DNA from: Cognaticolwellia beringensis
GTDB taxonomy: Bacteria > Pseudomonadota > Gammaproteobacteria > Enterobacterales > Alteromonadaceae
Assembly: GCF_002076895.1 (NCBI RefSeq)
Contig: NZ_CP020465.1
Location: forward strand, 2,232,001 to 2,296,000
DNA length: 64,000 nt
Direction: 5' to 3'
Shown here: positions 1 through 64,000 of the stretch, one piece after another
Layout: each line of letters begins with the position of its first letter
How positions within the stretch are numbered: position 1 is the first letter of the stretch
The notes under the pieces: model-generated
The model's database searches: none
What the model was told of the DNA's origin: nothing
Seen by the model: only the letters and a program-made list of their open reading frames with translations
Made by a program: the position numbers and the translations under genes

Positions 1-1318
1 TTGAGCCAAGTAAAAATAGTACGCGTTTTGGCCCAGCTGGCTCGGTAGAAGCTCTTGGCGGATCAATAACTCTAAATTGAATTGGATTCGTTGTCTCATC
101 GGCTTGTTGTGCTAATTGCGCGGTTTCCTGACGATTGAGTAACTCTTCATATTTCTTTTTAGTAATTTCATAACCGCGATTAAGCGAGGTTAACTCAGCT
201 TCAATTTCCGGCAGTATATGAATTTTACTTTCTAGTTCATTAACTTGTTTACGATAATTTTTCACTCTCACCGTGGTTGAGGCAACTAAATTTTCTAATT
301 GGTTTACTTGTATCTGTAATTGTTGAATAACAGGGTTTTGGCTAGTTGAGAGTTTATTGTTATCACTGCCATTGGTGGCGTTTAAATATTCACTAATCTC
401 TTGGGAACGTTGATTATTCAAGTGTTCAAGTCTACGTTTAACTTCTTTTACGTCGGGGTGCATTTCGGTGTAACGCAACTGTAGCGAATCTAAATTGGCT
501 TCTAATTCGGCAATACGCTCGTCATAAGTGGTTTGAATACTATTAGAGTTCATAATGTTATTTTGCGCATTATCGTTACTAGACGGCGATGAACTCAATT
601 GTGCTTTTGCAGACTCTAATTGCGTTTCTTGTTCTAGTAAATTTAGCTCAGTAATTTTTAGCTGTTCTTTAACAATATTTAACTTTTGATAATAGCCGCC
701 ATATTGGCCTGGTAAAACACCGCTATATCTTTGTTTAAATTCAGTTAATCTAGACTCAGAAGCTAATAAACGATTTTCGTAGTCTTTAATTTGTGTGCTT
801 ATAAACTTCTGGGCAGAATTAGAATCACTACGATTTTCCCCCAGAGTATTTTCAATAAATACCGTTAAGGCTGCGTTAACTACATTTTTCGCCATTTCAG
901 GATCTTTATGCTGGTAAGTAATGGTAAATATATTATCGTGTCGACCGCCAGTTTTTCTTATAATTATATTAGATTTTAAGCCATTAATTAATGACTCATA
1001 AGCTTCAGGGGTGCTAGCCCGCACGTCAAGGTCGGTCATACGGGTAATTCGCTCTAAATTTGGGCGACTTAGCAGCGTTTTAATCATTAGTCGAATTTGC
1101 ACTTCAGGATTGGTCTTAACCGTTAAGCCTTTTAACAAAGGACCAAGGACAGACTGAGTGTCAACGTATATTCGGGCATCAGACTCATAGACATTATCGA
1201 GTTGGGAAATATAAATCCAGGCAAAAGGGCATATTAACCAAGTCGATATAATAATAAAGCGGCGCTTAAGCCAAATGCCTTTAAGATAATCTACAATTTG
1301 TTCTATAATTTCTTGCAT
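1..1318 (-). CDS. XrtA-system polysaccharide chain-length determinant (Wzz/GumC-like), partial
   Basis: This is an inner-membrane polysaccharide co-polymerase that sets exopolysaccharide chain length. About 439 codons are present and the C-terminus lies beyond the left edge. The protein opens MQEIIEQIVDYLKG. It has one membrane segment at about residues 19-37, then the Wzz-type sequence SDARIYVDTQSVLGPLLKGL. A long periplasmic coiled-coil region follows, and the typical proline-containing approach to the second membrane segment (DPPRASTEPAGPKRVLFLLG) is cut by the edge. The start follows a good ribosome site (AGGTCAGGA). It lies just downstream of the export lipoprotein in the same direction, a pairing typical of exosortase A clusters (TIGR03007-type proteins, from memory). 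No kinase domain is seen in the part present. Confidence 0.9.
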   Translation of the reverse strand, partial: MQEIIEQIVDYLKGIWLKRRFIIISTWLICPFAWIYISQLDNVYESDARIYVDTQSVLGPLLKGLTVKTNPEVQIRLMIKTLLSRPNLERITRMTDLDVRASTPEAYESLINGLKSNIIIRKTGGRHDNIFTITYQHKDPEMAKNVVNAALTVFIENTLGENRSDSNSAQKFISTQIKDYENRLLASESRLTEFKQRYSGVLPGQYGGYYQKLNIVKEQLKITELNLLEQETQLESAKAQLSSSPSSNDNAQNNIMNSNSIQTTYDERIAELEANLDSLQLRYTEMHPDVKEVKRRLEHLNNQRSQEISEYLNATNGSDNNKLSTSQNPVIQQLQIQVNQLENLVASTTVRVKNYRKQVNELESKIHILPEIEAELTSLNRGYEITKKKYEELLNRQETAQLAQQADETTNPIQFRVIDPPRASTEPAGPKRVLFLLGS

Positions 1319-1355
1319 TCCTGACCTCTAAAACAGGTAAAAAAAGGTATTACGT

Positions 1356-1991
1356 TTAAAACCATGTTTCAGGTATTACAATAATATCGCCAGGTAATAC
1401 ATCAACATTAGCTAATATTTCCCCATTTTTTATTAAGTCTTCAATAAATATGTTGTACTGCTTTTGCAGACCATTTTCGATTCGCACCAGTAGTGCACCG
1501 TTACCATTAGCAAACTCGGTTAAACCACCCACACGGATCATTACGTCTAATAATGTCATATGTTGAATATAGTTTACCGATTGGGGTTGAGCGGCTTCAC
1601 CAATAATACGTATTTGCTCACTAAAAGGCCCGACAAAATTATTTACCGTTACCGTTACTACTGGATCGCGTAAATAAGTTGCCAATATTACTTCAATTGA
1701 GCGAGCAAGTTCTGTTGGTGTTTTCCCTGAGACAGGTATATCTTCTACCAGTGAAGTGGTTATCATACCGTCTGGGCGAACGACAAACGTGCCTGAAACT
1801 TCAGGGTTGCGCCAAACAAAAATATTGACCACATCGCCGGCACCTATTAAATATTTGTATGAATCAACATCAACAGTATTCGACTGATGAAGCTTAGCAG
1901 TGGGTAATGTAGATGAGCTACATCCAGTTACAATATAGCCCAGCGCAAGAAATAAAATTGCTTTTAATGTAGTAGTCATGCGTTTTTCCAT
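1356..1991 (-). CDS. Polysaccharide export lipoprotein, Wza/XrtA type
   Basis: Outer-membrane export protein that should form or line the exit channel for the exopolysaccharide. The 211-residue protein has a lipoprotein signal with lipobox VTGC (Cys24). The polysaccharide export domain runs over about residues 45-120 (YLIGAGDVVNIFVWRNPEVS, then VRPDGMITTSLV). A SLBB-like ligand-binding segment covers about 126-170 (IRIIGEAAQPQSV, MIRVGGLTEF). The start at Met1 is backed by AAGAAGG seven bases upstream. It is short compared with full-length Wza, as are export proteins of exosortase A clusters. The chain-length gene follows 37 bases downstream, so the two are probably co-transcribed. The gene diverges from the sugar transferase. 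Confidence 0.92.
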   Translation of the reverse strand: MEKRMTTTLKAILFLALGYIVTGCSSSTLPTAKLHQSNTVDVDSYKYLIGAGDVVNIFVWRNPEVSGTFVVRPDGMITTSLVEDIPVSGKTPTELARSIEVILATYLRDPVVTVTVNNFVGPFSEQIRIIGEAAQPQSVNYIQHMTLLDVMIRVGGLTEFANGNGALLVRIENGLQKQYNIFIEDLIKNGEILANVDVLPGDIIVIPETWF

Positions 1992-2219
1992 GGTATTAAC
2001 CTTCTTATTTACAACTGTTTTTTGTATAAGCTATCAGATTGTATTTGATTTTTACATTTGATGCACATTATTTAATTTCTGTAAATAGATTGTAATTGTA
2101 GTATTTTAAATAGTCTAATGTTTACATTTACCTGTTAATCAATTCTAATATACAACTAAAATAATAAAAGTATCTAATGCTTGTCTATTTTTCTCACCAG
2201 AAAGGAATTTTCTAACCTT

Positions 2220-3629
2220 ATGTCTAGCCCTAAATTTCGTGATTTATCTGCGGGTAGCAAGTCTTTAGTGTTAATCGAGTTTGTCTGCTTTGCTGGCGCA
2301 CTTCTGCTGAGTTTGTATTTTAATAGTTTTTTACATTTTGTTGAACATGATACTCAGGCTATCGCATTAAACGTTTTGTTTATTCACGCGGTAGTTTTTG
2401 CGTTAATTGTACAGCTATCATGTTTGGCAATGGGGCTTTATGACTCAAAACTTAGAGAAAACTTGCGCGGAGTATTCAGACGATTACTGGTGTCGGTAGC
2501 TATCGGCTTTTTCATCGTTTCATTACTAAACCCTATTTATGGCTCAGGCGCATTAGCTATTGAGTTACTGGCTACGGCATCTTTAATTAGTTTGTTTATG
2601 GTGAGTGGTGTTCGGTATATTACCCTTCAAATAGATTTTTTTGGTTTAAATAAACGTAATATTCTAGTATTAGGCGCAGGAGAGCGCGCCTCAATTATAG
2701 AAAAACGCATGCGACGTGATGTCGACCGACAAGGCTTTTTCATGCACGGCTTTGTTGTTATGAACGGCGATGCCGACCATGGCATAGTTAACGAAAATAG
2801 AATCACTTTAGACAGTTCTTTAGTCAATTACGCATTAGAACACCAAATTGACGAAATTGTGGTCGCTAACGATGAGCGTCGCGAAAATCTTCCTGTTGAC
2901 GAACTTTTTGCCTGTAAAATTCGGGGAGTTGAAATAACTGAAATTCTCGACTTTATTGAGCGTGAAACGGGTCAAATTGCGGTAAATTTAATTTACCCAA
3001 GCTGGGTGATATATTCAAATGGTTTTGCTTCATCTAACCATTTGCGGAATACCTTAGATTGGGTGTTTAATGCTACTATGGGGTTTTTCTTATTTCTCGT
3101 TACATGGCCTGTAATGCTGATCACCGCGCTTTTAATTAAGCTTGAAGATGGTTTAAAAGCGCCAATTTTTTATTCTCAAGAGCGTGTTGGCTTAGATGGT
3201 CAAGCTTTTAATATTATCAAATTTAGAAGTATGAGAATTGATGCGGAAAAAAATGGTGCACAAATGGCATCGAAAAATGACGACAGAACAACAAGAATAG
3301 GTAAAGCTATTCGTAAATACCGCATTGACGAGTTACCGCAAATTTATAATGTAATGTTAGGTGACATGGGCTTTGTTGGCCCTCGTCCTGAGCGTCCAGA
3401 ATTTGTCCAACAATTAATTAAGAATATCCCCTATTTCAACGAACGCCATAACGTTAAACCCGGCTTAACAGGTTGGGCTCAATTGAAATATCCATACGGT
3501 GCAACAGAAAAAGATTCGCTAGAAAAGCTGAAATACGACCTATATTACATAAAGCACCGCAGCTTTATGTTGGATTTACTAATTTTAATAAGAACCGTAG
3601 AAATAGTGTTATTCGGCAAAGGCCGTTAG
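2220..3629 (+). CDS. XrtA-associated undecaprenyl-phosphate sugar phosphotransferase (initiating transferase)
   Basis: This enzyme would transfer the first sugar-1-phosphate onto undecaprenyl phosphate, starting each repeat unit. The 469-residue protein has four or so N-terminal membrane segments, a Rossmann-like middle region (NILVLGAGERASIIEKRM), a fifth membrane segment and the bacterial sugar transferase domain. That domain shows FYSQERVGLDGQAFNIIKFR, RKYRIDELPQIYNVMLGDM, FVGPRPERPEF and KPGLTGWAQL. It matches the TIGR03013-type transferase of exosortase A clusters. I chose the ATG at 2220, preceded by AAAGGAA twelve bases upstream. A TTG at 2181 would add 13 residues without a better ribosome site. 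A perfect hairpin follows the stop codon. Confidence 0.92.
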   Translation: MSSPKFRDLSAGSKSLVLIEFVCFAGALLLSLYFNSFLHFVEHDTQAIALNVLFIHAVVFALIVQLSCLAMGLYDSKLRENLRGVFRRLLVSVAIGFFIVSLLNPIYGSGALAIELLATASLISLFMVSGVRYITLQIDFFGLNKRNILVLGAGERASIIEKRMRRDVDRQGFFMHGFVVMNGDADHGIVNENRITLDSSLVNYALEHQIDEIVVANDERRENLPVDELFACKIRGVEITEILDFIERETGQIAVNLIYPSWVIYSNGFASSNHLRNTLDWVFNATMGFFLFLVTWPVMLITALLIKLEDGLKAPIFYSQERVGLDGQAFNIIKFRSMRIDAEKNGAQMASKNDDRTTRIGKAIRKYRIDELPQIYNVMLGDMGFVGPRPERPEFVQQLIKNIPYFNERHNVKPGLTGWAQLKYPYGATEKDSLEKLKYDLYYIKHRSFMLDLLILIRTVEIVLFGKGR

Positions 3630-3650
3630 TACTTTATTGACCTATCTTTA

Positions 3651-3682
3651 TTAAATTCAAGCGTCCATTCGCTTGAATTTAA
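3651..3682 (+). terminator. Perfect 13-bp hairpin after the initiating transferase
   Basis: The arms TTAAATTCAAGCG and CGCTTGAATTTAA flank the loop TCCATT, starting 21 bases after the stop codon. There is no clear U-run after it, so it may act as a transcript end stabiliser or a factor-assisted terminator. Confidence 0.55.
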
Positions 3683-4012
3683 ATTAATCCCCACCGATAA
3701 ATAATCAACCATAGGCCTAATGTAGGTTGGACGTTAGTCCATCAAGCTTAATGTCTGTCTGTTTAGCCGCTTAACTGCTGACGGGCTGAAGCCCGACCTA
3801 CAAAAAAATCAGTCTAACGCTGCATTATTTCCGCGACACCCTTGTAGGTTGGACTTTAGTCCATCAAGCTAAATGTCTGACTGTTTAGCCGCTTAACTGC
3901 TGACGGGCTGAAGCCCGACCTACAAAAAAATCAGCCTAACGCTGCATTATTTCCGCGACACCCCTTGTAGGTTGGACTTTAGTCTGAGGAATCCCCACAA
4001 GTTTAAGAAGTA

Positions 4013-4075
4013 AGCGCTTGATATCTGGTAAAATGTTAATCACCACAAAAAACAAATATACCAAATACAAGCGCT
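4013..4075 (+). promoter_or_regulatory. Foldback at the transposase start (possible block to read-through translation), copy 1
   Basis: AGCGCTTG (4013-4020) is complementary to CAAGCGCT (4068-4075), which ends directly before the ATG. An inner pair TGGTA/TACCA extends the stem. A transcript entering from outside would contain both arms and hide the start region. A transcript starting inside the IS would lack the first arm. IS10 is known to use this kind of fold to prevent activation by outside transcription; its use here is inferred. Confidence 0.45.
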
Positions 4076-5251
4076 ATGCCTTCATTATCAGACTTATTCA
4101 CCTTTGATTCAAACACTTTAGATCCTAGAATTACAAAATCTCTTTTTACTGCTGCTGATAGTCTCATCAATGGTGCGGCATTGACCTTAACCTCGATGGG
4201 AAGACACGCTGCTAGCTTGCAGGGTAAATCAGAAAAACACGCGATAAAACGTATCGATAGACTGCTTGGGAGTCAGCCTTTATATCAGAATAGGCAGTCA
4301 TTTTACCAGGACATTGCACGGCTGTTTATTACGACACCCCACCCACTTATTCATGTGGACTGGTCCACCGTCTACAACTATAACTTCGTCATGCTCAGAG
4401 CCGCCATTTCTATTGGAGGACGTGCAGTTACGATCTATGAGGAAGTTCATCCTGAAAGTAAACACACGAACCACCAAGTACACTTGAACTTCATTGCTAA
4501 TTTAAAAAAGATATTACCTGAAGATATTCAGCCTATTATATGCACGGATGCGGGCTTTAAAATCCCGTGGTTTAAAGCGATCGAGGCTCAGCAATGGTAC
4601 TGGCTTGCAAGGACAAGAGGCACTGTAAAATGCCAACGTCAAGGTGAAAGCGATTGGCATTATGTGAGCAAATGTCACCATCTTGCGCTCTCTATAGCAA
4701 GTGAGCTCAAAGGCGTAATCTTATCAAAGGCTCATCAATTTGTTTGTCGTGGTGTCTTATTCAAAGGACGAAAGATGTATCGCCATAAGCTTAATCGAAA
4801 GGGCGTAACCACAAAATGTAAAACCAATATAAAGAGTTCAAAGTCAGCTAAAGAGCCTTGGTTCTTAGTATCTAATTTACCTAGAAATACATTTAAACCG
4901 CAGCATTTAGTGAATATGTATAAACGAAGAATGGCCATTGAAGAATCCTTTAGAGACTGTAAAAATGAATACTATGGCTTAGGCTTGTCTCGTAGTTTAA
5001 GCCGTTCAGTAGAAAGGCTGCAGGTTATTTTACTGTTAAGTATGATGGTTCAATTTTATCTATATTGTGTAGGCAAGGCAGCGGAATCAGCAGGCTATCA
5101 TCGGCAATTCCAAGCAAACTCGGTGAAAACTAAGCGTGTGCTATCTTATGGGTATTTAGCGCTAAGGATCCTACAACATAAGCGGTATTATATATCGGAT
5201 AAGATGATAATCAGTGCAATGAAGGCACTGATTCATGAAAGTTTATATTGA
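4076..5251 (+). CDS. IS10-like transposase (IS4 family DDE), copy 1
   Basis: The 391-residue transposase should cut and paste the element. It aligns by eye with IS10 transposase over its whole length, for example HAIKRIDRLLGSQPLY, HVDWSTVYNYNFVMLRA, CTDAGFKIPWFKAIE, WYWLARTRGTVKCQ and SAKEPWFLVSNLP. The DDE residues are the Asp of VDWS, the Asp of TDAGF and the Glu of the YREK signature in YKRRMAIEESFRDCKNEYYG. The frame is open from end to end, so the gene looks active. Its product is identical to that of the inverted copy 31 kb away, which points to recent transposition or gene conversion. Confidence 0.95.
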   Translation: MPSLSDLFTFDSNTLDPRITKSLFTAADSLINGAALTLTSMGRHAASLQGKSEKHAIKRIDRLLGSQPLYQNRQSFYQDIARLFITTPHPLIHVDWSTVYNYNFVMLRAAISIGGRAVTIYEEVHPESKHTNHQVHLNFIANLKKILPEDIQPIICTDAGFKIPWFKAIEAQQWYWLARTRGTVKCQRQGESDWHYVSKCHHLALSIASELKGVILSKAHQFVCRGVLFKGRKMYRHKLNRKGVTTKCKTNIKSSKSAKEPWFLVSNLPRNTFKPQHLVNMYKRRMAIEESFRDCKNEYYGLGLSRSLSRSVERLQVILLLSMMVQFYLYCVGKAAESAGYHRQFQANSVKTKRVLSYGYLALRILQHKRYYISDKMIISAMKALIHESLY

Positions 5252-5969
5252 GAAACTTGTGGGGATCTCTCAGACTTTAGTCCATCAAGCTAAATGTCTG
5301 ACTGTTTAGCCGCTTAACTGCTGACGGGCTGAAGCCCGACCTACAAAAAAATCAGCCTAACGCTGCATTATTTCCGCGACACCCCTTGTAGGTTGGACTT
5401 TAGTCCATCAGGTTAAATGAAATTTAACTGTTTTAGCTATTATCGCATAATGACAAAAATGATATCTGTTGCGGGTGTTTTTTGGTCCATGAACTTGCTT
5501 GCTTGTACGCTTAACTGCTGACGGGCTGAAGCCCGACCTACAAAAAAAATCAGCCTAACGCTGCATTATTTCCGCGACAGCCCTTGTAGGTTGGACTTTA
5601 GTCCATCAGGTTAAATGAAATTTAACTGTTTTAGCTATTATCGCATAATGACAAAAATGATATCTGTTGCGGGTATTTTTTTGTCCATGAACTTGCTTGT
5701 ACGCTTAGCGGTTGACGGGCTGAAGCCCGACCTACAAAAAAATCAGCCTAACGCTGCATTATTTCCGTGACAGCCCTTTTAGGTTGGACTTTAGTCGACC
5801 TACAAATGAATCGCCCATAAAAGTATTTTGGCTTGAATACTGATTTACTCTCTACTTCTACTCTTTAAGAAGTGGACTCCATAACCTAACAATAGTGTTG
5901 TGGAGCAGAGCCATTTTTTAACTTTACGCCGACAGATAGCAACTGTAAGCTCAAAGGTATTGAGCTCAA

Positions 5970-6956
5970 TTAAAGTGTTGGCGCGTTTAGACACAACTCC
6001 ATAAACTTCACTTCATTAAACGGCTCAGAAATAGAAAATCGTCCTAATTGAAACTTATTGGCGCTTACTTGTTGGTTGATAAAATAACAGAAGGAGAAAG
6101 CAAGTTGATAGCCTTGGCTTTCTATTTCGTCAAACATATATTTGTTATATGTTGACGCATTACCAACAGGGTAAGAAATGGAAAGTACTTTGTTAGTTAG
6201 TTTTTCTTCTAACAACATCTTCGCATGAGATAATTCATGTGACAGTTCTTTTGCACTTAAGCTAGAAAATATACGATGCGAATGCGAATGGGCACCAATA
6301 GTCATACCGGCAGAATCCATTTCTGCTATATTGTCCCAGCTCAAAAACTCACTTACATAGTCTGATAATACTAAGCCCGTTTTCTTACGTAATTCTATTA
6401 ATTGCGCCTCTATAGGTGTCGATGACGACTTAAATTGACTCAGCACCTCTCGAATACCTTTGTTAATCGGTTTTGCTGATAATATGATTGTTTTATTCCA
6501 CGAAGACAGCCTAAGTTCATTTAAATTAGACTGTTTTATATGCCATGCAATTTCATCCCACCAAGGGATTACTTTTGATTCGATCAGCCCTGTAGCGACA
6601 AAGAAAGTTGCCGGAATATTCATTGCGCTTAAAATAGGGAAAGCTAATTCGTAGTTATCTAAATAACCATCATCAAAGGTTATGTACGCAAGTTTTTTGT
6701 CAACTACTTGGTCATTATTTACTAATTCAATAAACTGTTTTTGATCGATAATTTCAAAATTATTTTTAATAAAATAAAGGTGTTTTTCTAAGTCGCCCTC
6801 ACTACATGAGAATACATTAGGATCGTACTTACACTTTTCAGCGTCACCTATACGATGGAAATTAAAGCAATAAACGCCATTTTTACGGTAATGCCATAAT
6901 GTTTTTGTCATCCCTAGATGACGAAAAACTCTAGTTTTAACTTTATTAAATAACAT
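5970..6956 (-). CDS. Polysaccharide deacetylase family protein (NodB fold)
   Basis: Probable de-N-acetylase (or esterase) acting on the exopolysaccharide or its lipid-linked precursor. The 328-residue protein has the NodB metal and base motif TFDDGY (residues 93-98), the histidine motif GAHSHSH (221-227) and SYPVG (261-265). It has no clear signal peptide; the basic N-terminus (RKNGVYCFNFHRIG) is typical of cytoplasmic or peripheral members in glycan clusters. The stop of the upstream gene lies three bases before its start, so it is the last gene of the reverse-strand operon that begins at 14204. The substrate cannot be read from sequence. Confidence 0.88.
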   Translation of the reverse strand: MLFNKVKTRVFRHLGMTKTLWHYRKNGVYCFNFHRIGDAEKCKYDPNVFSCSEGDLEKHLYFIKNNFEIIDQKQFIELVNNDQVVDKKLAYITFDDGYLDNYELAFPILSAMNIPATFFVATGLIESKVIPWWDEIAWHIKQSNLNELRLSSWNKTIILSAKPINKGIREVLSQFKSSSTPIEAQLIELRKKTGLVLSDYVSEFLSWDNIAEMDSAGMTIGAHSHSHRIFSSLSAKELSHELSHAKMLLEEKLTNKVLSISYPVGNASTYNKYMFDEIESQGYQLAFSFCYFINQQVSANKFQLGRFSISEPFNEVKFMELCLNAPTL

Positions 6957-6959
6957 GAG

Positions 6960-8141
6960 CTACTTCGCAATAAAACTAGGTTTAGGTAAAATATAATCAC
7001 GATATTGATGAGGAGAACCAATCTCATTGGCTTCAGCTGCTTTAATCATGTTGAACATTTCCCTACTATTAACGTAATGCAATTGGTGGCGCTCACCATC
7101 GTTATATTTGGCCTCTAAATAAGAAAACATATCATCGACAGGTTTCCCTAATAGCACGTCCATATCCCTTTCTTGTGTACCATGTGTGTGCACTTTAATA
7201 AAAACCCATTCAGGCTTGCCTTTGACATGCACATTTGCCTCTACCCACAAATCAACACGCTTTTCAGTTGGCTCCATACCTTTTCGAATATCAGAGTTTT
7301 CAATTTGTGGAAAAATACCTTTTTTTAATTTTTTCCAGTTCAACATCAATGGGCCATTTACCATCATCAGATCGCCCCAAGGGCTTCCTCCCACCGCAAC
7401 ATCAACCCCAGTGTTATGAGATTTAGGCTTAAGTGCATCATCTTTGGCGTAATATATGCTATTAATGGTTTTTGGTTGTGTCTCATGAGGGGCTGAAGGG
7501 TAAGTGAAGTCGGCGTAACAACCTGTTTCTTTTAAGACAATAAGTTCGTCGTTCACACCGCAAAGTTTGCCATTATGGCCTGAATTATCTAATGTCCAAT
7601 TACCGTGGATAAAGCCATACATTAATTGCCCTGTATCCGGGTGATGTGACAAAGCACCATGATCATTATGTAAAACATGGCAAAACTGGGTAATAGAGGC
7701 TCTTAGATTATCAGAGGTATCATTATCATGATGTAAGTGTACTTCTATTTCACCAAAACCTTCACGGCACAATTTAGCAATTTTATCTAAATGTTCGACA
7801 CGATATTCTTCCTCTGGGTAGAAAAAGGTATGCTGAGGGTGTATGCCGTTCGCGTCAACGTGTTTACTTGCCATTGCCGGATACTCTGCGCACCATCGGT
7901 CAACTCGGCTACGCTCAATATCAATGCTATCTGGCTTACCCCATTGTGGTTCGTAATGATCAACAAAGGAAAAAATAACATGTTTGGTAATTGCTGCATT
8001 GCTCACAGGCTTGTTGATTTGCTGCTTAATATATTGTGGTAGCCACTCCTGCATATTTTTCTTCTTTAAAATAAGAAAAAACAGATATAAAGCTATTATG
8101 AATAAAAATAAAATGATCACTAGCGAGTTGTCCTTTGCCAA
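6960..8141 (-). CDS. Membrane-anchored protein of unknown function with deacetylase-like metal motifs
   Basis: I do not recognise a named family. The 393-residue protein has one N-terminal membrane segment (about 8-25) and then a soluble domain. The pattern is FSFVDHYEP (about 57-65), EVHLHHDND (133-141) and later IKVHTHGTQERDMD, with many conserved-looking His and Asp residues. This spacing resembles the (beta/alpha)7 carbohydrate esterase/deacetylase fold, in which an early Asp and two His bind metal. It overlaps the upstream glycosyltransferase by 22 bases and is followed at three bases by a true NodB gene, so it belongs to the same operon. A role in trimming or modifying the glycan is an inference from this context. 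Confidence 0.6.
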   Translation of the reverse strand: MAKDNSLVIILFLFIIALYLFFLILKKKNMQEWLPQYIKQQINKPVSNAAITKHVIFSFVDHYEPQWGKPDSIDIERSRVDRWCAEYPAMASKHVDANGIHPQHTFFYPEEEYRVEHLDKIAKLCREGFGEIEVHLHHDNDTSDNLRASITQFCHVLHNDHGALSHHPDTGQLMYGFIHGNWTLDNSGHNGKLCGVNDELIVLKETGCYADFTYPSAPHETQPKTINSIYYAKDDALKPKSHNTGVDVAVGGSPWGDLMMVNGPLMLNWKKLKKGIFPQIENSDIRKGMEPTEKRVDLWVEANVHVKGKPEWVFIKVHTHGTQERDMDVLLGKPVDDMFSYLEAKYNDGERHQLHYVNSREMFNMIKAAEANEIGSPHQYRDYILPKPSFIAK

Positions 8142-9292
8142 GTCCCTTGCACATTGGAACTAAAATATTTAATAAATCCGCGCATTAATGCTAGGTTCAT
8201 TGCCACAAAAAATGCTAAAAGTGCTATTAGTGTTGATGTTTTCTTGCCTTTGGCTTGTCGTTTTATACCGTAAAAAGCCATGAAATAAAATACTAGTTGT
8301 GCAGCTAATAGCACTTGATAAAAAGCACTATCGAGTAACATAACATTGGTGATCAGCGCTATCAACATTAAGTGAGGTACAAACCAGCGACAAACCTTAT
8401 GGCTAACATAAGCAATAAAGCGCCAGCCTAATAAGGGATTTAAAGCCCAAGGCATCTTAAAAAAAGCTTGATAGTTGCCTAAGCCAATACGTACTCTTCT
8501 GCCTTCCTCTTCTTTAAGGTTAGGGGCTATTTCTTCAATGGCGATGGCTTCAGGGTCATACACTAAACGGAAACCTTGTTTAGCTACATTCATAGCAATT
8601 TGAAAGTCATCAACAATAGTATTGGCCGGTAAAGGAATAAAAAGAGATTTTCTAATGGCATAAATAGCACCATTGGCACCTTGCAGCGCGTTCAGTCTAG
8701 ATTCATGGAATTTTAAAATTTGTTCGTAGCGCCAATATACATTGTCTTTATTGTCACCTGTGTCGCCATCAACTAAGTGCAGTTCGCCACAAACAGCACC
8801 AATTTTATCGTTGTTAAAATGGCGAGCTAATTGTTGAATAGTGTCCGGTTTAAAATGCGTATTAGCGTCAGAGAAAATAATGAGTTCGTCAGACGCTTTT
8901 TCAACTAAATCATTTAATACACTCATTTTACCGCGGTTAGTGGTAAAAATATGCACTTGTAAATTATCGATAGTAAAGGCAGACAAAATCTCTGCTGTAA
9001 GGTCACTACTACCGTCTGAGCCAATCAATATAGTGAGCTTTTCTTTTGGGTAATCTAAAGTTAATAAATTTTCTACTCTCGCTTTTATACAAGATTCTTC
9101 ATTATATGCGGCAATAATAATAGTAACTGCAGGGTAATCTTTCGCGTCAAAAGTGCGGCGTTGATGTTTGCGCCATAAATATTTAGTATCACTAAAAGCT
9201 TGATTAATACCGCTAAAAGTAAATAACGCCAATGGGTAAATAAAATAGCTGTAAATAATTATGGCGACACTGACCCAAAATAACGTTTCCAT
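8120..9292 (-). CDS. Glycosyltransferase family 2, membrane-bound (cellulose/hyaluronan synthase-like)
   Basis: A processive-type or lipid-linked glycosyltransferase of 390 residues. One membrane segment is at the N-terminus (about 3-25), with further ones after residue 300. The GT-A domain has VTIIIAAYNEE (56-66), GSDGSSDLT (91-99), the metal-binding SDANT (141-145) and the acceptor-site VDDF (227-230). RRVRIGLGN (265-273) stands where synthases have QxxRW. The upstream acetyltransferase stop overlaps its ATG (TAATG), indicating translational coupling. The sugar specificity cannot be predicted. Confidence 0.88.
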   Translation of the reverse strand: METLFWVSVAIIIYSYFIYPLALFTFSGINQAFSDTKYLWRKHQRRTFDAKDYPAVTIIIAAYNEESCIKARVENLLTLDYPKEKLTILIGSDGSSDLTAEILSAFTIDNLQVHIFTTNRGKMSVLNDLVEKASDELIIFSDANTHFKPDTIQQLARHFNNDKIGAVCGELHLVDGDTGDNKDNVYWRYEQILKFHESRLNALQGANGAIYAIRKSLFIPLPANTIVDDFQIAMNVAKQGFRLVYDPEAIAIEEIAPNLKEEEGRRVRIGLGNYQAFFKMPWALNPLLGWRFIAYVSHKVCRWFVPHLMLIALITNVMLLDSAFYQVLLAAQLVFYFMAFYGIKRQAKGKKTSTLIALLAFFVAMNLALMRGFIKYFSSNVQGTWQRTTR

Positions 9293-9816
9293 TACTGGTT
9301 TACCCCGTTATTTGTTTTCATATATGCTTTTGCGGGTATTCCCAACATAGTTGCCCCTTTATTGGCATTTTTTGTCAGCACAGCATTAGCACCTATTTTT
9401 ACATCGTCGGCTACGGTTAACTCACCAATTATTTTCGCCCCAGCACCAACAAAAATATTGTTGGCAAGAGTAGGAGAACGACCTTTCTCATCACCGATCA
9501 CTACACCACTTTCTAGGGTAATATTATGACCACCACTCACTTTAGAATTAATAACGATGCCAACAGGGTGCATAATAACAAATCCAGCAGCAAAGTCGGC
9601 ACCACTGCCAATAACACAACCATTTAAAAATTTATTAGCCCATTGAAAAAAATAAGCCACTAAACCAAGTCGATGCGTGGCACACCAACGCATGCATCGA
9701 TACAAAACATTAGCGCTTGTCCCGTCAGCCATCCAAATTCTCAGCATACTGACATCTGCTCCATCTTGGGCAAATATTTGTTGTTTTCTTTTTAAGTCGG
9801 CTTTTAAATCACGCAT
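9292..9816 (-). CDS. Serine-acetyltransferase-like hexapeptide O-acetyltransferase
   Basis: A CysE-like left-handed beta-helix acyltransferase of 174 residues. The hexapeptide coils include CVIGSGADFAAGFVIMHPVG, NITLESGVVIGDEKG and NNIFVGAGAKIIGEL, closing with GIPAKAY. It lacks the long N-terminal helical domain of true CysE, so I favour O-acetylation of a sugar in the exopolysaccharide over cysteine biosynthesis. It sits between two glycosyltransferase genes, one base from the upstream gene and overlapping the next. A cysteine role is not excluded, because cysE is also missing from its usual place beside gpsA in this window. Confidence 0.8.
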   Translation of the reverse strand: MRDLKADLKRKQQIFAQDGADVSMLRIWMADGTSANVLYRCMRWCATHRLGLVAYFFQWANKFLNGCVIGSGADFAAGFVIMHPVGIVINSKVSGGHNITLESGVVIGDEKGRSPTLANNIFVGAGAKIIGELTVADDVKIGANAVLTKNANKGATMLGIPAKAYMKTNNGVNQ

Positions 9817-9817
9817 C

Positions 9818-11011
9818 TTAATTCATATCTCGTTGAACGAGCGATAATAACTGCTCAGCGTTATGCTTCCATTGTCGTTCACGTTCAATATAAGCTCGGG
9901 CATTTAAGCCAACGGTTTTATGCGCTTTTTTGTCATTAACAATGGCGAAAACTTTATCTATACAGGCTTGTTTATCGCCTGCGGGGAATAACCAGCTTGT
10001 TTCATTGTCTTGAACAACTTCGGCAATGGGGCTAAAATTTGGAGCGATCATACCTTTACCCATCGCCATAAATTCGAATAATTTCATCGGTGAGCCATAA
10101 TCATTTGAATCCGGTAATATACCTAAATCCATGGCTGACAAAAACGATGAAACTTCATGATGCGGAACTTTACCCGGTAAAATAACCTGTGATTCAACAC
10201 CAGCCTCAATAACCTTGTTTTTAATACCTTCAAAAGCTACACCATCACCAACTAGCAATAGGACTAGTTCAGGAGTGTCTTTTAATCGTTGGCAAGCTAA
10301 ATCAACAAACCAGTCAATACCATGCCAATGAACGAATGCCCCGACGTAACCCAACACTATTTTATCTTCAATACCGAGTTTATTTCTTAATGCTGTCCCT
10401 GAAGCTTCATCAATAATAAATTTATCTAAATCGGCACCGTTTGGTGACACAACAGAATTGGCAATGTCGCCGTAGGCTTGCTCGGCCACTTGCTTAAATC
10501 GTGTTGAAATAAACACCAAACCCGTAGCATTTTTAAAAATCCAAGCTTCTATTTTTGCAGCAAGCTTTTTAAAAGTTAATGAGCGAACACGCTGAACTTG
10601 GCAAGAGTCATTAATCTCTAGCACTATAGGTAAATTATGACGTTTTGCCCACCAAACGCTAGAAAACATAAATAACGAATAACGCTCATAAATAAGGGTT
10701 ATGTTTTTTTCTTTTACAGTTTTTCGTAAACGTATTACCGCGATTAAATTGAACGCAAGTTCAAAAAGTTCGAAAACAAACTCGGGTACATGTTTTGTAA
10801 GATCGGAAAGTATAGAAAAGCTGCTTTTCTTTGTTGGCGCTTGCTTAACTTGTTCAGTCGATGTGTTTGTTTCTTCCGCTTCAGGCTCTGCGCCTGGTAG
10901 TGAAAGAATATCAACGTTATTGTTTAACTGTCTCAAGCCTTTAACAACTCCGCGGATATGCACACCTTCTGCACCTCTGCCACGGGTTCTATGATGAAAT
11001 AGTATATTCAC
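9818..11011 (-). CDS. Glycosyltransferase family 4 (GT-B)
   Basis: A retaining glycosyltransferase of 397 residues, expected at the cytoplasmic face and using a nucleotide sugar. The N-terminal glycine-rich acceptor loop is RGRGAEGVHIRGVVKGL. The C-terminal donor domain has VLGYVGAFVHWHGIDWFVDL and the family signature SPMKLFEFMAMGKGMIAP, where the usual second Glu (E-x7-E) is not evident. A polar low-complexity linker (about 60-85) separates parts of the first domain. The start overlaps the preceding deacetylase gene by four bases, so the two are translated together. Sugar specificity is unknown. Confidence 0.87.
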   Translation of the reverse strand: MNILFHHRTRGRGAEGVHIRGVVKGLRQLNNNVDILSLPGAEPEAEETNTSTEQVKQAPTKKSSFSILSDLTKHVPEFVFELFELAFNLIAVIRLRKTVKEKNITLIYERYSLFMFSSVWWAKRHNLPIVLEINDSCQVQRVRSLTFKKLAAKIEAWIFKNATGLVFISTRFKQVAEQAYGDIANSVVSPNGADLDKFIIDEASGTALRNKLGIEDKIVLGYVGAFVHWHGIDWFVDLACQRLKDTPELVLLLVGDGVAFEGIKNKVIEAGVESQVILPGKVPHHEVSSFLSAMDLGILPDSNDYGSPMKLFEFMAMGKGMIAPNFSPIAEVVQDNETSWLFPAGDKQACIDKVFAIVNDKKAHKTVGLNARAYIERERQWKHNAEQLLSLVQRDMN

Positions 11012-11649
11012 GAGTGTTTGTTCTCCAGTGCGCTAAAGCTATAACCTTGTGCAAGCCATTGTGGAATCAATACATCAAGTGCATCGATACAGCGCTCATG
11101 GTCGTCATGAAATAAAATAATATCACCAGACTTAACGGGATGCTTTAAAAAACGGTCTGCGATTTTATTGGCTGGTTCTTTTAAAAAGTCCATAGAGTCT
11201 CGACTCCAATGCACCGCGGTTATTTTTTTTAGTAGCAGTGCAAATATTAAATGCATATCCCAACGGCCTTGAGGTGCTCTAAATAATGTACAAGATTCAC
11301 CCGTAACTTGTTTGATAATTAAATTGGTTTTTTCAACTTCTATCATTTTTTCAGCATGTGAAATTTTATGAAATTCTGGATGACTATACGAGTGGTTTGC
11401 AAGGGTGTGCGCGCGTTTATGTATCTCGTGAAGTAAATCAGGATTTTTTTCTGCGCGACTACCCAGAATAAAAAATGTCACTTTAACTTGATATTTATCG
11501 AGCAAATCAAGCAGTCGCTCTACAACACCAGGAACAGGTCCGTCGTCAAAAGTTAAATACAATGTTTTTTCTTTTTGAGTTTTGCTCAACAAAAATAAAC
11601 GGTCGGGCAAGATAATAGCCCTGAGGAGATATTTTAATTTAAGCAGCAT
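11008..11649 (-). CDS. Polysaccharide deacetylase (NodB, carbohydrate esterase 4)
   Basis: A compact 213-residue NodB domain with all main motifs: TFDDGP (33-38), the metal-binding NHSYSHPEF (85-93), FRAPQGRWD and the late histidine in ILFHDDHE. It should remove N-acetyl groups from an amino sugar of the lipid-linked or polymeric glycan. There is no convincing signal peptide, only a short hydrophobic N-terminal stretch. It is the second deacetylase of the reverse-strand operon, together with the larger one at 5970-6956. A gap of 79 bases separates it from the next gene upstream. Confidence 0.9.
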   Translation of the reverse strand: MLLKLKYLLRAIILPDRLFLLSKTQKEKTLYLTFDDGPVPGVVERLLDLLDKYQVKVTFFILGSRAEKNPDLLHEIHKRAHTLANHSYSHPEFHKISHAEKMIEVEKTNLIIKQVTGESCTLFRAPQGRWDMHLIFALLLKKITAVHWSRDSMDFLKEPANKIADRFLKHPVKSGDIILFHDDHERCIDALDVLIPQWLAQGYSFSALENKHS

Positions 11650-11728
11650 TCAAGCAGAGTTCCATTATTGAAAAATTTATATAAAATGACATTGTAACAG
11701 TAACGATTAATAATCATACCCTTGAATA

Positions 11729-12898
11729 TTAACATTGATTAACACGCATTAACATTTTAAGCAGTTGATGTTTATTGTTTTGCCATGAAAATTGTTGGCT
11801 GTGCTGCTGTATTTTTTTATTATCCCATACGCTTGATAAAATATAATCCAAACCTTCAGCTACCGCTGTATCACTTCTAGCTACTATGATTTTGCCACAA
11901 ATTTTTTCATTAACAACTTCAGGGATACCACCAACATCAGTGGCTAAAACAGGGGTGCCACAAGCCATTGCTTCAAGCACGACATTAGGCACACCTTCGT
12001 TATAACTCGGTAAGGCTAGTACACGAGCTTGGCTAATAAGTTCAGGCAATTGGTTATGATCAACACTACCTAATAAAACAACTTTGTTACTAATGGCTAA
12101 ATTTTTTGCTTGGTTGGCAAGTTCACTACGTAAATTACCCGGCCCAGCATATAACAATTTAAGCGCGGGGTATTTTTCACTAATTGCAGCAAAGCCTTTA
12201 ATTAGTTCAATTACCCCTTTCTCTTTCTTTAAATTTCCGACATATAAAATATAGTCATCAATTTTTTTATTTGTTATGAAATGCTTACTATTAAATATAT
12301 CGTGATCAACGCCGTTATAAATAACACGAATTTTTTCTTTATCTATCCCCATCGTTATCATCTCATCAGCAAGTGCTTGCGAAACAGACAAAATACCTAC
12401 AGCACGTTTACTGGCTGCAATTATTTGTTTAGCGCGGGCAGGAATTTTTCCATGCAAGTTAATGTCACTACCGTGAACTTTAAAATAGAAGTCAGCGCTA
12501 AATAACTTACTAATCCAACTAGCCGCAACAGCTTCAGGAAAAGCCCAGCTTGCGAGTATTTTTTCAGGCTTTTTACGCATTAGCCATAAGCCAGAATGTA
12601 GCATGATCGAGATAAACATCATTGCGCTATAAAGTCGGCGGCCAAATTTTGGTAGATAAAAGTAAGGCACATAACGTAAGTGTTCGGTTTGTTTAATCTC
12701 TTTTCTATGTGCAAACCAATCTGGAAAGGCAATGGGCACCAAAACACTTTTGACAAAGTCATCATCGAGTTGTGCAAACTGCTGGCGGTTAAATGTTGCC
12801 CGGTTAGGTTCCCAGGGTAACGGGTACAAATTAGTTAATATGACTAAAGAGGGTTTGTTGTCGCTACACTTCACAAATGGTAACCCTATGTTTACCAC
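11729..12898 (-). CDS. Glycosyltransferase family 4 (GT-B)
   Basis: A 389-residue GT-B enzyme with the usual layout. An N-terminal domain (VILTNLYPLPWEPNRATFNR) is followed by KVHGSDINLHG and the donor domain with ILYVGNLKKEKGVIELIKGF. The signature PSYNEGVPNVVLEAMACGTP and TDVGGIPEVV complete it, with both family glutamates present. The start given overlaps the upstream ligase gene by 35 bases. A GTG eight codons in would shorten the overlap and cannot be excluded. The protein ends with no extra domain. Specificity is unknown. Confidence 0.9.
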   Translation of the reverse strand: MVNIGLPFVKCSDNKPSLVILTNLYPLPWEPNRATFNRQQFAQLDDDFVKSVLVPIAFPDWFAHRKEIKQTEHLRYVPYFYLPKFGRRLYSAMMFISIMLHSGLWLMRKKPEKILASWAFPEAVAASWISKLFSADFYFKVHGSDINLHGKIPARAKQIIAASKRAVGILSVSQALADEMITMGIDKEKIRVIYNGVDHDIFNSKHFITNKKIDDYILYVGNLKKEKGVIELIKGFAAISEKYPALKLLYAGPGNLRSELANQAKNLAISNKVVLLGSVDHNQLPELISQARVLALPSYNEGVPNVVLEAMACGTPVLATDVGGIPEVVNEKICGKIIVARSDTAVAEGLDYILSSVWDNKKIQQHSQQFSWQNNKHQLLKMLMRVNQC

Positions 12899-14204
12899 TG
12901 GCGGTTAGCGGAATTTCATCAACCTGACTAAACACTAATTGTAATTCATTGTCGGCATATTTATTTATCTCAGCGGAAATATCAACTTTGTTCTGTTCAG
13001 TAAAGTGCTTATTGGTCATTAACAATATCTGTAAACTCGTTATGTCACTTTGTTTAACTTGAAATTTATCTATACCAATAAATTCTTTAAATAAATGAGG
13101 AAAAAGTTCGCCAGGAATTGATTTACCCGACACAGTTTTAATAATGTCGAGTTTACGACCATCTATGCTACTCATGATCGGTAGCGGATTGTCGCACCCA
13201 CAAGGTTGGTCAATTAAAGTCGCTCTATCGCCATTAACATATCGAATTAGTGGCATACCATAATTATATAAATCGGTAACCACTAAGTCGCCAGACTCAC
13301 CGGTAATTGGCTGACCCGTTTCATTAACAGTTTCTACCACTAAATGGTCACTATTAATATGCAGATTTTTATGCTCTTGGCATTCTGCTGACATTAACAT
13401 AAATTCACGACAGCCAAAGGTGTCGTAAACTTTACAATTAAACGCTTTTTCGATAACTTCTCTTTGAAATTCATGTAATGGCTCTGCACCCGTCAGAATT
13501 GTTTTTGGAGAAAATACCGTTAATTCTTCTGCAATAATATAGCGCGCTAATTCATATAAAGGATTTACATAAGAAACCAATGCGGTAGGCCTATAACTAT
13601 TTATATCATCTACATAGGTATGCATGTTGTTAGAATTCATGGCGAAAGAATTAAGCATCTTCCTATTGTAAAATCTATGATATAGCGTGTTTTTTAAACT
13701 TTTTAATAATGTTGGTTGGCCAATGTCAGCGCCCCAAAGGTATAAAGTTTTTTGCCCTAATCCAGCGCCTAACCAGCCATAGCCACGCCACATAATAGCT
13801 TCTCGACGAGTGTTACTGTCTATATCTAGCTCGAAACGAAATGGTTGACCGGTCGAGCCACCCGTCGCTTTTTTGATGTTCTGACTTGAGTTAGTCGCAA
13901 CAATATCCTGATAATGCTCGGTAATATCACTTTTAGTTATTAAAGGTAATTTGGCAAAATCTGACATTGAGGCTATGTCATCAATAGAATGTACGCCGAC
14001 CTTAGCCCAAAGTTTGGGGTAGAAGCTAGTATGTGCGAAGGCATGCTCAAGTAGTTTTCGTAACTCTTGCCACTGATGTTGCTCTAACGCTTCAGGGGTC
14101 CACAATAAGTGTTGCTCATAATTGGATATGTGTTCAACAAGATTTTTACCTTTAAGAAGTTCATATGTCGGCATTAAAAAATGACGAAAAATTGAGGTAT
14201 ACAT
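12864..14204 (-). CDS. PaaK/CapK-like AMP-forming ligase
   Basis: An adenylate-forming enzyme of 446 residues, related to phenylacetate-CoA ligase and to CapK proteins of capsule clusters. The AMP-binding loop is ATGGSTGQPFRFELD (113-127). TFGCREFMLMSAEC, YGMPLIRYVNGDRATL and SIDGRKLDIIKTVSGKSIPG are the later adenylation motifs. The last part (ASGKHR) carries the C-terminal lysine region. It is the first gene of the reverse-strand block, and its end overlaps a glycosyltransferase gene. The acid it activates is unknown; in this setting it may supply an acyl or amino-acid group for glycan decoration (inference). Confidence 0.82.
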   Translation of the reverse strand: MYTSIFRHFLMPTYELLKGKNLVEHISNYEQHLLWTPEALEQHQWQELRKLLEHAFAHTSFYPKLWAKVGVHSIDDIASMSDFAKLPLITKSDITEHYQDIVATNSSQNIKKATGGSTGQPFRFELDIDSNTRREAIMWRGYGWLGAGLGQKTLYLWGADIGQPTLLKSLKNTLYHRFYNRKMLNSFAMNSNNMHTYVDDINSYRPTALVSYVNPLYELARYIIAEELTVFSPKTILTGAEPLHEFQREVIEKAFNCKVYDTFGCREFMLMSAECQEHKNLHINSDHLVVETVNETGQPITGESGDLVVTDLYNYGMPLIRYVNGDRATLIDQPCGCDNPLPIMSSIDGRKLDIIKTVSGKSIPGELFPHLFKEFIGIDKFQVKQSDITSLQILLMTNKHFTEQNKVDISAEINKYADNELQLVFSQVDEIPLTASGKHRVTICEV

Positions 14205-14354
14205 CAGTAAAAATTATCCTGTTATCATGAGTGGCGTTAATCGATTGAATTTAACAAATTAATTATAGAAAGTAACACTTTTATAGTAATATTCTCAGAT
14301 AATAAAAACGCCCAATGTTTCATTGCTCAGAAAACAGCAGCAATTATTGCTTAT

Positions 14355-14400
14355 TGTAGGTCGGACTTTAGTCTGACAATGTAAAGGGCTAAACCCAGCA
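14355..14400. repeat. Single degenerate REP-like unit
   Basis: TGTAGGTCGGACTTTAGTC followed by GGGCTAAACCC is a decayed, isolated copy of the palindromic unit that forms arrays A and B. It lies in the divergent spacer between the ligase gene and the forward glycosyltransferase. It lacks the closing CGACCTACA arm. Confidence 0.7.
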
Positions 14401-14448
14401 AACACTCTAACCTGTATTGATAGTATATATAAATAAAAAGGAAATTTT

Positions 14449-15381
14449 GTGTCGCAAGTATTAGTTTCTGTTGTTGTGCCTGTATATAACGGTGCGCAAT
14501 ACTTAGAAAAAACGGTTCAATCGATATTAGTTCAAGATTATGAAAATATTGAACTAATTTTGGTTGATGATGGCTCCAAAGATAACTCAAAAGCTATTAT
14601 TACCCAGCTTGCAATGCAAGACCCTCGGATTAAGCCATTTTTTAATAAAAATGGCGGTGTAGCAAACGCTAGAAACTTCGGTATTGCGCAAGCTAAAGGT
14701 GACTTTATCGCTTTTTGTGATCAAGATGACTTATGGCTACCAAAAAAACTTAGTCAGCAAATACCATTATTCAGCAATAATAACATTGGTCTAGTTTACT
14801 GTGGCGCAATTACTGATTATATTTTATATCAAAAACAATCAAAATCTGGTTTTAAAAATAAGCACAAAGGTCAGGTGTTTGAGCAATTAGTACAATTAAA
14901 TATGCTAACTTGCTGTACCGCTGTTGTTCGAACAAGTTATTTACAGCAAGTCGATGGTTTTGACGATGACAGGGCTTTAATGGGAGTCGACGATTGGCAT
15001 CTTTGGCTTAAATTAGCCATGGTTTGTGAATTCGATTTTGTTGCAGACTACCTCGCCGTTCACGTTTTTCATGGCGACAATTACTCATTAAACGATGAAA
15101 AAATGCATGAAGCAGAAGTGGTTTGCTTAAATAAAATTGAAACTATTGCCGCTACTCTCAATAAAAGTGCAAATTGGGCACTAATAAAGCAACAGTTGCA
15201 TATTAGGTATGCTAAATCATACATCTTTTCAGGTTTTTATAATTTAGCCGGCGATACTTTTATTCGCGCGCATCGAACTAAAAAAAACATTCCTGTTTTA
15301 TTAAAAGGTTGGTTCATAAAAGTAGTGCCAAATTTTGTTTGGAATATACTGCAAAAAACTAAACGTAAATTAGCCGCTTAA
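14449..15381 (+). CDS. Glycosyltransferase family 2
   Basis: An inverting GT-A transferase of 310 residues that should add one sugar to the lipid-linked repeat unit. Motifs are VSVVVPVYNGAQYLEKTVQS, LVDDGSKDNS, the metal-binding FCDQDDLWLPKKL and MGVDDWHLWLKL in the acceptor region. The start is GTG, supported by AAAAGGA seven bases upstream; no ATG lies at a better place. It begins a forward block running to 19301, separated by 106 bases from the next gene. Confidence 0.9.
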   Translation: MSQVLVSVVVPVYNGAQYLEKTVQSILVQDYENIELILVDDGSKDNSKAIITQLAMQDPRIKPFFNKNGGVANARNFGIAQAKGDFIAFCDQDDLWLPKKLSQQIPLFSNNNIGLVYCGAITDYILYQKQSKSGFKNKHKGQVFEQLVQLNMLTCCTAVVRTSYLQQVDGFDDDRALMGVDDWHLWLKLAMVCEFDFVADYLAVHVFHGDNYSLNDEKMHEAEVVCLNKIETIAATLNKSANWALIKQQLHIRYAKSYIFSGFYNLAGDTFIRAHRTKKNIPVLLKGWFIKVVPNFVWNILQKTKRKLAA

Positions 15382-15487
15382 TAATAGCTAACAATCCAAA
15401 GTCACAGGTCGTATTCTTTATGCACCATATATTATTTTCAGTAAGTGGATTGAAGCAATCAAGAAAAATAATAAAAGGTCTTCTTCG

Positions 15488-16681
15488 ATGAATAAAATAA
15501 AGCTTATTAGTGTATTAGTTATCAATTTATTTTTTTATATGCTCAGTAAGGTGATCCCTAAAAATAAAGATCTGTGGGTATTTGGTGCATGGTTTGGCCA
15601 AAAATATAGTGACAACCCTAAATTTTTCTTTGAATTTGTAAATGTGAATCATAGTGACAACACTAAAGCCGTATGGATCACTAAAAATTCGAACATTGTT
15701 AAAAACCTTCAGGAAAAAGGTTACTGTGTTTATCATGAGAGAAGCATTAAAGGCATTTGGCACCAACTACGTGCGAGCAAGGCTATTATTTGTCAGTCGC
15801 TACATGACGATTTATTTTCTCCTTGTATAGGCAAGAGAACAGAAGTTGTTCAACTGTGGCATGGTATTCCCTTAAAGAAAATAATGTTTGATGCTTTCAG
15901 TAAAAATAAAAGGCGTAAAAACCTAATCGGTCGCTTATTTGATTGGCTTACCCCTTACAATGAGCACCGAAACGATATTGTTATCGCTACTGGCGAACTG
16001 ACAAAAAATATGCTGGCTAAAGCATTTAAAGTCCCTACAAATAAAGTGTTAACCTGCGGTTTTCCTCGTAATGATGTTTTTTTTGAAAATGTTGAAAATG
16101 TTGAAAATGTTGAAAATGTTGAATTTAAATGTATTTACATGCCAACATTTCGAGGTGGAATAGCTTCTGAATGTGATTTGTTTGAAAAATATGGCTTTGA
16201 AATTAAGCAAATGGAAGCTGAATTGACAAAACATAATATTCACCTAACACTTAGAATGCATCCGGTTAATAAACCACCTAGTCGAATTGTTGAGCAAATC
16301 AAAAACTCAAAAGTTATAAAATTAGATAACGGTGATGACATATATCAAAGTATTCAACAATACGACTGTTTAATTACCGATTACTCAAGCATCTATTTTG
16401 ACTTTTTACTGTCTAACAAGCCTATTGTTTTTGCACCGTTCGATTTGGAGTTTTATAAAAAATGCGAGCGTGCTCTTTATTTTGAATTCGAGGACGTAAC
16501 GCTCAAGCCTTATTGTTATAGTTGGAATAATATTTTAGAAAGGCTGATTGAGCTCAAGAATGAAAGCCAATCGTCAGAGTATCAAAAGCAGTATACGTTT
16601 TTAAAAGCTAAGTTTCATAATGATAATGTACAAGGCTCTTCGCCATTCTCAAGTCAACTTTATAATGAATTAACCAAATAA
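15488..16681 (+). CDS. CDP-glycerol glycerophosphotransferase family protein
   Basis: A TagB/TagF-like enzyme of 397 residues that should transfer glycerol-phosphate (or a similar polyol phosphate) from the CDP form to a glycan. Motifs are EVVQLWHGIPLKKIMFD, containing the catalytic-type His-Gly, then TFRGG, LRMHPVNKP and DCLITDYSSIYFDFLLSNKP. An N-terminal hydrophobic stretch may associate it with the membrane. Near the middle is a run of four ENV tripeptides encoded by four exact GAAAATGTT repeats. The cytidylyltransferase that would make its donor follows 21 bases downstream, which strongly supports the assignment. Confidence 0.9.
   Translation: MNKIKLISVLVINLFFYMLSKVIPKNKDLWVFGAWFGQKYSDNPKFFFEFVNVNHSDNTKAVWITKNSNIVKNLQEKGYCVYHERSIKGIWHQLRASKAIICQSLHDDLFSPCIGKRTEVVQLWHGIPLKKIMFDAFSKNKRRKNLIGRLFDWLTPYNEHRNDIVIATGELTKNMLAKAFKVPTNKVLTCGFPRNDVFFENVENVENVENVEFKCIYMPTFRGGIASECDLFEKYGFEIKQMEAELTKHNIHLTLRMHPVNKPPSRIVEQIKNSKVIKLDNGDDIYQSIQQYDCLITDYSSIYFDFLLSNKPIVFAPFDLEFYKKCERALYFEFEDVTLKPYCYSWNNILERLIELKNESQSSEYQKQYTFLKAKFHNDNVQGSSPFSSQLYNELTK
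16085..16120 (+). repeat. Four tandem 9-bp repeats (GAAAATGTT) inside the glycerophosphotransferase gene
   Basis: Four exact copies encode Glu-Asn-Val repeated, followed by a further Glu codon. Copy-number change would alter the length of a surface loop but keep the reading frame, as nine is a multiple of three. Confidence 0.95.
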
Positions 16682-16702
16682 AAAAAACAAGGATATAAGG
16701 TT

Positions 16703-17098
16703 ATGAAAAAGGTACTTACCTTTGGTACATTTGATTTATTTCATATTGGTCATTTACAGATATTAAAACGTGCAAAAGCCTTGGGAGGATATTTAATCGT
16801 CGGTGTATCAACCGATGCGTTAAATTTCTCTAAAAAACAACGCAACCCTATATGTAGTCAGCAGCATCGCATGGAAATTATTCAAGAATTAAAATGTGTA
16901 GATGAAGTGTTTTTCGAAAATTCACTTGAATTAAAACGCCAATATATCATTGACACTAAGGCTGATATATTAGTGATGGGTGATGACTGGAAAGGCCGTT
17001 TTGATGAGTTTAAGGATATATGTGAAGTTATTTATTTGCCGAGAACACCTTCAATTTCAACCACTGAAATTATCGAAATAGTTAGAGATATTAGCTAG
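16703..17098 (+). CDS. Glycerol-3-phosphate cytidylyltransferase (TagD-like)
   Basis: Makes CDP-glycerol from CTP and glycerol-3-phosphate in the cytoplasm. The 131-residue protein has the nucleotidyltransferase motif GTFDLFHIGHLQILKRA with the HIGH signature, followed by LIVGVSTDALNFSKK. VMGDDWKGRFDEF and the ending RTPSISTTEII correspond to the RTxGISTT motif of the family. Length is normal for TagD. It directly follows the glycerophosphotransferase gene with a clear AAGGAT ribosome site, so the two form a donor synthesis and transfer pair. Closely related enzymes use other polyol phosphates, so glycerol is the best but not the only guess. Confidence 0.9.
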   Translation: MKKVLTFGTFDLFHIGHLQILKRAKALGGYLIVGVSTDALNFSKKQRNPICSQQHRMEIIQELKCVDEVFFENSLELKRQYIIDTKADILVMGDDWKGRFDEFKDICEVIYLPRTPSISTTEIIEIVRDIS

Positions 17099-17223
17099 AA
17101 ATAGTTAGAGAAAATAAACACAACTAGGCTTTAATACATTAGTGAACAATAAGTTATAAAAATACTTATTTAACTTTATATTTAAAAATAAATTTTAGGT
17201 TAAGAAAGTTGGAGAGTTAAATA

Positions 17224-17331
17224 ATGACTATTAATCTGGTCTTTTTGTTTATAAAAAAAAGTGTTAGCCTTTTATTGTACCCACTGACTTTAATTTTAGT
17301 CCCATACACCATCCTAGCGAGTATTAATTAG
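17224..17331 (+). CDS. Small hydrophobic peptide, 35 residues, coupled to the downstream chain-length fusion
   Basis: ATG preceded by GGAGAG at normal spacing opens a 35-codon frame that begins MTINLVFLFIKKSVSLLLYP and ends LASIN. Nearly the whole peptide is hydrophobic except for a Lys-Lys pair, fitting a single membrane segment. Its TAG stop shares its last base with the GTG start of the next gene (TAGTG), a typical re-initiation arrangement. The downstream GTG has no ribosome site of its own other than sequence inside this frame. It could be a real small membrane partner of the co-polymerase or only a leader for coupling. I know no named family. Confidence 0.6.
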   Translation: MTINLVFLFIKKSVSLLLYPLTLILVPYTILASIN

Positions 17332-19301
17332 TGTCCTTCAATCGGAATGTAGATGCAATATCATCTTTATATCAAGACCAAAATAAAGAACTAGATTCCA
17401 ACGTTCAAAACGAAATATTACAAACAAAAAAATGGAAAGTGCTGACAGGTACTTTCTTATTTTTTCTTATTTTATCGTTGATTTTTATTTGGACGAGAGA
17501 AAGTGTGTTTCAGAGTCAGGCTACTATTCAGTTTTCCACAGTTCAAGTGGTCGGTGGAAAGCTGTCTTCTCCTCTATTGCTAGACAGTTTACAAAACCAG
17601 CAGCGCCTCACCAGTAACAGAATATTAAAAGCCGTTAATTACAGCATACGCCATAATTACAATATACAAAGTAATGTAGATCTACTGAGTAAAATGCTAA
17701 GTGTTGAACTACAAAGTGGTCAAATTATTAATTTAAAGGCAACAGGCAGCAACCCTGAGCAATTGAAACCAATTCTGACAGTTTGGTTAGAGGAGTACCT
17801 TAAAGCTTTTAGCGTAGAAAACGATATTAATAACACTGACAGTATATTAACACTGAGCACTATGCTGGAGGCTATAGAAGATAAAATATCGCAGCAAAAA
17901 ATGGCATTAGTTACCTTTAGTCAAGATAACGATATTGTTTCGTTTGAGCGTAACGAAAATAAAATTTTGAATAAAGTTAAATCGATAGAAAAACTACTGC
18001 ATGCAGCTGAGCAAGACCACCTTAACCAGCAAGAAATAGTTAATCGTATCAACTATGCTGAAAAAGAAAATAGCTTAATTGTGCACCCTAAAGATGAAGC
18101 TGCTATAGCAATGGTTAGGCAAAATATAGCTAATATTGAAAATCAACTTGCTGAATTATCTGAGAAATACACACGTAAATATATGGAGAAAGATCCTAAT
18201 ATAATCTCGTTGCAAAAGTCGCTAGTAAATTTTCAAGATCAATTAGAAAAAGATAGCCTATTAAGTCACACTCTTTTCGTAAAAGAAGCTAAAAACAATT
18301 TGCTGGTGGCAAAAGGTAAAGTGGGTCTCTTAAGCGAGCAGCTAAATACCCTAAATAAAGAAGCACAAACCTTTAATCATAATTTAAAAGAATATGTTCG
18401 TATGAACGATTCATTGAATCAGTTAGTAACACAAGCGCAAGGCTTAAAAGATAGCTTGCTAGAGCAAGAGATGCTGCAAGTAGGAAAGCCTAAGTTTACC
18501 GTTTTAGAATATCCGTTTGTGCCTAGTTATCCTATTGCACCTAATAATCAAAGAGACTCTTTAATAGCCCTGTTAATTTCGGCGATAGCGGCACTATTAG
18601 CGCTATTTTTGTTTAGCTATATAGTACGGCAGAAACAGCCTTCAACTGTTTTTTCAAACTATACCGTGGTACCCAACGTTGACATAGGCGAGAAGCGGCA
18701 ACGGCTAAATCAACAAGAGCTTGAAGCACTAGAAAACCAAACCGCACAAGTGCTACTTGAACAAAACGCTGTAATTGATAATTTTAGACTGTTAAGTACT
18801 GACGAATGTGAAAAATTAGTAAATTTTGCCAATAAGCAAGGAAAACTGGTTATTTTGTTAGTATTAAGCGGCGTTAATATTAAAGAGCTATTAGTAATTA
18901 AATTAAAAGACTTTGATATAGAAACAAACACGCTAAAAGTTAACGGGGCGTTCGCCAGAAATATAGCATTAACAAATGAAGTTAGCGTGCTTGTTAAAGA
19001 CGTTATGCGATATAAAAGCACTCAAGACAGCCTGTTTGATAATGATTATTCGCTTGACGAACTTGCACATCTAATAGCCAATAGCGCACACGACGCAGAG
19101 TTAACTGAACCAGAAACCATTAGCCTAGAAAGCTTGCGACATACCTACCTTACGTATTTATTAGAACAAGGCGTTAAGTTGAATGAGCTAGAGAAAATAG
19201 CAGGATATATTAACCCTGCTCAGTTAGCGCTTTACCGTAAAAATAGAATTAACACACCGTTAAAACATACAGAAGTTAGTACTATTTACCCAATGCTTTA
19301 A
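17331..19301 (+). CDS. Wzz-like chain-length protein fused to a degenerate tyrosine-recombinase-like domain
   Basis: A 656-residue protein. Residues 37-54 form the first membrane segment. About 60-400 are a periplasmic Wzz/GumC-type region with long coiled coils and the YPFVPSYPIAPNNQRDS approach to a second membrane segment at 408-432. The cytoplasmic C-terminus, where Wzc-type proteins carry a tyrosine kinase, instead resembles the catalytic domain of XerC/XerD recombinases at about 488-638. LSGVNIKELLVIKLKDFDI corresponds to the XerD GLRVSEL region, and SLESLRHTYLTYLLEQG to the HxxR box. LALYRK corresponds to the Tyr region. The first Arg is Asn516, the box-II His is Glu600 and the third-motif His is Tyr626; Arg603 and Tyr635 remain. 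It is probably non-catalytic. The start is GTG, coupled to the upstream peptide. Confidence 0.8.
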   Translation: MSFNRNVDAISSLYQDQNKELDSNVQNEILQTKKWKVLTGTFLFFLILSLIFIWTRESVFQSQATIQFSTVQVVGGKLSSPLLLDSLQNQQRLTSNRILKAVNYSIRHNYNIQSNVDLLSKMLSVELQSGQIINLKATGSNPEQLKPILTVWLEEYLKAFSVENDINNTDSILTLSTMLEAIEDKISQQKMALVTFSQDNDIVSFERNENKILNKVKSIEKLLHAAEQDHLNQQEIVNRINYAEKENSLIVHPKDEAAIAMVRQNIANIENQLAELSEKYTRKYMEKDPNIISLQKSLVNFQDQLEKDSLLSHTLFVKEAKNNLLVAKGKVGLLSEQLNTLNKEAQTFNHNLKEYVRMNDSLNQLVTQAQGLKDSLLEQEMLQVGKPKFTVLEYPFVPSYPIAPNNQRDSLIALLISAIAALLALFLFSYIVRQKQPSTVFSNYTVVPNVDIGEKRQRLNQQELEALENQTAQVLLEQNAVIDNFRLLSTDECEKLVNFANKQGKLVILLVLSGVNIKELLVIKLKDFDIETNTLKVNGAFARNIALTNEVSVLVKDVMRYKSTQDSLFDNDYSLDELAHLIANSAHDAELTEPETISLESLRHTYLTYLLEQGVKLNELEKIAGYINPAQLALYRKNRINTPLKHTEVSTIYPML

Positions 19302-19471
19302 ATGTCTTTGTTCTGAAAAGGGCTCAGCACCACTATAGTAAAATAAACCCATGATATAAAAATATTGGCTCTACCTCATACATCTTTATTTATGCTAAGT
19401 TCAGTGGTTAGCCTTTTAAGACAAGCTAGTCGCTCGCAAAAACAGTAATTAGTGTGAATGCAGTGTCATGT

Positions 19472-20554
19472 TTATATAAAATAACGCTTTAACTTCATAG
19501 AAGGCTTTTCTATAAAATTCCATGATATAGCTGATAAAACTATAACTATAGTACCAGCTAGAATAGTCATCTCAGTTGGGCTAATGCCAATAATGTTAAT
19601 TGCTATGGTTTGCTGAATTGGCCAAGCGTAGATATAGGTTCCGTAAGAAAAGTCACCCATTGTATTGTATTTTAATATCTTGCCCTTAGGTAAGTAAGCA
19701 GCGCAAAGTACTAAATAGGGCATAGTGAAAATATACATAACAAAGAATGTTGCTTTATTTAAGTACAGTGCAAATATCAGCAACGATAAAATAATCACTA
19801 CCCATTTAAGGTTGAGAGAAATATGATTTCTTAGGACATATATCCCGCCCCCAATAAAAAAAGCCGATGCAAACCTGAAAAACTTATAATAAAACCAATG
19901 AAAGTTCTCATTAAAGTGAAAATGGAAATATAGGGCAGTACTGCTTATTGCGATAAGTACTATAATTGCTGGAACAATTGGAAAAGTGATATTCACCTTT
20001 TTTAATACGTAGCTCAAAACACCCATACCTATAAGTACTACATACATTCGTAGCTCCCATGGTAAGGTCCATAATGAACCATTAACACTTGAATCTAATG
20101 GTGCGTTATAAAATACCCCAGGTAACTCTTGATAGTCGGTTATTATAATTGTTGAGTTGTATATTATAAAATTTAACAGCGTAGAATCTTGAAGGTAATT
20201 TTGTAGTGAAAAGCTAGTTAAATAAGCGCCTAAAATTACGCAAAAAAGTACAGAAACTAAAAGGGCAGGAAAGATTCTCAATATTCTTGATACGATGAAA
20301 AATTTCAAATCTGTACGAACCAGCAAACTTCGAGTAACTAATAAACCGCTTGTAATAAAAAAAATATCTACGGCTATAGAGCCTAGGCTAATGCCTAATA
20401 AGTTTTTTATTGGCTCTAACTCTCTATTTCCTAGAGCAAGTGCATAACTGTGGCTAACAATAACGGCTAGTGCTGCTAGCATTCTGATTAAATTGAAGTT
20501 GTTGTTTTTACTATCTATAACGCTGCTAAGTGCTATATTATTTTGATAGCTCAC
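19472..20554 (-). CDS. Membrane acyltransferase family 3 (OafA/WecH-like)
   Basis: Integral membrane O-acyltransferase of 360 residues with about ten membrane segments. It would transfer acetyl (or another acyl) groups to the polysaccharide. The N-terminal family motif NFNLIRMLAALAVIVSHSY provides the conserved Arg24 and His35. DIFFITSGLLVTRSLL and the late MGDFSYGTYIYAWPIQQ are typical. No periplasmic SGNH domain is fused. It follows the polymerase gene by one base in a four-gene reverse block (GNAT-like, flippase, polymerase, acyltransferase). Confidence 0.9.
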   Translation of the reverse strand: MSYQNNIALSSVIDSKNNNFNLIRMLAALAVIVSHSYALALGNRELEPIKNLLGISLGSIAVDIFFITSGLLVTRSLLVRTDLKFFIVSRILRIFPALLVSVLFCVILGAYLTSFSLQNYLQDSTLLNFIIYNSTIIITDYQELPGVFYNAPLDSSVNGSLWTLPWELRMYVVLIGMGVLSYVLKKVNITFPIVPAIIVLIAISSTALYFHFHFNENFHWFYYKFFRFASAFFIGGGIYVLRNHISLNLKWVVIILSLLIFALYLNKATFFVMYIFTMPYLVLCAAYLPKGKILKYNTMGDFSYGTYIYAWPIQQTIAINIIGISPTEMTILAGTIVIVLSAISWNFIEKPSMKLKRYFI

Positions 20555-20555
20555 A

Positions 20556-21890
20556 TTACAGCCCTAACTTTAAAGAAATATAAACAGCAACTATAATAGA
20601 CCAGCAATAAATCATCGATCTAACCGCAACATGATTAGAAAAGTGTATAGCATATTTTGGATTCAGCTTTACTAGCCTAATATGAGACGCGATTGCCATA
20701 CCTAAATAAATAAATAACAAAAGCGTGAACATTCTACTGATAAAAAAGCCTGTTATCATAAAGCCCACCAAGGAAAAGAATAGGGTTTTGTTAAGAAATA
20801 ACTCAGCTTCTTCTTCAGGTGGTGCCACTGTTTTTTCACTGTCGATTAGTTTTTTATGGCTAATTTGATCGCGAATAAACAAATATCCTGTTAACGCTGT
20901 AAAAATTAATGCACCACCCCATAAAGAATAACCAGGCACGCCTAGCTCCGCGGCAACATGAATATATGAATTGTGTGCCACTAAGCCATGTTCTTCAAGA
21001 AATTGGCCCATACCAATACCAAACACAGGGTTGTGTAATAGCATTAGCACCCCTGCATACCAGGCCTCTAATCGGCCATCGGCAGAAGCATCGATACTAC
21101 TTTGTAGTGATGCAATTACCGTAGCAGCAATAGGGGCTAGCACGACAATAATCATAAATAATTTTGGCCCTGCATTCATCACGATAAAATACACCGCAAC
21201 TAAAGCACCAGCGCCGAGCATAGTACCGCGAGAGCCTGTTAAATAAATGCCGTAGAATAGCGCCGCTAAAACGCTAAACATTATTATTTTACTGAACGCT
21301 TGGCTTTTTTTATAAAAATAAATAGCAAATGGAATGTTCATAACTAAAAACATACCTAGGTCGTTAGGGTCATTAAAAAAACCTAAATACGTAATGCGCC
21401 GCTCACCAAGACTAATATAGCCAACGGAGTATGTGCCTAATGCCCAACCTGCACCTTGATATGCCGTTTGTTGTACATGACCATTGTGTACCATAAGTAA
21501 GGCAGCAAAAAGGCAAACAGCCATAAGTATGTGCTGGCGTTTAATGCTAGTTATACAGTTTGAATATAAAAAAAGCGGAAACAGTGCACTAACCAATATA
21601 CGCTCAGACTGGTCAATACCAATCATGCCTGAGCCGTTCAAAAAACCTGAGAATATAATCAACGGCACTAACGCTAAAATCATCCAATGCTGCGGGTACA
21701 TTTTTATCGGTCTTTGCATGGCAACAGTGGCGCCGAACGCAAGAATGATAAAAACCTTTATCGTTATCCACTCAATACTTGTTTGAAACATTTCATGTGG
21801 GCGAATAAGCACTGAGGCAGTATATAAAAATAAAAAGAAGAAGCCTAACGGCGAGTCATCTTGTACATTTTTTTGGAAATGACGAGCCAT
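20556..21890 (-). CDS. O-antigen polymerase/ligase family protein (Wzy-like)
   Basis: A polytopic inner-membrane protein of 444 residues with the Wzy_C/O-antigen ligase pattern. It has multiple membrane segments and a large periplasmic loop. GSRGTMLGAGALVAVYFI is followed by DGRLEAWYAGVLMLLHNP and GIGMGQFLEEHGLVAHNSYI, which contains the conserved His-Asn-Ser. In this locus it is the best candidate for the polymerase that joins repeat units. Exosortase A clusters also carry O-antigen-ligase relatives thought to glycosylate exported proteins, so either role is possible. AAAGGAA lies upstream of the start, and the flippase gene ends four bases before it. Confidence 0.88.
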   Translation of the reverse strand: MARHFQKNVQDDSPLGFFFLFLYTASVLIRPHEMFQTSIEWITIKVFIILAFGATVAMQRPIKMYPQHWMILALVPLIIFSGFLNGSGMIGIDQSERILVSALFPLFLYSNCITSIKRQHILMAVCLFAALLMVHNGHVQQTAYQGAGWALGTYSVGYISLGERRITYLGFFNDPNDLGMFLVMNIPFAIYFYKKSQAFSKIIMFSVLAALFYGIYLTGSRGTMLGAGALVAVYFIVMNAGPKLFMIIVVLAPIAATVIASLQSSIDASADGRLEAWYAGVLMLLHNPVFGIGMGQFLEEHGLVAHNSYIHVAAELGVPGYSLWGGALIFTALTGYLFIRDQISHKKLIDSEKTVAPPEEEAELFLNKTLFFSLVGFMITGFFISRMFTLLLFIYLGMAIASHIRLVKLNPKYAIHFSNHVAVRSMIYCWSIIVAVYISLKLGL

Positions 21891-21893
21891 GTT

Positions 21894-23417
21894 TTAAAGT
21901 TCCTTTATAAATTTTTGCTTAATATTGGCAGGCATACGTTCAACAGCATAAGTTAGCAAAGTCTTTTTAATGGCCTTATCAAGTAGCAATATCCAACAAA
22001 CAACAACAATAAAAGGAAAAGCTAACGTGGCGGACATTAAAAACTCTAACCAAGTATCAATAGCTAAATAGTCTAATAAATAACTGCCTGCTATGCCTAT
22101 GATAACGGTAATAAGCACCGACTTTGATAAACACCAATAAAGCCCGCGCATATTAAAATTATTGTATTTTTTAAACAATACTATTTTGGCAAAAACATTA
22201 AAAATAAGGCTATTAACAACACCACCTGCAGCCATACCAATAAGACCAAATTTCAAACCTAAAAATATAGTCAAAGTAAGCCCTAAAACAACTGACGCAA
22301 TAGTGATAACTGAGATATATTTGTGATTCGCCTGGGCAAATAAAACCGTATTAGCAGAGCTACTAAAAGTAGCAAACAAAGCTGAAACCACATACAAATA
22401 CAGTAAATTAATCGCGTATTCAAATTCTTGACCTACCCATAAAAGAATAAAAACTTTACCAAAAATAAACAGCGATAAAAACAATACAGTGGAAGAGAAC
22501 AAGTTAATACGAGTAGTTTGATTAAATAGCAGTTCCATATTCTCATTGCGAGCGACTTTTTTATTAAATAAAGGGGAAAACACGCCGGTAATTGAACTAA
22601 CAAATGCCGAAGTATGCATGATCAAATTACTGGCAATGCTGACTAAGGCTAAAGACGATAGATCAAATAATTGCGTAACGATTAGTGGACGTGATTTAGT
22701 ACCTACAGTATTGGCAATACCATTAATAACCAAGTGTTTTGAATAGGAAAATAAATCGATGACTTCTTTTTTGCTGGCGAGTTTAAAACTAAACCTTAGG
22801 TCTGGGAATAGTCGTTTAGCATAATAAATTTTCAACGTATTGGTTAAAACATCACTAGCGAGTGTTGCAACTACAGCGCCCCAAATATTTAAGTCAGACA
22901 AGAGTAAAAACACCATAACAGCTTTTACTATCGCGTTTAATGACGATATGTTTGCATCAATATCGAAACGCAGCATACCGGAAAAAATGCCATGAAAAGG
23001 GTTCATCATAAACCCCCAAAGCACCTTGACTGACAGTACAAGTAAAATATCAACTAAGGTAATTTGGTCTAAGCCTTCAACCCCAAAAATAGCCGGCACA
23101 GTGGTTAAGCCAATTAAGATTAAAACAGACAAACCACCTAAAACCGAAAAAAGTACCAAGCCGGTAGAAAAAATCACGTTAACACGCTTTTTATCGTTTA
23201 GCTCTAAAGCTTGCACTATTTGGCGTTGAATCGCTTGCGGAAAACCTAGGTCAACAACATTAAACCAGCCTAATATGGATAAAATTAACAGCCATAAGCC
23301 ATAGTGGTTACTGCCTAATTCATTAATAAAAAAGGGCGTAAGTAAAAAAGACGTTATTACGACAATTCCACGTTCAAGAAACCGAAATAGCGAGCTAGTA
23401 AGTAATTGTTTTTTCAT
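21894..23417 (-). CDS. Oligosaccharide flippase (Wzx-like)
   Basis: A MATE/MOP-superfamily transporter of 507 residues with about fourteen membrane segments. It would flip the lipid-linked repeat unit to the periplasmic side. The N-terminal sequence FRFLERGIVVITSFLLTPFF and GSNHYGLWLLILSILGWFNV are typical of the polysaccharide synthesis family. I chose the ATG at 23417; a TTG seven codons upstream is possible, but neither has a strong ribosome site. It is directly followed by the polymerase gene, as expected for a Wzx/Wzy pathway. Specificity is unknown. Confidence 0.9.
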   Translation of the reverse strand: MKKQLLTSSLFRFLERGIVVITSFLLTPFFINELGSNHYGLWLLILSILGWFNVVDLGFPQAIQRQIVQALELNDKKRVNVIFSTGLVLFSVLGGLSVLILIGLTTVPAIFGVEGLDQITLVDILLVLSVKVLWGFMMNPFHGIFSGMLRFDIDANISSLNAIVKAVMVFLLLSDLNIWGAVVATLASDVLTNTLKIYYAKRLFPDLRFSFKLASKKEVIDLFSYSKHLVINGIANTVGTKSRPLIVTQLFDLSSLALVSIASNLIMHTSAFVSSITGVFSPLFNKKVARNENMELLFNQTTRINLFSSTVLFLSLFIFGKVFILLWVGQEFEYAINLLYLYVVSALFATFSSSANTVLFAQANHKYISVITIASVVLGLTLTIFLGLKFGLIGMAAGGVVNSLIFNVFAKIVLFKKYNNFNMRGLYWCLSKSVLITVIIGIAGSYLLDYLAIDTWLEFLMSATLAFPFIVVVCWILLLDKAIKKTLLTYAVERMPANIKQKFIKEL

Positions 23418-23515
23418 TGAATGGTATAGTAGCTTCAATCAGAAAATTATAAGGAAAAAGTAAGTTAATGCGCTAGCTGACTTCAAGTTTTTATAGTAAT
23501 AAGTGTTTATAACAT

Positions 23516-24607
23516 TTATTTGCGGATAAATCGTGAAAAAAGTGAACGGTTAAGTTTATTACAAACTTTACTAAAAAACAGCTTTACTGGGCTTTTAACA
23601 ACCGTTATTGATATCATAGCTCGAGCATCCGCATTAAATTTTGCTTTATAGCTATTGTTTATACCACCCATCATAAAATCGTAATATTTAGTTGGACAAT
23701 TTATTATCGACCAATAATGCAGATATAGGCCAGGAGACAGCTTTGCATAATTTTGTTGGTCCCAACCACTTTGATAAAAATGATAAGTATCGTTTGAAAC
23801 TAAATAATAATGTATGGCAATAGGTTGCTCACCAATAAAAACCGCGCTCATTGCTATTGTGCCGCTGTTTTTTTCACGCAATGCTTTATGGAATTCATTA
23901 AATTCAGGGGCAGCGAACGCACCATTTTTTCCTTTGTTTTGCCAGCGACTTTGATGGTGTTTTTTTAATAAACACCATGCATTGTCGTATTCTTCGTCAT
24001 TAAGCCAGCGAACAATAGCACTTAAGTTAGTCAATTGGTTTTTACAACGATTAATGCGCGAACGGGTATTTTTACTTAATTGTTCAAATTGCCAATGCAC
24101 CTTATCAACCTTATATTGGGCATAGTGCTGTTGAGTTAAGGTGCCCCTAATATGTGGTAGGATTTTGGCTATATGTGAATCTTTAAAAACCGCTTTAACA
24201 ACACAAAGATCAAAGTTGAGTTTGTTTATTTCCTTAATAATTAAGGGGTAAACTGTTTTCTCATAACCTCGTTTTATAAATACATCTAGATACTCTAGCG
24301 CGACTTCAGCATATTCGGCTTCGCCTTGACCGACTAGGTGCAGGGTTTTGATAAAAGGGAAAAATTTACTTTTTTCAATAAAGAATGGCGCTAAACAAAT
24401 TAATTTATCGTCTTGGTAATAAGCGAAAGAGTGTAATTGCCAATTTTCCTGCCAATAGGAGTTAGCCCAAGTGTTAAGGATGTCAACTGAACTTTGTTGC
24501 TTAGTGGATTTATATGTTTGTGCAATATCAGTAAGCAAAGTTGTTAACTGAATATCAGAGTGGACCTGCAATAAACGTAAATCACTTTGGCTAATCATTC
24601 GAGTCAT
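23516..24607 (-). CDS. GNAT/FemAB-like acetyltransferase (CelD type)
   Basis: A 363-residue protein with the two-lobed GNAT arrangement of CelD/BcsL-like proteins found in polysaccharide clusters. The second half carries LSKNTRSRINRCKNQL, AWCLLKKHHQSRWQNKG, IAIHYYLVSNDTYHFYQSGW and LGLYLH-like SPGLYLHYW. It would transfer an acyl or aminoacyl group to a sugar or lipid-linked precursor. Exosortase A loci often include a FemAB-like member of the same superfamily; I cannot separate the two subfamilies by eye. It is the first gene of the four-gene reverse block with flippase, polymerase and acyltransferase. Confidence 0.78.
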   Translation of the reverse strand: MTRMISQSDLRLLQVHSDIQLTTLLTDIAQTYKSTKQQSSVDILNTWANSYWQENWQLHSFAYYQDDKLICLAPFFIEKSKFFPFIKTLHLVGQGEAEYAEVALEYLDVFIKRGYEKTVYPLIIKEINKLNFDLCVVKAVFKDSHIAKILPHIRGTLTQQHYAQYKVDKVHWQFEQLSKNTRSRINRCKNQLTNLSAIVRWLNDEEYDNAWCLLKKHHQSRWQNKGKNGAFAAPEFNEFHKALREKNSGTIAMSAVFIGEQPIAIHYYLVSNDTYHFYQSGWDQQNYAKLSPGLYLHYWSIINCPTKYYDFMMGGINNSYKAKFNADARAMISITVVKSPVKLFFSKVCNKLNRSLFSRFIRK

Positions 24608-25043
24608 ATAAAGGAATTTCTTTGTGTTAGCTAATTTTTAGAATGTTAATAGGTACCTGTTAAATTTCGAACAACACCGCCCAATTTTGGTATTCAGCTT
24701 AACAGTTAACTCGTTTAATATCATTGATTACAGTATTATGTTTAGAGTACTTTATATATTAATATAATAGCACAAAGGCTAATTCAAACGATAAGATACA
24801 GTGCCTCATGTTTTGAATATTAATATAAGTACTACAAATACCTTAAAGGACTTAACTAATTAAAATATATAATATAATAATTCCAAACTTATTTGTTATT
24901 AATCAATTTTTAATAAAATAGCAAAGTATTATAATAAAAATTATATAAGAGTCGTCCTAGTGTAAAATTGCCAAGTCTTTTACAATATCGACATAAAGAA
25001 ACTTTTACAATGTTCACTATTCAGTTTTTACAAAGGGTCATCA
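24608..25043. other. Divergent AT-rich intergenic region without recognised genes
   Basis: This 436-bp spacer separates two divergent glycan blocks. It is strongly AT-rich, with stretches such as AAAATATATAATATAATAAT. It probably holds promoters for both sides, but no single promoter can be fixed by eye. No RNA gene or repeat unit was seen. Confidence 0.6.
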
Positions 25044-25946
25044 ATGGAAGTTAAAAAAAAAATATTAGTAATCATTATTACTTACAATGGAGAAAATTGG
25101 TTAGATTACTGCCTTAATGATCTTAAAAGTCCATCGAATGATCATATTATTGATATTCTATGCTTAGATAATTTATCTACAGATCATACAATTGAAAAAT
25201 TGAGAAATGACTTTCCAAGCGTTTCAGTTATTAAAAATGATAGTAACCTAGGATTTGGTAAAGCCTGTAATATTGGAATGCAAAAAGCGATTGATGAAAA
25301 CTATGATTATGTTCTTTTATTAAATCAAGACGCTAACATTAAAAGTGATGATGTAAATCAGTTAGTAAACTTACATACAGCGAATATGGAATATGGAGTT
25401 TTAAGTCCTATTCATTTGAGCGGTGATGAGTCTAAATTAGATTCAAATTTTGGAGAATATCTTCGCTTAAATAATACACCTTTGTTAATAGAAGATTTAC
25501 TTTTGAAAAAAAACATATCAGCTATATATGAAACTAACTTTGTTAATGCGGCTGTTTGGCTTTTACCTATAGCTTGTATTAAGGCAGTTGGTTTTTTTAA
25601 TCCTGTTTTTCCTCATTATGGTGAGGATGATGAGCTTGCGGAAAGAATAAAAAAATCGGGATTTAAAATAGGTATAGTACCGAATGTTTTTGCCAAACAT
25701 AAACGAGAAAATAGGTCAGTTAAAACACTTGAAAGTCATTTACAAAGTAAAGTTAACCGTGAACATGTAAATTTTATCATAGAATATTATCGCTATCCTG
25801 CGTCTAAAGTGAAAAAATTACTATATGTTGCTCGTCTACTCTTAATTAAAATTATATCAAGTTTGATACTTTTTGATTTTTCAAGTACTGCAACTTATAT
25901 AAAAGCAGGGTGGCGGTTTGCGTTTAATTCTATAAAAAAATTATAG
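25044..25946 (+). CDS. Glycosyltransferase family 2 (rhamnosyltransferase-like)
   Basis: A 300-residue GT-A enzyme. Motifs are ILVIIITYNGENWLDYCL, LCLDNLSTDHTIEKL, NLGFGKACNIGMQKAI and the metal site LLLNQDANIK. FFNPVFPHYGEDDELAERIK is the acceptor/base region. The layout matches the WbbL-type group, which includes many rhamnosyltransferases. The C-terminal part has a hydrophobic stretch that may bind the membrane. The gene and its two followers are visibly richer in A and T than the flanking blocks. The 196-bp gap before the next gene makes operon membership uncertain. Confidence 0.9.
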   Translation: MEVKKKILVIIITYNGENWLDYCLNDLKSPSNDHIIDILCLDNLSTDHTIEKLRNDFPSVSVIKNDSNLGFGKACNIGMQKAIDENYDYVLLLNQDANIKSDDVNQLVNLHTANMEYGVLSPIHLSGDESKLDSNFGEYLRLNNTPLLIEDLLLKKNISAIYETNFVNAAVWLLPIACIKAVGFFNPVFPHYGEDDELAERIKKSGFKIGIVPNVFAKHKRENRSVKTLESHLQSKVNREHVNFIIEYYRYPASKVKKLLYVARLLLIKIISSLILFDFSSTATYIKAGWRFAFNSIKKL

Positions 25947-26142
25947 AATTATTTTTAACTAAATACTTTGATATTTTGGTCACATTTAGATTTACATCTA
26001 CTTCCCAAATCGGGTATAGATCAAAATTTACTAGCACACTGGTGCTTGTTGGGCTAAAGGAAACAGTTTTTTATAATGGTTCCTACTGGGTTGATTTTTA
26101 CATTGTAAAAGTAATATAAACTTTTAAAAGGCATAGAAGCTG

Positions 26143-26841
26143 ATGATTAGATTATACAAAAAATATATTGGTTATGAGGCTAGGAAAAAAATTGGAATAT
26201 TTTGGGGGTTATGTAAAGAATGCCGAAATAAAAAACAGATATATTTTAGAATGCCTAAAGTCGCAAGTGGTACTATTGTAGAAGCACTAAATGACGAAAC
26301 AGTAATAGTGCCTCATTCTTATAAGCCAAAAACTATAAACAACCTACTTAAAATTAATTCCAACGCTATAAAATTTACTTTCGTTAGGCATCCATTAGAC
26401 AGGTTTGTAAGCGCATACAACTGGGCTGTTAGGGATGATATATCTCCTGAAGAATATCCTTTGGATATAATTCAGAGGAATATAATTGATCAATTTGAAG
26501 GGATTAACGATTTTTGTAGGAACTTACCCACTTTACTTAAGAGTAACACTAACCATTTAATTCACTTTTACCCACAAACTTATTATATTAAACCATATGA
26601 CGAATTGTTAGTTGATTTTGTTGGTAAATATGAAGATATGACGGATAGCTGTTTGATTTTAAAGAAAAAATATGGTATAGATTTATCTATTGAGTTTGGC
26701 GATAACTTAAAGAATAAGAATAAGAAGAGAACTAACAAAGAACCAATTAAAGTATTGAGCGAAATGGGAGTTAGCACTAAAAATGTTAAGCTATTAAAAG
26801 AAATATATTCAAAAGATTTTGTTACTTTTGGATATTATTAG
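26143..26841 (+). CDS. Sulfotransferase family protein (PAPS-dependent, Golgi-type fold)
   Basis: A 232-residue enzyme likely to transfer sulfate from PAPS to a sugar of the exopolysaccharide. The 5'-phosphosulfate loop is FRMPKVASGTIVEAL (about 35-49), and the 3'-phosphate site is FTFVRHPLDRFVSAYNW (78-94). These match the Sulfotransfer_2 family. It has no signal peptide, so it would act in the cytoplasm on precursors. It lies between two family 2 glycosyltransferases and its end is 11 bases from the next start. Sulfated polysaccharides are common in marine bacteria. The flavour of the region (A/T-rich, Lys-rich tail) suggests acquisition as a cassette. Confidence 0.87.
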   Translation: MIRLYKKYIGYEARKKIGIFWGLCKECRNKKQIYFRMPKVASGTIVEALNDETVIVPHSYKPKTINNLLKINSNAIKFTFVRHPLDRFVSAYNWAVRDDISPEEYPLDIIQRNIIDQFEGINDFCRNLPTLLKSNTNHLIHFYPQTYYIKPYDELLVDFVGKYEDMTDSCLILKKKYGIDLSIEFGDNLKNKNKKRTNKEPIKVLSEMGVSTKNVKLLKEIYSKDFVTFGYY

Positions 26842-26851
26842 GAATAAACCT

Positions 26852-27751
26852 ATGAAATTATCAATTGTTTTTGCAACATTTAAAAGTGAAGCTATTTTAG
26901 ATAAATCTTTACGGGCTTATTGCAACATAATCACGAGTTATCAATGGGAACTAATCATTGTTGACAATGCTTGTCGAGTTGAAACTCGACAAATAATTGA
27001 AAAGTACAAAGATAAACTTCCTATTGTATTTCTAGAGCAGCCACAGCCAGGGAAAAACAATGCATTGAACAAAGCCTTACCCTCGATACAAGGAGAGTTA
27101 GTGATGTTTACAGACAACGATATAATTCCTGCTAGTGACATTATTGATGTTTATGTAAAAACTGCAAAAAAAAATATGAATATTGATGTTTTTGGTGGGA
27201 AAATTTTGCCAAATATAAAATTGCCTAAATGGATAGATACTAGCGTTTTTGGAATTAAAACTGCTTTTGGCATCTTAGATGGAGGAAATGAAGATAAAGA
27301 AATACCTCTAGGAGATATTTGGGGTGGTAACATGTTAGTTAGGCAGTGTGTTTTTAAAGAAGGCGTGACATTTAACACTTCAATTGGCCCTAATGGCAAG
27401 AGTTATATTATGGGAAGTGAAACAGAGTTTCTAGGACGTTTAAGTCAGCTTGGTTACTCAGGTTTATATGTTTCCAAGGCAATTGTCTTGCATCAAATAA
27501 GAGACGAGCAATTATCGATTAATTGGCTAGCTCATCGCGCATTTAGAGCAGGAAAAGGAGCTTTTTTTAATAACCATGAAAATGCCAAAAAACTATTTGG
27601 TTTCCATCGATATTTATTAAGAAAATCTATAATAGACTTTATAAAGTCATTAGTCGCAATATTGAGCTTAAACAAGTCAAAAATTAATATTGCTATAATG
27701 CAGCTATGTAATACTTTAGGAAAGCTTTCTCAGTCACGTAATAATTGCTAA
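26852..27751 (+). CDS. Glycosyltransferase family 2
   Basis: A 299-residue GT-A transferase with MKLSIVFATFKSEAILDKSL, WELIIVDNACRVETRQII, LEQPQPGKNNALNKALP and the metal site MFTDNDIIPA. GSETEFLGRLSQLGYSGLYV is the acceptor-side motif. I chose the ATG preceded by AGGAA rather than an in-frame upstream start that would overlap the sulfotransferase. It is the last gene of a three-gene forward block and ends at a large hairpin shared with the convergent gene. Specificity is unknown. Confidence 0.89.
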   Translation: MKLSIVFATFKSEAILDKSLRAYCNIITSYQWELIIVDNACRVETRQIIEKYKDKLPIVFLEQPQPGKNNALNKALPSIQGELVMFTDNDIIPASDIIDVYVKTAKKNMNIDVFGGKILPNIKLPKWIDTSVFGIKTAFGILDGGNEDKEIPLGDIWGGNMLVRQCVFKEGVTFNTSIGPNGKSYIMGSETEFLGRLSQLGYSGLYVSKAIVLHQIRDEQLSINWLAHRAFRAGKGAFFNNHENAKKLFGFHRYLLRKSIIDFIKSLVAILSLNKSKINIAIMQLCNTLGKLSQSRNNC

Positions 27752-27786
27752 AGTTGAATTGACTCTATGACGAATTCTGTTTGATT

Positions 27787-27866
27787 ACCAAGTTTGTATA
27801 ACGACCGCAAACGATATTCGAAATTAATTAAAATCGTTTTCGATCGTTATACATATTTTTACTTGG
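27787..27866. terminator. Large imperfect hairpin between convergent genes
   Basis: Arm GTATAACGACCGCAAACGAT (27796-27815) pairs with ATCGTTTTCGATCGTTATAC (27833-27852) with two mismatches. The outer segments ACCAAGT and ACTTGGT also pair. It lies between the ends of two convergent glycosyltransferase genes and would serve as a two-way terminator. Confidence 0.7.
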
Positions 27867-27868
27867 TC

Positions 27869-28834
27869 TTATAGTGCTTTAATTAAACCTAGTTTTTTTA
27901 AAAGGAACTTGCCTTTTTTATCGATAAAATATATTTCTTTATACAATATTTTCAGAGCATCATTATCTTTGGAGTTATAGTGTTTTTCAAAGTCCAATAA
28001 TTGTTGGTATCGTTCATTGTGCATTAATGTGGAAGTGCCGCGACCATCTATTCTTTTCAACCATTTTTGATGCCAAGCGATGTAACTAAATGCGTCAAAG
28101 TGTAATATACAAGCATCGTTTGAAATAGTTCCAAATTCGTTTTTTTTATATATTATGTTAGATACATGAAGGCCCATCAATTTTACATTTGCTTTAACTC
28201 TAGTTGCAGACTTTCCAGCAATATATGCTTTCATATAACCATACTCTAAGTACCTGCCGTTGCCTGTTAAAATTAAGAAACTTTTTTTTAGCTTGACCAT
28301 TAAAAGGTTTATTTTTGTTCGTAACTTAATATAAAACGGCATTTTTATCGAGTTTTTATAATCGACAGGGTGGCTACGAAAGTTTTTGATTTCTGACCAA
28401 AAATTCGTATGTTCTTGTGTTTCAGGAATAGATTCACATACAGGAAACCTAATAGTAACTATGTTGTCAGGAATGTTCTTGAAGTATCCCGGCGCTGATT
28501 TTAAGTTATCAAAATGTATGAATTCATCTACATCTACATGCAGTAACCAATCGATGTGAAGCTGTTGGCAAAGATCTAAGGCGTAATCAGAGTTGTACAT
28601 TTGTCGTTGCTCTACAGATTTGGATCTACCGCTAGCTGTTTCCCAATATTCATCAGAACAACGGATAGTTATTACATTTTTTAGACCTTCTATTGTCTTG
28701 ATGTTTTCGTCATCTGGGTCATCAAAAAAAATTATTATCTTCTCCATTCCAATTTTTTCATAATGCTTTATAAATGCGATAGCTTGCGCCAATGTTGTTC
28801 GTTGAGTACTGCAAACGGCTATAGATATTGTCAT
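27869..28834 (-). CDS. Glycosyltransferase family 2-like (GT92/DUF-type)
   Basis: A 321-residue protein of the group that transfers a single sugar, with the pattern TISIAVCSTQRTTLAQAI, FIKHYEKIGMEKIIIFFDDP, QRQMYNSDYALDLCQQLHID and the metal motif WLLHVDVDEFIHF. This order (neighbour-recognition loop, then HVDVDEF) is typical of Glyco_tranf_2_4/GT92-like enzymes. The C-terminal part includes CILHFDAFSYIAWHQKWLKR, with the expected late His. It starts on the last base of the upstream glycosyltransferase's stop codon, so the two are coupled. Specificity is unknown. Confidence 0.82.
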   Translation of the reverse strand: MTISIAVCSTQRTTLAQAIAFIKHYEKIGMEKIIIFFDDPDDENIKTIEGLKNVITIRCSDEYWETASGRSKSVEQRQMYNSDYALDLCQQLHIDWLLHVDVDEFIHFDNLKSAPGYFKNIPDNIVTIRFPVCESIPETQEHTNFWSEIKNFRSHPVDYKNSIKMPFYIKLRTKINLLMVKLKKSFLILTGNGRYLEYGYMKAYIAGKSATRVKANVKLMGLHVSNIIYKKNEFGTISNDACILHFDAFSYIAWHQKWLKRIDGRGTSTLMHNERYQQLLDFEKHYNSKDNDALKILYKEIYFIDKKGKFLLKKLGLIKAL

Positions 28835-29652
28835 TATTTTAACCTGAAAGTTTTAGCTATTAATATGCCAATAAAGTAATATGTTTTTTTTTCTAACCCC
28901 TGAGTTTTACTGCCTGCTGTCATAAAGGTTTTATATAAATATTTAGAAGTCATTCCCTTATTTTTCTTGAACGTGTGCCAGTGCTTTTTTAAAAGCTGGC
29001 AATGACCAATCAAGATCGAGCGCCCATTTGATGAAATATTGCCATGCTCCATTCGTCTTACTTTTGTTAGCGCTTGATTGATAAAGCCTATTCTAAAACC
29101 TTGTTGAATTAAGCGTATGCTTAACTCATGATCTTCTGAACACCGAACACTTTCATCAAAGTACTTAACAGCCTCTAGTGATGCTTTAGTAATAAGTAAT
29201 GAGGGTGGGGTAACTTGCATAGAATCTAGTAAATCAACAATTGTTAAGTCAAACGGTTTGTCAATAAATGTTGATAGATCACCTGTTTTATCGAAGGTAG
29301 TGACGCCGGTATGGCAAGCTGAAAAATGTGGGTATTCTTCTAAAAAAGATAATTGTACTTCTAGTTTATTTGGTAGCCAAATATCATCAGCGTCTAAAAA
29401 TGCAATTAAATCACTGGTTGCCGTTTTTACCCCCTCATTTCTAGCCGTTGATACACCTTTGTTTTCTGTAAAATCGATGATTTTTATATCAGTATATTGA
29501 GATAAAAACTTGAGTGCTTTCGCGCCACAACCATCATTTACCACTATAATTTCTTCAGGCTGAATTGTTTGCTGCTTAATTGATTGGTAGGTGTCATCAA
29601 AAAACGCTTCAGCATGATAAAAAGGAATTACGACACTAATAGAAGGGGACAT
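28834..29652 (-). CDS. Glycosyltransferase family 2
   Basis: A 272-residue GT-A enzyme with SISVVIPFYHAEAFFDDTYQ, IIVVNDGCGAKAL, NKGVSTARNEGVK and the metal site FLDADDIWLPNKLE. RCSEDHELSIRLIQQGFRIG is the acceptor/base motif. The ATG chosen follows GGAATG at good distance; an ATG four codons upstream would lie over that ribosome site. It forms a two-gene reverse unit with the next glycosyltransferase, facing away from the forward block that begins at 29839. Confidence 0.9.
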   Translation of the reverse strand: MSPSISVVIPFYHAEAFFDDTYQSIKQQTIQPEEIIVVNDGCGAKALKFLSQYTDIKIIDFTENKGVSTARNEGVKTATSDLIAFLDADDIWLPNKLEVQLSFLEEYPHFSACHTGVTTFDKTGDLSTFIDKPFDLTIVDLLDSMQVTPPSLLITKASLEAVKYFDESVRCSEDHELSIRLIQQGFRIGFINQALTKVRRMEHGNISSNGRSILIGHCQLLKKHWHTFKKNKGMTSKYLYKTFMTAGSKTQGLEKKTYYFIGILIAKTFRLK

Positions 29653-29838
29653 TAAACATTCCATTGTTGGATTTCGATTAAATAACTACTAAATGTACTT
29701 TTATTCTAATTTCCATACAAGCTTTTAGACCTATTTCTTTTAATTATAAGGAAGATGTAGTAATTTATGAACAATAAAAAGCGATGTTTATTGTTACGAG
29801 CAATTTGCTTTGATAAGTAGCTTTTATAAGGGAATGAA

Positions 29839-30990
29839 ATGCAAAAAAATGAAAATCCATTGAATATTTTACAGTTAACATTGTCATTTGAGAATGGAGG
29901 TCGAAAAGAAGCTATTAGAAACCTCGCGGCAGGTATGCAAGACGATGGACATAAAGTTTTTTTAGGGTGTGTTTCACATTTAGGTGCTGAGCAAAAAGAC
30001 TTAACCGTATTCGAAGATACTGTGGTGTTTGACCGCCAAAAATTATTCGATTTTACCGCAGCGAAACAATTAGCTGAATATTGTGAAAAACATAAAATTG
30101 ATTTAATACATACCCATGATGCGGGCAGTTTATTTTTTTCCTCACTTGCTAAGTTTTCTTTTAATAAAACACCTCCGCAAATTATGACTTTTCATCGTTC
30201 GTTGAACTTTGAAACCGCAAGCTTTAAAAACAAATTACGTAATATGTTTTCATTGTTAGTTAGCGAGGGTGTTATTACCGTGTCAAATGCTCGTGGCCGA
30301 GACTTTATTGCTAGCAATTTAATAAAACCTAAACGATTACAGTTAATTAATCTTTCTGCTGATATAAAAAGATTTACATTTGACCTTGATGCGCGTGCGC
30401 GTATTAGAGATGGCTTTGAAATTAAACCAACCGACATTGTTTGTGGTGCCATGGGGCATTTTGGCCTAGAAAAAGGCATTGATGTCGTTATTAAAGGTTT
30501 TGCTGATTTGCAACAGCGCCTTGGTGACGAAGGTAAGTCAGTTCACTTGATGATTTTAGGCAAGGGTAATAAGCAAGACACTAAACGCTTAGAAAAGCTT
30601 ATTAGTGACTTTAACGTTGAAAGGGTAATTTTTGCAGGCTTTCATCCTGATCCTGAATCGTACTTTTCGGCATTTGATATTTTCTTACATTCTCCCAGAG
30701 AAGAAAATGGTGCTACGGTACTATTTGAAGCAATGGCAACAGGTTTACCTATAGTCGGTTCCTTAATTGGCGGCGTACCTGAGGCAATAGTAGAAAATGA
30801 AACAGGTTTATTGGTTGTTAGTGACACGCCTGAGCAATTGGCTGATGCAGCCCAGAAAATAATTATTAATAATGAGCTTAGAGGCGCTATGGGGCTAGAA
30901 GGCTTTAAAAGGTGTTACCTTAATTTTACTCGTGAACATTATTTTAATCGCCATGTCGATTTCTACAGGCAAGTTTTAAAGCAAAATTAA
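29839..30990 (+). CDS. Glycosyltransferase family 4 (GT-B)
   Basis: A retaining glycosyltransferase of 383 residues. The N-terminal domain starts LNILQLTLSFENGGRKEAIR and includes DLIHTHDAGSLFFSSL. The donor domain has CGAMGHFGLEKGIDVVIKGF and the signature SPREENGATVLFEAMATGLP with both glutamates, then GGVPEAIVENETG. The ribosome site AAGGGA precedes the ATG. It starts a forward block of six genes that ends at repeat array B. Confidence 0.91.
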   Translation: MQKNENPLNILQLTLSFENGGRKEAIRNLAAGMQDDGHKVFLGCVSHLGAEQKDLTVFEDTVVFDRQKLFDFTAAKQLAEYCEKHKIDLIHTHDAGSLFFSSLAKFSFNKTPPQIMTFHRSLNFETASFKNKLRNMFSLLVSEGVITVSNARGRDFIASNLIKPKRLQLINLSADIKRFTFDLDARARIRDGFEIKPTDIVCGAMGHFGLEKGIDVVIKGFADLQQRLGDEGKSVHLMILGKGNKQDTKRLEKLISDFNVERVIFAGFHPDPESYFSAFDIFLHSPREENGATVLFEAMATGLPIVGSLIGGVPEAIVENETGLLVVSDTPEQLADAAQKIIINNELRGAMGLEGFKRCYLNFTREHYFNRHVDFYRQVLKQN

Positions 30991-31013
30991 CAATAGGTTA
31001 CAAAGGAAACGTA

Positions 31014-32006
31014 ATGACTACTATTACTATAGTGATAACTCCAAGAGAACGATATTACGGTGTTATTGAGTGTATTGACGCTGTTTGTGAAAACACTGAT
31101 GAACCATTTGACTTAATTATAACTGACATTGGCTACCCTAAAGCACTCATTAACCAAGTTGAGCAACGAATTAAAAGTATACCTAATGCTAAAATAATTG
31201 ATTATGGCGGCATGGTTACACCGATGAAAGTGTTCGAACATTTAGTGCCTATTATTAAAACTGATATGTTGGTTTGGGTTGAAACTGATACGACTGTTTT
31301 ACCGGGTTGGATGCCGCCACTTATTGAAAGTATTAATGATGGTGCTTCTTTTGTTTCGCCGTTAACGCTAGAAAAAGAGGGGGTTGATCAGGGCGCTAAA
31401 ATTCGTAACCATTTATATACGTGTAAAATATTGGTTGTTGAGTATGAAGGCGTTGATTACCTCATTGAAGCTAAAGAATATAGAAGAGAATTACCAGAAA
31501 AAATACCGTTAGAAATAAGACCAACAGAAACTTTTGAGTGGCATACGGTAGCTTTTAAAACGGCCGATTTACAAGAAATTGATTTTCCAGACATGGTGAT
31601 GAGACAACAAATAGATATTCCTATGCAGTTAAGAGCACAGGGTAAAACTATGGTTGCTAATCCTTTTTCGAAGGTGATATTTGATAATTTATGTACTCGA
31701 TTAACCATTAAAGATATGCGGTACTTCTTTTTTGTTTGGTCGCATAAGCTTAATGAAAAGTCGCATCGTGAGTTTGAAAAAAGATGGGGCTATAACTTTT
31801 ATTCAGAGCAGTCTATTTATAATTGGGTGTTTCGTCGTAAAGCTTTTTTGATTTGCCGATTCTTTTTTATTCCTATTCCATTAGCGAATAAAATTACCGG
31901 ACTGGCTAAAAGAATTTTTTGCAAAGATTGGGATCCCTTAAAAGACCCGATTGGTGATTCAAGACAATTATCTCAAGAAATAGGTAACCCAGAGCCTAAT
32001 CGTTAA
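31014..32006 (+). CDS. Glycosyltransferase family 2-like protein
   Basis: A 330-residue protein with a GT-A-like N-terminal half: TITIVITPRERYYGVIECID, DLIITDIGYPKALINQVE and the probable metal site MLVWVETDTTVLPGWMPPL. The DxD is represented by ETDT, and the usual DDGS motif is absent, so the match is weaker than for its neighbours. The C-terminal half is basic and aromatic without a recognised domain. AAAGGA precedes the start. It follows the family 4 transferase by 23 bases and is itself followed by a hairpin. Confidence 0.72.
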   Translation: MTTITIVITPRERYYGVIECIDAVCENTDEPFDLIITDIGYPKALINQVEQRIKSIPNAKIIDYGGMVTPMKVFEHLVPIIKTDMLVWVETDTTVLPGWMPPLIESINDGASFVSPLTLEKEGVDQGAKIRNHLYTCKILVVEYEGVDYLIEAKEYRRELPEKIPLEIRPTETFEWHTVAFKTADLQEIDFPDMVMRQQIDIPMQLRAQGKTMVANPFSKVIFDNLCTRLTIKDMRYFFFVWSHKLNEKSHREFEKRWGYNFYSEQSIYNWVFRRKAFLICRFFFIPIPLANKITGLAKRIFCKDWDPLKDPIGDSRQLSQEIGNPEPNR

Positions 32007-32032
32007 TGTCGACCTAATTGCATTTATATTTC

Positions 32033-32066
32033 CACCTCTTTTGAAGCTAATACTTTAAAAGAGGTG
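32033..32066 (+). terminator. 10-bp perfect hairpin in an intergenic gap
   Basis: CACCTCTTTT and AAAAGAGGTG flank a 14-base loop, between the family 2-like gene and the next family 4 gene. No U-run follows. It may weaken read-through or stabilise the upstream message. Confidence 0.45.
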
Positions 32067-32109
32067 ATTTACAATTTCATATTTATTATATGTTCATTCG
32101 AAGTTGGTT

Positions 32110-33180
32110 ATGAAACAAAAAAAAACAAGTAAAAAAGTAGCGCACATTATTGGTAGTTTAAAAATAGGAGGTGCAGAGCGTTTTATTATCGATTTGTCGA
32201 TAGCACAAAAAAAACTCGATATAAAACCTGCGATTATTTCATTGGGTAGTCCTACCGATGATCTAGTTGATACCTGTCATATCAATAACATTCCGGTTGC
32301 TTCTTATTCAAGCCATTCTTATATAAAGTTATGTAGAGTTTTTTTTGTTTTATTAAAGTTTGATGTTATTCATGTGCATTCTCCTCATGCGTTAAAATAT
32401 ATAAGTTTATTCTTACCTTTACTGCGCAAAACTGTTGTTTATACAAGACATGGTGCAGCACCTTATTCTGCAGCTCCTTGGTTAAAGTTCCATCAAAAAA
32501 TTAAGCCATATATAACGGCAGTTACTTTTGTATCTCAAGAAGGTAAAGATAACTTTCATCAAGCCCATGGATGGGAAGATATTACTAGCGTTGTGGTTGA
32601 TAACGGTGTTTTGATAGAGCCAGTAAAAAAAGTACCCGCTAAAAAGGAAATTTTAAGAATTGGTTCAGTAGGCCGAGTTATTCCTTTAAAAAACCAAATA
32701 GGATTGCTTAAGGCTATTCAGCGTTTACCTGCCGACTTACAAAGTAATGTGGAAATACATTTCTTTGGAGATGGGCGAAGTTTAGCAGACTTGAAGACGT
32801 TCTATAACGAAAAAACGCCTACTTTAGCTGTAACCTTTCATGGCATGGTGAACGACCGTGAACTAATTTATTCTTCTTTAGATTTATTGGTAGTTACCTC
32901 TGAAACAGAGGGCTTATCGATGGTGATTATTGAAGCTATGGCGAATAGTATTCCTGTTATCGCGACTAATGTTGGAGGTAACCCGAGATTAGTCAAACAT
33001 GGTGAAACAGGCTGGTTGTTTGAATATGATGATGATAAAGCGTTGGCAGCACAGATAGTGAGTCTGCTAAATAATAGGCCGCTTGTCGATGAAGTTGGCG
33101 CACATGCTCTTTCTTACATAACAGACAACTTCTCTATCGAGTCATCAGCAACCAAATATGCCAAGCTTTATGAAAAATAG
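32110..33180 (+). CDS. Glycosyltransferase family 4 (GT-B)
   Basis: A 356-residue enzyme with the glycine-rich acceptor loop GSLKIGGAERFIIDLS, VIHVHSPHALKYI, TRHGAAPYSAAPW and the donor domain GSVGRVIPLKNQIGLLKAI. The signature TSETEGLSMVIIEAMANSIP and ATNVGGNPRLVKHGETG carry the two family glutamates. I prefer the ATG at 32110; a TTG two codons upstream is not needed. Its 3' end overlaps the next gene by 23 bases. Confidence 0.91.
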   Translation: MKQKKTSKKVAHIIGSLKIGGAERFIIDLSIAQKKLDIKPAIISLGSPTDDLVDTCHINNIPVASYSSHSYIKLCRVFFVLLKFDVIHVHSPHALKYISLFLPLLRKTVVYTRHGAAPYSAAPWLKFHQKIKPYITAVTFVSQEGKDNFHQAHGWEDITSVVVDNGVLIEPVKKVPAKKEILRIGSVGRVIPLKNQIGLLKAIQRLPADLQSNVEIHFFGDGRSLADLKTFYNEKTPTLAVTFHGMVNDRELIYSSLDLLVVTSETEGLSMVIIEAMANSIPVIATNVGGNPRLVKHGETGWLFEYDDDKALAAQIVSLLNNRPLVDEVGAHALSYITDNFSIESSATKYAKLYEK

Positions 33181-34192
33181 CATACGCAATATATTTCAAC
33201 GCTTAAGCCAACCTTATTTTATATTTTGTTGTTTTATGTGCTTGTTGGTTACGCTGTTACCTTGGTGGCCAACTCATGAAATACTGATTATTCCTAAATA
33301 TGCATTATTGTTTGGCCCGCGTTGGTGGTTATTAATTACTGTTATTGGTTTGTTTGTTTTCTGGCGTTATTTGTCAAAACGTCAATTACAGTTTTCTTCT
33401 TTGTTGATGCTGTTATCACTCAATTATTTAGACTTTCAGTTACCTAGTGTGGCTTCATACTTTTCTACATCTACATCTACATCTACATCAACGTCTACAA
33501 CAATTAGCTCAGAAATTTCAATACTTAGTGCTAATATTGGTGGTGGAGGGTCAAAAAACGAACTTGATTCTATCGGCTTTAGCATGGAACCTGACATTAT
33601 TTTATTACAGGAAGCGAGACGAATTGAGCTTTCTACCTTATTTAATGATTATGACTTTAAAGAGTGTATATCTGGTTTATGCATTGTTAGTAAATACCCT
33701 TTTAAACAAGTAAAGGTGCTCAGTAGAAAGCTATTTCAAGGCTGGGGAATTTTTGCTGTTTTTTATGAAATAGAAACTCAATTTGGTATGGTTTCATTAG
33801 CTAATGTGCATTTTGAAACGCCTCGCTCAGTACTTATGGGGTTAATTTATCGTACTTTTGATTTTTCATTGGCAACTACCATAGACAGTAATCGGCAATT
33901 TGAGGCGGAATTGGTCAGTTTATGGTCACAAAATAAAAGCCATACGTTAATTGCTGGTGATTTTAATATGCCAGAAGATGAAAACACGTATCAGCGTAAT
34001 TTTACCCATTTAAATAACGCCATTGGCACCAAAGGTTTTGGTTTTAACGCCACTAAGCACACCGTGTGGCATGGCGTGAGAATTGACCATGTTTTATATT
34101 CTGATGATTTCAAATTAAAAACTGTTGATGTTATTGAGTCAATCAATGGTGATCATCGGCCAGTAATTGCTACTTTTAGCGTAGGTAATTAA
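33158..34192 (+). CDS. Membrane-anchored endonuclease/exonuclease/phosphatase (EEP) family protein
   Basis: A 344-residue protein with about three N-terminal membrane segments followed by an EEP phosphodiesterase/phosphatase domain. The core motifs are ILSANIGGGGSKNEL, DIILLQEARR (catalytic-type Glu), LIAGDFNMPEDENTY, RIDHVLYSDDF and GDHRPVIATF (final His). Membrane-bound members of this group (VanJ-like) act on lipid-linked pyrophosphates or phosphodiesters. In this locus, recycling or release of a lipid carrier is an attractive inference. A Ser-Thr repeat links membrane and catalytic parts. Met at 33158 or 33170 could be the start; neither has a clear ribosome site, so translation may be coupled to the gene it overlaps. 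Confidence 0.85.
   Translation: MPSFMKNSIRNIFQRLSQPYFIFCCFMCLLVTLLPWWPTHEILIIPKYALLFGPRWWLLITVIGLFVFWRYLSKRQLQFSSLLMLLSLNYLDFQLPSVASYFSTSTSTSTSTSTTISSEISILSANIGGGGSKNELDSIGFSMEPDIILLQEARRIELSTLFNDYDFKECISGLCIVSKYPFKQVKVLSRKLFQGWGIFAVFYEIETQFGMVSLANVHFETPRSVLMGLIYRTFDFSLATTIDSNRQFEAELVSLWSQNKSHTLIAGDFNMPEDENTYQRNFTHLNNAIGTKGFGFNATKHTVWHGVRIDHVLYSDDFKLKTVDVIESINGDHRPVIATFSVGN
33464..33499 (+). repeat. Hexamer microsatellite encoding a Ser-Thr linker
   Basis: Six tandem hexamers of TCTACA (one varied to TCAACG) encode a (Ser-Thr)6 linker inside the EEP gene. Copy change would keep the frame and change only linker length. Confidence 0.92.
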
Positions 34193-34210
34193 TAGAAAGA
34201 AGGATTTGTG

Positions 34211-35740
34211 ATGTTAAAATTAGCGCTTATTGCTGTTTATATTGTTTTGTGTGTTTTTTCAAAGCATAGCGTTAGCGCTGAAAATAATATTACATTTGAT
34301 GTTAGTGATATTAAAAAAGCATCAGTCGAAGGTTCGTTATTTTTATTGTTGCCTATCCCGAAGCAAGGTGTTCCTTTAAACAGTAATTTTTTTCTATCTG
34401 ATAATAAGGTCCCGATTAAAGCGAGCTTCAAGGCGCTTAATACTTGGCCAACGATTAAAAACGAGCAATTTATTCGTTTACTCTCGATTGAAGTTAGTGC
34501 TTTACAGCCAAGTGCTAAAGCCCTGACACTTAATTGGGAGGGGGCAGATACAGCGCTTTCGGTTCAGCAAATTAATGCAATTGAAAGTAATGTAAGCCAG
34601 CTTGTTTATCCTTCAAAGCCATGGCTGGTGCAAAGTATATTATTGCATCCTTATAAGGCTGTAGACAGCGATTGGTACACTGAGCCGCAAAAAAAATATG
34701 CCCACTATTTTACAAACCAGGCCTTGTTGACCAAGAAGGGCTATCCTGCTCACAAAGCAGCACAATGGTTGTATGACCGTCCTCAAGCTATTTATCAACT
34801 TTATTTAATGTCGGGTGAAAAAGAGTGGCTAACAAAAGCGAACGAACTCGCTGACTTTTATATCAATAATATTGATGAAAGCGGCATGTTTATGCTGAAG
34901 AAAAACTTTGATCCTAAATACTTAATGCCGAAAGGGTTGTTGTATCGGTATTTACTTACTGGTGATGTTGAAGCTATAAAAGCGCTCAAGCGAATTTATG
35001 AACGTTCGCTAGATTGGGATGAAAGCTATACTTTACGGCGTGGTTTTTGGACTGAACGTAATCAAGCCGCGGCGTTAAATGTTGCGGTTTCTTATTGGGA
35101 GGTGAGTAATGATGAGGCGGCGCTAAGGCGTATTAATGACATTATTGATGCAACGGTGGCAATGACATTTAACCCAGGCAATGATTGGTCATTAAGAGGT
35201 TGCCCTCAGCATAGTTTTAAATCACATGAAGGGTGGGGTGATGACACTCCTGCTTGTTCGCCTTGGATGATGGCTTTGTTAGGTGATGCTTTGTGGCGCT
35301 TTTATCAACTAACAGGTGATGTGCGTGCAGCGTCATTAATTGATGCCTTTGGTGATTTTGTTTTAAATTATGGTATTTATTATGGTAATGCCAGAGTAAA
35401 AAATATTGTTATTCCTAAATATATAGTGTCAATTAATAATCCTAAACAAGAAGAATTGAACCAATGGACCGATCCGCAGCATGCTTGTGATGTTGGGGCT
35501 TTACTGGGTAAGTCTGCGTATATAAAGCAAAAAAACAATCGTGATAACTTTCTTGTAAAAACTTTATTTAATGCTTTATTAGAGCAATGTGCGGGAAACT
35601 ATACTAGATTAAAAAAAGCACAGAATAGTAAACGTAAGGCAAATCACTGGGTGCTTAAACCGCCACGACGTTTTGGTTGGATGTATTCAACCACCAGCGA
35701 TTTACCTTGGTTAAAGAGTCAGTTGCTGAATGATTATTGA
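34211..35740 (+). CDS. Secreted protein of unknown function, possible alpha/alpha-barrel carbohydrate enzyme
   Basis: I cannot name this 509-residue protein. It has a signal peptide (residues 1 to about 24, cleaved near SVSA). A beta-rich region of about 120 residues follows. From about 140 on it is helical, with repeated hairpin patterns such as AAQWLYDRPQAIYQLYLMSG and ERNQAAALNVAVSYWEVSND and the acidic motif HEGWGDDTPACSPWM. This helical repetition resembles six-hairpin glycosidases and polysaccharide lyases, so a periplasmic role in trimming or degrading the exopolysaccharide is plausible. It has a good ribosome site (AAGAAGGA). A GTG just before the ATG is unnecessary. It is the last gene before repeat array B. 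Confidence 0.6.
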   Translation: MLKLALIAVYIVLCVFSKHSVSAENNITFDVSDIKKASVEGSLFLLLPIPKQGVPLNSNFFLSDNKVPIKASFKALNTWPTIKNEQFIRLLSIEVSALQPSAKALTLNWEGADTALSVQQINAIESNVSQLVYPSKPWLVQSILLHPYKAVDSDWYTEPQKKYAHYFTNQALLTKKGYPAHKAAQWLYDRPQAIYQLYLMSGEKEWLTKANELADFYINNIDESGMFMLKKNFDPKYLMPKGLLYRYLLTGDVEAIKALKRIYERSLDWDESYTLRRGFWTERNQAAALNVAVSYWEVSNDEAALRRINDIIDATVAMTFNPGNDWSLRGCPQHSFKSHEGWGDDTPACSPWMMALLGDALWRFYQLTGDVRAASLIDAFGDFVLNYGIYYGNARVKNIVIPKYIVSINNPKQEELNQWTDPQHACDVGALLGKSAYIKQKNNRDNFLVKTLFNALLEQCAGNYTRLKKAQNSKRKANHWVLKPPRRFGWMYSTTSDLPWLKSQLLNDY

Positions 35741-36459
35741 TTTCGAGTGAGTTATACAGCTACGCTATAGTGCAGAAGGTAACTGTATTGTAGATCGGAC
35801 TTCAGTCCGTCAATGGGTAGCGGGCGATTAACATGAAGCTTGATGGGCTAAAGCCCAACCTACAAAGAAGCCTACGGGTGATGATGTAGCGTTGGCTATG
35901 GTGTTGTAGGTCGGACTTTAGTCCGTCAAATGGGTAGCGGGCGATTAACGTGAAGCTTGATGGGCTAAAGCCCAACCTACAAAGAGCCTGCGGGTGATAA
36001 TGTGGCTTGGGTAATTGTTTTGTAGGTCGGACTTCAGTCCGTCAAATAGGTTAGCGGGCGATTAACATGAAGCTTGATGGGCTAAAGCCCAACCTACAAA
36101 GCGCCTGCGGGTGATGATGTAGCATTGATAATGTTTTGTAGGTCGGACTTCAGTCCGTCAAATGGGTTAGCGGGCGGTTAACATGAAGCTTGATGGGCTA
36201 AAACCCAACCTACAAAGCGCCTGTTGGTGATAATCTGGCGTTGGTAATTTTTTGTAGGTCGGACTTTAGTCCGTCAAATGGGTTAGCGGGCGATTAACGT
36301 GAAACGTGATGGGCTAAAGCCCAACCCACAAAAAGCCTGCGGGTGATGATGTGGCGTTGGGTAATGTTTTGTAGGTCGGACTTCAGTCCGTCAAATGGGT
36401 TAGCGGGCGATTAACGTGAAACGTGATGGGCTAAAGCCTGAGAGATCCCCACAAGTTTC

Positions 36460-37635
36460 TCAATATAAACTTTCATGAATCAGTGCCTTCATTGCACTGA
36501 TTATCATCTTATCCGATATATAATACCGCTTATGTTGTAGGATCCTTAGCGCTAAATACCCATAAGATAGCACACGCTTAGTTTTCACCGAGTTTGCTTG
36601 GAATTGCCGATGATAGCCTGCTGATTCCGCTGCCTTGCCTACACAATATAGATAAAATTGAACCATCATACTTAACAGTAAAATAACCTGCAGCCTTTCT
36701 ACTGAACGGCTTAAACTACGAGACAAGCCTAAGCCATAGTATTCATTTTTACAGTCTCTAAAGGATTCTTCAATGGCCATTCTTCGTTTATACATATTCA
36801 CTAAATGCTGCGGTTTAAATGTATTTCTAGGTAAATTAGATACTAAGAACCAAGGCTCTTTAGCTGACTTTGAACTCTTTATATTGGTTTTACATTTTGT
36901 GGTTACGCCCTTTCGATTAAGCTTATGGCGATACATCTTTCGTCCTTTGAATAAGACACCACGACAAACAAATTGATGAGCCTTTGATAAGATTACGCCT
37001 TTGAGCTCACTTGCTATAGAGAGCGCAAGATGGTGACATTTGCTCACATAATGCCAATCGCTTTCACCTTGACGTTGGCATTTTACAGTGCCTCTTGTCC
37101 TTGCAAGCCAGTACCATTGCTGAGCCTCGATCGCTTTAAACCACGGGATTTTAAAGCCCGCATCCGTGCATATAATAGGCTGAATATCTTCAGGTAATAT
37201 CTTTTTTAAATTAGCAATGAAGTTCAAGTGTACTTGGTGGTTCGTGTGTTTACTTTCAGGATGAACTTCCTCATAGATCGTAACTGCACGTCCTCCAATA
37301 GAAATGGCGGCTCTGAGCATGACGAAGTTATAGTTGTAGACGGTGGACCAGTCCACATGAATAAGTGGGTGGGGTGTCGTAATAAACAGCCGTGCAATGT
37401 CCTGGTAAAATGACTGCCTATTCTGATATAAAGGCTGACTCCCAAGCAGTCTATCGATACGTTTTATCGCGTGTTTTTCTGATTTACCCTGCAAGCTAGC
37501 AGCGTGTCTTCCCATCGAGGTTAAGGTCAATGCCGCACCATTGATGAGACTATCAGCAGCAGTAAAAAGAGATTTTGTAATTCTAGGATCTAAAGTGTTT
37601 GAATCAAAGGTGAATAAGTCTGATAATGAAGGCAT
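36460..37635 (-). CDS. IS10-like transposase (IS4 family DDE), copy 2
   Basis: Amino-acid sequence identical to the transposase of copy 1 (391 residues, DDE residues in VDWS, TDAGF and the YREK box). With both copies intact, each end of the 31-kb glycan region is potentially mobile. The same AGCGCTTG/CAAGCGCT foldback is present ahead of its start at 37636-37698. Confidence 0.95.
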   Translation of the reverse strand: MPSLSDLFTFDSNTLDPRITKSLFTAADSLINGAALTLTSMGRHAASLQGKSEKHAIKRIDRLLGSQPLYQNRQSFYQDIARLFITTPHPLIHVDWSTVYNYNFVMLRAAISIGGRAVTIYEEVHPESKHTNHQVHLNFIANLKKILPEDIQPIICTDAGFKIPWFKAIEAQQWYWLARTRGTVKCQRQGESDWHYVSKCHHLALSIASELKGVILSKAHQFVCRGVLFKGRKMYRHKLNRKGVTTKCKTNIKSSKSAKEPWFLVSNLPRNTFKPQHLVNMYKRRMAIEESFRDCKNEYYGLGLSRSLSRSVERLQVILLLSMMVQFYLYCVGKAAESAGYHRQFQANSVKTKRVLSYGYLALRILQHKRYYISDKMIISAMKALIHESLY

Positions 37636-37698
37636 AGCGCTTGTATTTGGTATATTTGTTTTTTGTGGTGATTAACATTTTACCAGATATCAAGCGCT
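37636..37698 (-). promoter_or_regulatory. Foldback at the transposase start, copy 2
   Basis: The same pairing arms as in copy 1 (AGCGCTTG near the outer end, CAAGCGCT adjoining the ATG) occur on the reverse strand. They may shield the start codon in transcripts that read in from the right flank. Confidence 0.45.
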
Positions 37699-37983
37699 TA
37701 CTTCTTAAACTTGTGGGGATTCCTCAGGCTAAAGCCCAACCCACAAAAAGCCTACGGGTGATGATGTGGCGTTGGTAATTTTTTGTAGGTCGGACTTTAG
37801 TCCGTCAAATGGGTTAGCGGGCGGTTTACGTGAAGCTTGATGGGCTAAAGCCCAACCTACAAAGAGCCTGTGGGTGATAGTATTAAACGTGATGGGCTAA
37901 AGCCCAACCTACAGGTGACTTTATTCACTGCATCTGTGTGTTTGCTTATAATCTCTTAATAGGGATATTCATTGGAGAGGGAA

Positions 37984-39117
37984 ATGAACAAAAATTTTGC
38001 TTTATTATTCAGTTTTTCATTATTGATTATGGCTGGTTGCTCTGAGTCTGATCAGGCATACAACGAAGTTAATGATAGTGAATTGATAAAAGCTTCAGCT
38101 GAAATTAATCGGCAAAACTTCGACGATTTTCCGTTTCATGATGTGCCAGAGTGGCGCTATGATGTTGCCGAATACCAAGGCCCTTATTCTGAATCGGGTG
38201 AGTATTATCAAGAGCAAAATATTATTGCCCCCGCTGCGTTAAGAAACACTGTGCCCATTGGTCAAGGTGATTGGCTGGTTGCAGAACTTTATACCCGAAC
38301 AGAAAAGCCTATTGTGCTTGATTATATAGATGTTGTACCTGACCCCATTAATGCTAAGAACCAAGTGCTAAAAATTAGTACCCCAGATCATACTGATGGT
38401 GTTGTGCTGCGTTCTAAAAATCCATTACCACCAAAATATCGTATCAGTTTAAAAATTGGTTTTGCTAATTACGGTAATGAAACAAAGCTCAATGGTTATA
38501 ACGACGGTACTGAAAGTGCTGAGCCTTGGAGGGCGTTATCAAGTGTTGGCCATAACGGCTTTTATTGGTTAGCAATACTAGATAGTCCCCCTAAACCTCA
38601 TAATAATATTTGGATACATCATCATCGAAAATTTGTCATTGATAGCTGGAACAGGAAAGACTTTAATCATACGGTAAATGTGATTGCACTCGATGGAAAA
38701 AGTGAAACCCATCAGGCGTTTGGTAAAAAATTTATTAGTTATGTTGATGGCGGTTGGCAAAAAATATCTGACGTACCGGTTGATTATTACCTACCTGATG
38801 AATGGTATACCGTTACTTTTACGCGTACGGCTTTATATTATGAATATGCGATTGAAGGCCGATTTAAAAACGCTGGGCAAACTATATATACCGATAGAAT
38901 AGATTATCGAAAAAATTGTATTTATCATTACAATCAAACGCCAGAAGAGCTAGTGCCCGATTGCATTGATAATAGGCAGCAAGTTTTTTCGGGGAAAAAT
39001 TTTACAGCGTGGCCTAGTGGTAGTGCTTATCCAGAATATTTTATGTTTGGTGAACCCCATATTAATTATTATGAAGGCAGTGTTTTAGTTGATGATATTA
39101 CCTTCGAGGTTTTGTAA
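37984..39117 (+). CDS. Lipoprotein with probable concanavalin-like carbohydrate-binding or lyase fold
   Basis: A 377-residue lipoprotein (lipobox IMAGC, Cys19). I do not recognise a named family. The mature protein is rich in beta-type sequence with aromatic and His residues: HNGFYWLAILDSPPKPHNN, IWIHHHRKFVIDSWNRKDF, EWYTVTFTRTALYYEYAIEG and the ending VLVDDITFEVL. That pattern recalls jelly-roll lectin/glucanase and alginate-lyase-like domains, but no catalytic signature can be claimed. The ATG is preceded by GGAGAGGG; an in-frame TTG further up lies over this ribosome site. Its 3' end overlaps the convergent exosortase gene by 33 bases. A glycan-binding or glycan-cleaving role at the outer membrane is inferred from context. 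Confidence 0.6.
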   Translation: MNKNFALLFSFSLLIMAGCSESDQAYNEVNDSELIKASAEINRQNFDDFPFHDVPEWRYDVAEYQGPYSESGEYYQEQNIIAPAALRNTVPIGQGDWLVAELYTRTEKPIVLDYIDVVPDPINAKNQVLKISTPDHTDGVVLRSKNPLPPKYRISLKIGFANYGNETKLNGYNDGTESAEPWRALSSVGHNGFYWLAILDSPPKPHNNIWIHHHRKFVIDSWNRKDFNHTVNVIALDGKSETHQAFGKKFISYVDGGWQKISDVPVDYYLPDEWYTVTFTRTALYYEYAIEGRFKNAGQTIYTDRIDYRKNCIYHYNQTPEELVPDCIDNRQQVFSGKNFTAWPSGSAYPEYFMFGEPHINYYEGSVLVDDITFEVL

Positions 39118-40584
39118 TTCAGCTTTACATTGACGTTGTTGACAAGGTATAAATTTCCAATGCAGCTTGGTCTGATTAATATTCTTAGCCGCCATAGTTA
39201 ACCGGGCTATTTTAAATGCTCTAAGTGACCCAAACTGTTGTTGGTTTATTTCATAACTGGCAACAATTACCGCCGCTTTACCTGCCTTAAATACGATATG
39301 TGTTTTCTGGTTTTGATCTACATCTTCATTTATAGATTGCCAACCATTAGGGATTAAATCATTCTCGTAGTAACTTGGCTTACCGTCTAACTCTTTACCA
39401 TTAAAGAAATAGGTAAGCTCGACAATTCCGCTGTCTTTTGAGGTTAACTTGCGAGTAACAAAAGCATAAAAATGAATTTGTGGCTTTATTTCAAATGCGT
39501 CATCACTGGTTAAATTACTATCGTCAGGAGCAAGTATCAGCATGGTGCTGACAGTGGTTGATGACAAAGCCAGTAATACTAATAAAACAGCTAAAGCACG
39601 CTTGTTGGTGTAGCTTTCAACTTGTGATGTGTTTATATGTTCAGTTGATTCTGGAAGTGAGTCTGAATCTGGTGCTGTTAAATCAATATCAGCACACTTA
39701 TTACCCCACCAAAATAAAATGAACATAAAAGGTACGAACAAATACCAGCCAAAGGTATTATGATCTTCCATTAGGCTACTCTCCATATTGGTATAGTCAC
39801 CAATTAATATGAGTGCGGTTATTCTTATCCAGTTAGTCAGTAGCGCTCCAAAAATAGCGAGGGCAAAAAAAACAAACGCCTTTTTGGCATTTTTAATATA
39901 TAGAAACCTGAAGAGTGTGCTGATCGCTAATGAAACGATCATGTATCTTAAACCACTACAGCCGTCGGCTATTTCAAATACGCCCGCAGGAATAGTAACA
40001 AAGTTACCTTCTACATAAGTCGGCACACCAGTAAAACTCATAAAGTAGGTGACTACGCTGACTGATATTTCTTGTAGTATATTGGTCAGCATGCCCCAAA
40101 CAGGCATGATAAAAATTAAAAATATGCTAGGGAAAACTATATACCGGTTCAATTTATAAAGCATATTAATGCTAGTGACTAAAACTGCTAACAGAGAGCA
40201 CCAGTAACCTAAACTAATTTGGGCGTTGCTCGTTATGAATAATGCTAAACAAGAACAAATAAATATGACTGTTGCAGGAAATGATAATTTTTCTCGAAAA
40301 TTCAACTTGCCTGCTTTTTGCAGTATATAGAACAAATATAGAGAAATAATGGGAATTAAGTAGGCGTGAGAGTATGTACCGTCATCAAAACTATGGCGCC
40401 ATAAAGTCACCAAAATAGGCATGTTTAATAATGAAACGGTGAAAGAAATGAGCAAAATCCCTAAAAGCGGAGCTTTAAAGAAAGTACTGAAGATTTCAAT
40501 GAGTTTATTCAATTTTATCATGCGTCTTAATTTATAATTATCAGGTGAATAAATGAAAAGTTGATTATAATGATAAACTTCCAT
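39085..40584 (-). CDS. xrtA: Exosortase A with EpsI-like C-terminal domain
   Basis: A polytopic transpeptidase-like protease of 499 residues that would cut PEP-CTERM proteins at their C-terminal sorting signal. The exosortase part (about 30-295) has about eight membrane segments. The catalytic set is Cys209 in ADGCSGLRYM, Arg254 in NWIRITA and His275 in MEDHNTFGW. After a hydrophilic linker and one membrane segment (330-352) comes a periplasmic EpsI-like domain to the C-terminus (YFNGKELDGKPSYYENDLIP). Many exosortase A proteins have this fusion. The start at 40584 or an internal Met at 40521 are both possible. It diverges from the TPR lipoprotein gene and converges on the lectin-like gene. 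Confidence 0.93.
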   Translation of the reverse strand: MEVYHYNQLFIYSPDNYKLRRMIKLNKLIEIFSTFFKAPLLGILLISFTVSLLNMPILVTLWRHSFDDGTYSHAYLIPIISLYLFYILQKAGKLNFREKLSFPATVIFICSCLALFITSNAQISLGYWCSLLAVLVTSINMLYKLNRYIVFPSIFLIFIMPVWGMLTNILQEISVSVVTYFMSFTGVPTYVEGNFVTIPAGVFEIADGCSGLRYMIVSLAISTLFRFLYIKNAKKAFVFFALAIFGALLTNWIRITALILIGDYTNMESSLMEDHNTFGWYLFVPFMFILFWWGNKCADIDLTAPDSDSLPESTEHINTSQVESYTNKRALAVLLVLLALSSTTVSTMLILAPDDSNLTSDDAFEIKPQIHFYAFVTRKLTSKDSGIVELTYFFNGKELDGKPSYYENDLIPNGWQSINEDVDQNQKTHIVFKAGKAAVIVASYEINQQQFGSLRAFKIARLTMAAKNINQTKLHWKFIPCQQRQCKAELQNLEGNIIN

Positions 40585-40824
40585 ACAAGCTTTATCAGTA
40601 TAGTGATTAAGTTAACAAGGTTTTAAGGGTTTGTCTTTATTTAAAGATATAAAAACGGTTATATTTAATAAATACAATAAGTAATGAGTTTTTTAGAGTA
40701 AGCATTATCGTAACAATAACGTGAGTTTTACACATAGCTTTATAAAAAATTATTAGGTAGGTTACTTTAATTCATTGAGAAGTGCATACTAAACAATAAA
40801 ATTAAAACACAGGGAGTTGGTATC

Positions 40825-43578
40825 TTGAAATTCAATCAATTAGCAGCGTATATTGGGGTTGCCGTTTTTATTTCTGCTTGCGGCGAAAGTATAACTTCAC
40901 AAGAGCATATTGCCAACGCGAAGTCTGCGATAGAAAGAAACGAGCTGAGTATAAGTGAAATAGAATTAAAAAATGCTTTAAAAGTTGATGGAAAAAGTGC
41001 AGAAGCACGGTTTTTACTTGGTCAACTATATTTATCTCAAGGTGATAGTTTAGTTGCTGTAAAAGAATTAGAGCGAGCGCATTCATTAAATTACGACGGT
41101 AATAAAGTTGTACCATTACTCGCTAGGGCTTATTTGCTAGCTGAAAGCTATGAAGATATTTCAAGTTTAGATGACGACGGTAAAGACTTAGTTATTGACA
41201 GTAAAATTAAATTCTTAGCCTTTAAAAGTATTGCTGCTGTACTTAGCGAAAAATTTGAATTAGCTCAAGAGCTTACCCTGCAAATAATCTCGTTGTCTGA
41301 GACCAACTCCTATTCTCTGTTAGCTAGTGCTTATGTTAACTTTGCCGAAAATAATAATGAACAAGCACTTTCTTTAGTATCAAAAGCCTTACTAGCTGAC
41401 TCTGAAAATATTGATGCCTTTTTGTTAAAAGGTCATGTCTCTTTTGCTTTAAATAAATTTGCCAGTGCGGCAGAAAATTACAAGAAATATAATGAATTAC
41501 AGCCAAAAGTGGGCGTAACAAAATTATTTATTGCTAATTCATTATTACGTGACAATCAATATGATGAAGCTGAAAAATATGCTGATGATATTCTTGCATC
41601 TATCAGTGAGCAACCGCTAGCAAATTATATAAAAGCCGTGGCGATGTTCGAAAAAAAGGACTATACCAATGCAAAGTCGCATGCAGAAACGGCGCTTAAT
41701 CAAAACTATAATTTACCCGTTTTAAAATTAATTGCCGGTACAAGTGCATTTAATTTAAATAATTATGAAAGCGCATATCATCATTTAAACGTTATTGTAA
41801 AACAAATGCCAGCTAATCATTATTCAAGGAAAATATTGGCGATAAGCCAACTTCAGTTGGGGTTAATTGATGATATAAATGAAACACTCATTGGTTTTAA
41901 CGCGACGACTTCTGAAGAAGTACGTTTTTTATCTAGCTTGAGCTTTCAACTGGCAGAACTAGGCGCCCTTGACGAAGCTAAAGTTATAGCAAAACAAGCT
42001 AATGAGAATGCAACCGAGTCGAATGCTGAGCAAAGTGTGCGTAGTGGCATATTAAAATTAATGACCAATGATCCTTCTGGGGTTGAAGATTTAGAATTAG
42101 CGCTGGAAGCAAACCCAAATCTTGAAGGTGCAGAGCTTGCAATTGCCTTTGCGGCATTACAAACAGGTGATTACGATAAAGCACTTAAAGTTGCTAAGAA
42201 ATGGCAAGAAAAGCAGCCTGACATCGCGGGTAGTTATAATATGCTTGCGGCTGTTTATATTGCACAACAAAAAAATGAGCTAGCTACCCAAGCATTACAA
42301 ACAAGTTTACTCAAAGATGCCAATAATCTATATGCGCTTACTGAGTTAGCGAAACTTAATTTTACTGAGGGTAATAAAATTGACGCTGAAAAATACGCCC
42401 TGCGTGCGGTTGATCAGTATCCAGACAATGCTAAGGCTTTGCGCTATTACTATGCTTCAAAACCTGATGAACAAGCTTTAGCTAAAATTGAACAGGCTTA
42501 TCAAAAAAGTAGCGATAATATTGCATTAAGTTTGTTATATATTGACGCGCTTATTAATTCAAACGATTTGACCCAAGCGTTAGTTATTGCTAATGGTATG
42601 GAAAGCAGTGTTAAAACACCTAAAAAATTATGGTTACAGCGTATTTCGATTTATAAAAAACAACAGAATGAGCTGCAATTAATTACCACGATTGAAGAAT
42701 GGTTAAAGGCTAATCCTTATCATATTGAACCTGTGTTAATGATCTCTGATTATTACGTTAACCAAAGACAAATAGACAAGGCATTACCGTATCTCGATAA
42801 AGCGTTGTCTGATCATCAGAAAGACAGCTTAATTATTAAATTGGTAAAAGTTCAATTGCTATTGGACATCAATAAGCTGTTTGAAGCCAAAAAACTTTTT
42901 CAAGATCCTCAGTTGCAGAGTGTTAAATCTGAGGTGAAATCAGGACTAGAAGGACGTATCGCTTTTCTCGAAAAAGACTTTACCAAGGCTGTTGAAAAGC
43001 TTACTCATTTTTATCAAGCTTATCCATCACGTAAAAATGTGGTCTTACTTTCACTAGCGTATATAGCTGATAATCAAGCGGTACAAGCACAGCAAATTCT
43101 GCGGGAGTATTTGGCAAAAAATGAGCAAGACGACCAAGTTCGAATGATGTTGGCTGATAGCTATCTAACTACAGAGGTTGAAAAAGCTATTTTAACTTAC
43201 GAAAAAATTATTATTAATGAACCTAATAATGTCATTGTTCTAAATAATCTTTCATGGCTATACTTGGAAAAAGGCGAATTAGACAAAGCACAATTACACT
43301 CTAAAGCCGCGATTGATCTTGCTCCTGAAAATCCAAATGTTATTGATACGCGTGGTATGGTTCTATTAAAGTCGGGTAAAAATGTAGAAGCATGGAAAAA
43401 ATTATCAGAGGCATATAAGTTGTCTAATGGTAAGGATATATCAATAGCGTTGAATTACGCAGAAGCGTTACTCGCAAATAAACGAAATCAGGATGCTGCT
43501 AAATTGTTGATAAAAATTAAAGTTAACAGCATTGATGATATGAATCGTAAGAATAAATTAATGGCATTAGCAATTTAG
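40825..43578 (+). CDS. PEP-CTERM system TPR-repeat lipoprotein (PrsT-like), first copy
   Basis: A 917-residue outer-membrane or periplasmic lipoprotein (lipobox FISAC, Cys19) built almost wholly of tetratricopeptide repeats, from about residue 30 to the end. It matches the PrsT type associated with exosortase A, thought to help the transport or assembly of the extracellular matrix. Typical repeat text is NAKSAIERNELSISEIELKN, EARFLLGQLYLSQGDSLVAV and LNNLSWLYLEKGELDKAQLH. The start codon is TTG, eight bases after AGGGAG; the signal peptide begins exactly there, so this rare start is convincing. A close paralogue follows 58 bases downstream. Confidence 0.9.
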   Translation: MKFNQLAAYIGVAVFISACGESITSQEHIANAKSAIERNELSISEIELKNALKVDGKSAEARFLLGQLYLSQGDSLVAVKELERAHSLNYDGNKVVPLLARAYLLAESYEDISSLDDDGKDLVIDSKIKFLAFKSIAAVLSEKFELAQELTLQIISLSETNSYSLLASAYVNFAENNNEQALSLVSKALLADSENIDAFLLKGHVSFALNKFASAAENYKKYNELQPKVGVTKLFIANSLLRDNQYDEAEKYADDILASISEQPLANYIKAVAMFEKKDYTNAKSHAETALNQNYNLPVLKLIAGTSAFNLNNYESAYHHLNVIVKQMPANHYSRKILAISQLQLGLIDDINETLIGFNATTSEEVRFLSSLSFQLAELGALDEAKVIAKQANENATESNAEQSVRSGILKLMTNDPSGVEDLELALEANPNLEGAELAIAFAALQTGDYDKALKVAKKWQEKQPDIAGSYNMLAAVYIAQQKNELATQALQTSLLKDANNLYALTELAKLNFTEGNKIDAEKYALRAVDQYPDNAKALRYYYASKPDEQALAKIEQAYQKSSDNIALSLLYIDALINSNDLTQALVIANGMESSVKTPKKLWLQRISIYKKQQNELQLITTIEEWLKANPYHIEPVLMISDYYVNQRQIDKALPYLDKALSDHQKDSLIIKLVKVQLLLDINKLFEAKKLFQDPQLQSVKSEVKSGLEGRIAFLEKDFTKAVEKLTHFYQAYPSRKNVVLLSLAYIADNQAVQAQQILREYLAKNEQDDQVRMMLADSYLTTEVEKAILTYEKIIINEPNNVIVLNNLSWLYLEKGELDKAQLHSKAAIDLAPENPNVIDTRGMVLLKSGKNVEAWKKLSEAYKLSNGKDISIALNYAEALLANKRNQDAAKLLIKIKVNSIDDMNRKNKLMALAI

Positions 43579-43636
43579 TTGATCAAATAACTGATCATTA
43601 GAGGGTTTTTGCCAGGTATATAATACAGGACGACTA

Positions 43637-46414
43637 ATGTACTTAATAAATAGAAGTAAGAAAATCATTCCATTGTTGGCGTTTACGATTGCAGTAGCAG
43701 GTTGTAGTGGGCAAAAAAGTGATGAAGAATATTTAACACTCGCTAAAGCGTCCATCGCACAAGGCGAGGCTAACGCAGCGATTATTAACTTAAAAAACCT
43801 ATTGAGTGCTAATGCACAAAACGTCGAAGGACGATTTTTATTAGGCAAGTCGTACTTAAATCTAGGTTTGTGGATTTCAGCAGAGAAAGAACTGGAGCGT
43901 GTTTATAAAAAAGGATATGACACCGCGCTTGTTATCCCTTTATTGGCTAAAGCTTATTATCACTTAGGCGATTTAGCCGGCTTAGAAGCGTTGTTGATTC
44001 AGTTGGACTCATTCTCTGAAGAAACTCAAGCGATATTAAAAACTTTTACAGCAATAGCTTACATTAAAGAAGAGAGTATTGAGCAAGGTATTATATATTT
44101 ATACGATGTAGTTGAAGTTGATTATGACTCTAAATATACCGAGCTCAGTAAAGCGTGGAAGCAGGGGATGGATAATAACATTAGCCAAGCCATTGCCACT
44201 GTCGACAGTATTTTAATTAACTCGCCAGAATTTGCAGAAGCGATAGAGTATAAAGCTTACTTGTTCTTTAAAGAGCAAGAGATGGCACAAGCAGCAGAAT
44301 ACTTTGGAAAATATATCGTTTTACATCCTCAAGCACATGAATTACGCATGATGTATGCAATGGCATTAGTGTATTCAGAGAAATATAAAGCTGCAGAGCA
44401 GCAAGTTGATTTACTATTGGTGGGGTTACCAAATAATCCTAAGCTTAATGAAATGAAGGCTCAAACTCGCTTCGCCTTGAACGATTATGAGCAAGCCAAG
44501 CGATATGCGGAAATTGCGCTTAGGGGTAATAACAGTTCTGTACTTGCTAAAGTTATTGCTGGTGTAAGTGCATTTCAATTAAATCAATTAGAGGTAGCCT
44601 ATTCACAATTGAATTCAGTAAGTAATGACTTAAGCTACCAGCACCCAGCTAAAAAATTACTGAATGCGCTGAAATTTCAATTAGGTTACGAACAAGATGT
44701 TTTTGCAGAGCTGTCTAATGTATCCAATGATCAAGTTGACTTGGAAACATTAGGTATTTCGGCTAGTGAATTATTTAGGTTAGGCAAAGTTGCTGAAGCG
44801 AATGCACTCCTGGCTAAGGCGGCTGAAACTGCTCCTGATAATGCTGATGTACTTTATCAACAGGGAGCTTTAAAGTTTTTTTCTGGAGATAATTCTGCAG
44901 CAGGTTATTTTGAAAAAGCGTTAGAGAAAAACCCAGAGCTAGAGTCTGCGATGTCGATGCTGTTATTAGAAAGGTTAAAAGTTAATGATTTCGAGAAAGC
45001 TCTTGAAATTGCCAATAATATAGCTAAAGACAACCCTGAATTATCACTCTCTTATAAAGGAATAATCTATGTTCGTAAGAACGAGTTAGATAATGCTAAA
45101 AAAGCCTTCGAGCAAGTTTTAACGATAAACGAAAATAATACAGGCGCTTACTTCAAGCTTGGCCAAGTGTATGAATTAGAAAAAAACTTTGAGGCTGCGA
45201 TCAAGCAATATCAAAAATCCCTGAACTTAAATATAAATTTACCATTGGTTGTTTCAGCGCTATTAAGAATAGGGCAAGACGTAGAGCATAGAGATAGTGT
45301 GAGAAGTTACTTTGAGCAGTTTGTAAAAACAAATAACAGTGAATTTTTATCGCATATCTATCTAACGGCTTTTTATATTGTAAAAGGTGAATTAGACACT
45401 GCTGAGAGTATTGTAAGTCAAGGACTTGTGCGTTTACCTAATAATATTCAGTTGTTGATGCTTAAAGGCAAAGTGCAAGCGAATAATAAACATTATGATG
45501 ATGCGATTGAAAGCTTTAACAAAGTGCTAAAGTTAAATGCTTTTAGTCCTGAAACTTTGATTGCAAAGTCTAATGTATTAGAGCTTAAAGGAAGTTTTTC
45601 TGATGCTATTGAAGTACAGAAAAAGGGTGTTGCGCTAATGCCTAATTCCCCTGTTCATAAGTTACAGCTGGCGCAGTTATATATTAAAAATAATGATTTA
45701 AAGAATGCATCAGAAATTTTAACTGAACTACAATTGTCAGACAAACCCAACATTCATATAGAACGTTTAATTGGCAAAGTGGCTTTTTTAAATAATGATT
45801 TTTCAAAAGCACATCATATCTTAGCTGAAGTGGTTAAAACAATTAATTCTGAAGAAGTTATATTCCAATTGTCGACATCATTACAACAGTTAAATCGCTC
45901 AGTAGAGGCTTTGGCTGTTATCGAACGCTATAAAAAGTCGGGTAAAGCACACAATACTTTAGATTTGGAATTGAAATATGCTGAGTTGTTAGAAAAAGAG
46001 CAGCCTAATAAAGCATTGCAAGTTTACATGAAGATATTAGATAAATCTGATCGACATTATTCAATGCTAAATAACGCGGCGATGCTATTCTTGAAACAAG
46101 GAAACCATCAACAAGCGATTAATTATGCACGTGAGGCATTAGCTGCAGTGCCGGATAATAGTTCGGTACAAAATACATTGGGATTAACACTTTTAGCCGT
46201 TGGCCAAAACAAAGAAGCTGAAAGACATTTACAGCAAGCGTCTACGGCTAATCAACATAATGCTAATTATAAAGTACATTTGGCTCAAGCATTATTTGCT
46301 AATGGTAAAGCCGATAAAGCAAAATCGTCAATGCTTAATATGAATAGTAAAGAATTGAATGACTTTACCTTACCTAGGTATCAAGCTTTAACTAAAATAC
46401 TTGGTATAAACTGA
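43637..46414 (+). CDS. PEP-CTERM system TPR-repeat lipoprotein (PrsT-like), second copy
   Basis: A 925-residue TPR lipoprotein (lipobox AVAGC, Cys23) with the same architecture and local wording as the preceding gene, for example DEEYLTLAKASIAQGEANAA, EGRFLLGKSYLNLGLWISAE and LLNALKFQLGYEQ. TPRs run from about residue 35 to 900. It is a diverged tandem duplicate, not a recent copy. The ATG has a GGACGA-type ribosome site. It precedes the PEP-CTERM substrate by 139 bases, so it may share transcription with it, although the substrate has its own sigma-54 promoter. Confidence 0.9.
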   Translation: MYLINRSKKIIPLLAFTIAVAGCSGQKSDEEYLTLAKASIAQGEANAAIINLKNLLSANAQNVEGRFLLGKSYLNLGLWISAEKELERVYKKGYDTALVIPLLAKAYYHLGDLAGLEALLIQLDSFSEETQAILKTFTAIAYIKEESIEQGIIYLYDVVEVDYDSKYTELSKAWKQGMDNNISQAIATVDSILINSPEFAEAIEYKAYLFFKEQEMAQAAEYFGKYIVLHPQAHELRMMYAMALVYSEKYKAAEQQVDLLLVGLPNNPKLNEMKAQTRFALNDYEQAKRYAEIALRGNNSSVLAKVIAGVSAFQLNQLEVAYSQLNSVSNDLSYQHPAKKLLNALKFQLGYEQDVFAELSNVSNDQVDLETLGISASELFRLGKVAEANALLAKAAETAPDNADVLYQQGALKFFSGDNSAAGYFEKALEKNPELESAMSMLLLERLKVNDFEKALEIANNIAKDNPELSLSYKGIIYVRKNELDNAKKAFEQVLTINENNTGAYFKLGQVYELEKNFEAAIKQYQKSLNLNINLPLVVSALLRIGQDVEHRDSVRSYFEQFVKTNNSEFLSHIYLTAFYIVKGELDTAESIVSQGLVRLPNNIQLLMLKGKVQANNKHYDDAIESFNKVLKLNAFSPETLIAKSNVLELKGSFSDAIEVQKKGVALMPNSPVHKLQLAQLYIKNNDLKNASEILTELQLSDKPNIHIERLIGKVAFLNNDFSKAHHILAEVVKTINSEEVIFQLSTSLQQLNRSVEALAVIERYKKSGKAHNTLDLELKYAELLEKEQPNKALQVYMKILDKSDRHYSMLNNAAMLFLKQGNHQQAINYAREALAAVPDNSSVQNTLGLTLLAVGQNKEAERHLQQASTANQHNANYKVHLAQALFANGKADKAKSSMLNMNSKELNDFTLPRYQALTKILGIN

Positions 46415-46502
46415 TGGAAAAGTGTCAAGATATTTTACATAAAGGCTACGCGACTAAAACAGGAGCTTCTTAAGTTGCTGATAAGCTAGTAGTTATTAAA
46501 CT

Positions 46503-46518
46503 TGGCACATAGAATGCA
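46503..46518 (+). promoter_or_regulatory. Sigma-54 (RpoN) promoter of the PEP-CTERM gene
   Basis: TGGCACATAGAATGCA fits the -24/-12 consensus TGGCAC-N5-TTGCW with one mismatch (A for the first T), and GG and GC are correctly spaced. The start site would be near 46528, 26 bases before the ATG. Exosortase A systems are commonly controlled by the PrsK/PrsR pair, PrsR being a sigma-54 activator; neither gene is in this window. Confidence 0.75.
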
Positions 46519-46553
46519 TTTACTTAGGATAGAACTTAAATGGAGAATTTGAA

Positions 46554-47399
46554 ATGAAAAAATTATTTACAGCAACGCTAGTTACTTTAGCTTTCGCAGG
46601 CACAGCAACAGCTGACGAAATTTATATCGATAATGGTGCTAATTACGGTGGCAATGCTAATACGGCTGCTGGTGACAACACTACAGGTTGGAAAGAAGAG
46701 CTTAAATTAGTTTATAAATCCAACTCAATTGTTAAAGATGTTGATGGTGATCAAACTATAAGTGTTGGTGATACAATCACTTCACAAGGTGGTTTTGTTG
46801 GTACTAATGCTATTAATGAAAACTTTGTTACTGCGATGACTCCAGGACAAACTTTCGGTGGACCTAGCAACAATGGTTATGAAGCCGACTGGTTATTAAG
46901 CTTTCGTTTCAGCGACCTAATGGGTACTTTTAACGGTTCTGATTTTATTTACAGTTCAGGTACTATTGATTGGATTTTATTTGATGCATCTGAAGGTTAT
47001 ACCGGTGCTGCATTAGGTAATGAAGTTCATTTATTTTCAACTACTGTAACGGGTCATACTTCAGTTCCGGGTAATCAACAATTTACTGGTACTGTTGGTA
47101 ATTTTGGTCTTGGAATGGTTAATGGTATTCCTGTTGGCGATATGTTTAACATCAAGTATGGTTCATCATCGTTAACCCTTGGAGAGTATGAAGCTACAAC
47201 CGGTTTACCAGTACGTTTCACTATTGATCAAAATACACAAAGTCCAAATGTGACAGGTTATAACGCAGCAACACAAGAGTTTACTCTTGAAGGTGGGCAT
47301 AACGCTGCTTTACAATTTCAAGTTCCAGAGCCAACTACTCTAGCTATTTTAGGTTTAGGTTTATTAGGTTTTGCTGGCGCATCACGTCGCAAGTCTTAA
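46554..47399 (+). CDS. PEP-CTERM sorting-domain protein (exosortase substrate)
   Basis: A 281-residue exported protein. It has a signal peptide (cleaved after about residue 20, TATA-DE) and a Gly/Asn/Thr-rich body. The C-terminal sorting signal comprises VPEPTTLAILGLGLLGFAG and an Arg-rich tail (ASRRKS); the PEP triplet is at 258-260. XrtA should cut near it and release or anchor the protein in the matrix. The body has no domain I can name; a short DVDGDQTISVGDTI stretch resembles calcium-binding or dockerin-like loops. It has a sigma-54 promoter and a strong terminator, so it is a single transcription unit. It is the only PEP-CTERM protein in the window. Confidence 0.95.
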   Translation: MKKLFTATLVTLAFAGTATADEIYIDNGANYGGNANTAAGDNTTGWKEELKLVYKSNSIVKDVDGDQTISVGDTITSQGGFVGTNAINENFVTAMTPGQTFGGPSNNGYEADWLLSFRFSDLMGTFNGSDFIYSSGTIDWILFDASEGYTGAALGNEVHLFSTTVTGHTSVPGNQQFTGTVGNFGLGMVNGIPVGDMFNIKYGSSSLTLGEYEATTGLPVRFTIDQNTQSPNVTGYNAATQEFTLEGGHNAALQFQVPEPTTLAILGLGLLGFAGASRRKS

Positions 47400-47413
47400 T
47401 TTAACTAAACGTT

Positions 47414-47440
47414 AAAAAACCGCCTTTTGGCGGTTTTTTT
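47414..47440 (+). terminator. Rho-independent terminator of the PEP-CTERM gene
   Basis: AAAAAACCGCC, loop TTTT, GGCGGTTTTTT followed by more T. A textbook intrinsic terminator 15 bases after the stop codon; its A-run also makes it usable in the reverse direction. Confidence 0.95.
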
Positions 47441-47441
47441 A

Positions 47442-47852
47442 TGTCTAAAATTTATAAGCTAATAATCGGCATAGATATATCATACTGAATGACAGCCTAA
47501 TATGTCCTCTGGTTAAATTTTACTTATAGCTATAAGTTAATGTATCTCAGAGTCAGTGAGTCGTGATTTAACGCTTATTCTGACTGAGTGGTAGCATACG
47601 TACATTTTTTGTATTACTAAGATAATACGTTCTTGCTGTGTTTCTGTAGAGTTTAATTTACGTATATCAGACCTGATAATTAATATACCAAGTTGATTAA
47701 TTCGACTTTCATTTTTAAAAGGTTAAAAGATTACTTTGACTGTGTAGGTGTTGGGGGATATAGATAAGTTAATAGTAACGACTCAGCTAGATTTTATTAT
47801 CTAGCTGATTAGTATAAGTAGTAACAATAGAACAAGTAACTAATCAAATAGG
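47442..47852. other. Intergenic region between convergent genes, no gene found
   Basis: About 410 bp without a supported coding frame or RNA gene. An imperfect inverted repeat, CTCAGAGTCAG (47546-47556) with CTGACTGAG (47580-47588), could form a weak hairpin. Otherwise nothing is recognised. Confidence 0.5.
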
Positions 47853-48764
47853 TTATTTACTGTTATCAATAATACCTTTAAAGACTTTAAACATATAACG
47901 CTGTAATGGATTTCTGTTGCCAAAAGGACGCCATGTTTTGACAGTTTTATTCAGGTAAGCGTCAAAGTGTAAGCCTCGGGGCGCGCAGATAACCTCGCCC
48001 CTGTTTAAAATTATTTTAAGAGCATTTGTACAAAGTACACCTGCTGCTAAAGAAATGCCCATGCATGTTGAAGGTACTTTCTTTTTAAAGAAGTTAACTG
48101 AGGTTCTTTGTGCAAGATAATGGCGTTGTAAACATGCTGGCGCTACACCAACGACAAATTTGACAATATTATCTGCAAAAACCTCTGCTTTTTCTTCTTC
48201 CGTAGCATTAGCTGCAGGATCTTCGATGTTAAAATAATCATCGAACGACATTTTACCTGGCATGAAGACCAAGAAAGCAGTTCCCATTCCAAGAGGGGCT
48301 GCGGTAATCGTTGGGATACCTTTTTCATAGCATCGTCGAAAAACCTTTCTACGTATTTCTAAAGCGAAGATATCTAAACTGTCGATGTAGATATCAACAT
48401 CCTGTAAAAACTCTTCTAAATTATCTTCTGAAATGCCTTGATTAAAGTTGGTTATTTCAGCTTCAGGATTGATGCCACGGATAGTTTCTTCCATTACGGC
48501 TGATTTAGCTTTACCAATAGTCGACATGTTTGCGCCAGATTGGCGATTAAAGTTGGCGACATCATAATCATCCAAATCCGAAATATTAAATTTACCTATG
48601 CCTAAGCGTGATAACACCACTGCATGATCGCCACCAACACCACCTAATCCGCCAATAGCAACTTTAGTATTACGTAACTTTTGCTGTTCGTCGTCGGTAA
48701 CCCAACCAATATTTCTTGAAAATGCTTCTTCATAATTAAACATATTAATCTCTATTTTGTTCAT
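47853..48764 (-). CDS. ThiF/MoeB/HesA-family adenylyltransferase (E1-like)
   Basis: A 303-residue E1-like enzyme that would adenylate a carboxyl group, classically the C-terminus of a ubiquitin-like sulfur carrier. The nucleotide-binding loop is AIGGLGGVGGDHAVVLSRLG (36-55), followed by ISDLDDYDVANFNRQ (61-75) with the adenylation Arg, and GKAKSAVMEETIRGINPEAE. The two CxxC zinc motifs of MoeB/ThiF are absent, and no ubiquitin-like partner gene is in the window. It is 24 bases downstream of an exosortase-associated acyltransferase, pointing to a shared role, perhaps activating an acyl acceptor or amino acid. That role is inference. Confidence 0.85.
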   Translation of the reverse strand: MNKIEINMFNYEEAFSRNIGWVTDDEQQKLRNTKVAIGGLGGVGGDHAVVLSRLGIGKFNISDLDDYDVANFNRQSGANMSTIGKAKSAVMEETIRGINPEAEITNFNQGISEDNLEEFLQDVDIYIDSLDIFALEIRRKVFRRCYEKGIPTITAAPLGMGTAFLVFMPGKMSFDDYFNIEDPAANATEEEKAEVFADNIVKFVVGVAPACLQRHYLAQRTSVNFFKKKVPSTCMGISLAAGVLCTNALKIILNRGEVICAPRGLHFDAYLNKTVKTWRPFGNRNPLQRYMFKVFKGIIDNSK

Positions 48765-48788
48765 TCATAGACAAGAACAAAGGACCAC

Positions 48789-49592
48789 TTAAATGTGGCT
48801 GCTTAAGTCTACATCTGGAATGTTAAATGGAGTGTCCTTACCAAATTTAACAAATTTAATTTGCTCAGCCATCTCTTTATGAATTATGGCGTATAACTCT
48901 TCAAGCTGTTCAGTCAACTCTTTATGGAAATCTTGTTCGTCCAAATAGAACATGGCACGCTTACCATGATAGTCCATGTCATCACCTATTTGTTGAAACG
49001 GTAAGCCAAAGCGCTTTAATCGTCGATTAAGTCGAGGCTCCATCATAACAACCATACCTTGGTGTTGACATAAGCTTGCTAAGGCAATACCACTTAAATA
49101 AAGCCCCATGGCGATATTAGGAAAATTGCGACGCTCTTCTTCAGTGAATACAGTGTCGGGCTTAATATTATTAAGTACAAAGGGTACGTTTTTTTCTTTT
49201 TCACGCCTTCTAAATGATGCTAATACCGCTAAGCGTGAAATTTCGCCGAAGCTACCTCGCGGTAGTTGTGTTGTATCGACAATTTCTTTTCGGGCACTTT
49301 GCAGACAATTTGCTTCAAAAGGTAATTGCTTTGTGGGATCGGTTGGTGGTGGTATAATTAATCGAATACAGCCTGCGAAAACCCCAGTGCGACGATGCTC
49401 TAAAAGGCAGTGATAAGCATACTCATCACATTGGTCGATTTCCATTTTTTGGGCATTTTCAGGTTCCCAGCCTAACTCAGAGCTGTAAACACCATAACGA
49501 ATTTTATAAGCTTCTTGTCTTAGCTCTTTTGTATTGGCAAAGTGAATTTTAAAGTATTGATTAAAATGTTTGGCAATTGAATAGTCACTCAT
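48789..49592 (-). CDS. PEP-CTERM/exosortase-associated acyltransferase, copy 1
   Basis: A 267-residue protein of the GNAT-like group that includes autoinducer synthases and N-acyl amino acid synthases; it matches the TIGR03694-type exosortase-associated acyltransferase. Motifs are EAYKIRYGVYSSELGWEP (the LuxI-like RYxVY region), YAYHCLLEHRRTGVFAGCIR and GSFGEISRLAVLASFRRR. It would move an acyl chain from acyl-ACP or acyl-CoA to an amine or amino acid. The target is unknown. The ATG follows GTGGATTGAACA, a leader also seen before its paralogue. It lies upstream of the E1-like gene with a 24-base gap. Confidence 0.87.
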   Translation of the reverse strand: MSDYSIAKHFNQYFKIHFANTKELRQEAYKIRYGVYSSELGWEPENAQKMEIDQCDEYAYHCLLEHRRTGVFAGCIRLIIPPPTDPTKQLPFEANCLQSARKEIVDTTQLPRGSFGEISRLAVLASFRRREKEKNVPFVLNNIKPDTVFTEEERRNFPNIAMGLYLSGIALASLCQHQGMVVMMEPRLNRRLKRFGLPFQQIGDDMDYHGKRAMFYLDEQDFHKELTEQLEELYAIIHKEMAEQIKFVKFGKDTPFNIPDVDLSSHI

Positions 49593-49899
49593 TGTTCAAT
49601 CCACGTCCCCAGGCTATTTTATTTAAGATACTCTATAGAATATAACAAGATGTAGCGTATTTGCTAATTAAAGTGCAACATAAATATATGTTTTTTAACA
49701 ATTGGTCATATAGTTTTCACAGTTTTATAATTAAAATAGTGAATTAGCTGAGATATTACTCCTTTCGCGGTGTTATTAGTTACTTCAGTCGGCCTTTGTA
49801 GCCATAGGTTTAGGACTAAATGCAGGAGGTTGGATTTATTCCAGTATGTTGTAATTTTATTAAGTGATGGTTGTCGGTGGTTTGAAGGTATTGGAAAAA
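49593..49899. other. Gap between the two acyltransferase genes
   Basis: About 300 bp, AT-rich, without a supported gene. It presumably contains the promoter for the downstream acyltransferase/E1 pair. No sigma-54 motif was found on the relevant strand. Confidence 0.5.
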
Positions 49900-50664
49900 T
49901 TAAAGTCGGCAGCCTGCATTTGAAAACGGCACAATATATTGCTGTAATAATAATTCGGCACTAATAGAGTCATATAATTCTTTCAGTTCCGGCTTTAAAT
50001 TGGCACTAAATTTTTCTCGTGGTAAATGATACATAGCTCTTTTTCCATGATAATCGATAGTATCTCCAACTTTTTCAAATTGAAGGCCTATTCGAAATAG
50101 TCCACGGTGTAGCCTTTTCTCCATAATAACAAATAAATCTTGGTGGTTACATATTTCAGATAACGTAACGGACGCCAAATACAAGCCGATGGCTATATTT
50201 GGAAAGTTTCGATGTTCTTCTTCAGTGAAAGTGATTTCGGGCTCAATATCATTCATGACAAATGGTTTTCTATTTTCTGATTTTCTGCGCCGAAATGAAG
50301 ACAACACAGCTAGTCTTGATATTTCACCAAAGCTTCCACGTGCTAATTTTGTTGAGTCAATTATGTCTGTTCTTGCTGAATGGAGAAAGTTTTTTTCAAA
50401 AGGCAGTTGGAGTTCAGGTTCGTGGATTGGAGGTATGATTAAGCGTACACAGCCAGCATAAGTACCGGTTCTTCTGTGCTTTAATAGGCAGTGATATGCA
50501 TAATCATCACATTCATCAATTTCCATTTGTAAATTATTTTTGGCCTCCCAGCCTAGTTCATGGCTATAAACGCCATAACGTATTTTAAATGCTTCTTCCT
50601 TGAGTTCTTTAGTATTTGCAAATTGAATGTGAAAGTGTTGATTAAAATTTTCGGCTATTGACAT
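49900..50664 (-). CDS. PEP-CTERM/exosortase-associated acyltransferase, copy 2
   Basis: A 254-residue paralogue of the next gene in the same orientation, with matching blocks such as EAFKIRYGVYSHELGWEA, YAYHCLLKHRRTGTYAGCVR, GSFGEISRLAVLSSFRRR and YHGKRAMYHLPREKF. The two share most central residues and differ at both ends; the C-terminal tail here is shorter. The leader GTGGATTAAACAATGAGAGA copies that of the paralogue. One extra base puts the ancestral ATG out of frame, so translation must begin at the next ATG (MSIAENF). Two acyltransferases may use different chains or acceptors (inference). Confidence 0.86.
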   Translation of the reverse strand: MSIAENFNQHFHIQFANTKELKEEAFKIRYGVYSHELGWEAKNNLQMEIDECDDYAYHCLLKHRRTGTYAGCVRLIIPPIHEPELQLPFEKNFLHSARTDIIDSTKLARGSFGEISRLAVLSSFRRRKSENRKPFVMNDIEPEITFTEEEHRNFPNIAIGLYLASVTLSEICNHQDLFVIMEKRLHRGLFRIGLQFEKVGDTIDYHGKRAMYHLPREKFSANLKPELKELYDSISAELLLQQYIVPFSNAGCRL

Positions 50665-51017
50665 AGTCTCTCATTGTTTAATCCACGGCTTCAAATCACT
50701 TTTTAGATGCTTTTTATTTAATACAAAGTACTTATATTAACTTGCTTTAAACTAAATGTTGATTTGAAGGCTAAATATTTTACTTTTTTATATTTTCGTT
50801 AATTGTGTTAAATCAAAGAATCGGCATAACTGAGTTATTATAACGGCTTTTTTTATTATCTACACATTTAAACAGTAAATAAACTTTGTTTGCAATAGTA
50901 ATTTCGCAAATTTCAGTACGAATGTATACGTTTTAGCCTTAATTATACTCAGATTAACTTAAGTTTTCATTAGATATTCATTTGCTTTCATTTCGATAGT
51001 TTGTCAGTCAAATCGTT
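50665..51017. other. AT-rich intergenic region, no gene found
   Basis: About 350 bp between two reverse-strand genes. It has several T-rich stretches and no supported coding frame, RNA gene or REP-like unit. Confidence 0.5.
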
Positions 51018-51833
51018 TTAAAGTTTAGCTTTCATCGGCACAATTTCCATGGCAGTTTGGTAGCCGACATCAAATAATTCGAGTTTCTTTTCTTCGCTCA
51101 TCCCAAAGTCTACAGCAGAGGATAAGCCCGCATTGATAATAATAGTGTTATGCCAGAATGCGTCATTGATATACTCGCGCGATATCGTTGTCATGAAAGT
51201 GCGAATTAGCAGTGTTACGTAGTTTATAATAGGAAACATGCCATCAGTTTTTAGCTCGTCATATTCATGTTCACCACGCAGACGAAAGCACAGCACCGGT
51301 GTGCCATCCATTGCCCAATCTCTGTGCAAGGCATCTTCTGATAAAATACTGCCATCAACCATTAAGTGGTTACCAAACTTTTTAAAGCTGAATACGAGCG
51401 GTATAGACATAGAAAAACGCACGGCCAAAGACACCTTCATACCTGGTGTTCTTTTTCGATCGAAAATAACCGGGCGGCCTGTTTTTACATCTGTAGCTAC
51501 TATATGTAGATTGCAATTAAGGTCGTTAAAAGTTTTTCCATCTAGATGATTATCGACCCATTGTTCAAAAACATCGCCAGAACTTAAGCCACCATTACGA
51601 ATTAAACTTACAATTGAGAAGCCTTTAAATTGATTATAATTTGTCGTTAGCGCAATATGCTTCATTTCTGGTATCGATAGCCCTGCGGCGTAAAAGCTGG
51701 CAATAATACTGCCCCCCGAAACGCCAACAATATGAGAAAAGTCGATATGTAAATCTTCTAACGCTTGCAGAACGCCAATATGAGCGGGTAACCGTGTTCC
51801 TCCCCCAGCTAAAATAGGCACTATATCCACCAT
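51018..51833 (-). CDS. Patatin-like phospholipase
   Basis: A 271-residue lipid acyl hydrolase. The oxyanion loop is GGGTR (10-14), the nucleophile elbow GVSGGS contains Ser39, and the dyad Asp is Asp160 in MVDGSI. The family layout is complete. There is no signal peptide, so it acts in the cytoplasm or at the inner membrane and would release fatty acids from phospholipids. It is upstream of, and parallel with, the two acyltransferases, but a 353-bp gap makes a shared transcript uncertain. A supply role for acyl chains is speculative. Confidence 0.88.
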   Translation of the reverse strand: MVDIVPILAGGGTRLPAHIGVLQALEDLHIDFSHIVGVSGGSIIASFYAAGLSIPEMKHIALTTNYNQFKGFSIVSLIRNGGLSSGDVFEQWVDNHLDGKTFNDLNCNLHIVATDVKTGRPVIFDRKRTPGMKVSLAVRFSMSIPLVFSFKKFGNHLMVDGSILSEDALHRDWAMDGTPVLCFRLRGEHEYDELKTDGMFPIINYVTLLIRTFMTTISREYINDAFWHNTIIINAGLSSAVDFGMSEEKKLELFDVGYQTAMEIVPMKAKL

Positions 51834-51944
51834 TTTACGTTCTCCTTTTATTATTATTATTTAATTATGAGCAAAAATTTAGAAATCGCTAGCAAAACAT
51901 GTGCTAAGTTCAAGTAAAGTGTGAATTTTTTAAAGAGTGAAACT

Positions 51945-52709
51945 ATGAACCGTTTATTACCATCATTAATAATCATTGGACTTTATTTTAGTTCGATAGC
52001 ACAAGCTAACTTAGTAGATACCGTTAGCATGGTCAAGCCATCCGTGGTTGGTATTGGCATTTATACCCCGACAGGCAGACAGAAAAACCAACTTTTTGGT
52101 ACGGGCTTTGTTATTGGCGATGGTCGTTATATCGTTACTAACAATCATGTTATTGATAAAGAGTTAGATGATAATTTATTACAAAAGTTAGCTGTATTTA
52201 CCGGTAAAGGGCCCGCAGCGAAAGTTAGGTTAGCTAAGTTGATTGCGACCGACGAAGAACACGATTTAGCCATTCTTAAAATTGAAGGGCGACCATTACC
52301 TGCTCTGACATTAGCGACGAGTAACTTTCTTAGTGAAGGTAGTAGCATTGCGTTTACTGGCTTCCCTATTGGTGCCGTGCTTGGACTTTATCCTGTTACA
52401 CATAGGGGTATTATTGCTGCCGTAACGCCAACTATTATTCCCGTTGATGACTCAAGACAAATTAGTATTGCTATGCTTAAAAGATTAAGAGACCCCTATT
52501 TAGTTTATCAGTTGGACGCAACGGCTTATCCTGGCAACAGTGGTAGTGCTATGTATGATGTTAAAACGGGTGAAGTTGTCGGTATTATTAATAAGGTTTT
52601 TGTACAGGAAAGTAAAGAGACTGTGATCAGTAAACCAAGCGGTATTACTTATGCCATACCTGTGAAATATCTGCATGTGCTACTTAAAAAACATAATATA
52701 AATAGTTAG
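51945..52709 (+). CDS. Trypsin-like serine protease (S1C, DegP-like, no PDZ)
   Basis: A periplasmic protease of 254 residues with a signal peptide cleaved near residue 21 (AQA-N). The catalytic triad is His68 (TNNHV), Asp107 (EEHDLAIL) and Ser199 (YPGNSGSAMYD). The protein ends after the protease domain, so the PDZ domains of DegP/DegS are missing. I chose the ATG with the signal peptide directly behind it; a GTG 24 bases upstream would add eight residues ahead of the signal. It is divergent from the patatin gene and convergent with yibQ. Confidence 0.88.
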   Translation: MNRLLPSLIIIGLYFSSIAQANLVDTVSMVKPSVVGIGIYTPTGRQKNQLFGTGFVIGDGRYIVTNNHVIDKELDDNLLQKLAVFTGKGPAAKVRLAKLIATDEEHDLAILKIEGRPLPALTLATSNFLSEGSSIAFTGFPIGAVLGLYPVTHRGIIAAVTPTIIPVDDSRQISIAMLKRLRDPYLVYQLDATAYPGNSGSAMYDVKTGEVVGIINKVFVQESKETVISKPSGITYAIPVKYLHVLLKKHNINS

Positions 52710-52719
52710 TTAGTCTTGC

Positions 52720-52744
52720 AGTGTCAAATAATTTTACACTTTTT
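52720..52744. terminator. Weak hairpin between convergent genes
   Basis: AGTGT and ACACT with inner A/T pairs, followed by TTTT. A possible shared terminator for the protease and yibQ-like genes; the stem is short. Confidence 0.35.
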
Positions 52745-52761
52745 AAAATACAATAATCAGC

Positions 52762-53526
52762 TTAATCTTCAGCGTTTATTTGCTGGTTAAGCAATGCTAT
52801 TTTATTGCTAAGTAACTTGGATATTGGTACTAGCTCGACATTATTTTGCTCAAGTAATGGTAAGAATTTAAGTAATGCACTGATTGTTTCAGGATGAGGG
52901 TGAGCTATTGCAACAACGGTTTGATAACGCTTAGCGTCTCGAATTAACTGTTTAAATTGCCGGCGAATATAGTTATGTTCCAATTTATTATCGAGAAAAA
53001 TATGGCGATGTAAGCTTGGCACGCCAAAACTTATGGCCACTTTTTCAGCTTGGCTGGCGCTGGTTGTTACACTATCAATAAACATTAAGTTTCGTTCACT
53101 TAGAAACTGCATAGTCCAAGCCATGGGTTGATATAACTCGGTGAGTTTACTGCCCATATGGTTGTTAATACCTAAGGCGAAAGGGATTTCATCAAAAGCA
53201 TTGGTTAAGCTTTCGCGAATCCCATTTTCGTTCATTGTGCTGGTTAATGCGCCAGGCCCTAACTTCTTACCATTTTTGGCTTCCATGGGAATATGCAAAA
53301 TAACATCTTTGTTTTTCGCTTGTGCTTTTAACGCGAGTTTTTTGCCATAAGGGGTATGAGGAAGAATGGCATAGCTGATATTTCCAGGTAAATAAAGCGC
53401 TTGTGCATCGCTTTTTCGATAGCCAATATCGTCAATAATAATCGCTACTTGCGCTGTTTGAGCATAAAGTAAAGTAGGGAAGAGTAAGCTTAGTGTCAGC
53501 AGGAATTTAGGCAGTAATCGAAGCAC
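52762..53526 (-). CDS. yibQ: Divergent polysaccharide deacetylase family protein (YibQ-like)
   Basis: A 254-residue exported protein (signal peptide ending near LLYAQ) of the divergent deacetylase family, PF04748 type. Motifs are VAIIIDDIGYRKSDAQAL, DVILHIPMEAKNGKKLGPG, GINNHMGSKLTEL and VAIAHPHPETISAL, the last carrying metal-type histidines. It is located after envC as in Escherichia coli and related bacteria, where the order gpmM-envC-yibQ is conserved. The natural substrate is unsettled; a link to the cell wall is expected from context. Confidence 0.9.
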   Translation of the reverse strand: MLRLLPKFLLTLSLLFPTLLYAQTAQVAIIIDDIGYRKSDAQALYLPGNISYAILPHTPYGKKLALKAQAKNKDVILHIPMEAKNGKKLGPGALTSTMNENGIRESLTNAFDEIPFALGINNHMGSKLTELYQPMAWTMQFLSERNLMFIDSVTTSASQAEKVAISFGVPSLHRHIFLDNKLEHNYIRRQFKQLIRDAKRYQTVVAIAHPHPETISALLKFLPLLEQNNVELVPISKLLSNKIALLNQQINAED

Positions 53527-53626
53527 GGTAAGTTTTTTCTTATAATAAGTCGTTATGTAGAATAACAGTTCAGATGTTCAAAATCGACTAGTTCGCTACA
53601 TAATGTAATCGAATTTATAATCAAAA

Positions 53627-54823
53627 TTACTTACACCAGAGTTTTGGGTTCACAGCGATACCGGTGTGTCTAATTTCAAAGTAAAGGCCTGAATTGGTTT
53701 GGCCACCACTTTGGCCAACTAAGGCTATGGGCTCACCTGCCTCTACACGATCGCCAACAGACTTAAGTAATGCTTGGTTATGACCATATAAGCTCATGTA
53801 ACCATCACCATGATCAACAACGGTGACCAGTCCATAACCTTTTAGCCAATCTGAGAATAAAATAGTGCCGTTATGAATAGTTTTGACTTCTCGGCCAATA
53901 GGGGCTGAAAGAAATACCCCTTTCCATTTTAAATAGCCTTGCTTGCTTGAGCCAAAACTATGATTAATTCTCCCTTTAACAGGCCAACTGAGTTTATGCT
54001 TTAATTTACTTAATCCGACTAAGTTTTTCGCCCTTTTTGCTTTCTCTGCATCAGCGGCCATTTTTTTCAACAAGCTAACTAATGCTGACTCTTCACGTTC
54101 TAACTTGGCTAACTTTTGTTGGCCAGTCAGAGCCTTTTTATTTAGCGCTGCTAAGGTTTGTTTTTGTTTTGTTTTCGACAGTTCGAGAATTTGTTTTTGC
54201 TGGCTTTGGGTTTGTGTTAATTGCGTTAATTGTTCAGCTTGTTGTTGGTATTGTTGGGTGACGTCATTTAATTGCGTAATCGTACTTTTAAAGGCTTCAA
54301 TTTCTTTAATACGCGCTGTATTAAGGTATTGATAGTGGGTAATAGTACGCTGAACGCTACTGGGTTTTTCTTGATTAAGTATTAGCTTTATATAGTCGTG
54401 ATGACCTGTCGAATAGGCAGCTCGCAGTTGCTTAGCTAATATCTGTTCTTGTTGTTTTTTAGCGAGTTCGAGTTGCTTTTTTTCTGTACTTAGCTGGCCG
54501 AGTTTCTCACGTGTTGCTGCTAATTTACTTGAGGTGTTAGCTAAATTCTTGGCAATTTTCCCTATCGCCAGATCATCAGTTTTTAACTGTTGCTCTAGAT
54601 CACTAATTTTAACATTAGTACTTGAAAGGTTTAGTTTTTGTTGATTGATAGCTTGTTGAATGTCAGAAAGTTGTTGGTTTGTTTTTGCACTGTTATTTGT
54701 GTTTGCTTGCGCAAAAGCATTAAGCGATAAGCACATCAACATTAGCCCAATAAAAAAAGCATAGCCAGCGTTAAACCGGCTATGTTTCAATATTGGGTTG
54801 TTGATATTCACGTTTAAAAGCAC
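53627..54823 (-). CDS. envC: Murein hydrolase activator EnvC
   Basis: A periplasmic activator of the amidases that split septal peptidoglycan. The 398-residue protein has a signal peptide (to about residue 39, AFAQA), two long coiled coils (about 45-270) that contact FtsEX in the known system, and a C-terminal LytM domain. That domain (GRINHSFGSSKQGYLKWKGV, VDHGDGYMSLYGHNQAL, SGLYFEIRHTGIAVNPKLW) lacks the usual HxxxD and HxH zinc ligands. It is therefore an activator and not an active endopeptidase. Eight bases separate it from gpmM upstream. Confidence 0.93.
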   Translation of the reverse strand: MLLNVNINNPILKHSRFNAGYAFFIGLMLMCLSLNAFAQANTNNSAKTNQQLSDIQQAINQQKLNLSSTNVKISDLEQQLKTDDLAIGKIAKNLANTSSKLAATREKLGQLSTEKKQLELAKKQQEQILAKQLRAAYSTGHHDYIKLILNQEKPSSVQRTITHYQYLNTARIKEIEAFKSTITQLNDVTQQYQQQAEQLTQLTQTQSQQKQILELSKTKQKQTLAALNKKALTGQQKLAKLEREESALVSLLKKMAADAEKAKRAKNLVGLSKLKHKLSWPVKGRINHSFGSSKQGYLKWKGVFLSAPIGREVKTIHNGTILFSDWLKGYGLVTVVDHGDGYMSLYGHNQALLKSVGDRVEAGEPIALVGQSGGQTNSGLYFEIRHTGIAVNPKLWCK

Positions 54824-54830
54824 GTTATTG

Positions 54831-56375
54831 TTAAGTTAACTTTAATAAGTTACTTCCTGTCATTTCTTCGGGTTGTGCCATGTTCATTAATGATAAAACC
54901 GTCGGGGCTATATCACTGAGCGCGCCAGTTTTTGCCATTGTTGCGTTTCTACCAACATAAATTAACGGAACAGGTTCACAGGTATGCGCGGTATGGGCTT
55001 GTCCTGAAACGTTGTCCATCATTTGTTCTGCGTTGCCGTGATCAGCGGTAATTAAACACTCACTGCCCGTTTTTGCTAAGGCGGTAACTATTCTACCGAT
55101 ACAAGCGTCGACGGCTTCACAAGCTTTTACGGCGGCATTAAAATCACCGGTATGACCCACCATATCACCATTTGGATAATTACAAACAATAAAGTCGTGA
55201 TCGCCGCTTTCTATGGCTGCCACTAACTTGTCGGTTAATAGGGTAGAATTCATTTCTGGCTGTAAATCATAAGTGGCGACTTGTGGAGAAGGGACTAATA
55301 TGCGCTCTTCGCCTTTAAAAGTATCTTCTTTACCACCGCTGAAAAAAAAGGTTACGTGTGCATATTTTTCAGTTTCTGAAATTCGCAGTTGGGTTTTGTC
55401 ATGTTTCTCAAGCCATTCGCCTAATACGTTGTGAAGTTCGACCTTTGGAAATGCACAGGGTGCATCAATATCAGCCGCATATTCAGTTAACATCACGAAG
55501 CCACCGAGTTTAGGCTGTGTTTTACGCTTAAAGCCTGAAAATTCGGGGTCTGTAAAACAGCGGGTAAATTGACGTGCACGATCGGCTCGAAAATTCATAA
55601 ATATCATGGCATCGCCGTCTTGCACTTGAATAACGTCACCCTTGGCGTTGGTAATTGCTGAAGCTTTAACGAATTCGTCATTTTCATCACGTTCGTAAGC
55701 CGCATGTAAAGCGTCAGTTGCTTTGCTGTATTGGTATTCGGCCTGACCTGAAACCATTAAATTATAAGCGGATTCGACGCGATCCCAACGTTGGTCTCGG
55801 TCCATAGCATAATAACGGCCAATAACTGAGGCGACTTGTCCACAGCCGAGCTGGGCAAATTTCTCTTGGGCTTTTATCAGTGAAGCTTCTGCACTGCGCG
55901 GTGGTGTGTCACGACCATCTAAAAAAGCATGTAAATAAATCGCCGTAGCGCCTTTTTCAGCCGCCATTTCTAACATGGCAAAAATATGGTCTTCATGGCT
56001 ATGGACGCCACCGGGAGATAATAGACCAAAAACGTGAATCGCTTTGTTGTTACTTACGGCATTTTCTACTGCATTAACTAGTGTAGGGTTACTTTGAAAT
56101 TCTTTATCTTTAATTGCTTTGGTAATACGAGTGAAGTCTTGATAAACAATACGTCCAGCGCCTAAGTTGACATGGCCAACCTCAGAGTTACCCATTTGCC
56201 CATCAGGTAAACCAACCGCCATGCCAGAGGTTTCAATCAGCATATTGGGCTTATTCGCCATTAAGTTATCTAATACTGGGGTATTGGCATGAAAAATAGC
56301 ATTTGATTCTGTGTTTTCTCTATATCCCCAACCATCTAGAATAATAAGAACGGTAGACTTCTTGTTTGGCATCAC
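54831..56375 (-). CDS. gpmM: 2,3-bisphosphoglycerate-independent phosphoglycerate mutase
   Basis: The glycolytic enzyme that interconverts 3- and 2-phosphoglycerate, manganese-dependent. The 514-residue protein has the metal site [17 protein letters not shown] (Asp14), the phosphorylated serine Ser64 in [34 protein letters not shown], and the late [13 protein letters not shown] and [10 protein letters not shown]. Length is normal. It is the first gene of the gpmM-envC-yibQ operon and is divergent from yibN. Two consecutive ATG codons open the frame; either may serve. Confidence 0.96.
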
Positions 56376-56594
56376 GGCTTCCTTTATACGAGCAAAGATA
56401 GATAAAAATAATACGAGTAAAGATAAATGAAAATAATTTTCAGCTGCAGTATATCAAGACACGAAGTGAATATCTTCTGTCTGTTTAGACAAAATGTTTC
56501 AGTTTTAAGATCAAAATATAGCGATATGCGGCAAGTTATTTAAAAATTGTGTTTTTCTATGAAAAGTTCAGTTTGGGTTTAGTTTATTAGCCTG

Positions 56595-56600
56595 TATACT
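56595..56600 (+). promoter_or_regulatory. Possible -10 box of the yibN-grxC-secB-gpsA operon
   Basis: TATACT lies 35 bases before the yibN ATG, with TTGGGT (56573-56578) as a possible -35 box at 16 bp spacing. The match is reasonable but not unique in this AT-rich stretch. Confidence 0.35.
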
Positions 56601-56635
56601 GTGGAAAATTTTTAGTTAATTAGAATATAAAACTT

Positions 56636-57061
56636 ATGGATCAACTTATCACTTTCGCAATGAGTCAGCCTTTACTTAGCGCTGCTTGGCTGGTTATTGT
56701 TTTAATGATTATTGTCATTACTATTAAAATTCAAATGTCGCCTATTAAGCAATTAAGTACACAACAAATGACTTTTTTAATTAATAGAGAGTCGGGCGTT
56801 GTGGTTGATAGCCGAAGCGAAAAAGACTTTAAAGCCGGCCACATTGTTGATGCTGTGCACCTTGGTAATGAAAAAGTCACTAAAAATGACTTCACTAGTC
56901 TTGAAAAACATAAAGATAAACCCATTATTATAGTATGTAGTGCTGGTATGAGTGCAAGCAAAGTAGCTAATCAACTAGCAAAAGCGGGCTTCACTCGAGT
57001 AAGTATACTCAAAGGTGGAATGAGTGCATGGTTAAGTGCGGGTTTACCGGTAACTAAGTAG
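56636..57061 (+). CDS. yibN: Rhodanese-like domain protein (YibN)
   Basis: A 141-residue protein with one N-terminal membrane segment (about 12-31) and a cytoplasmic rhodanese domain. The active-site loop is CSAGMSAS with Cys101, and VVVDSRSEKDFKAGHIVDAV is the conserved substrate-domain start. It stands directly before grxC and secB, as in E. coli. The natural acceptor of sulfur is not known; the membrane position and secB linkage suggest a role near protein export. Confidence 0.92.
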   Translation: MDQLITFAMSQPLLSAAWLVIVLMIIVITIKIQMSPIKQLSTQQMTFLINRESGVVVDSRSEKDFKAGHIVDAVHLGNEKVTKNDFTSLEKHKDKPIIIVCSAGMSASKVANQLAKAGFTRVSILKGGMSAWLSAGLPVTK

Positions 57062-57087
57062 TAACAATTAAACAACGGATTATCATA

Positions 57088-57345
57088 ATGGCAGTTGATA
57101 TATATACTAAAGCGACTTGTTTTTATTGCATGAGAGCGAAAGCCTTATTTGCTGATATGAACGTTGCTTACAATGAAATAAAAATTGACGGTGATGCACC
57201 ACTGCGTGACAAAATGATCAAACGCAGTCAGGGCGCTTCAACCGTGCCACAAATATTTATTAACAATGCCCATATTGGCGGTTGTGACGATTTATTTGCA
57301 TTACATGCGCAAGGAAAATTAGCTTCACTTTTAGCCTCAGAGTAA
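57088..57345 (+). CDS. grxC: Glutaredoxin 3
   Basis: A cytoplasmic thiol-disulfide oxidoreductase using glutathione. The 85-residue protein has the active site CFYC (Cys11, Cys14), where E. coli GrxC has CPYC, plus the cis-Pro loop STVPQIFIN and GGCDDL for glutathione binding. The Pro-to-Phe change is tolerated in glutaredoxins and may shift the redox potential. It lies between yibN and secB with short gaps, in the conserved order. Confidence 0.95.
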   Translation: MAVDIYTKATCFYCMRAKALFADMNVAYNEIKIDGDAPLRDKMIKRSQGASTVPQIFINNAHIGGCDDLFALHAQGKLASLLASE

Positions 57346-57408
57346 AAGTGAAAATATCTTAGAATAAAATGCCAATAAATAATGGCGTAAATATAAAGGA
57401 AGAACAAC

Positions 57409-57918
57409 ATGGCTGACGAAATTCAAAACGGCGCAGAAGCGACTACAGAGCAACAAGCACCACAATTTGCTATTCAACGCGTTTACACGAAAGATATCTC
57501 ATTTGAAACACCAAATTCACCGGCAATTTTTCAAAAAGATTGGAAGCCTGAAGTCCAGTTAGATATTGATACTAAATCGACTAAACTTGCTGATGATACT
57601 TATGAAGTGACGTTATCATTGACGGTTACTGCTACAGTTGAAGAACAAACGGCTTTTCTAGCTGAAGTACAACAAGCCGGTATTTTCACCATTGGTAATC
57701 TTCCTGAAGCGCAGCTAGCACATACTATTGGTGCATTTTGCCCAACAACATTATTCCCATATGCTCGCGAAGCTGTTGCCAACTTAGTTAGTCGTGGTTC
57801 ATTCCCACAAATTAACTTAGCTCCGGTAAACTTTGAAGCATTATTCGCAAATTATGTACAACAACGTGCAGCACAAGCGAATGCAGAACAAGCACCAACA
57901 AGCACAGAAACTCACTAG
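57409..57918 (+). CDS. secB: Protein-export chaperone SecB
   Basis: A 169-residue tetrameric chaperone that keeps secretory precursors unfolded and delivers them to SecA. The family core is clear: [45 protein letters not shown] and [20 protein letters not shown]. The acidic, Gln-rich ends are typical. AAAGGAAGAAC precedes the ATG. It is followed after three bases by gpsA, so both are co-translated or closely co-transcribed. Confidence 0.97.
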
Positions 57919-57921
57919 TTT

Positions 57922-58929
57922 ATGAGTCCTGTTCTTGCCGACATTTCAGTTATTGGCGCTGGCTCTTATGGTACAGCGCTAGCAATATGCTTAGCGCGTA
58001 ATGGCCATAAAACACTGCTTTGGGCACGTGATGAAAATCACGTTGCTGAAATGGCGAGTACGCGTGCTAATGAAAAATATTTACCGGGTAGCAAGTTTCC
58101 TGAAGCATTAGTGGTTAGTAATGATTTAGCCAATGTAGTCGCTGCCAGTAAAAATATTTTATTAGTGGTACCTAGCCATGTTTTTGGTGAAATGTTGACG
58201 CAAATAAAGCCTTTTTTGAGAAAAGATGCCCGTTTAGTCTGGGCAACTAAAGGTTTAGAGCACGATACAGGGCGCTTATTGCAAGACGTAGCACGAGAAA
58301 TTTTAGGTGACGATATATCGTTAGCTGTGCTTTCTGGACCTACCTTTGCAAAAGAAATGGCAGCAGGATTACCAACCGCGATATCTTTATCTTCAACAGA
58401 TGATGCCTTCGTTGATGACATATCGAATTTATTGCACTGTGAGCGCACTTTTCGTGTTTACAGTAATAAAGACTTTATTGGTGTGCAACTAGGTGGCGCG
58501 GTTAAAAATGTTATTGCGATTGGCGCAGGCATGGCTGATGGCATTGGCTTTGGTGCTAATGCACGTACTGCTTTGATCACTCGTGGCCTAGCAGAAATGA
58601 CTCGTTTAGGTTGTGCGCTAAACGCAGAGCCTTCAACATTTATGGGCATGGCAGGGTTAGGTGATTTAGTTTTAACTTGTACCGATAACCAGTCACGTAA
58701 TCGGCGCTTTGGCTTAGCTTTAGGTGCTGGCGCAGGCGTAGAACAGGCTATTGCAGATATTGGTCAAGTGGTAGAAGGTTATCGCAATACCAAAGAAGTC
58801 TATATGCTGGCCCAGCGAATGGGCGTTGAAATGCCGATCGTAGAGCAGGTTTATCAAGTGCTTTATTGCGGTAAAGATGCCAGATTAGCCGCAGCAGATT
58901 TATTATCACGCGATCGTAAATTCGAATAG
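57922..58929 (+). CDS. gpsA: Glycerol-3-phosphate dehydrogenase [NAD(P)+]
   Basis: Makes sn-glycerol-3-phosphate from dihydroxyacetone phosphate for phospholipid synthesis. The 335-residue protein has the Rossmann loop [20 protein letters not shown], the catalytic-Lys region [20 protein letters not shown] and [20 protein letters not shown]. Start and length are normal. It ends the yibN-grxC-secB-gpsA operon. In this strain glycerol-3-phosphate could also feed the CDP-glycerol pathway of the polysaccharide locus (inference). Confidence 0.97.
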
Positions 58930-58947
58930 TTGCCAATAAATTCTAAT

Positions 58948-59736
58948 TTGACGGCATAAATGCCGGCCTACAATAGACAAACGCCTGAATTGCCAATTAA
59001 TTTATACCATAAATTGTAGGTTGGGCTTTAGCCCATCAGGTTGATTTCGTTAATTTATTTGTAATTTATTTGTAATTTATGTTTAATTTAATATAGATTT
59101 GACGGCATAAATGCCGACCTACAATGGGCAACGGCTGAATTGCCGATTAATTTATACCATAAATTGTAGGTTGGGCTTTAGCCCATCAGACTAATTCCGT
59201 TACTCAGCTAACCCATTAATTTATTTAAAATTGTTGTCCGATTAAATATAGATTTGACGGCATAAATGCCGACCTTCAATGGGCAACGGCTGAATTGCCG
59301 ATTAATTTATACGATAAATTGTAGGTTGGGATTTAGCCCATCAGGTTGATTTCGTTGATTTATTTGTAATTTATGTTTAATTTAATATAGATTTGACGGC
59401 ATAAATGCCGACCTACAATGGGCAACGGCTGAATTGCCGATTAATTTATACCATAAATTGTAGGTTGGGCTTTAGCCCATCAGGTTGATTTCGTTGATTC
59501 GTTGATTCGTTAATTCCGTTATTCAGCTAACCCATTAATTTATTTAAAATTGTTGTCCGATTAAATATAGATTTGACGGCATAAATGCCGACCTACAATA
59601 GACAACGGCTGAATTGCCAATTAATTTACGCCATAAATTGTAGGTTGGGCTTTAGCCCATCATCTTGATCCTGTTGTTTTTTGTAAATTTTCTTTCGATT
59701 CATGATGATTTGACGGCATAAATGCCGACCTACAAT
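58948..59736. repeat. REP-like array C between gpsA and trmL
   Basis: Six copies of TTGACGGCATAAATGCCGAC-CTACAA alternate with five copies of TGTAGGTTGGGCTTTAGCCC, each about 150 bp apart. Conserved spacers include GGCAACGGCTGAATTGCCGA and ATTAATTTATACCATAAATT. The logic matches arrays A and B (outer TGTAGGT/ACCTACA arms around palindromes), but one palindrome has a different core (CGGCATAAATGCCG). The whole 826-bp gap is repeat; no gene is present. In many relatives cysE lies here. Confidence 0.92.
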
Positions 59737-59755
59737 ATTTAAATCTTTTTCTATA

Positions 59756-60220
59756 CTACACCGAATTTTCAAAACCTAATTGACGCCAAGCCTCATAAAC
59801 AATTACAGCGGTAGCGTTGGATAAATTCATACTACGGCTGTCTTTTAACATGGGGATCCTGATTTTGTCTTGATTGGGAATTTGTTGCCTAACATCTTCC
59901 GGTAAACCGCCTGTTTCAGAGCCAAATAACAGATAATCACCGGTCTGAAAGCTGATGTCACCGTAATAGCCAGTTGACTTTGTTGTAACAGCTAACACAC
60001 GCTTAGGTTGTTCAGATTCAATAAAACTTTGATAGTTTGCATGGCGTTTTAGGGCGGCAAACTCATGGTAATCTAAACCCGCTCGGCGCAATTTTTTATC
60101 TTCTAGGTCAAAGCCGAGCGGCTCAATGAGATGTAATCTAAAACCAGTATTAGCACATAGGCGGATAATATTGCCAGTGTTGGGTGGAATTTGAGGTTGA
60201 AATAAAACGACATCTAACAT
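59756..60220 (-). CDS. trmL: tRNA (cytidine/uridine-34-2'-O)-methyltransferase
   Basis: A small SPOUT methyltransferase of 154 residues that 2'-O-methylates the wobble base of leucine tRNAs. It has the family knot: [52 protein letters not shown] and [20 protein letters not shown]. Length is normal for TrmL/YibK. In E. coli it follows gpsA-cysE; here it lies beyond array C on the opposite strand. Confidence 0.96.
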
Positions 60221-60331
60221 AGCAAGTGCTTAATAAATTGTATAATTAAATGGTATTATACAGGCCTTGAGGCGAATGCTTAAGCTTTGCTTTTATAATC
60301 TTAAGTAATATTTATTGACTAGGAGGACTCA

Positions 60332-61258
60332 GTGCCGGAAAACAAGATAGATTCCAACCAATATGCATACTTGGTTAAGTTGGCAGCTTTTGCAGCAACA
60401 ACAACCGCCATGATATTAGTGGTGTTGAAGCTTTATGCGTATTTTGTCACTGATGCTAGCGCGATGCTGGCGTCTGCCACCGACTCAATTTTGGATTTAT
60501 TTGCCTCCATTATGAATGTGGTCATTTTACGTTTCGCTTTGGCCCCTGCCGATAAAGAACATAAATTTGGCCATGGTAAAGCGGAAAGCCTAGCAGGATT
60601 AGTACAAGCAGCATTTGTTCTCGGTTCAGCGTTATTACTGGTATTTAATGGTGTCGATCGCATTATTAACCCTCAAGAAGTTGTTCGCACGGAAGTCGGT
60701 ATTGTTGTGTCAATTATCGCCATTGTTATGACCTTAATGTTGGTCATATTGCAAAAATATGTCATTAACCAAACAAAGTCTGTCGCCATAAGCGCCGATG
60801 CTTTGCATTATCAATCTGATTTAATTCTGAACTTAGGTGTGCTTGCGGCACTATTTTTAAGTCAAGGCTATTGGTTACAGGCTGATGGGTTTTTTACCGT
60901 TGCAGTCGCTATATTCCTATTGATTGGTGCCGGTAAAATAATCTGGACCAGTGTCCATCAATTAATGGATCATGAACTTACCGCAGAAGAGCTTAGCATT
61001 ATAAAGAAAATTGTTTTGGCACATGAAGGTACGCATGGCTTACATGAGTTAAGAACGCGACAAGCAGGGCCCGATCGTTTTATACAGTTTCATTTAGAAT
61101 TAGATGGTGAGTTGTCTTTGTTAGAAGCTCATACCATAGGTGAGGCTATTGAAGTTGAAATTATTGAGGCGCTAGCCCCTTGCGAAGTTTTTATTCACCA
61201 CGACCCTTTGTCAGCAGCCAACCATCATCAAGCTACAGATGAAATAAAACGAGTATAG
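60332..61258 (+). CDS. fieF: Cation-efflux pump FieF (CDF family)
   Basis: Inner-membrane proton antiporter for iron and zinc. The 308-residue protein has six membrane segments. The metal site lies in ATDSILDLFASIMNVVILRF and ISADALHYQSDLILNLGVLA (paired Asp residues), with HKFGHGKAESLAGLVQAAF between them. A cytoplasmic C-terminal domain ends with FIHHDPL. The start is GTG, six bases after a consensus AGGAGG, which settles the choice. It is divergent from trmL. Confidence 0.94.
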   Translation: MPENKIDSNQYAYLVKLAAFAATTTAMILVVLKLYAYFVTDASAMLASATDSILDLFASIMNVVILRFALAPADKEHKFGHGKAESLAGLVQAAFVLGSALLLVFNGVDRIINPQEVVRTEVGIVVSIIAIVMTLMLVILQKYVINQTKSVAISADALHYQSDLILNLGVLAALFLSQGYWLQADGFFTVAVAIFLLIGAGKIIWTSVHQLMDHELTAEELSIIKKIVLAHEGTHGLHELRTRQAGPDRFIQFHLELDGELSLLEAHTIGEAIEVEIIEALAPCEVFIHHDPLSAANHHQATDEIKRV

Positions 61259-61290
61259 ATAACTAAGCCTAAGCACAATTGTAATATGGC

Positions 61291-62361
61291 TTATTGGTGT
61301 AGCTTAAACCACGCGATGGTATGATCTATGGCGCTATCACGGTATTTATCGAGTTCAAAAAAAAGCTCGTGATAGGCGCCAGATATGATGACGGGTTTAC
61401 CCTCGGGGCAAGCGTTACTATTGCTTTTATATAGCTGTTGGCAAAAACTGGTTTGCGCATCATTATCTACAATGTGTTCACTACCGGCTTGTAACATTTG
61501 TATCGGTAGCGACAATTTATCAATATCATTGAGTAAATTGTCTGAATTGATAATAGCTTGCTCTAACCAGTTAAATGTTACGCCGCCAAGTTTTAACTCT
61601 GGTTGTTCGTGGTACAAGGCTTGAAAACGCTCAAAACGTGGCGCTGAATGCATTAAACGATTTTCATCAAATGTACTTTTATTGATATCGTTTTGGCCGA
61701 AAAAATACCATGGTGTATCAGATAACCAACGGTTTAGCATTGAACCGGTTTTTATTAGAGATTTTGCAAGCCAATCCGGTGTACCACCACGTGATATTGC
61801 TATCATGGGTGAGCTTAACGTTAGTGCTTTGATATTATTTGGATAAAGTTGTAAGTATCTTAAAGCTATCGCTCCGCCCATTGAATGAGCAAGCATATAT
61901 GCGTGTTGCTTATGTTGAGGATATCGCTCAGGTAGAATAAGGTTGAGTAGTTGATGCAAATCCTCGGCGTATTGATCAAACTTCTCGATATAGCCTTGTA
62001 AGCGGTTAGGTGTTAAACGCGCTGAGAGTCCTTGTCCACGATGATCTATGATCACGCTATCATAGCCCTGATTATCGAGATCGAAAGCTAACTCTTGGTA
62101 TTTCAGGTAACTCTCCGAACGGCCAGGTACGATAACAATGTAAGGCTGTTCAGGACGTTTAAAATTAGTCGCATAAGCAATACTAATATTGTCGTCGGTT
62201 GTGAATGACGCTTGCTGCACTGATTGCCAGAAGGTTGCAATAGCGATTGTTTTTTCTAGTGTGAGTGCTCGCTTACTCTCTGCGCTAATATTATTAGCCA
62301 TTGCTGAAGTTCCTAAAAATAGCCAACATAAAACTAGTGGATAAAATTGCTTATAATTCAC
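61291..62361 (-). CDS. pldB: Alpha/beta hydrolase, lysophospholipase L2-like
   Basis: A 356-residue hydrolase resembling E. coli PldB: VPGRSESYLKYQELAFDL, IIDHRGQGLSARL, the nucleophile elbow AHSMGGAI and the late GAYHELFFELDKYRD with the catalytic His. Unlike PldB it has a signal peptide (to about residue 22, SAMAN), so it probably works in the periplasm or outer membrane. It overlaps the end of the sensor kinase gene by 11 bases and is thus likely part of the cpxRA transcript. Confidence 0.85.
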   Translation of the reverse strand: MNYKQFYPLVLCWLFLGTSAMANNISAESKRALTLEKTIAIATFWQSVQQASFTTDDNISIAYATNFKRPEQPYIVIVPGRSESYLKYQELAFDLDNQGYDSVIIDHRGQGLSARLTPNRLQGYIEKFDQYAEDLHQLLNLILPERYPQHKQHAYMLAHSMGGAIALRYLQLYPNNIKALTLSSPMIAISRGGTPDWLAKSLIKTGSMLNRWLSDTPWYFFGQNDINKSTFDENRLMHSAPRFERFQALYHEQPELKLGGVTFNWLEQAIINSDNLLNDIDKLSLPIQMLQAGSEHIVDNDAQTSFCQQLYKSNSNACPEGKPVIISGAYHELFFELDKYRDSAIDHTIAWFKLHQ

Positions 62362-63751
62362 TATTTTTGCTTATCTCTAGCGGTAATTCAATGATAACCG
62401 TTAGCCCATTTTGGTTATTATTTTGCGCGCTAATATTGCCGTTGTGTGCAACAACGGCTTGTTTTGCTATTGCCATGCCTAAACCTGTGCCACCTGTCGC
62501 CCGATCACGCGCTTGAGCAACGCGATAAAAGGGTTCAAACAACTTAGGTAAGTCGTCAGCGGGAACACCGGTACCAGTATCAATGACTTTAATAATGAAC
62601 TTCGTGCTTTTTTTACTTAAATTAACGCTTACTTGATGATTTTCATGGCTATAGTTTATCGCATTTATCAAAATATTATTAATGGCGCTAGACAATAAGT
62701 TTGGATCTGCAGGCAGTAACGCCGGGCCGTGTGATGTAAAGCTTATGGTTATGGACTTTTCATTCGCGATATATTGCGCATCTTCAATACAAAGGCTTAA
62801 TAGCTGCTTAAGATCTACTGACATTAGCTCCATTTGGCTAATGGTATTCTCCAACCTTGATAAGGATAATACATTTGAGATCATATCATCGAGTCTGGTG
62901 ATCTCAAGTTCACATCGTTGTAAATGTTTATGTAACAAAGCCTCTGTAATATTATCCTGCTGAGCAAGCCCTAGCGCTATTTGCAATCGAGTCATTGGTG
63001 AACGTAATTCATGAGAAACGTCGGCCATTAGTCGTTGATGCGAGCCAATATTTTGCTCTAGCTTTTCAGCCATTAAGTTGAAACTTACCGCACAAGCGCC
63101 AATTTCATCATTGCGTTGCGCAATTAAGGGTATGCGAGCGCTAAATTCACCATCACCAAAACGTGCCGCCGCTTTTTGCATGGCAATTAATGGCTTAGTT
63201 AATGATCGAGTAAGTAGCCAGAGTAAAAAGGAACTGATAATGATTGGAATAGCTATGCGCAACCATGTTGGCATACGTTGAATGATGCTACCAAAGGGAG
63301 GCTTTCGATCACGACTTGCTAAATATAATTGATAGGGGGTACCAGCAACATCAATTGCTATAGGCCCCGTCATACGATAAAACTCAAACTTGATAGTGGT
63401 GAGACGATCGAGGTTATTCTCGGCTAAAAACTCTTCTAAACTCGCGATTTGCCATCGGTCAGAAGAGTGCACTTCATTTGTAGTAGTGTTTTTTAAGAGT
63501 AATTCACGGCCTTGTTTTTTTGACAAGATTGACAGCACTTTTTGTGTTGTGCCAACAGGGGTGAGTGTCAATTTATGGTTAATTCTTTCCATTCTAGCGA
63601 TATCGGAATGATGGGTCGGGATAATAAAGCTTTTTGTTCTAAATTGTTCAGATACTAATCTCGTGATGCCTATGGTTAAAATAACAATTAACCAAAAATA
63701 AATAAATAGCTTGGCGCCTATTGAAGAAAATTTGCTGGGCATTTTAAACAT
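62351..63751 (-). CDS. cpxA: Sensor histidine kinase CpxA
   Basis: Envelope-stress sensor kinase of 466 residues. Two membrane segments (about 13-31 and 163-181) enclose a periplasmic sensor domain. HAMP is at about 182-235, and the phosphorylated His247 is in DVSHELRSPMTRLQIAL. The ATP-binding region has the N-box AINNILINAINYS, VIDTGTGVPADDL and GGTGLGMAIAK. The layout and wording match E. coli CpxA. The upstream regulator's stop overlaps its ATG (TAATG). It would respond to misfolded envelope proteins. Confidence 0.9.
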   Translation of the reverse strand: MFKMPSKFSSIGAKLFIYFWLIVILTIGITRLVSEQFRTKSFIIPTHHSDIARMERINHKLTLTPVGTTQKVLSILSKKQGRELLLKNTTTNEVHSSDRWQIASLEEFLAENNLDRLTTIKFEFYRMTGPIAIDVAGTPYQLYLASRDRKPPFGSIIQRMPTWLRIAIPIIISSFLLWLLTRSLTKPLIAMQKAAARFGDGEFSARIPLIAQRNDEIGACAVSFNLMAEKLEQNIGSHQRLMADVSHELRSPMTRLQIALGLAQQDNITEALLHKHLQRCELEITRLDDMISNVLSLSRLENTISQMELMSVDLKQLLSLCIEDAQYIANEKSITISFTSHGPALLPADPNLLSSAINNILINAINYSHENHQVSVNLSKKSTKFIIKVIDTGTGVPADDLPKLFEPFYRVAQARDRATGGTGLGMAIAKQAVVAHNGNISAQNNNQNGLTVIIELPLEISKNSEL

Positions 63752-64000
63752 TAATTTAACTCTCCCGCTAAGAATATGTAGCCAGCACCACGAATAGTTT
63801 TAAGTTTGTCACTCGGGCTAAAAGGCAGTAATTTACGTCGAATGTTACTGACATGCATATCTATACTGCGGTCGAAAGCACTTAACTTACGTTTTAATAC
63901 TTGTTCTGAAATTTCATTTTTACTGACAATTTCGCCTGGTTTTGCCATTAAATGCTCAATGATTTGGTATTCAGTGCCAGTAAGCTCAATAAACTGGTCG
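63751..64000 (-). CDS. cpxR: Response regulator CpxR, C-terminal part (cut by window edge)
   Basis: About 82 codons of an OmpR-type DNA-binding domain. The visible text (QFIELTGTEYQIIEHLMA, EQVLKRKLSAFDRSIDMHVS, NIRRKLLPF, KTIRGAGYIFL) closely follows E. coli CpxR, including the FDRAIDMHISNLRRKL region. The frame stays open through the right edge, and the receiver domain lies outside. Partner of the kinase gene it overlaps. Confidence 0.9.
   Translation of the reverse strand, partial: DQFIELTGTEYQIIEHLMAKPGEIVSKNEISEQVLKRKLSAFDRSIDMHVSNIRRKLLPFSPSDKLKTIRGAGYIFLAGELN

Follow-up and report, generated by a model that had tools for sequence, protein, structure and literature searches.

Organization of the gene and of its locus

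The window analysed here is a stretch of 64,000 nucleotides of the Cognaticolwellia beringensis genome (contig NZ_CP020465.1), and the gene under study lies on its forward strand at 17331..19301, where the list of open reading frames gives a protein of 656 amino acids with a GTG start. A search of the 4.66-Mb genome found a single intact copy. The protein begins with a transmembrane helix at about residues 33-56 (17427..17498; residues 23-54 in the full-length model, whose alignment to Wzc begins at residue 22-24), followed by a periplasmic domain at residues 57-405 (17499..18545) made of an alpha/beta base and long helices, and by a second transmembrane helix at residues 406-433 (18546..18629; 406-435 in the model), directly preceded by a proline, Pro404, that is invariant in 56 sequences of the family. 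Two membrane helices around such a periplasmic domain constitute the architecture of the chain-length co-polymerases (PCP). The Pfam Wzz family matches residues 33-101, which is the right place, with 10.8 bits (E 0.65) for a cut-off of 25.5; this score is below the cut-off, which marks a limit of detection, and the fold match of the model to the PCP is strong. The second helix is followed by a variable and probably disordered cytoplasmic linker (residues 434-484, 18630..18782; pLDDT below 50 at residues 435-485), by a degenerate catalytic (CAT) domain of the Xer type (residues 485-640, 18783..19250) and by a C-terminal segment (19251..19298), which stands in place of the alpha-N segment of the recombinases and ends with a conserved motif of an aromatic residue or a histidine and a proline at residues 653-654.

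Upstream and on the same strand, the region 14449..17098 encodes a GT2 glycosyltransferase, a CDP-glycerol glycerophosphotransferase and a cytidylyltransferase, the last two being presumably TagF-like and TagD-like, respectively. The TagF-like frame contains a perfect 9-bp tandem repeat of 4.6 copies (16083-16123), the unit of which preserves the reading frame. Downstream, an acyltransferase, a Wzy_C ligase/polymerase and a Wzx-type flippase are encoded on the reverse strand (19472..23438), convergent with the PCP gene. The gene lies inside an exosortase polysaccharide locus of the XrtA/PEP-CTERM type: a separate canonical chain-length determinant of the XrtA system (TIGR03007) is found at 2..1318 on the reverse strand, cut by the window edge, beside the export protein (TIGR03027, reverse strand) and the initiating sugar transferase EpsB_2 (TIGR03013, forward strand) of the same system (1356..3629), a separate tyrosine kinase of the XrtA locus is encoded immediately beyond the left window edge, and the region 39085..40584 on the reverse strand carries an exosortase gene (TIGR02602 above the cut-off, XrtA model below it). 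Two transposase ORFs of the DDE/IS4 type are also present in the polysaccharide locus (4076-5251 and 36460-37635).

Fold of the cytoplasmic tail

The Pfam Phage_integrase family matches residues 488-638 above its cut-off (E 7.6e-11) and the NCBIfam XerA model matches the tail with an E of 2.6e-15, below the full-length cut-off of that model; the resemblance to recombinases is therefore not a matter of chance. When the profile of the tail was compared with a recombinase profile (hhalign), the probability reached 98.8 with an E of 5.3e-17. The structure predicted for the tail, compared in VIA, supports the same fold, with apo-XerA as the closest solved relative by Z. For the full-length model no recombinase appears among the best 50 matches listed in VIA, because the PCP half fills the list. 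A preliminary description of this DNA, made from the letters alone, had likened the tail to the catalytic domain of XerC/XerD and had named as its refutation a placement of residues 480-656 outside the tyrosine recombinase fold; sequence profile, profile-profile comparison and model all place the tail inside this fold.

PCP-2a proteins such as Wzc have a cytoplasmic P-loop tyrosine kinase (BY-kinase) with a tyrosine-rich tail, whereas the tail studied here matches a CAT domain, and Pfam and NCBIfam scans list no kinase family on it at E up to 10. The Pfam scan, which filters most weak matches, lists neither a core-binding family nor DUF3504 at E up to 10, and in the full-length model the region upstream of the tail consists of the linker, the membrane helix and the PCP, with no DNA-clamping core-binding domain.

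Loss of the active site and conservation of the domain

In the tail of C. beringensis the Arg-I, His and His/Trp positions are occupied by Asn516, Glu600 and Tyr626, respectively, and Arg603 and Tyr635 are kept. The alignments bear out these replacements, already listed in the preliminary description, and add a further loss, that of the turn bearing the catalytic Lys, which is shortened around residues 538-539. For comparison, 18 control recombinases were picked by similarity to the tails (20 profile hits minus the duplicate L099 and the weak match L022, the near-copies L013 and L021 being included), and all 18 possess Arg-I, Lys, His, Arg-II, the second His and Tyr. Among 23 tails, Arg-I and His are each found in one and the second His in none, Arg-II and Tyr are each found in 22, and none of the 23 has a residue in the Lys column, as the turn is shorter. 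In a profile alignment to XerA (PDB profile), residue 538 stands opposite the catalytic Lys, with Lys or Arg there in 3 of 56 members, and residue 541 aligns with a second conserved Lys. With Lys taken at 538, two of the six catalytic positions are kept in 45 of the 56 members, one in 6 and three in 5; with Lys taken at 541 these numbers become 48, 6 and 2, the maximum for any member being three of six. Arg-II is kept in 51 of the 56 and the nucleophilic Tyr in 55. One member (L004, genome G312) is the only one of the 56 with Arg at the Arg-I position; it is devoid of Lys and of both His.

The loss extends to the charge of the domain, with a mean net value of -6.0 for the 23 tails (range -11 to +1) against +8.7 for the 18 recombinases (3 to 13), and a Lys and Arg content of 8.0% against 14.3%. 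Other residues are conserved in and around the old active site, namely Asp588 (55/56), Tyr606 (56/56) and Glu621 (53/56), and both Tyr626 and Phe541 are found in 20 of 28 non-redundant members. These conserved new residues suggest a remodelling of the site rather than its decay. Across 18 representatives the mean pairwise identity is 34.1% for the tail, 30.2% for the periplasmic part and 16.8% for the linker. The dN/dS ratio of the tail was computable for seven of nine gene pairs, the two others being too saturated, and equals 0.141, 0.152, 0.213, 0.223, 0.113 and 0.066 in six of them; the remaining pair has a ratio of 0.551 with a dS of only 0.03. Judged by these substitution rates, the tail has been retained under purifying selection. 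Taken together, we regard it as practically certain that the gene encodes a PCP carrying a dead recombinase domain.

One Colwellia sequence (L035), compared with two others (L033, L034), has a dS of 0.43 in the PCP half and of 0.77-1.05 in the linker and tail, a mosaic suggestive of a recombinational exchange of the tail.

Spread and origin of the family

The search for other proteins with the same fusion, proposed in the preliminary description, gave 33 database proteins with the same architecture (624-670 amino acids, 94-100% coverage). Their hosts, where named, belong to Colwellia, Paraglaciecola or unclassified Alteromonadaceae; the family occurs in certain marine bacteria and in relatives of these. 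Three protein searches, each scoring only the 7999 candidates with the most shared words, returned the same 33. In genome searches, where at most three first-look candidates per genome were scored by alignment and some members may be missed, full-length members were detected in 8 of 394 genomes of the order, in 6 of 369 genomes of the class (the C. beringensis genome included) and, among the matches listed, in 3 of 398 genomes of the phylum (G172, G000, G714), all three known from the narrower searches. A further member, cut by the locus edge, lies beside an alkyltransferase-like (ATL) gene (genome G1108, locus L120). The total amounts to at least 14 sampled genomes in six families (f1, f20, f82, f118, f194, f201), the distant members being known only from the genome searches because all protein searches gave the same 33 proteins. 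A Walker-motif scan of proteins matching by the PCP half only retrieved 4 of 33, with a pattern that proved too strict, and is given no weight here.

In the maximum-likelihood tree the 23 tails are placed on one side of a branch with a support of 100/99 and the 18 recombinases on the other; this split is present in 200 of 200 bootstrap trees, and the tree contains long branches. As far as tested, a single fusion event would be the simplest reading of the family.

Genomic surroundings of the relatives

Three other Colwellia strains (L033, L034, L035) share the block upstream of the PCP gene and most of the block downstream of it. Ten distinct loci of the Alteromonadaceae type were compared (L036-L041, L043, L079-L081): genes for a DTW-domain protein and for ATL are both near the PCP gene in seven, ATL only in one, DTW only in one and neither in one. 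The three loci compared from a second family all have a U32 peptidase gene ahead of the PCP gene, and two of the three have a cyclophilin gene behind it; the more distant members adjoin unrelated genes, with the exception of L074, where a glycosyltransferase gene stands alongside. A GH16 glycosidase gene occurs near the PCP gene in L036, and acyltransferase genes in L042. In this survey, then, the PCP gene stands alone in most cases, and in Colwellia it belongs to a polysaccharide locus. We infer a control of polymer length by the protein from its fold and from its gene neighbours in C. beringensis, and we keep to this wording because most of the relatives compared outside Colwellia have the gene at some distance from polysaccharide clusters, a refinement of the preliminary description.

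The ATL gene is the next gene in most Paraglaciecola-type loci, and a functional coupling with the PCP was considered. Of 59 genomes searched for ATL, 57 had a match, and 30 ATL loci were compared over 1.5 kb. DTW and ATL occur together without PCP in five of them (L107, L108, L111, L116, L119), the PCP gene adjoins ATL in five (L110, L112, L114, L117, L120) and the other 20 have neither DTW nor PCP within this distance. The coupling is weakened because the DTW and ATL pair without PCP is found in as many loci as PCP beside ATL. Within the family, the presence of a PCP gene next to ATL thus varies from genome to genome.

Comparison with known systems

We know of no folded cytoplasmic domain of the CAT kind in KpsE or WzzE/FepE, which are PCP proteins without kinase. 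Compared with XerA, XerC, XerD and IntI, the tail differs by the lost Arg-I, His and His/Trp and by the shortened Lys turn, and it belongs to a membrane-anchored protein, is acidic and has no core-binding domain that we could find. The phage regulators MrpR/YopR and SroF have, like the tail, the fold of a recombinase but not its function. In MrpR the Tyr and a Glu are retained (PMC10516654); this repressor binds DNA and has both a core-binding domain and the Lys, whereas the PCP tail lacks these two and is fused to a membrane protein. The domesticated recombinases of animal Cryptons (DUF3504) are likewise exapted and have lost most catalytic residues; however, they are animal proteins, many of them transcriptional regulators, and they lost Tyr and Arg-II, exactly the two residues kept in the PCP tail (PMC3212892).

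The preliminary description knew of no system of this kind, and our search of open-licence full texts found no description of a fusion of PCP and recombinase either. A seemingly close paper (PMC10734457) concerns, in its matched passages, separate proteins and not a fusion, and the passages matched in a survey of tyrosine recombinases (PMC8138268) hold nothing on a PCP fusion. Dead recombinases are already known as a phage repressor and as animal proteins; the novelty, as we found no description, would be a dead recombinase on a PCP.

Proposed role of the tail

We propose, with a probability of about 0.55, that these proteins form a conserved family of single origin in which a PCP carries an exapted Xer-type CAT domain as a protein-protein module, perhaps for building or gating the ring. 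Taken by itself, a function of the tail towards proteins rather than DNA is quite probable. The use of the fold as a binding or regulatory module, put forward in the preliminary description, fits at the sequence level with the lost catalysis, the lost positive charge and the retained selection. The module would stand where PCP-2a proteins like Wzc have the tyrosine kinase and, in the most specific version, would contribute to the assembly or gating of the ring of PCP subunits.

The Wzc octamer is held together by the C-terminal peptide of each subunit, which docks into the adjacent kinase, and the ring comes apart on phosphorylation (PMC8285477). Tyrosine recombinases have an alpha-N helix that fits into a groove; this docking is in trans for Cre, IntI and HP1-Int but in cis for apo-XerA; mutant data indicate that XerC and XerD make their CAT-CAT contact through the C-terminal alpha-N segment, and the deletion of alpha-N in XerA alters the stability of higher-order assemblies (PMC3646895). 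Both domains are thus able to close an assembly via the C terminus, from which the ring model is drawn: exchanging the BY-kinase for a CAT module would keep the ring closed via the C terminus and free it from ATP and tyrosine phosphorylation. A ring through C-terminal exchange, suggested by this analogy, is possible at best, and we advance it tentatively. Slightly more doubtful is its fullest form, a new PCP class in which the dead Xer domain would make a DNA-free cyclic ring under the membrane, with neighbours swapping their C-terminal segment, and would have taken over from the BY-kinase ring of Wzc, making the control of chain length independent of tyrosine phosphorylation.

All 56 members have Tyr, His or Phe at residue 653 and 45 have Pro654, and His-Pro also occurs near the C terminus of some Xer-type recombinases (L058, L064, L070, L073, L103); we tentatively infer a correspondence between the two motifs. 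In the model of the tail no helix of four or more residues follows Tyr635, which leaves alpha-N, the docking element, without a clear counterpart. Against the exchange also counts that alpha-N of apo-XerA, the closest solved relative, docks in cis (PMC3646895), and the C-terminal motif could serve another partner. Given a motif correspondence of this kind and no clear alpha-N helix, we consider a protein-protein role likely, and the ring exchange is the specific form of it that interests us most.

Several other explanations could be considered. The tail could be an adaptor that binds another cytoplasmic protein through its remodelled pocket and has no role in a ring, the partner being a glycosyltransferase, a tyrosine kinase (e.g., the XrtA-associated one) or a phosphatase. 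The conserved residues of the pocket and the separate tyrosine kinase of the C. beringensis XrtA locus are in agreement with such an adaptor, but there is no constant partner gene, the neighbours varying among Colwellia, Paraglaciecola-type and distant members, and we consider it unlikely, albeit worth keeping in view. A membrane-tethered DNA-binding regulator, by which an envelope protein would touch the chromosome or a promoter, finds its precedent in the SPbeta repressor MrpR, a dead bacterial recombinase that does bind DNA (PMC10516654); however, the tail is acidic where the recombinases are basic, it is preceded by a linker and a membrane helix, the Pfam scan, which filters most weak matches, lists no core-binding family at E up to 10, hardly any member still has Arg-I or either His, and the turn of the Lys has become shorter, all of which makes this explanation quite improbable. 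The lost catalytic residues and the one pair with a tail dN/dS of 0.55 could be understood if the tail were a functionless vestige of an accidental fusion that is tolerated, but the family is one clade across six families of bacteria, the tail is not less conserved than the periplasmic part, some residues are invariant and dN/dS is 0.07-0.22 in the other six computable pairs, so that we give this view very little credit. Despite the kept Arg-II and nucleophilic Tyr and the public annotation of several members as recombinases, a still active site-specific recombinase is rejected on the catalytic residues lost in the 56 members and in the 23-tail alignment, none exceeding three of six positions, on an acidic tail with no core-binding domain listed, and on XerA, where a single Arg-I mutant is already inactive (PMC3646895). 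Finally, two genes joined near 18650 by a sequencing or assembly error, the other refutation named in the preliminary description, are ruled out, since 33 homologues drawn from several data sources show this fusion as well, as do 14 sampled genomes.

If the protein-protein module on a PCP is true, a bacterial host protein re-uses the recombinase fold away from DNA, the precedents found being a DNA-binding phage repressor and animal proteins, and the family offers a natural test of the purpose of the Wzc-type kinase, since in these co-polymerases another domain occupies the kinase position. In public records members are labelled either 'tyrosine-type recombinase/integrase' (several) or ExoP-type transport protein, each label covering one half of the protein, and those with the first label could be miscounted as markers of mobile elements.
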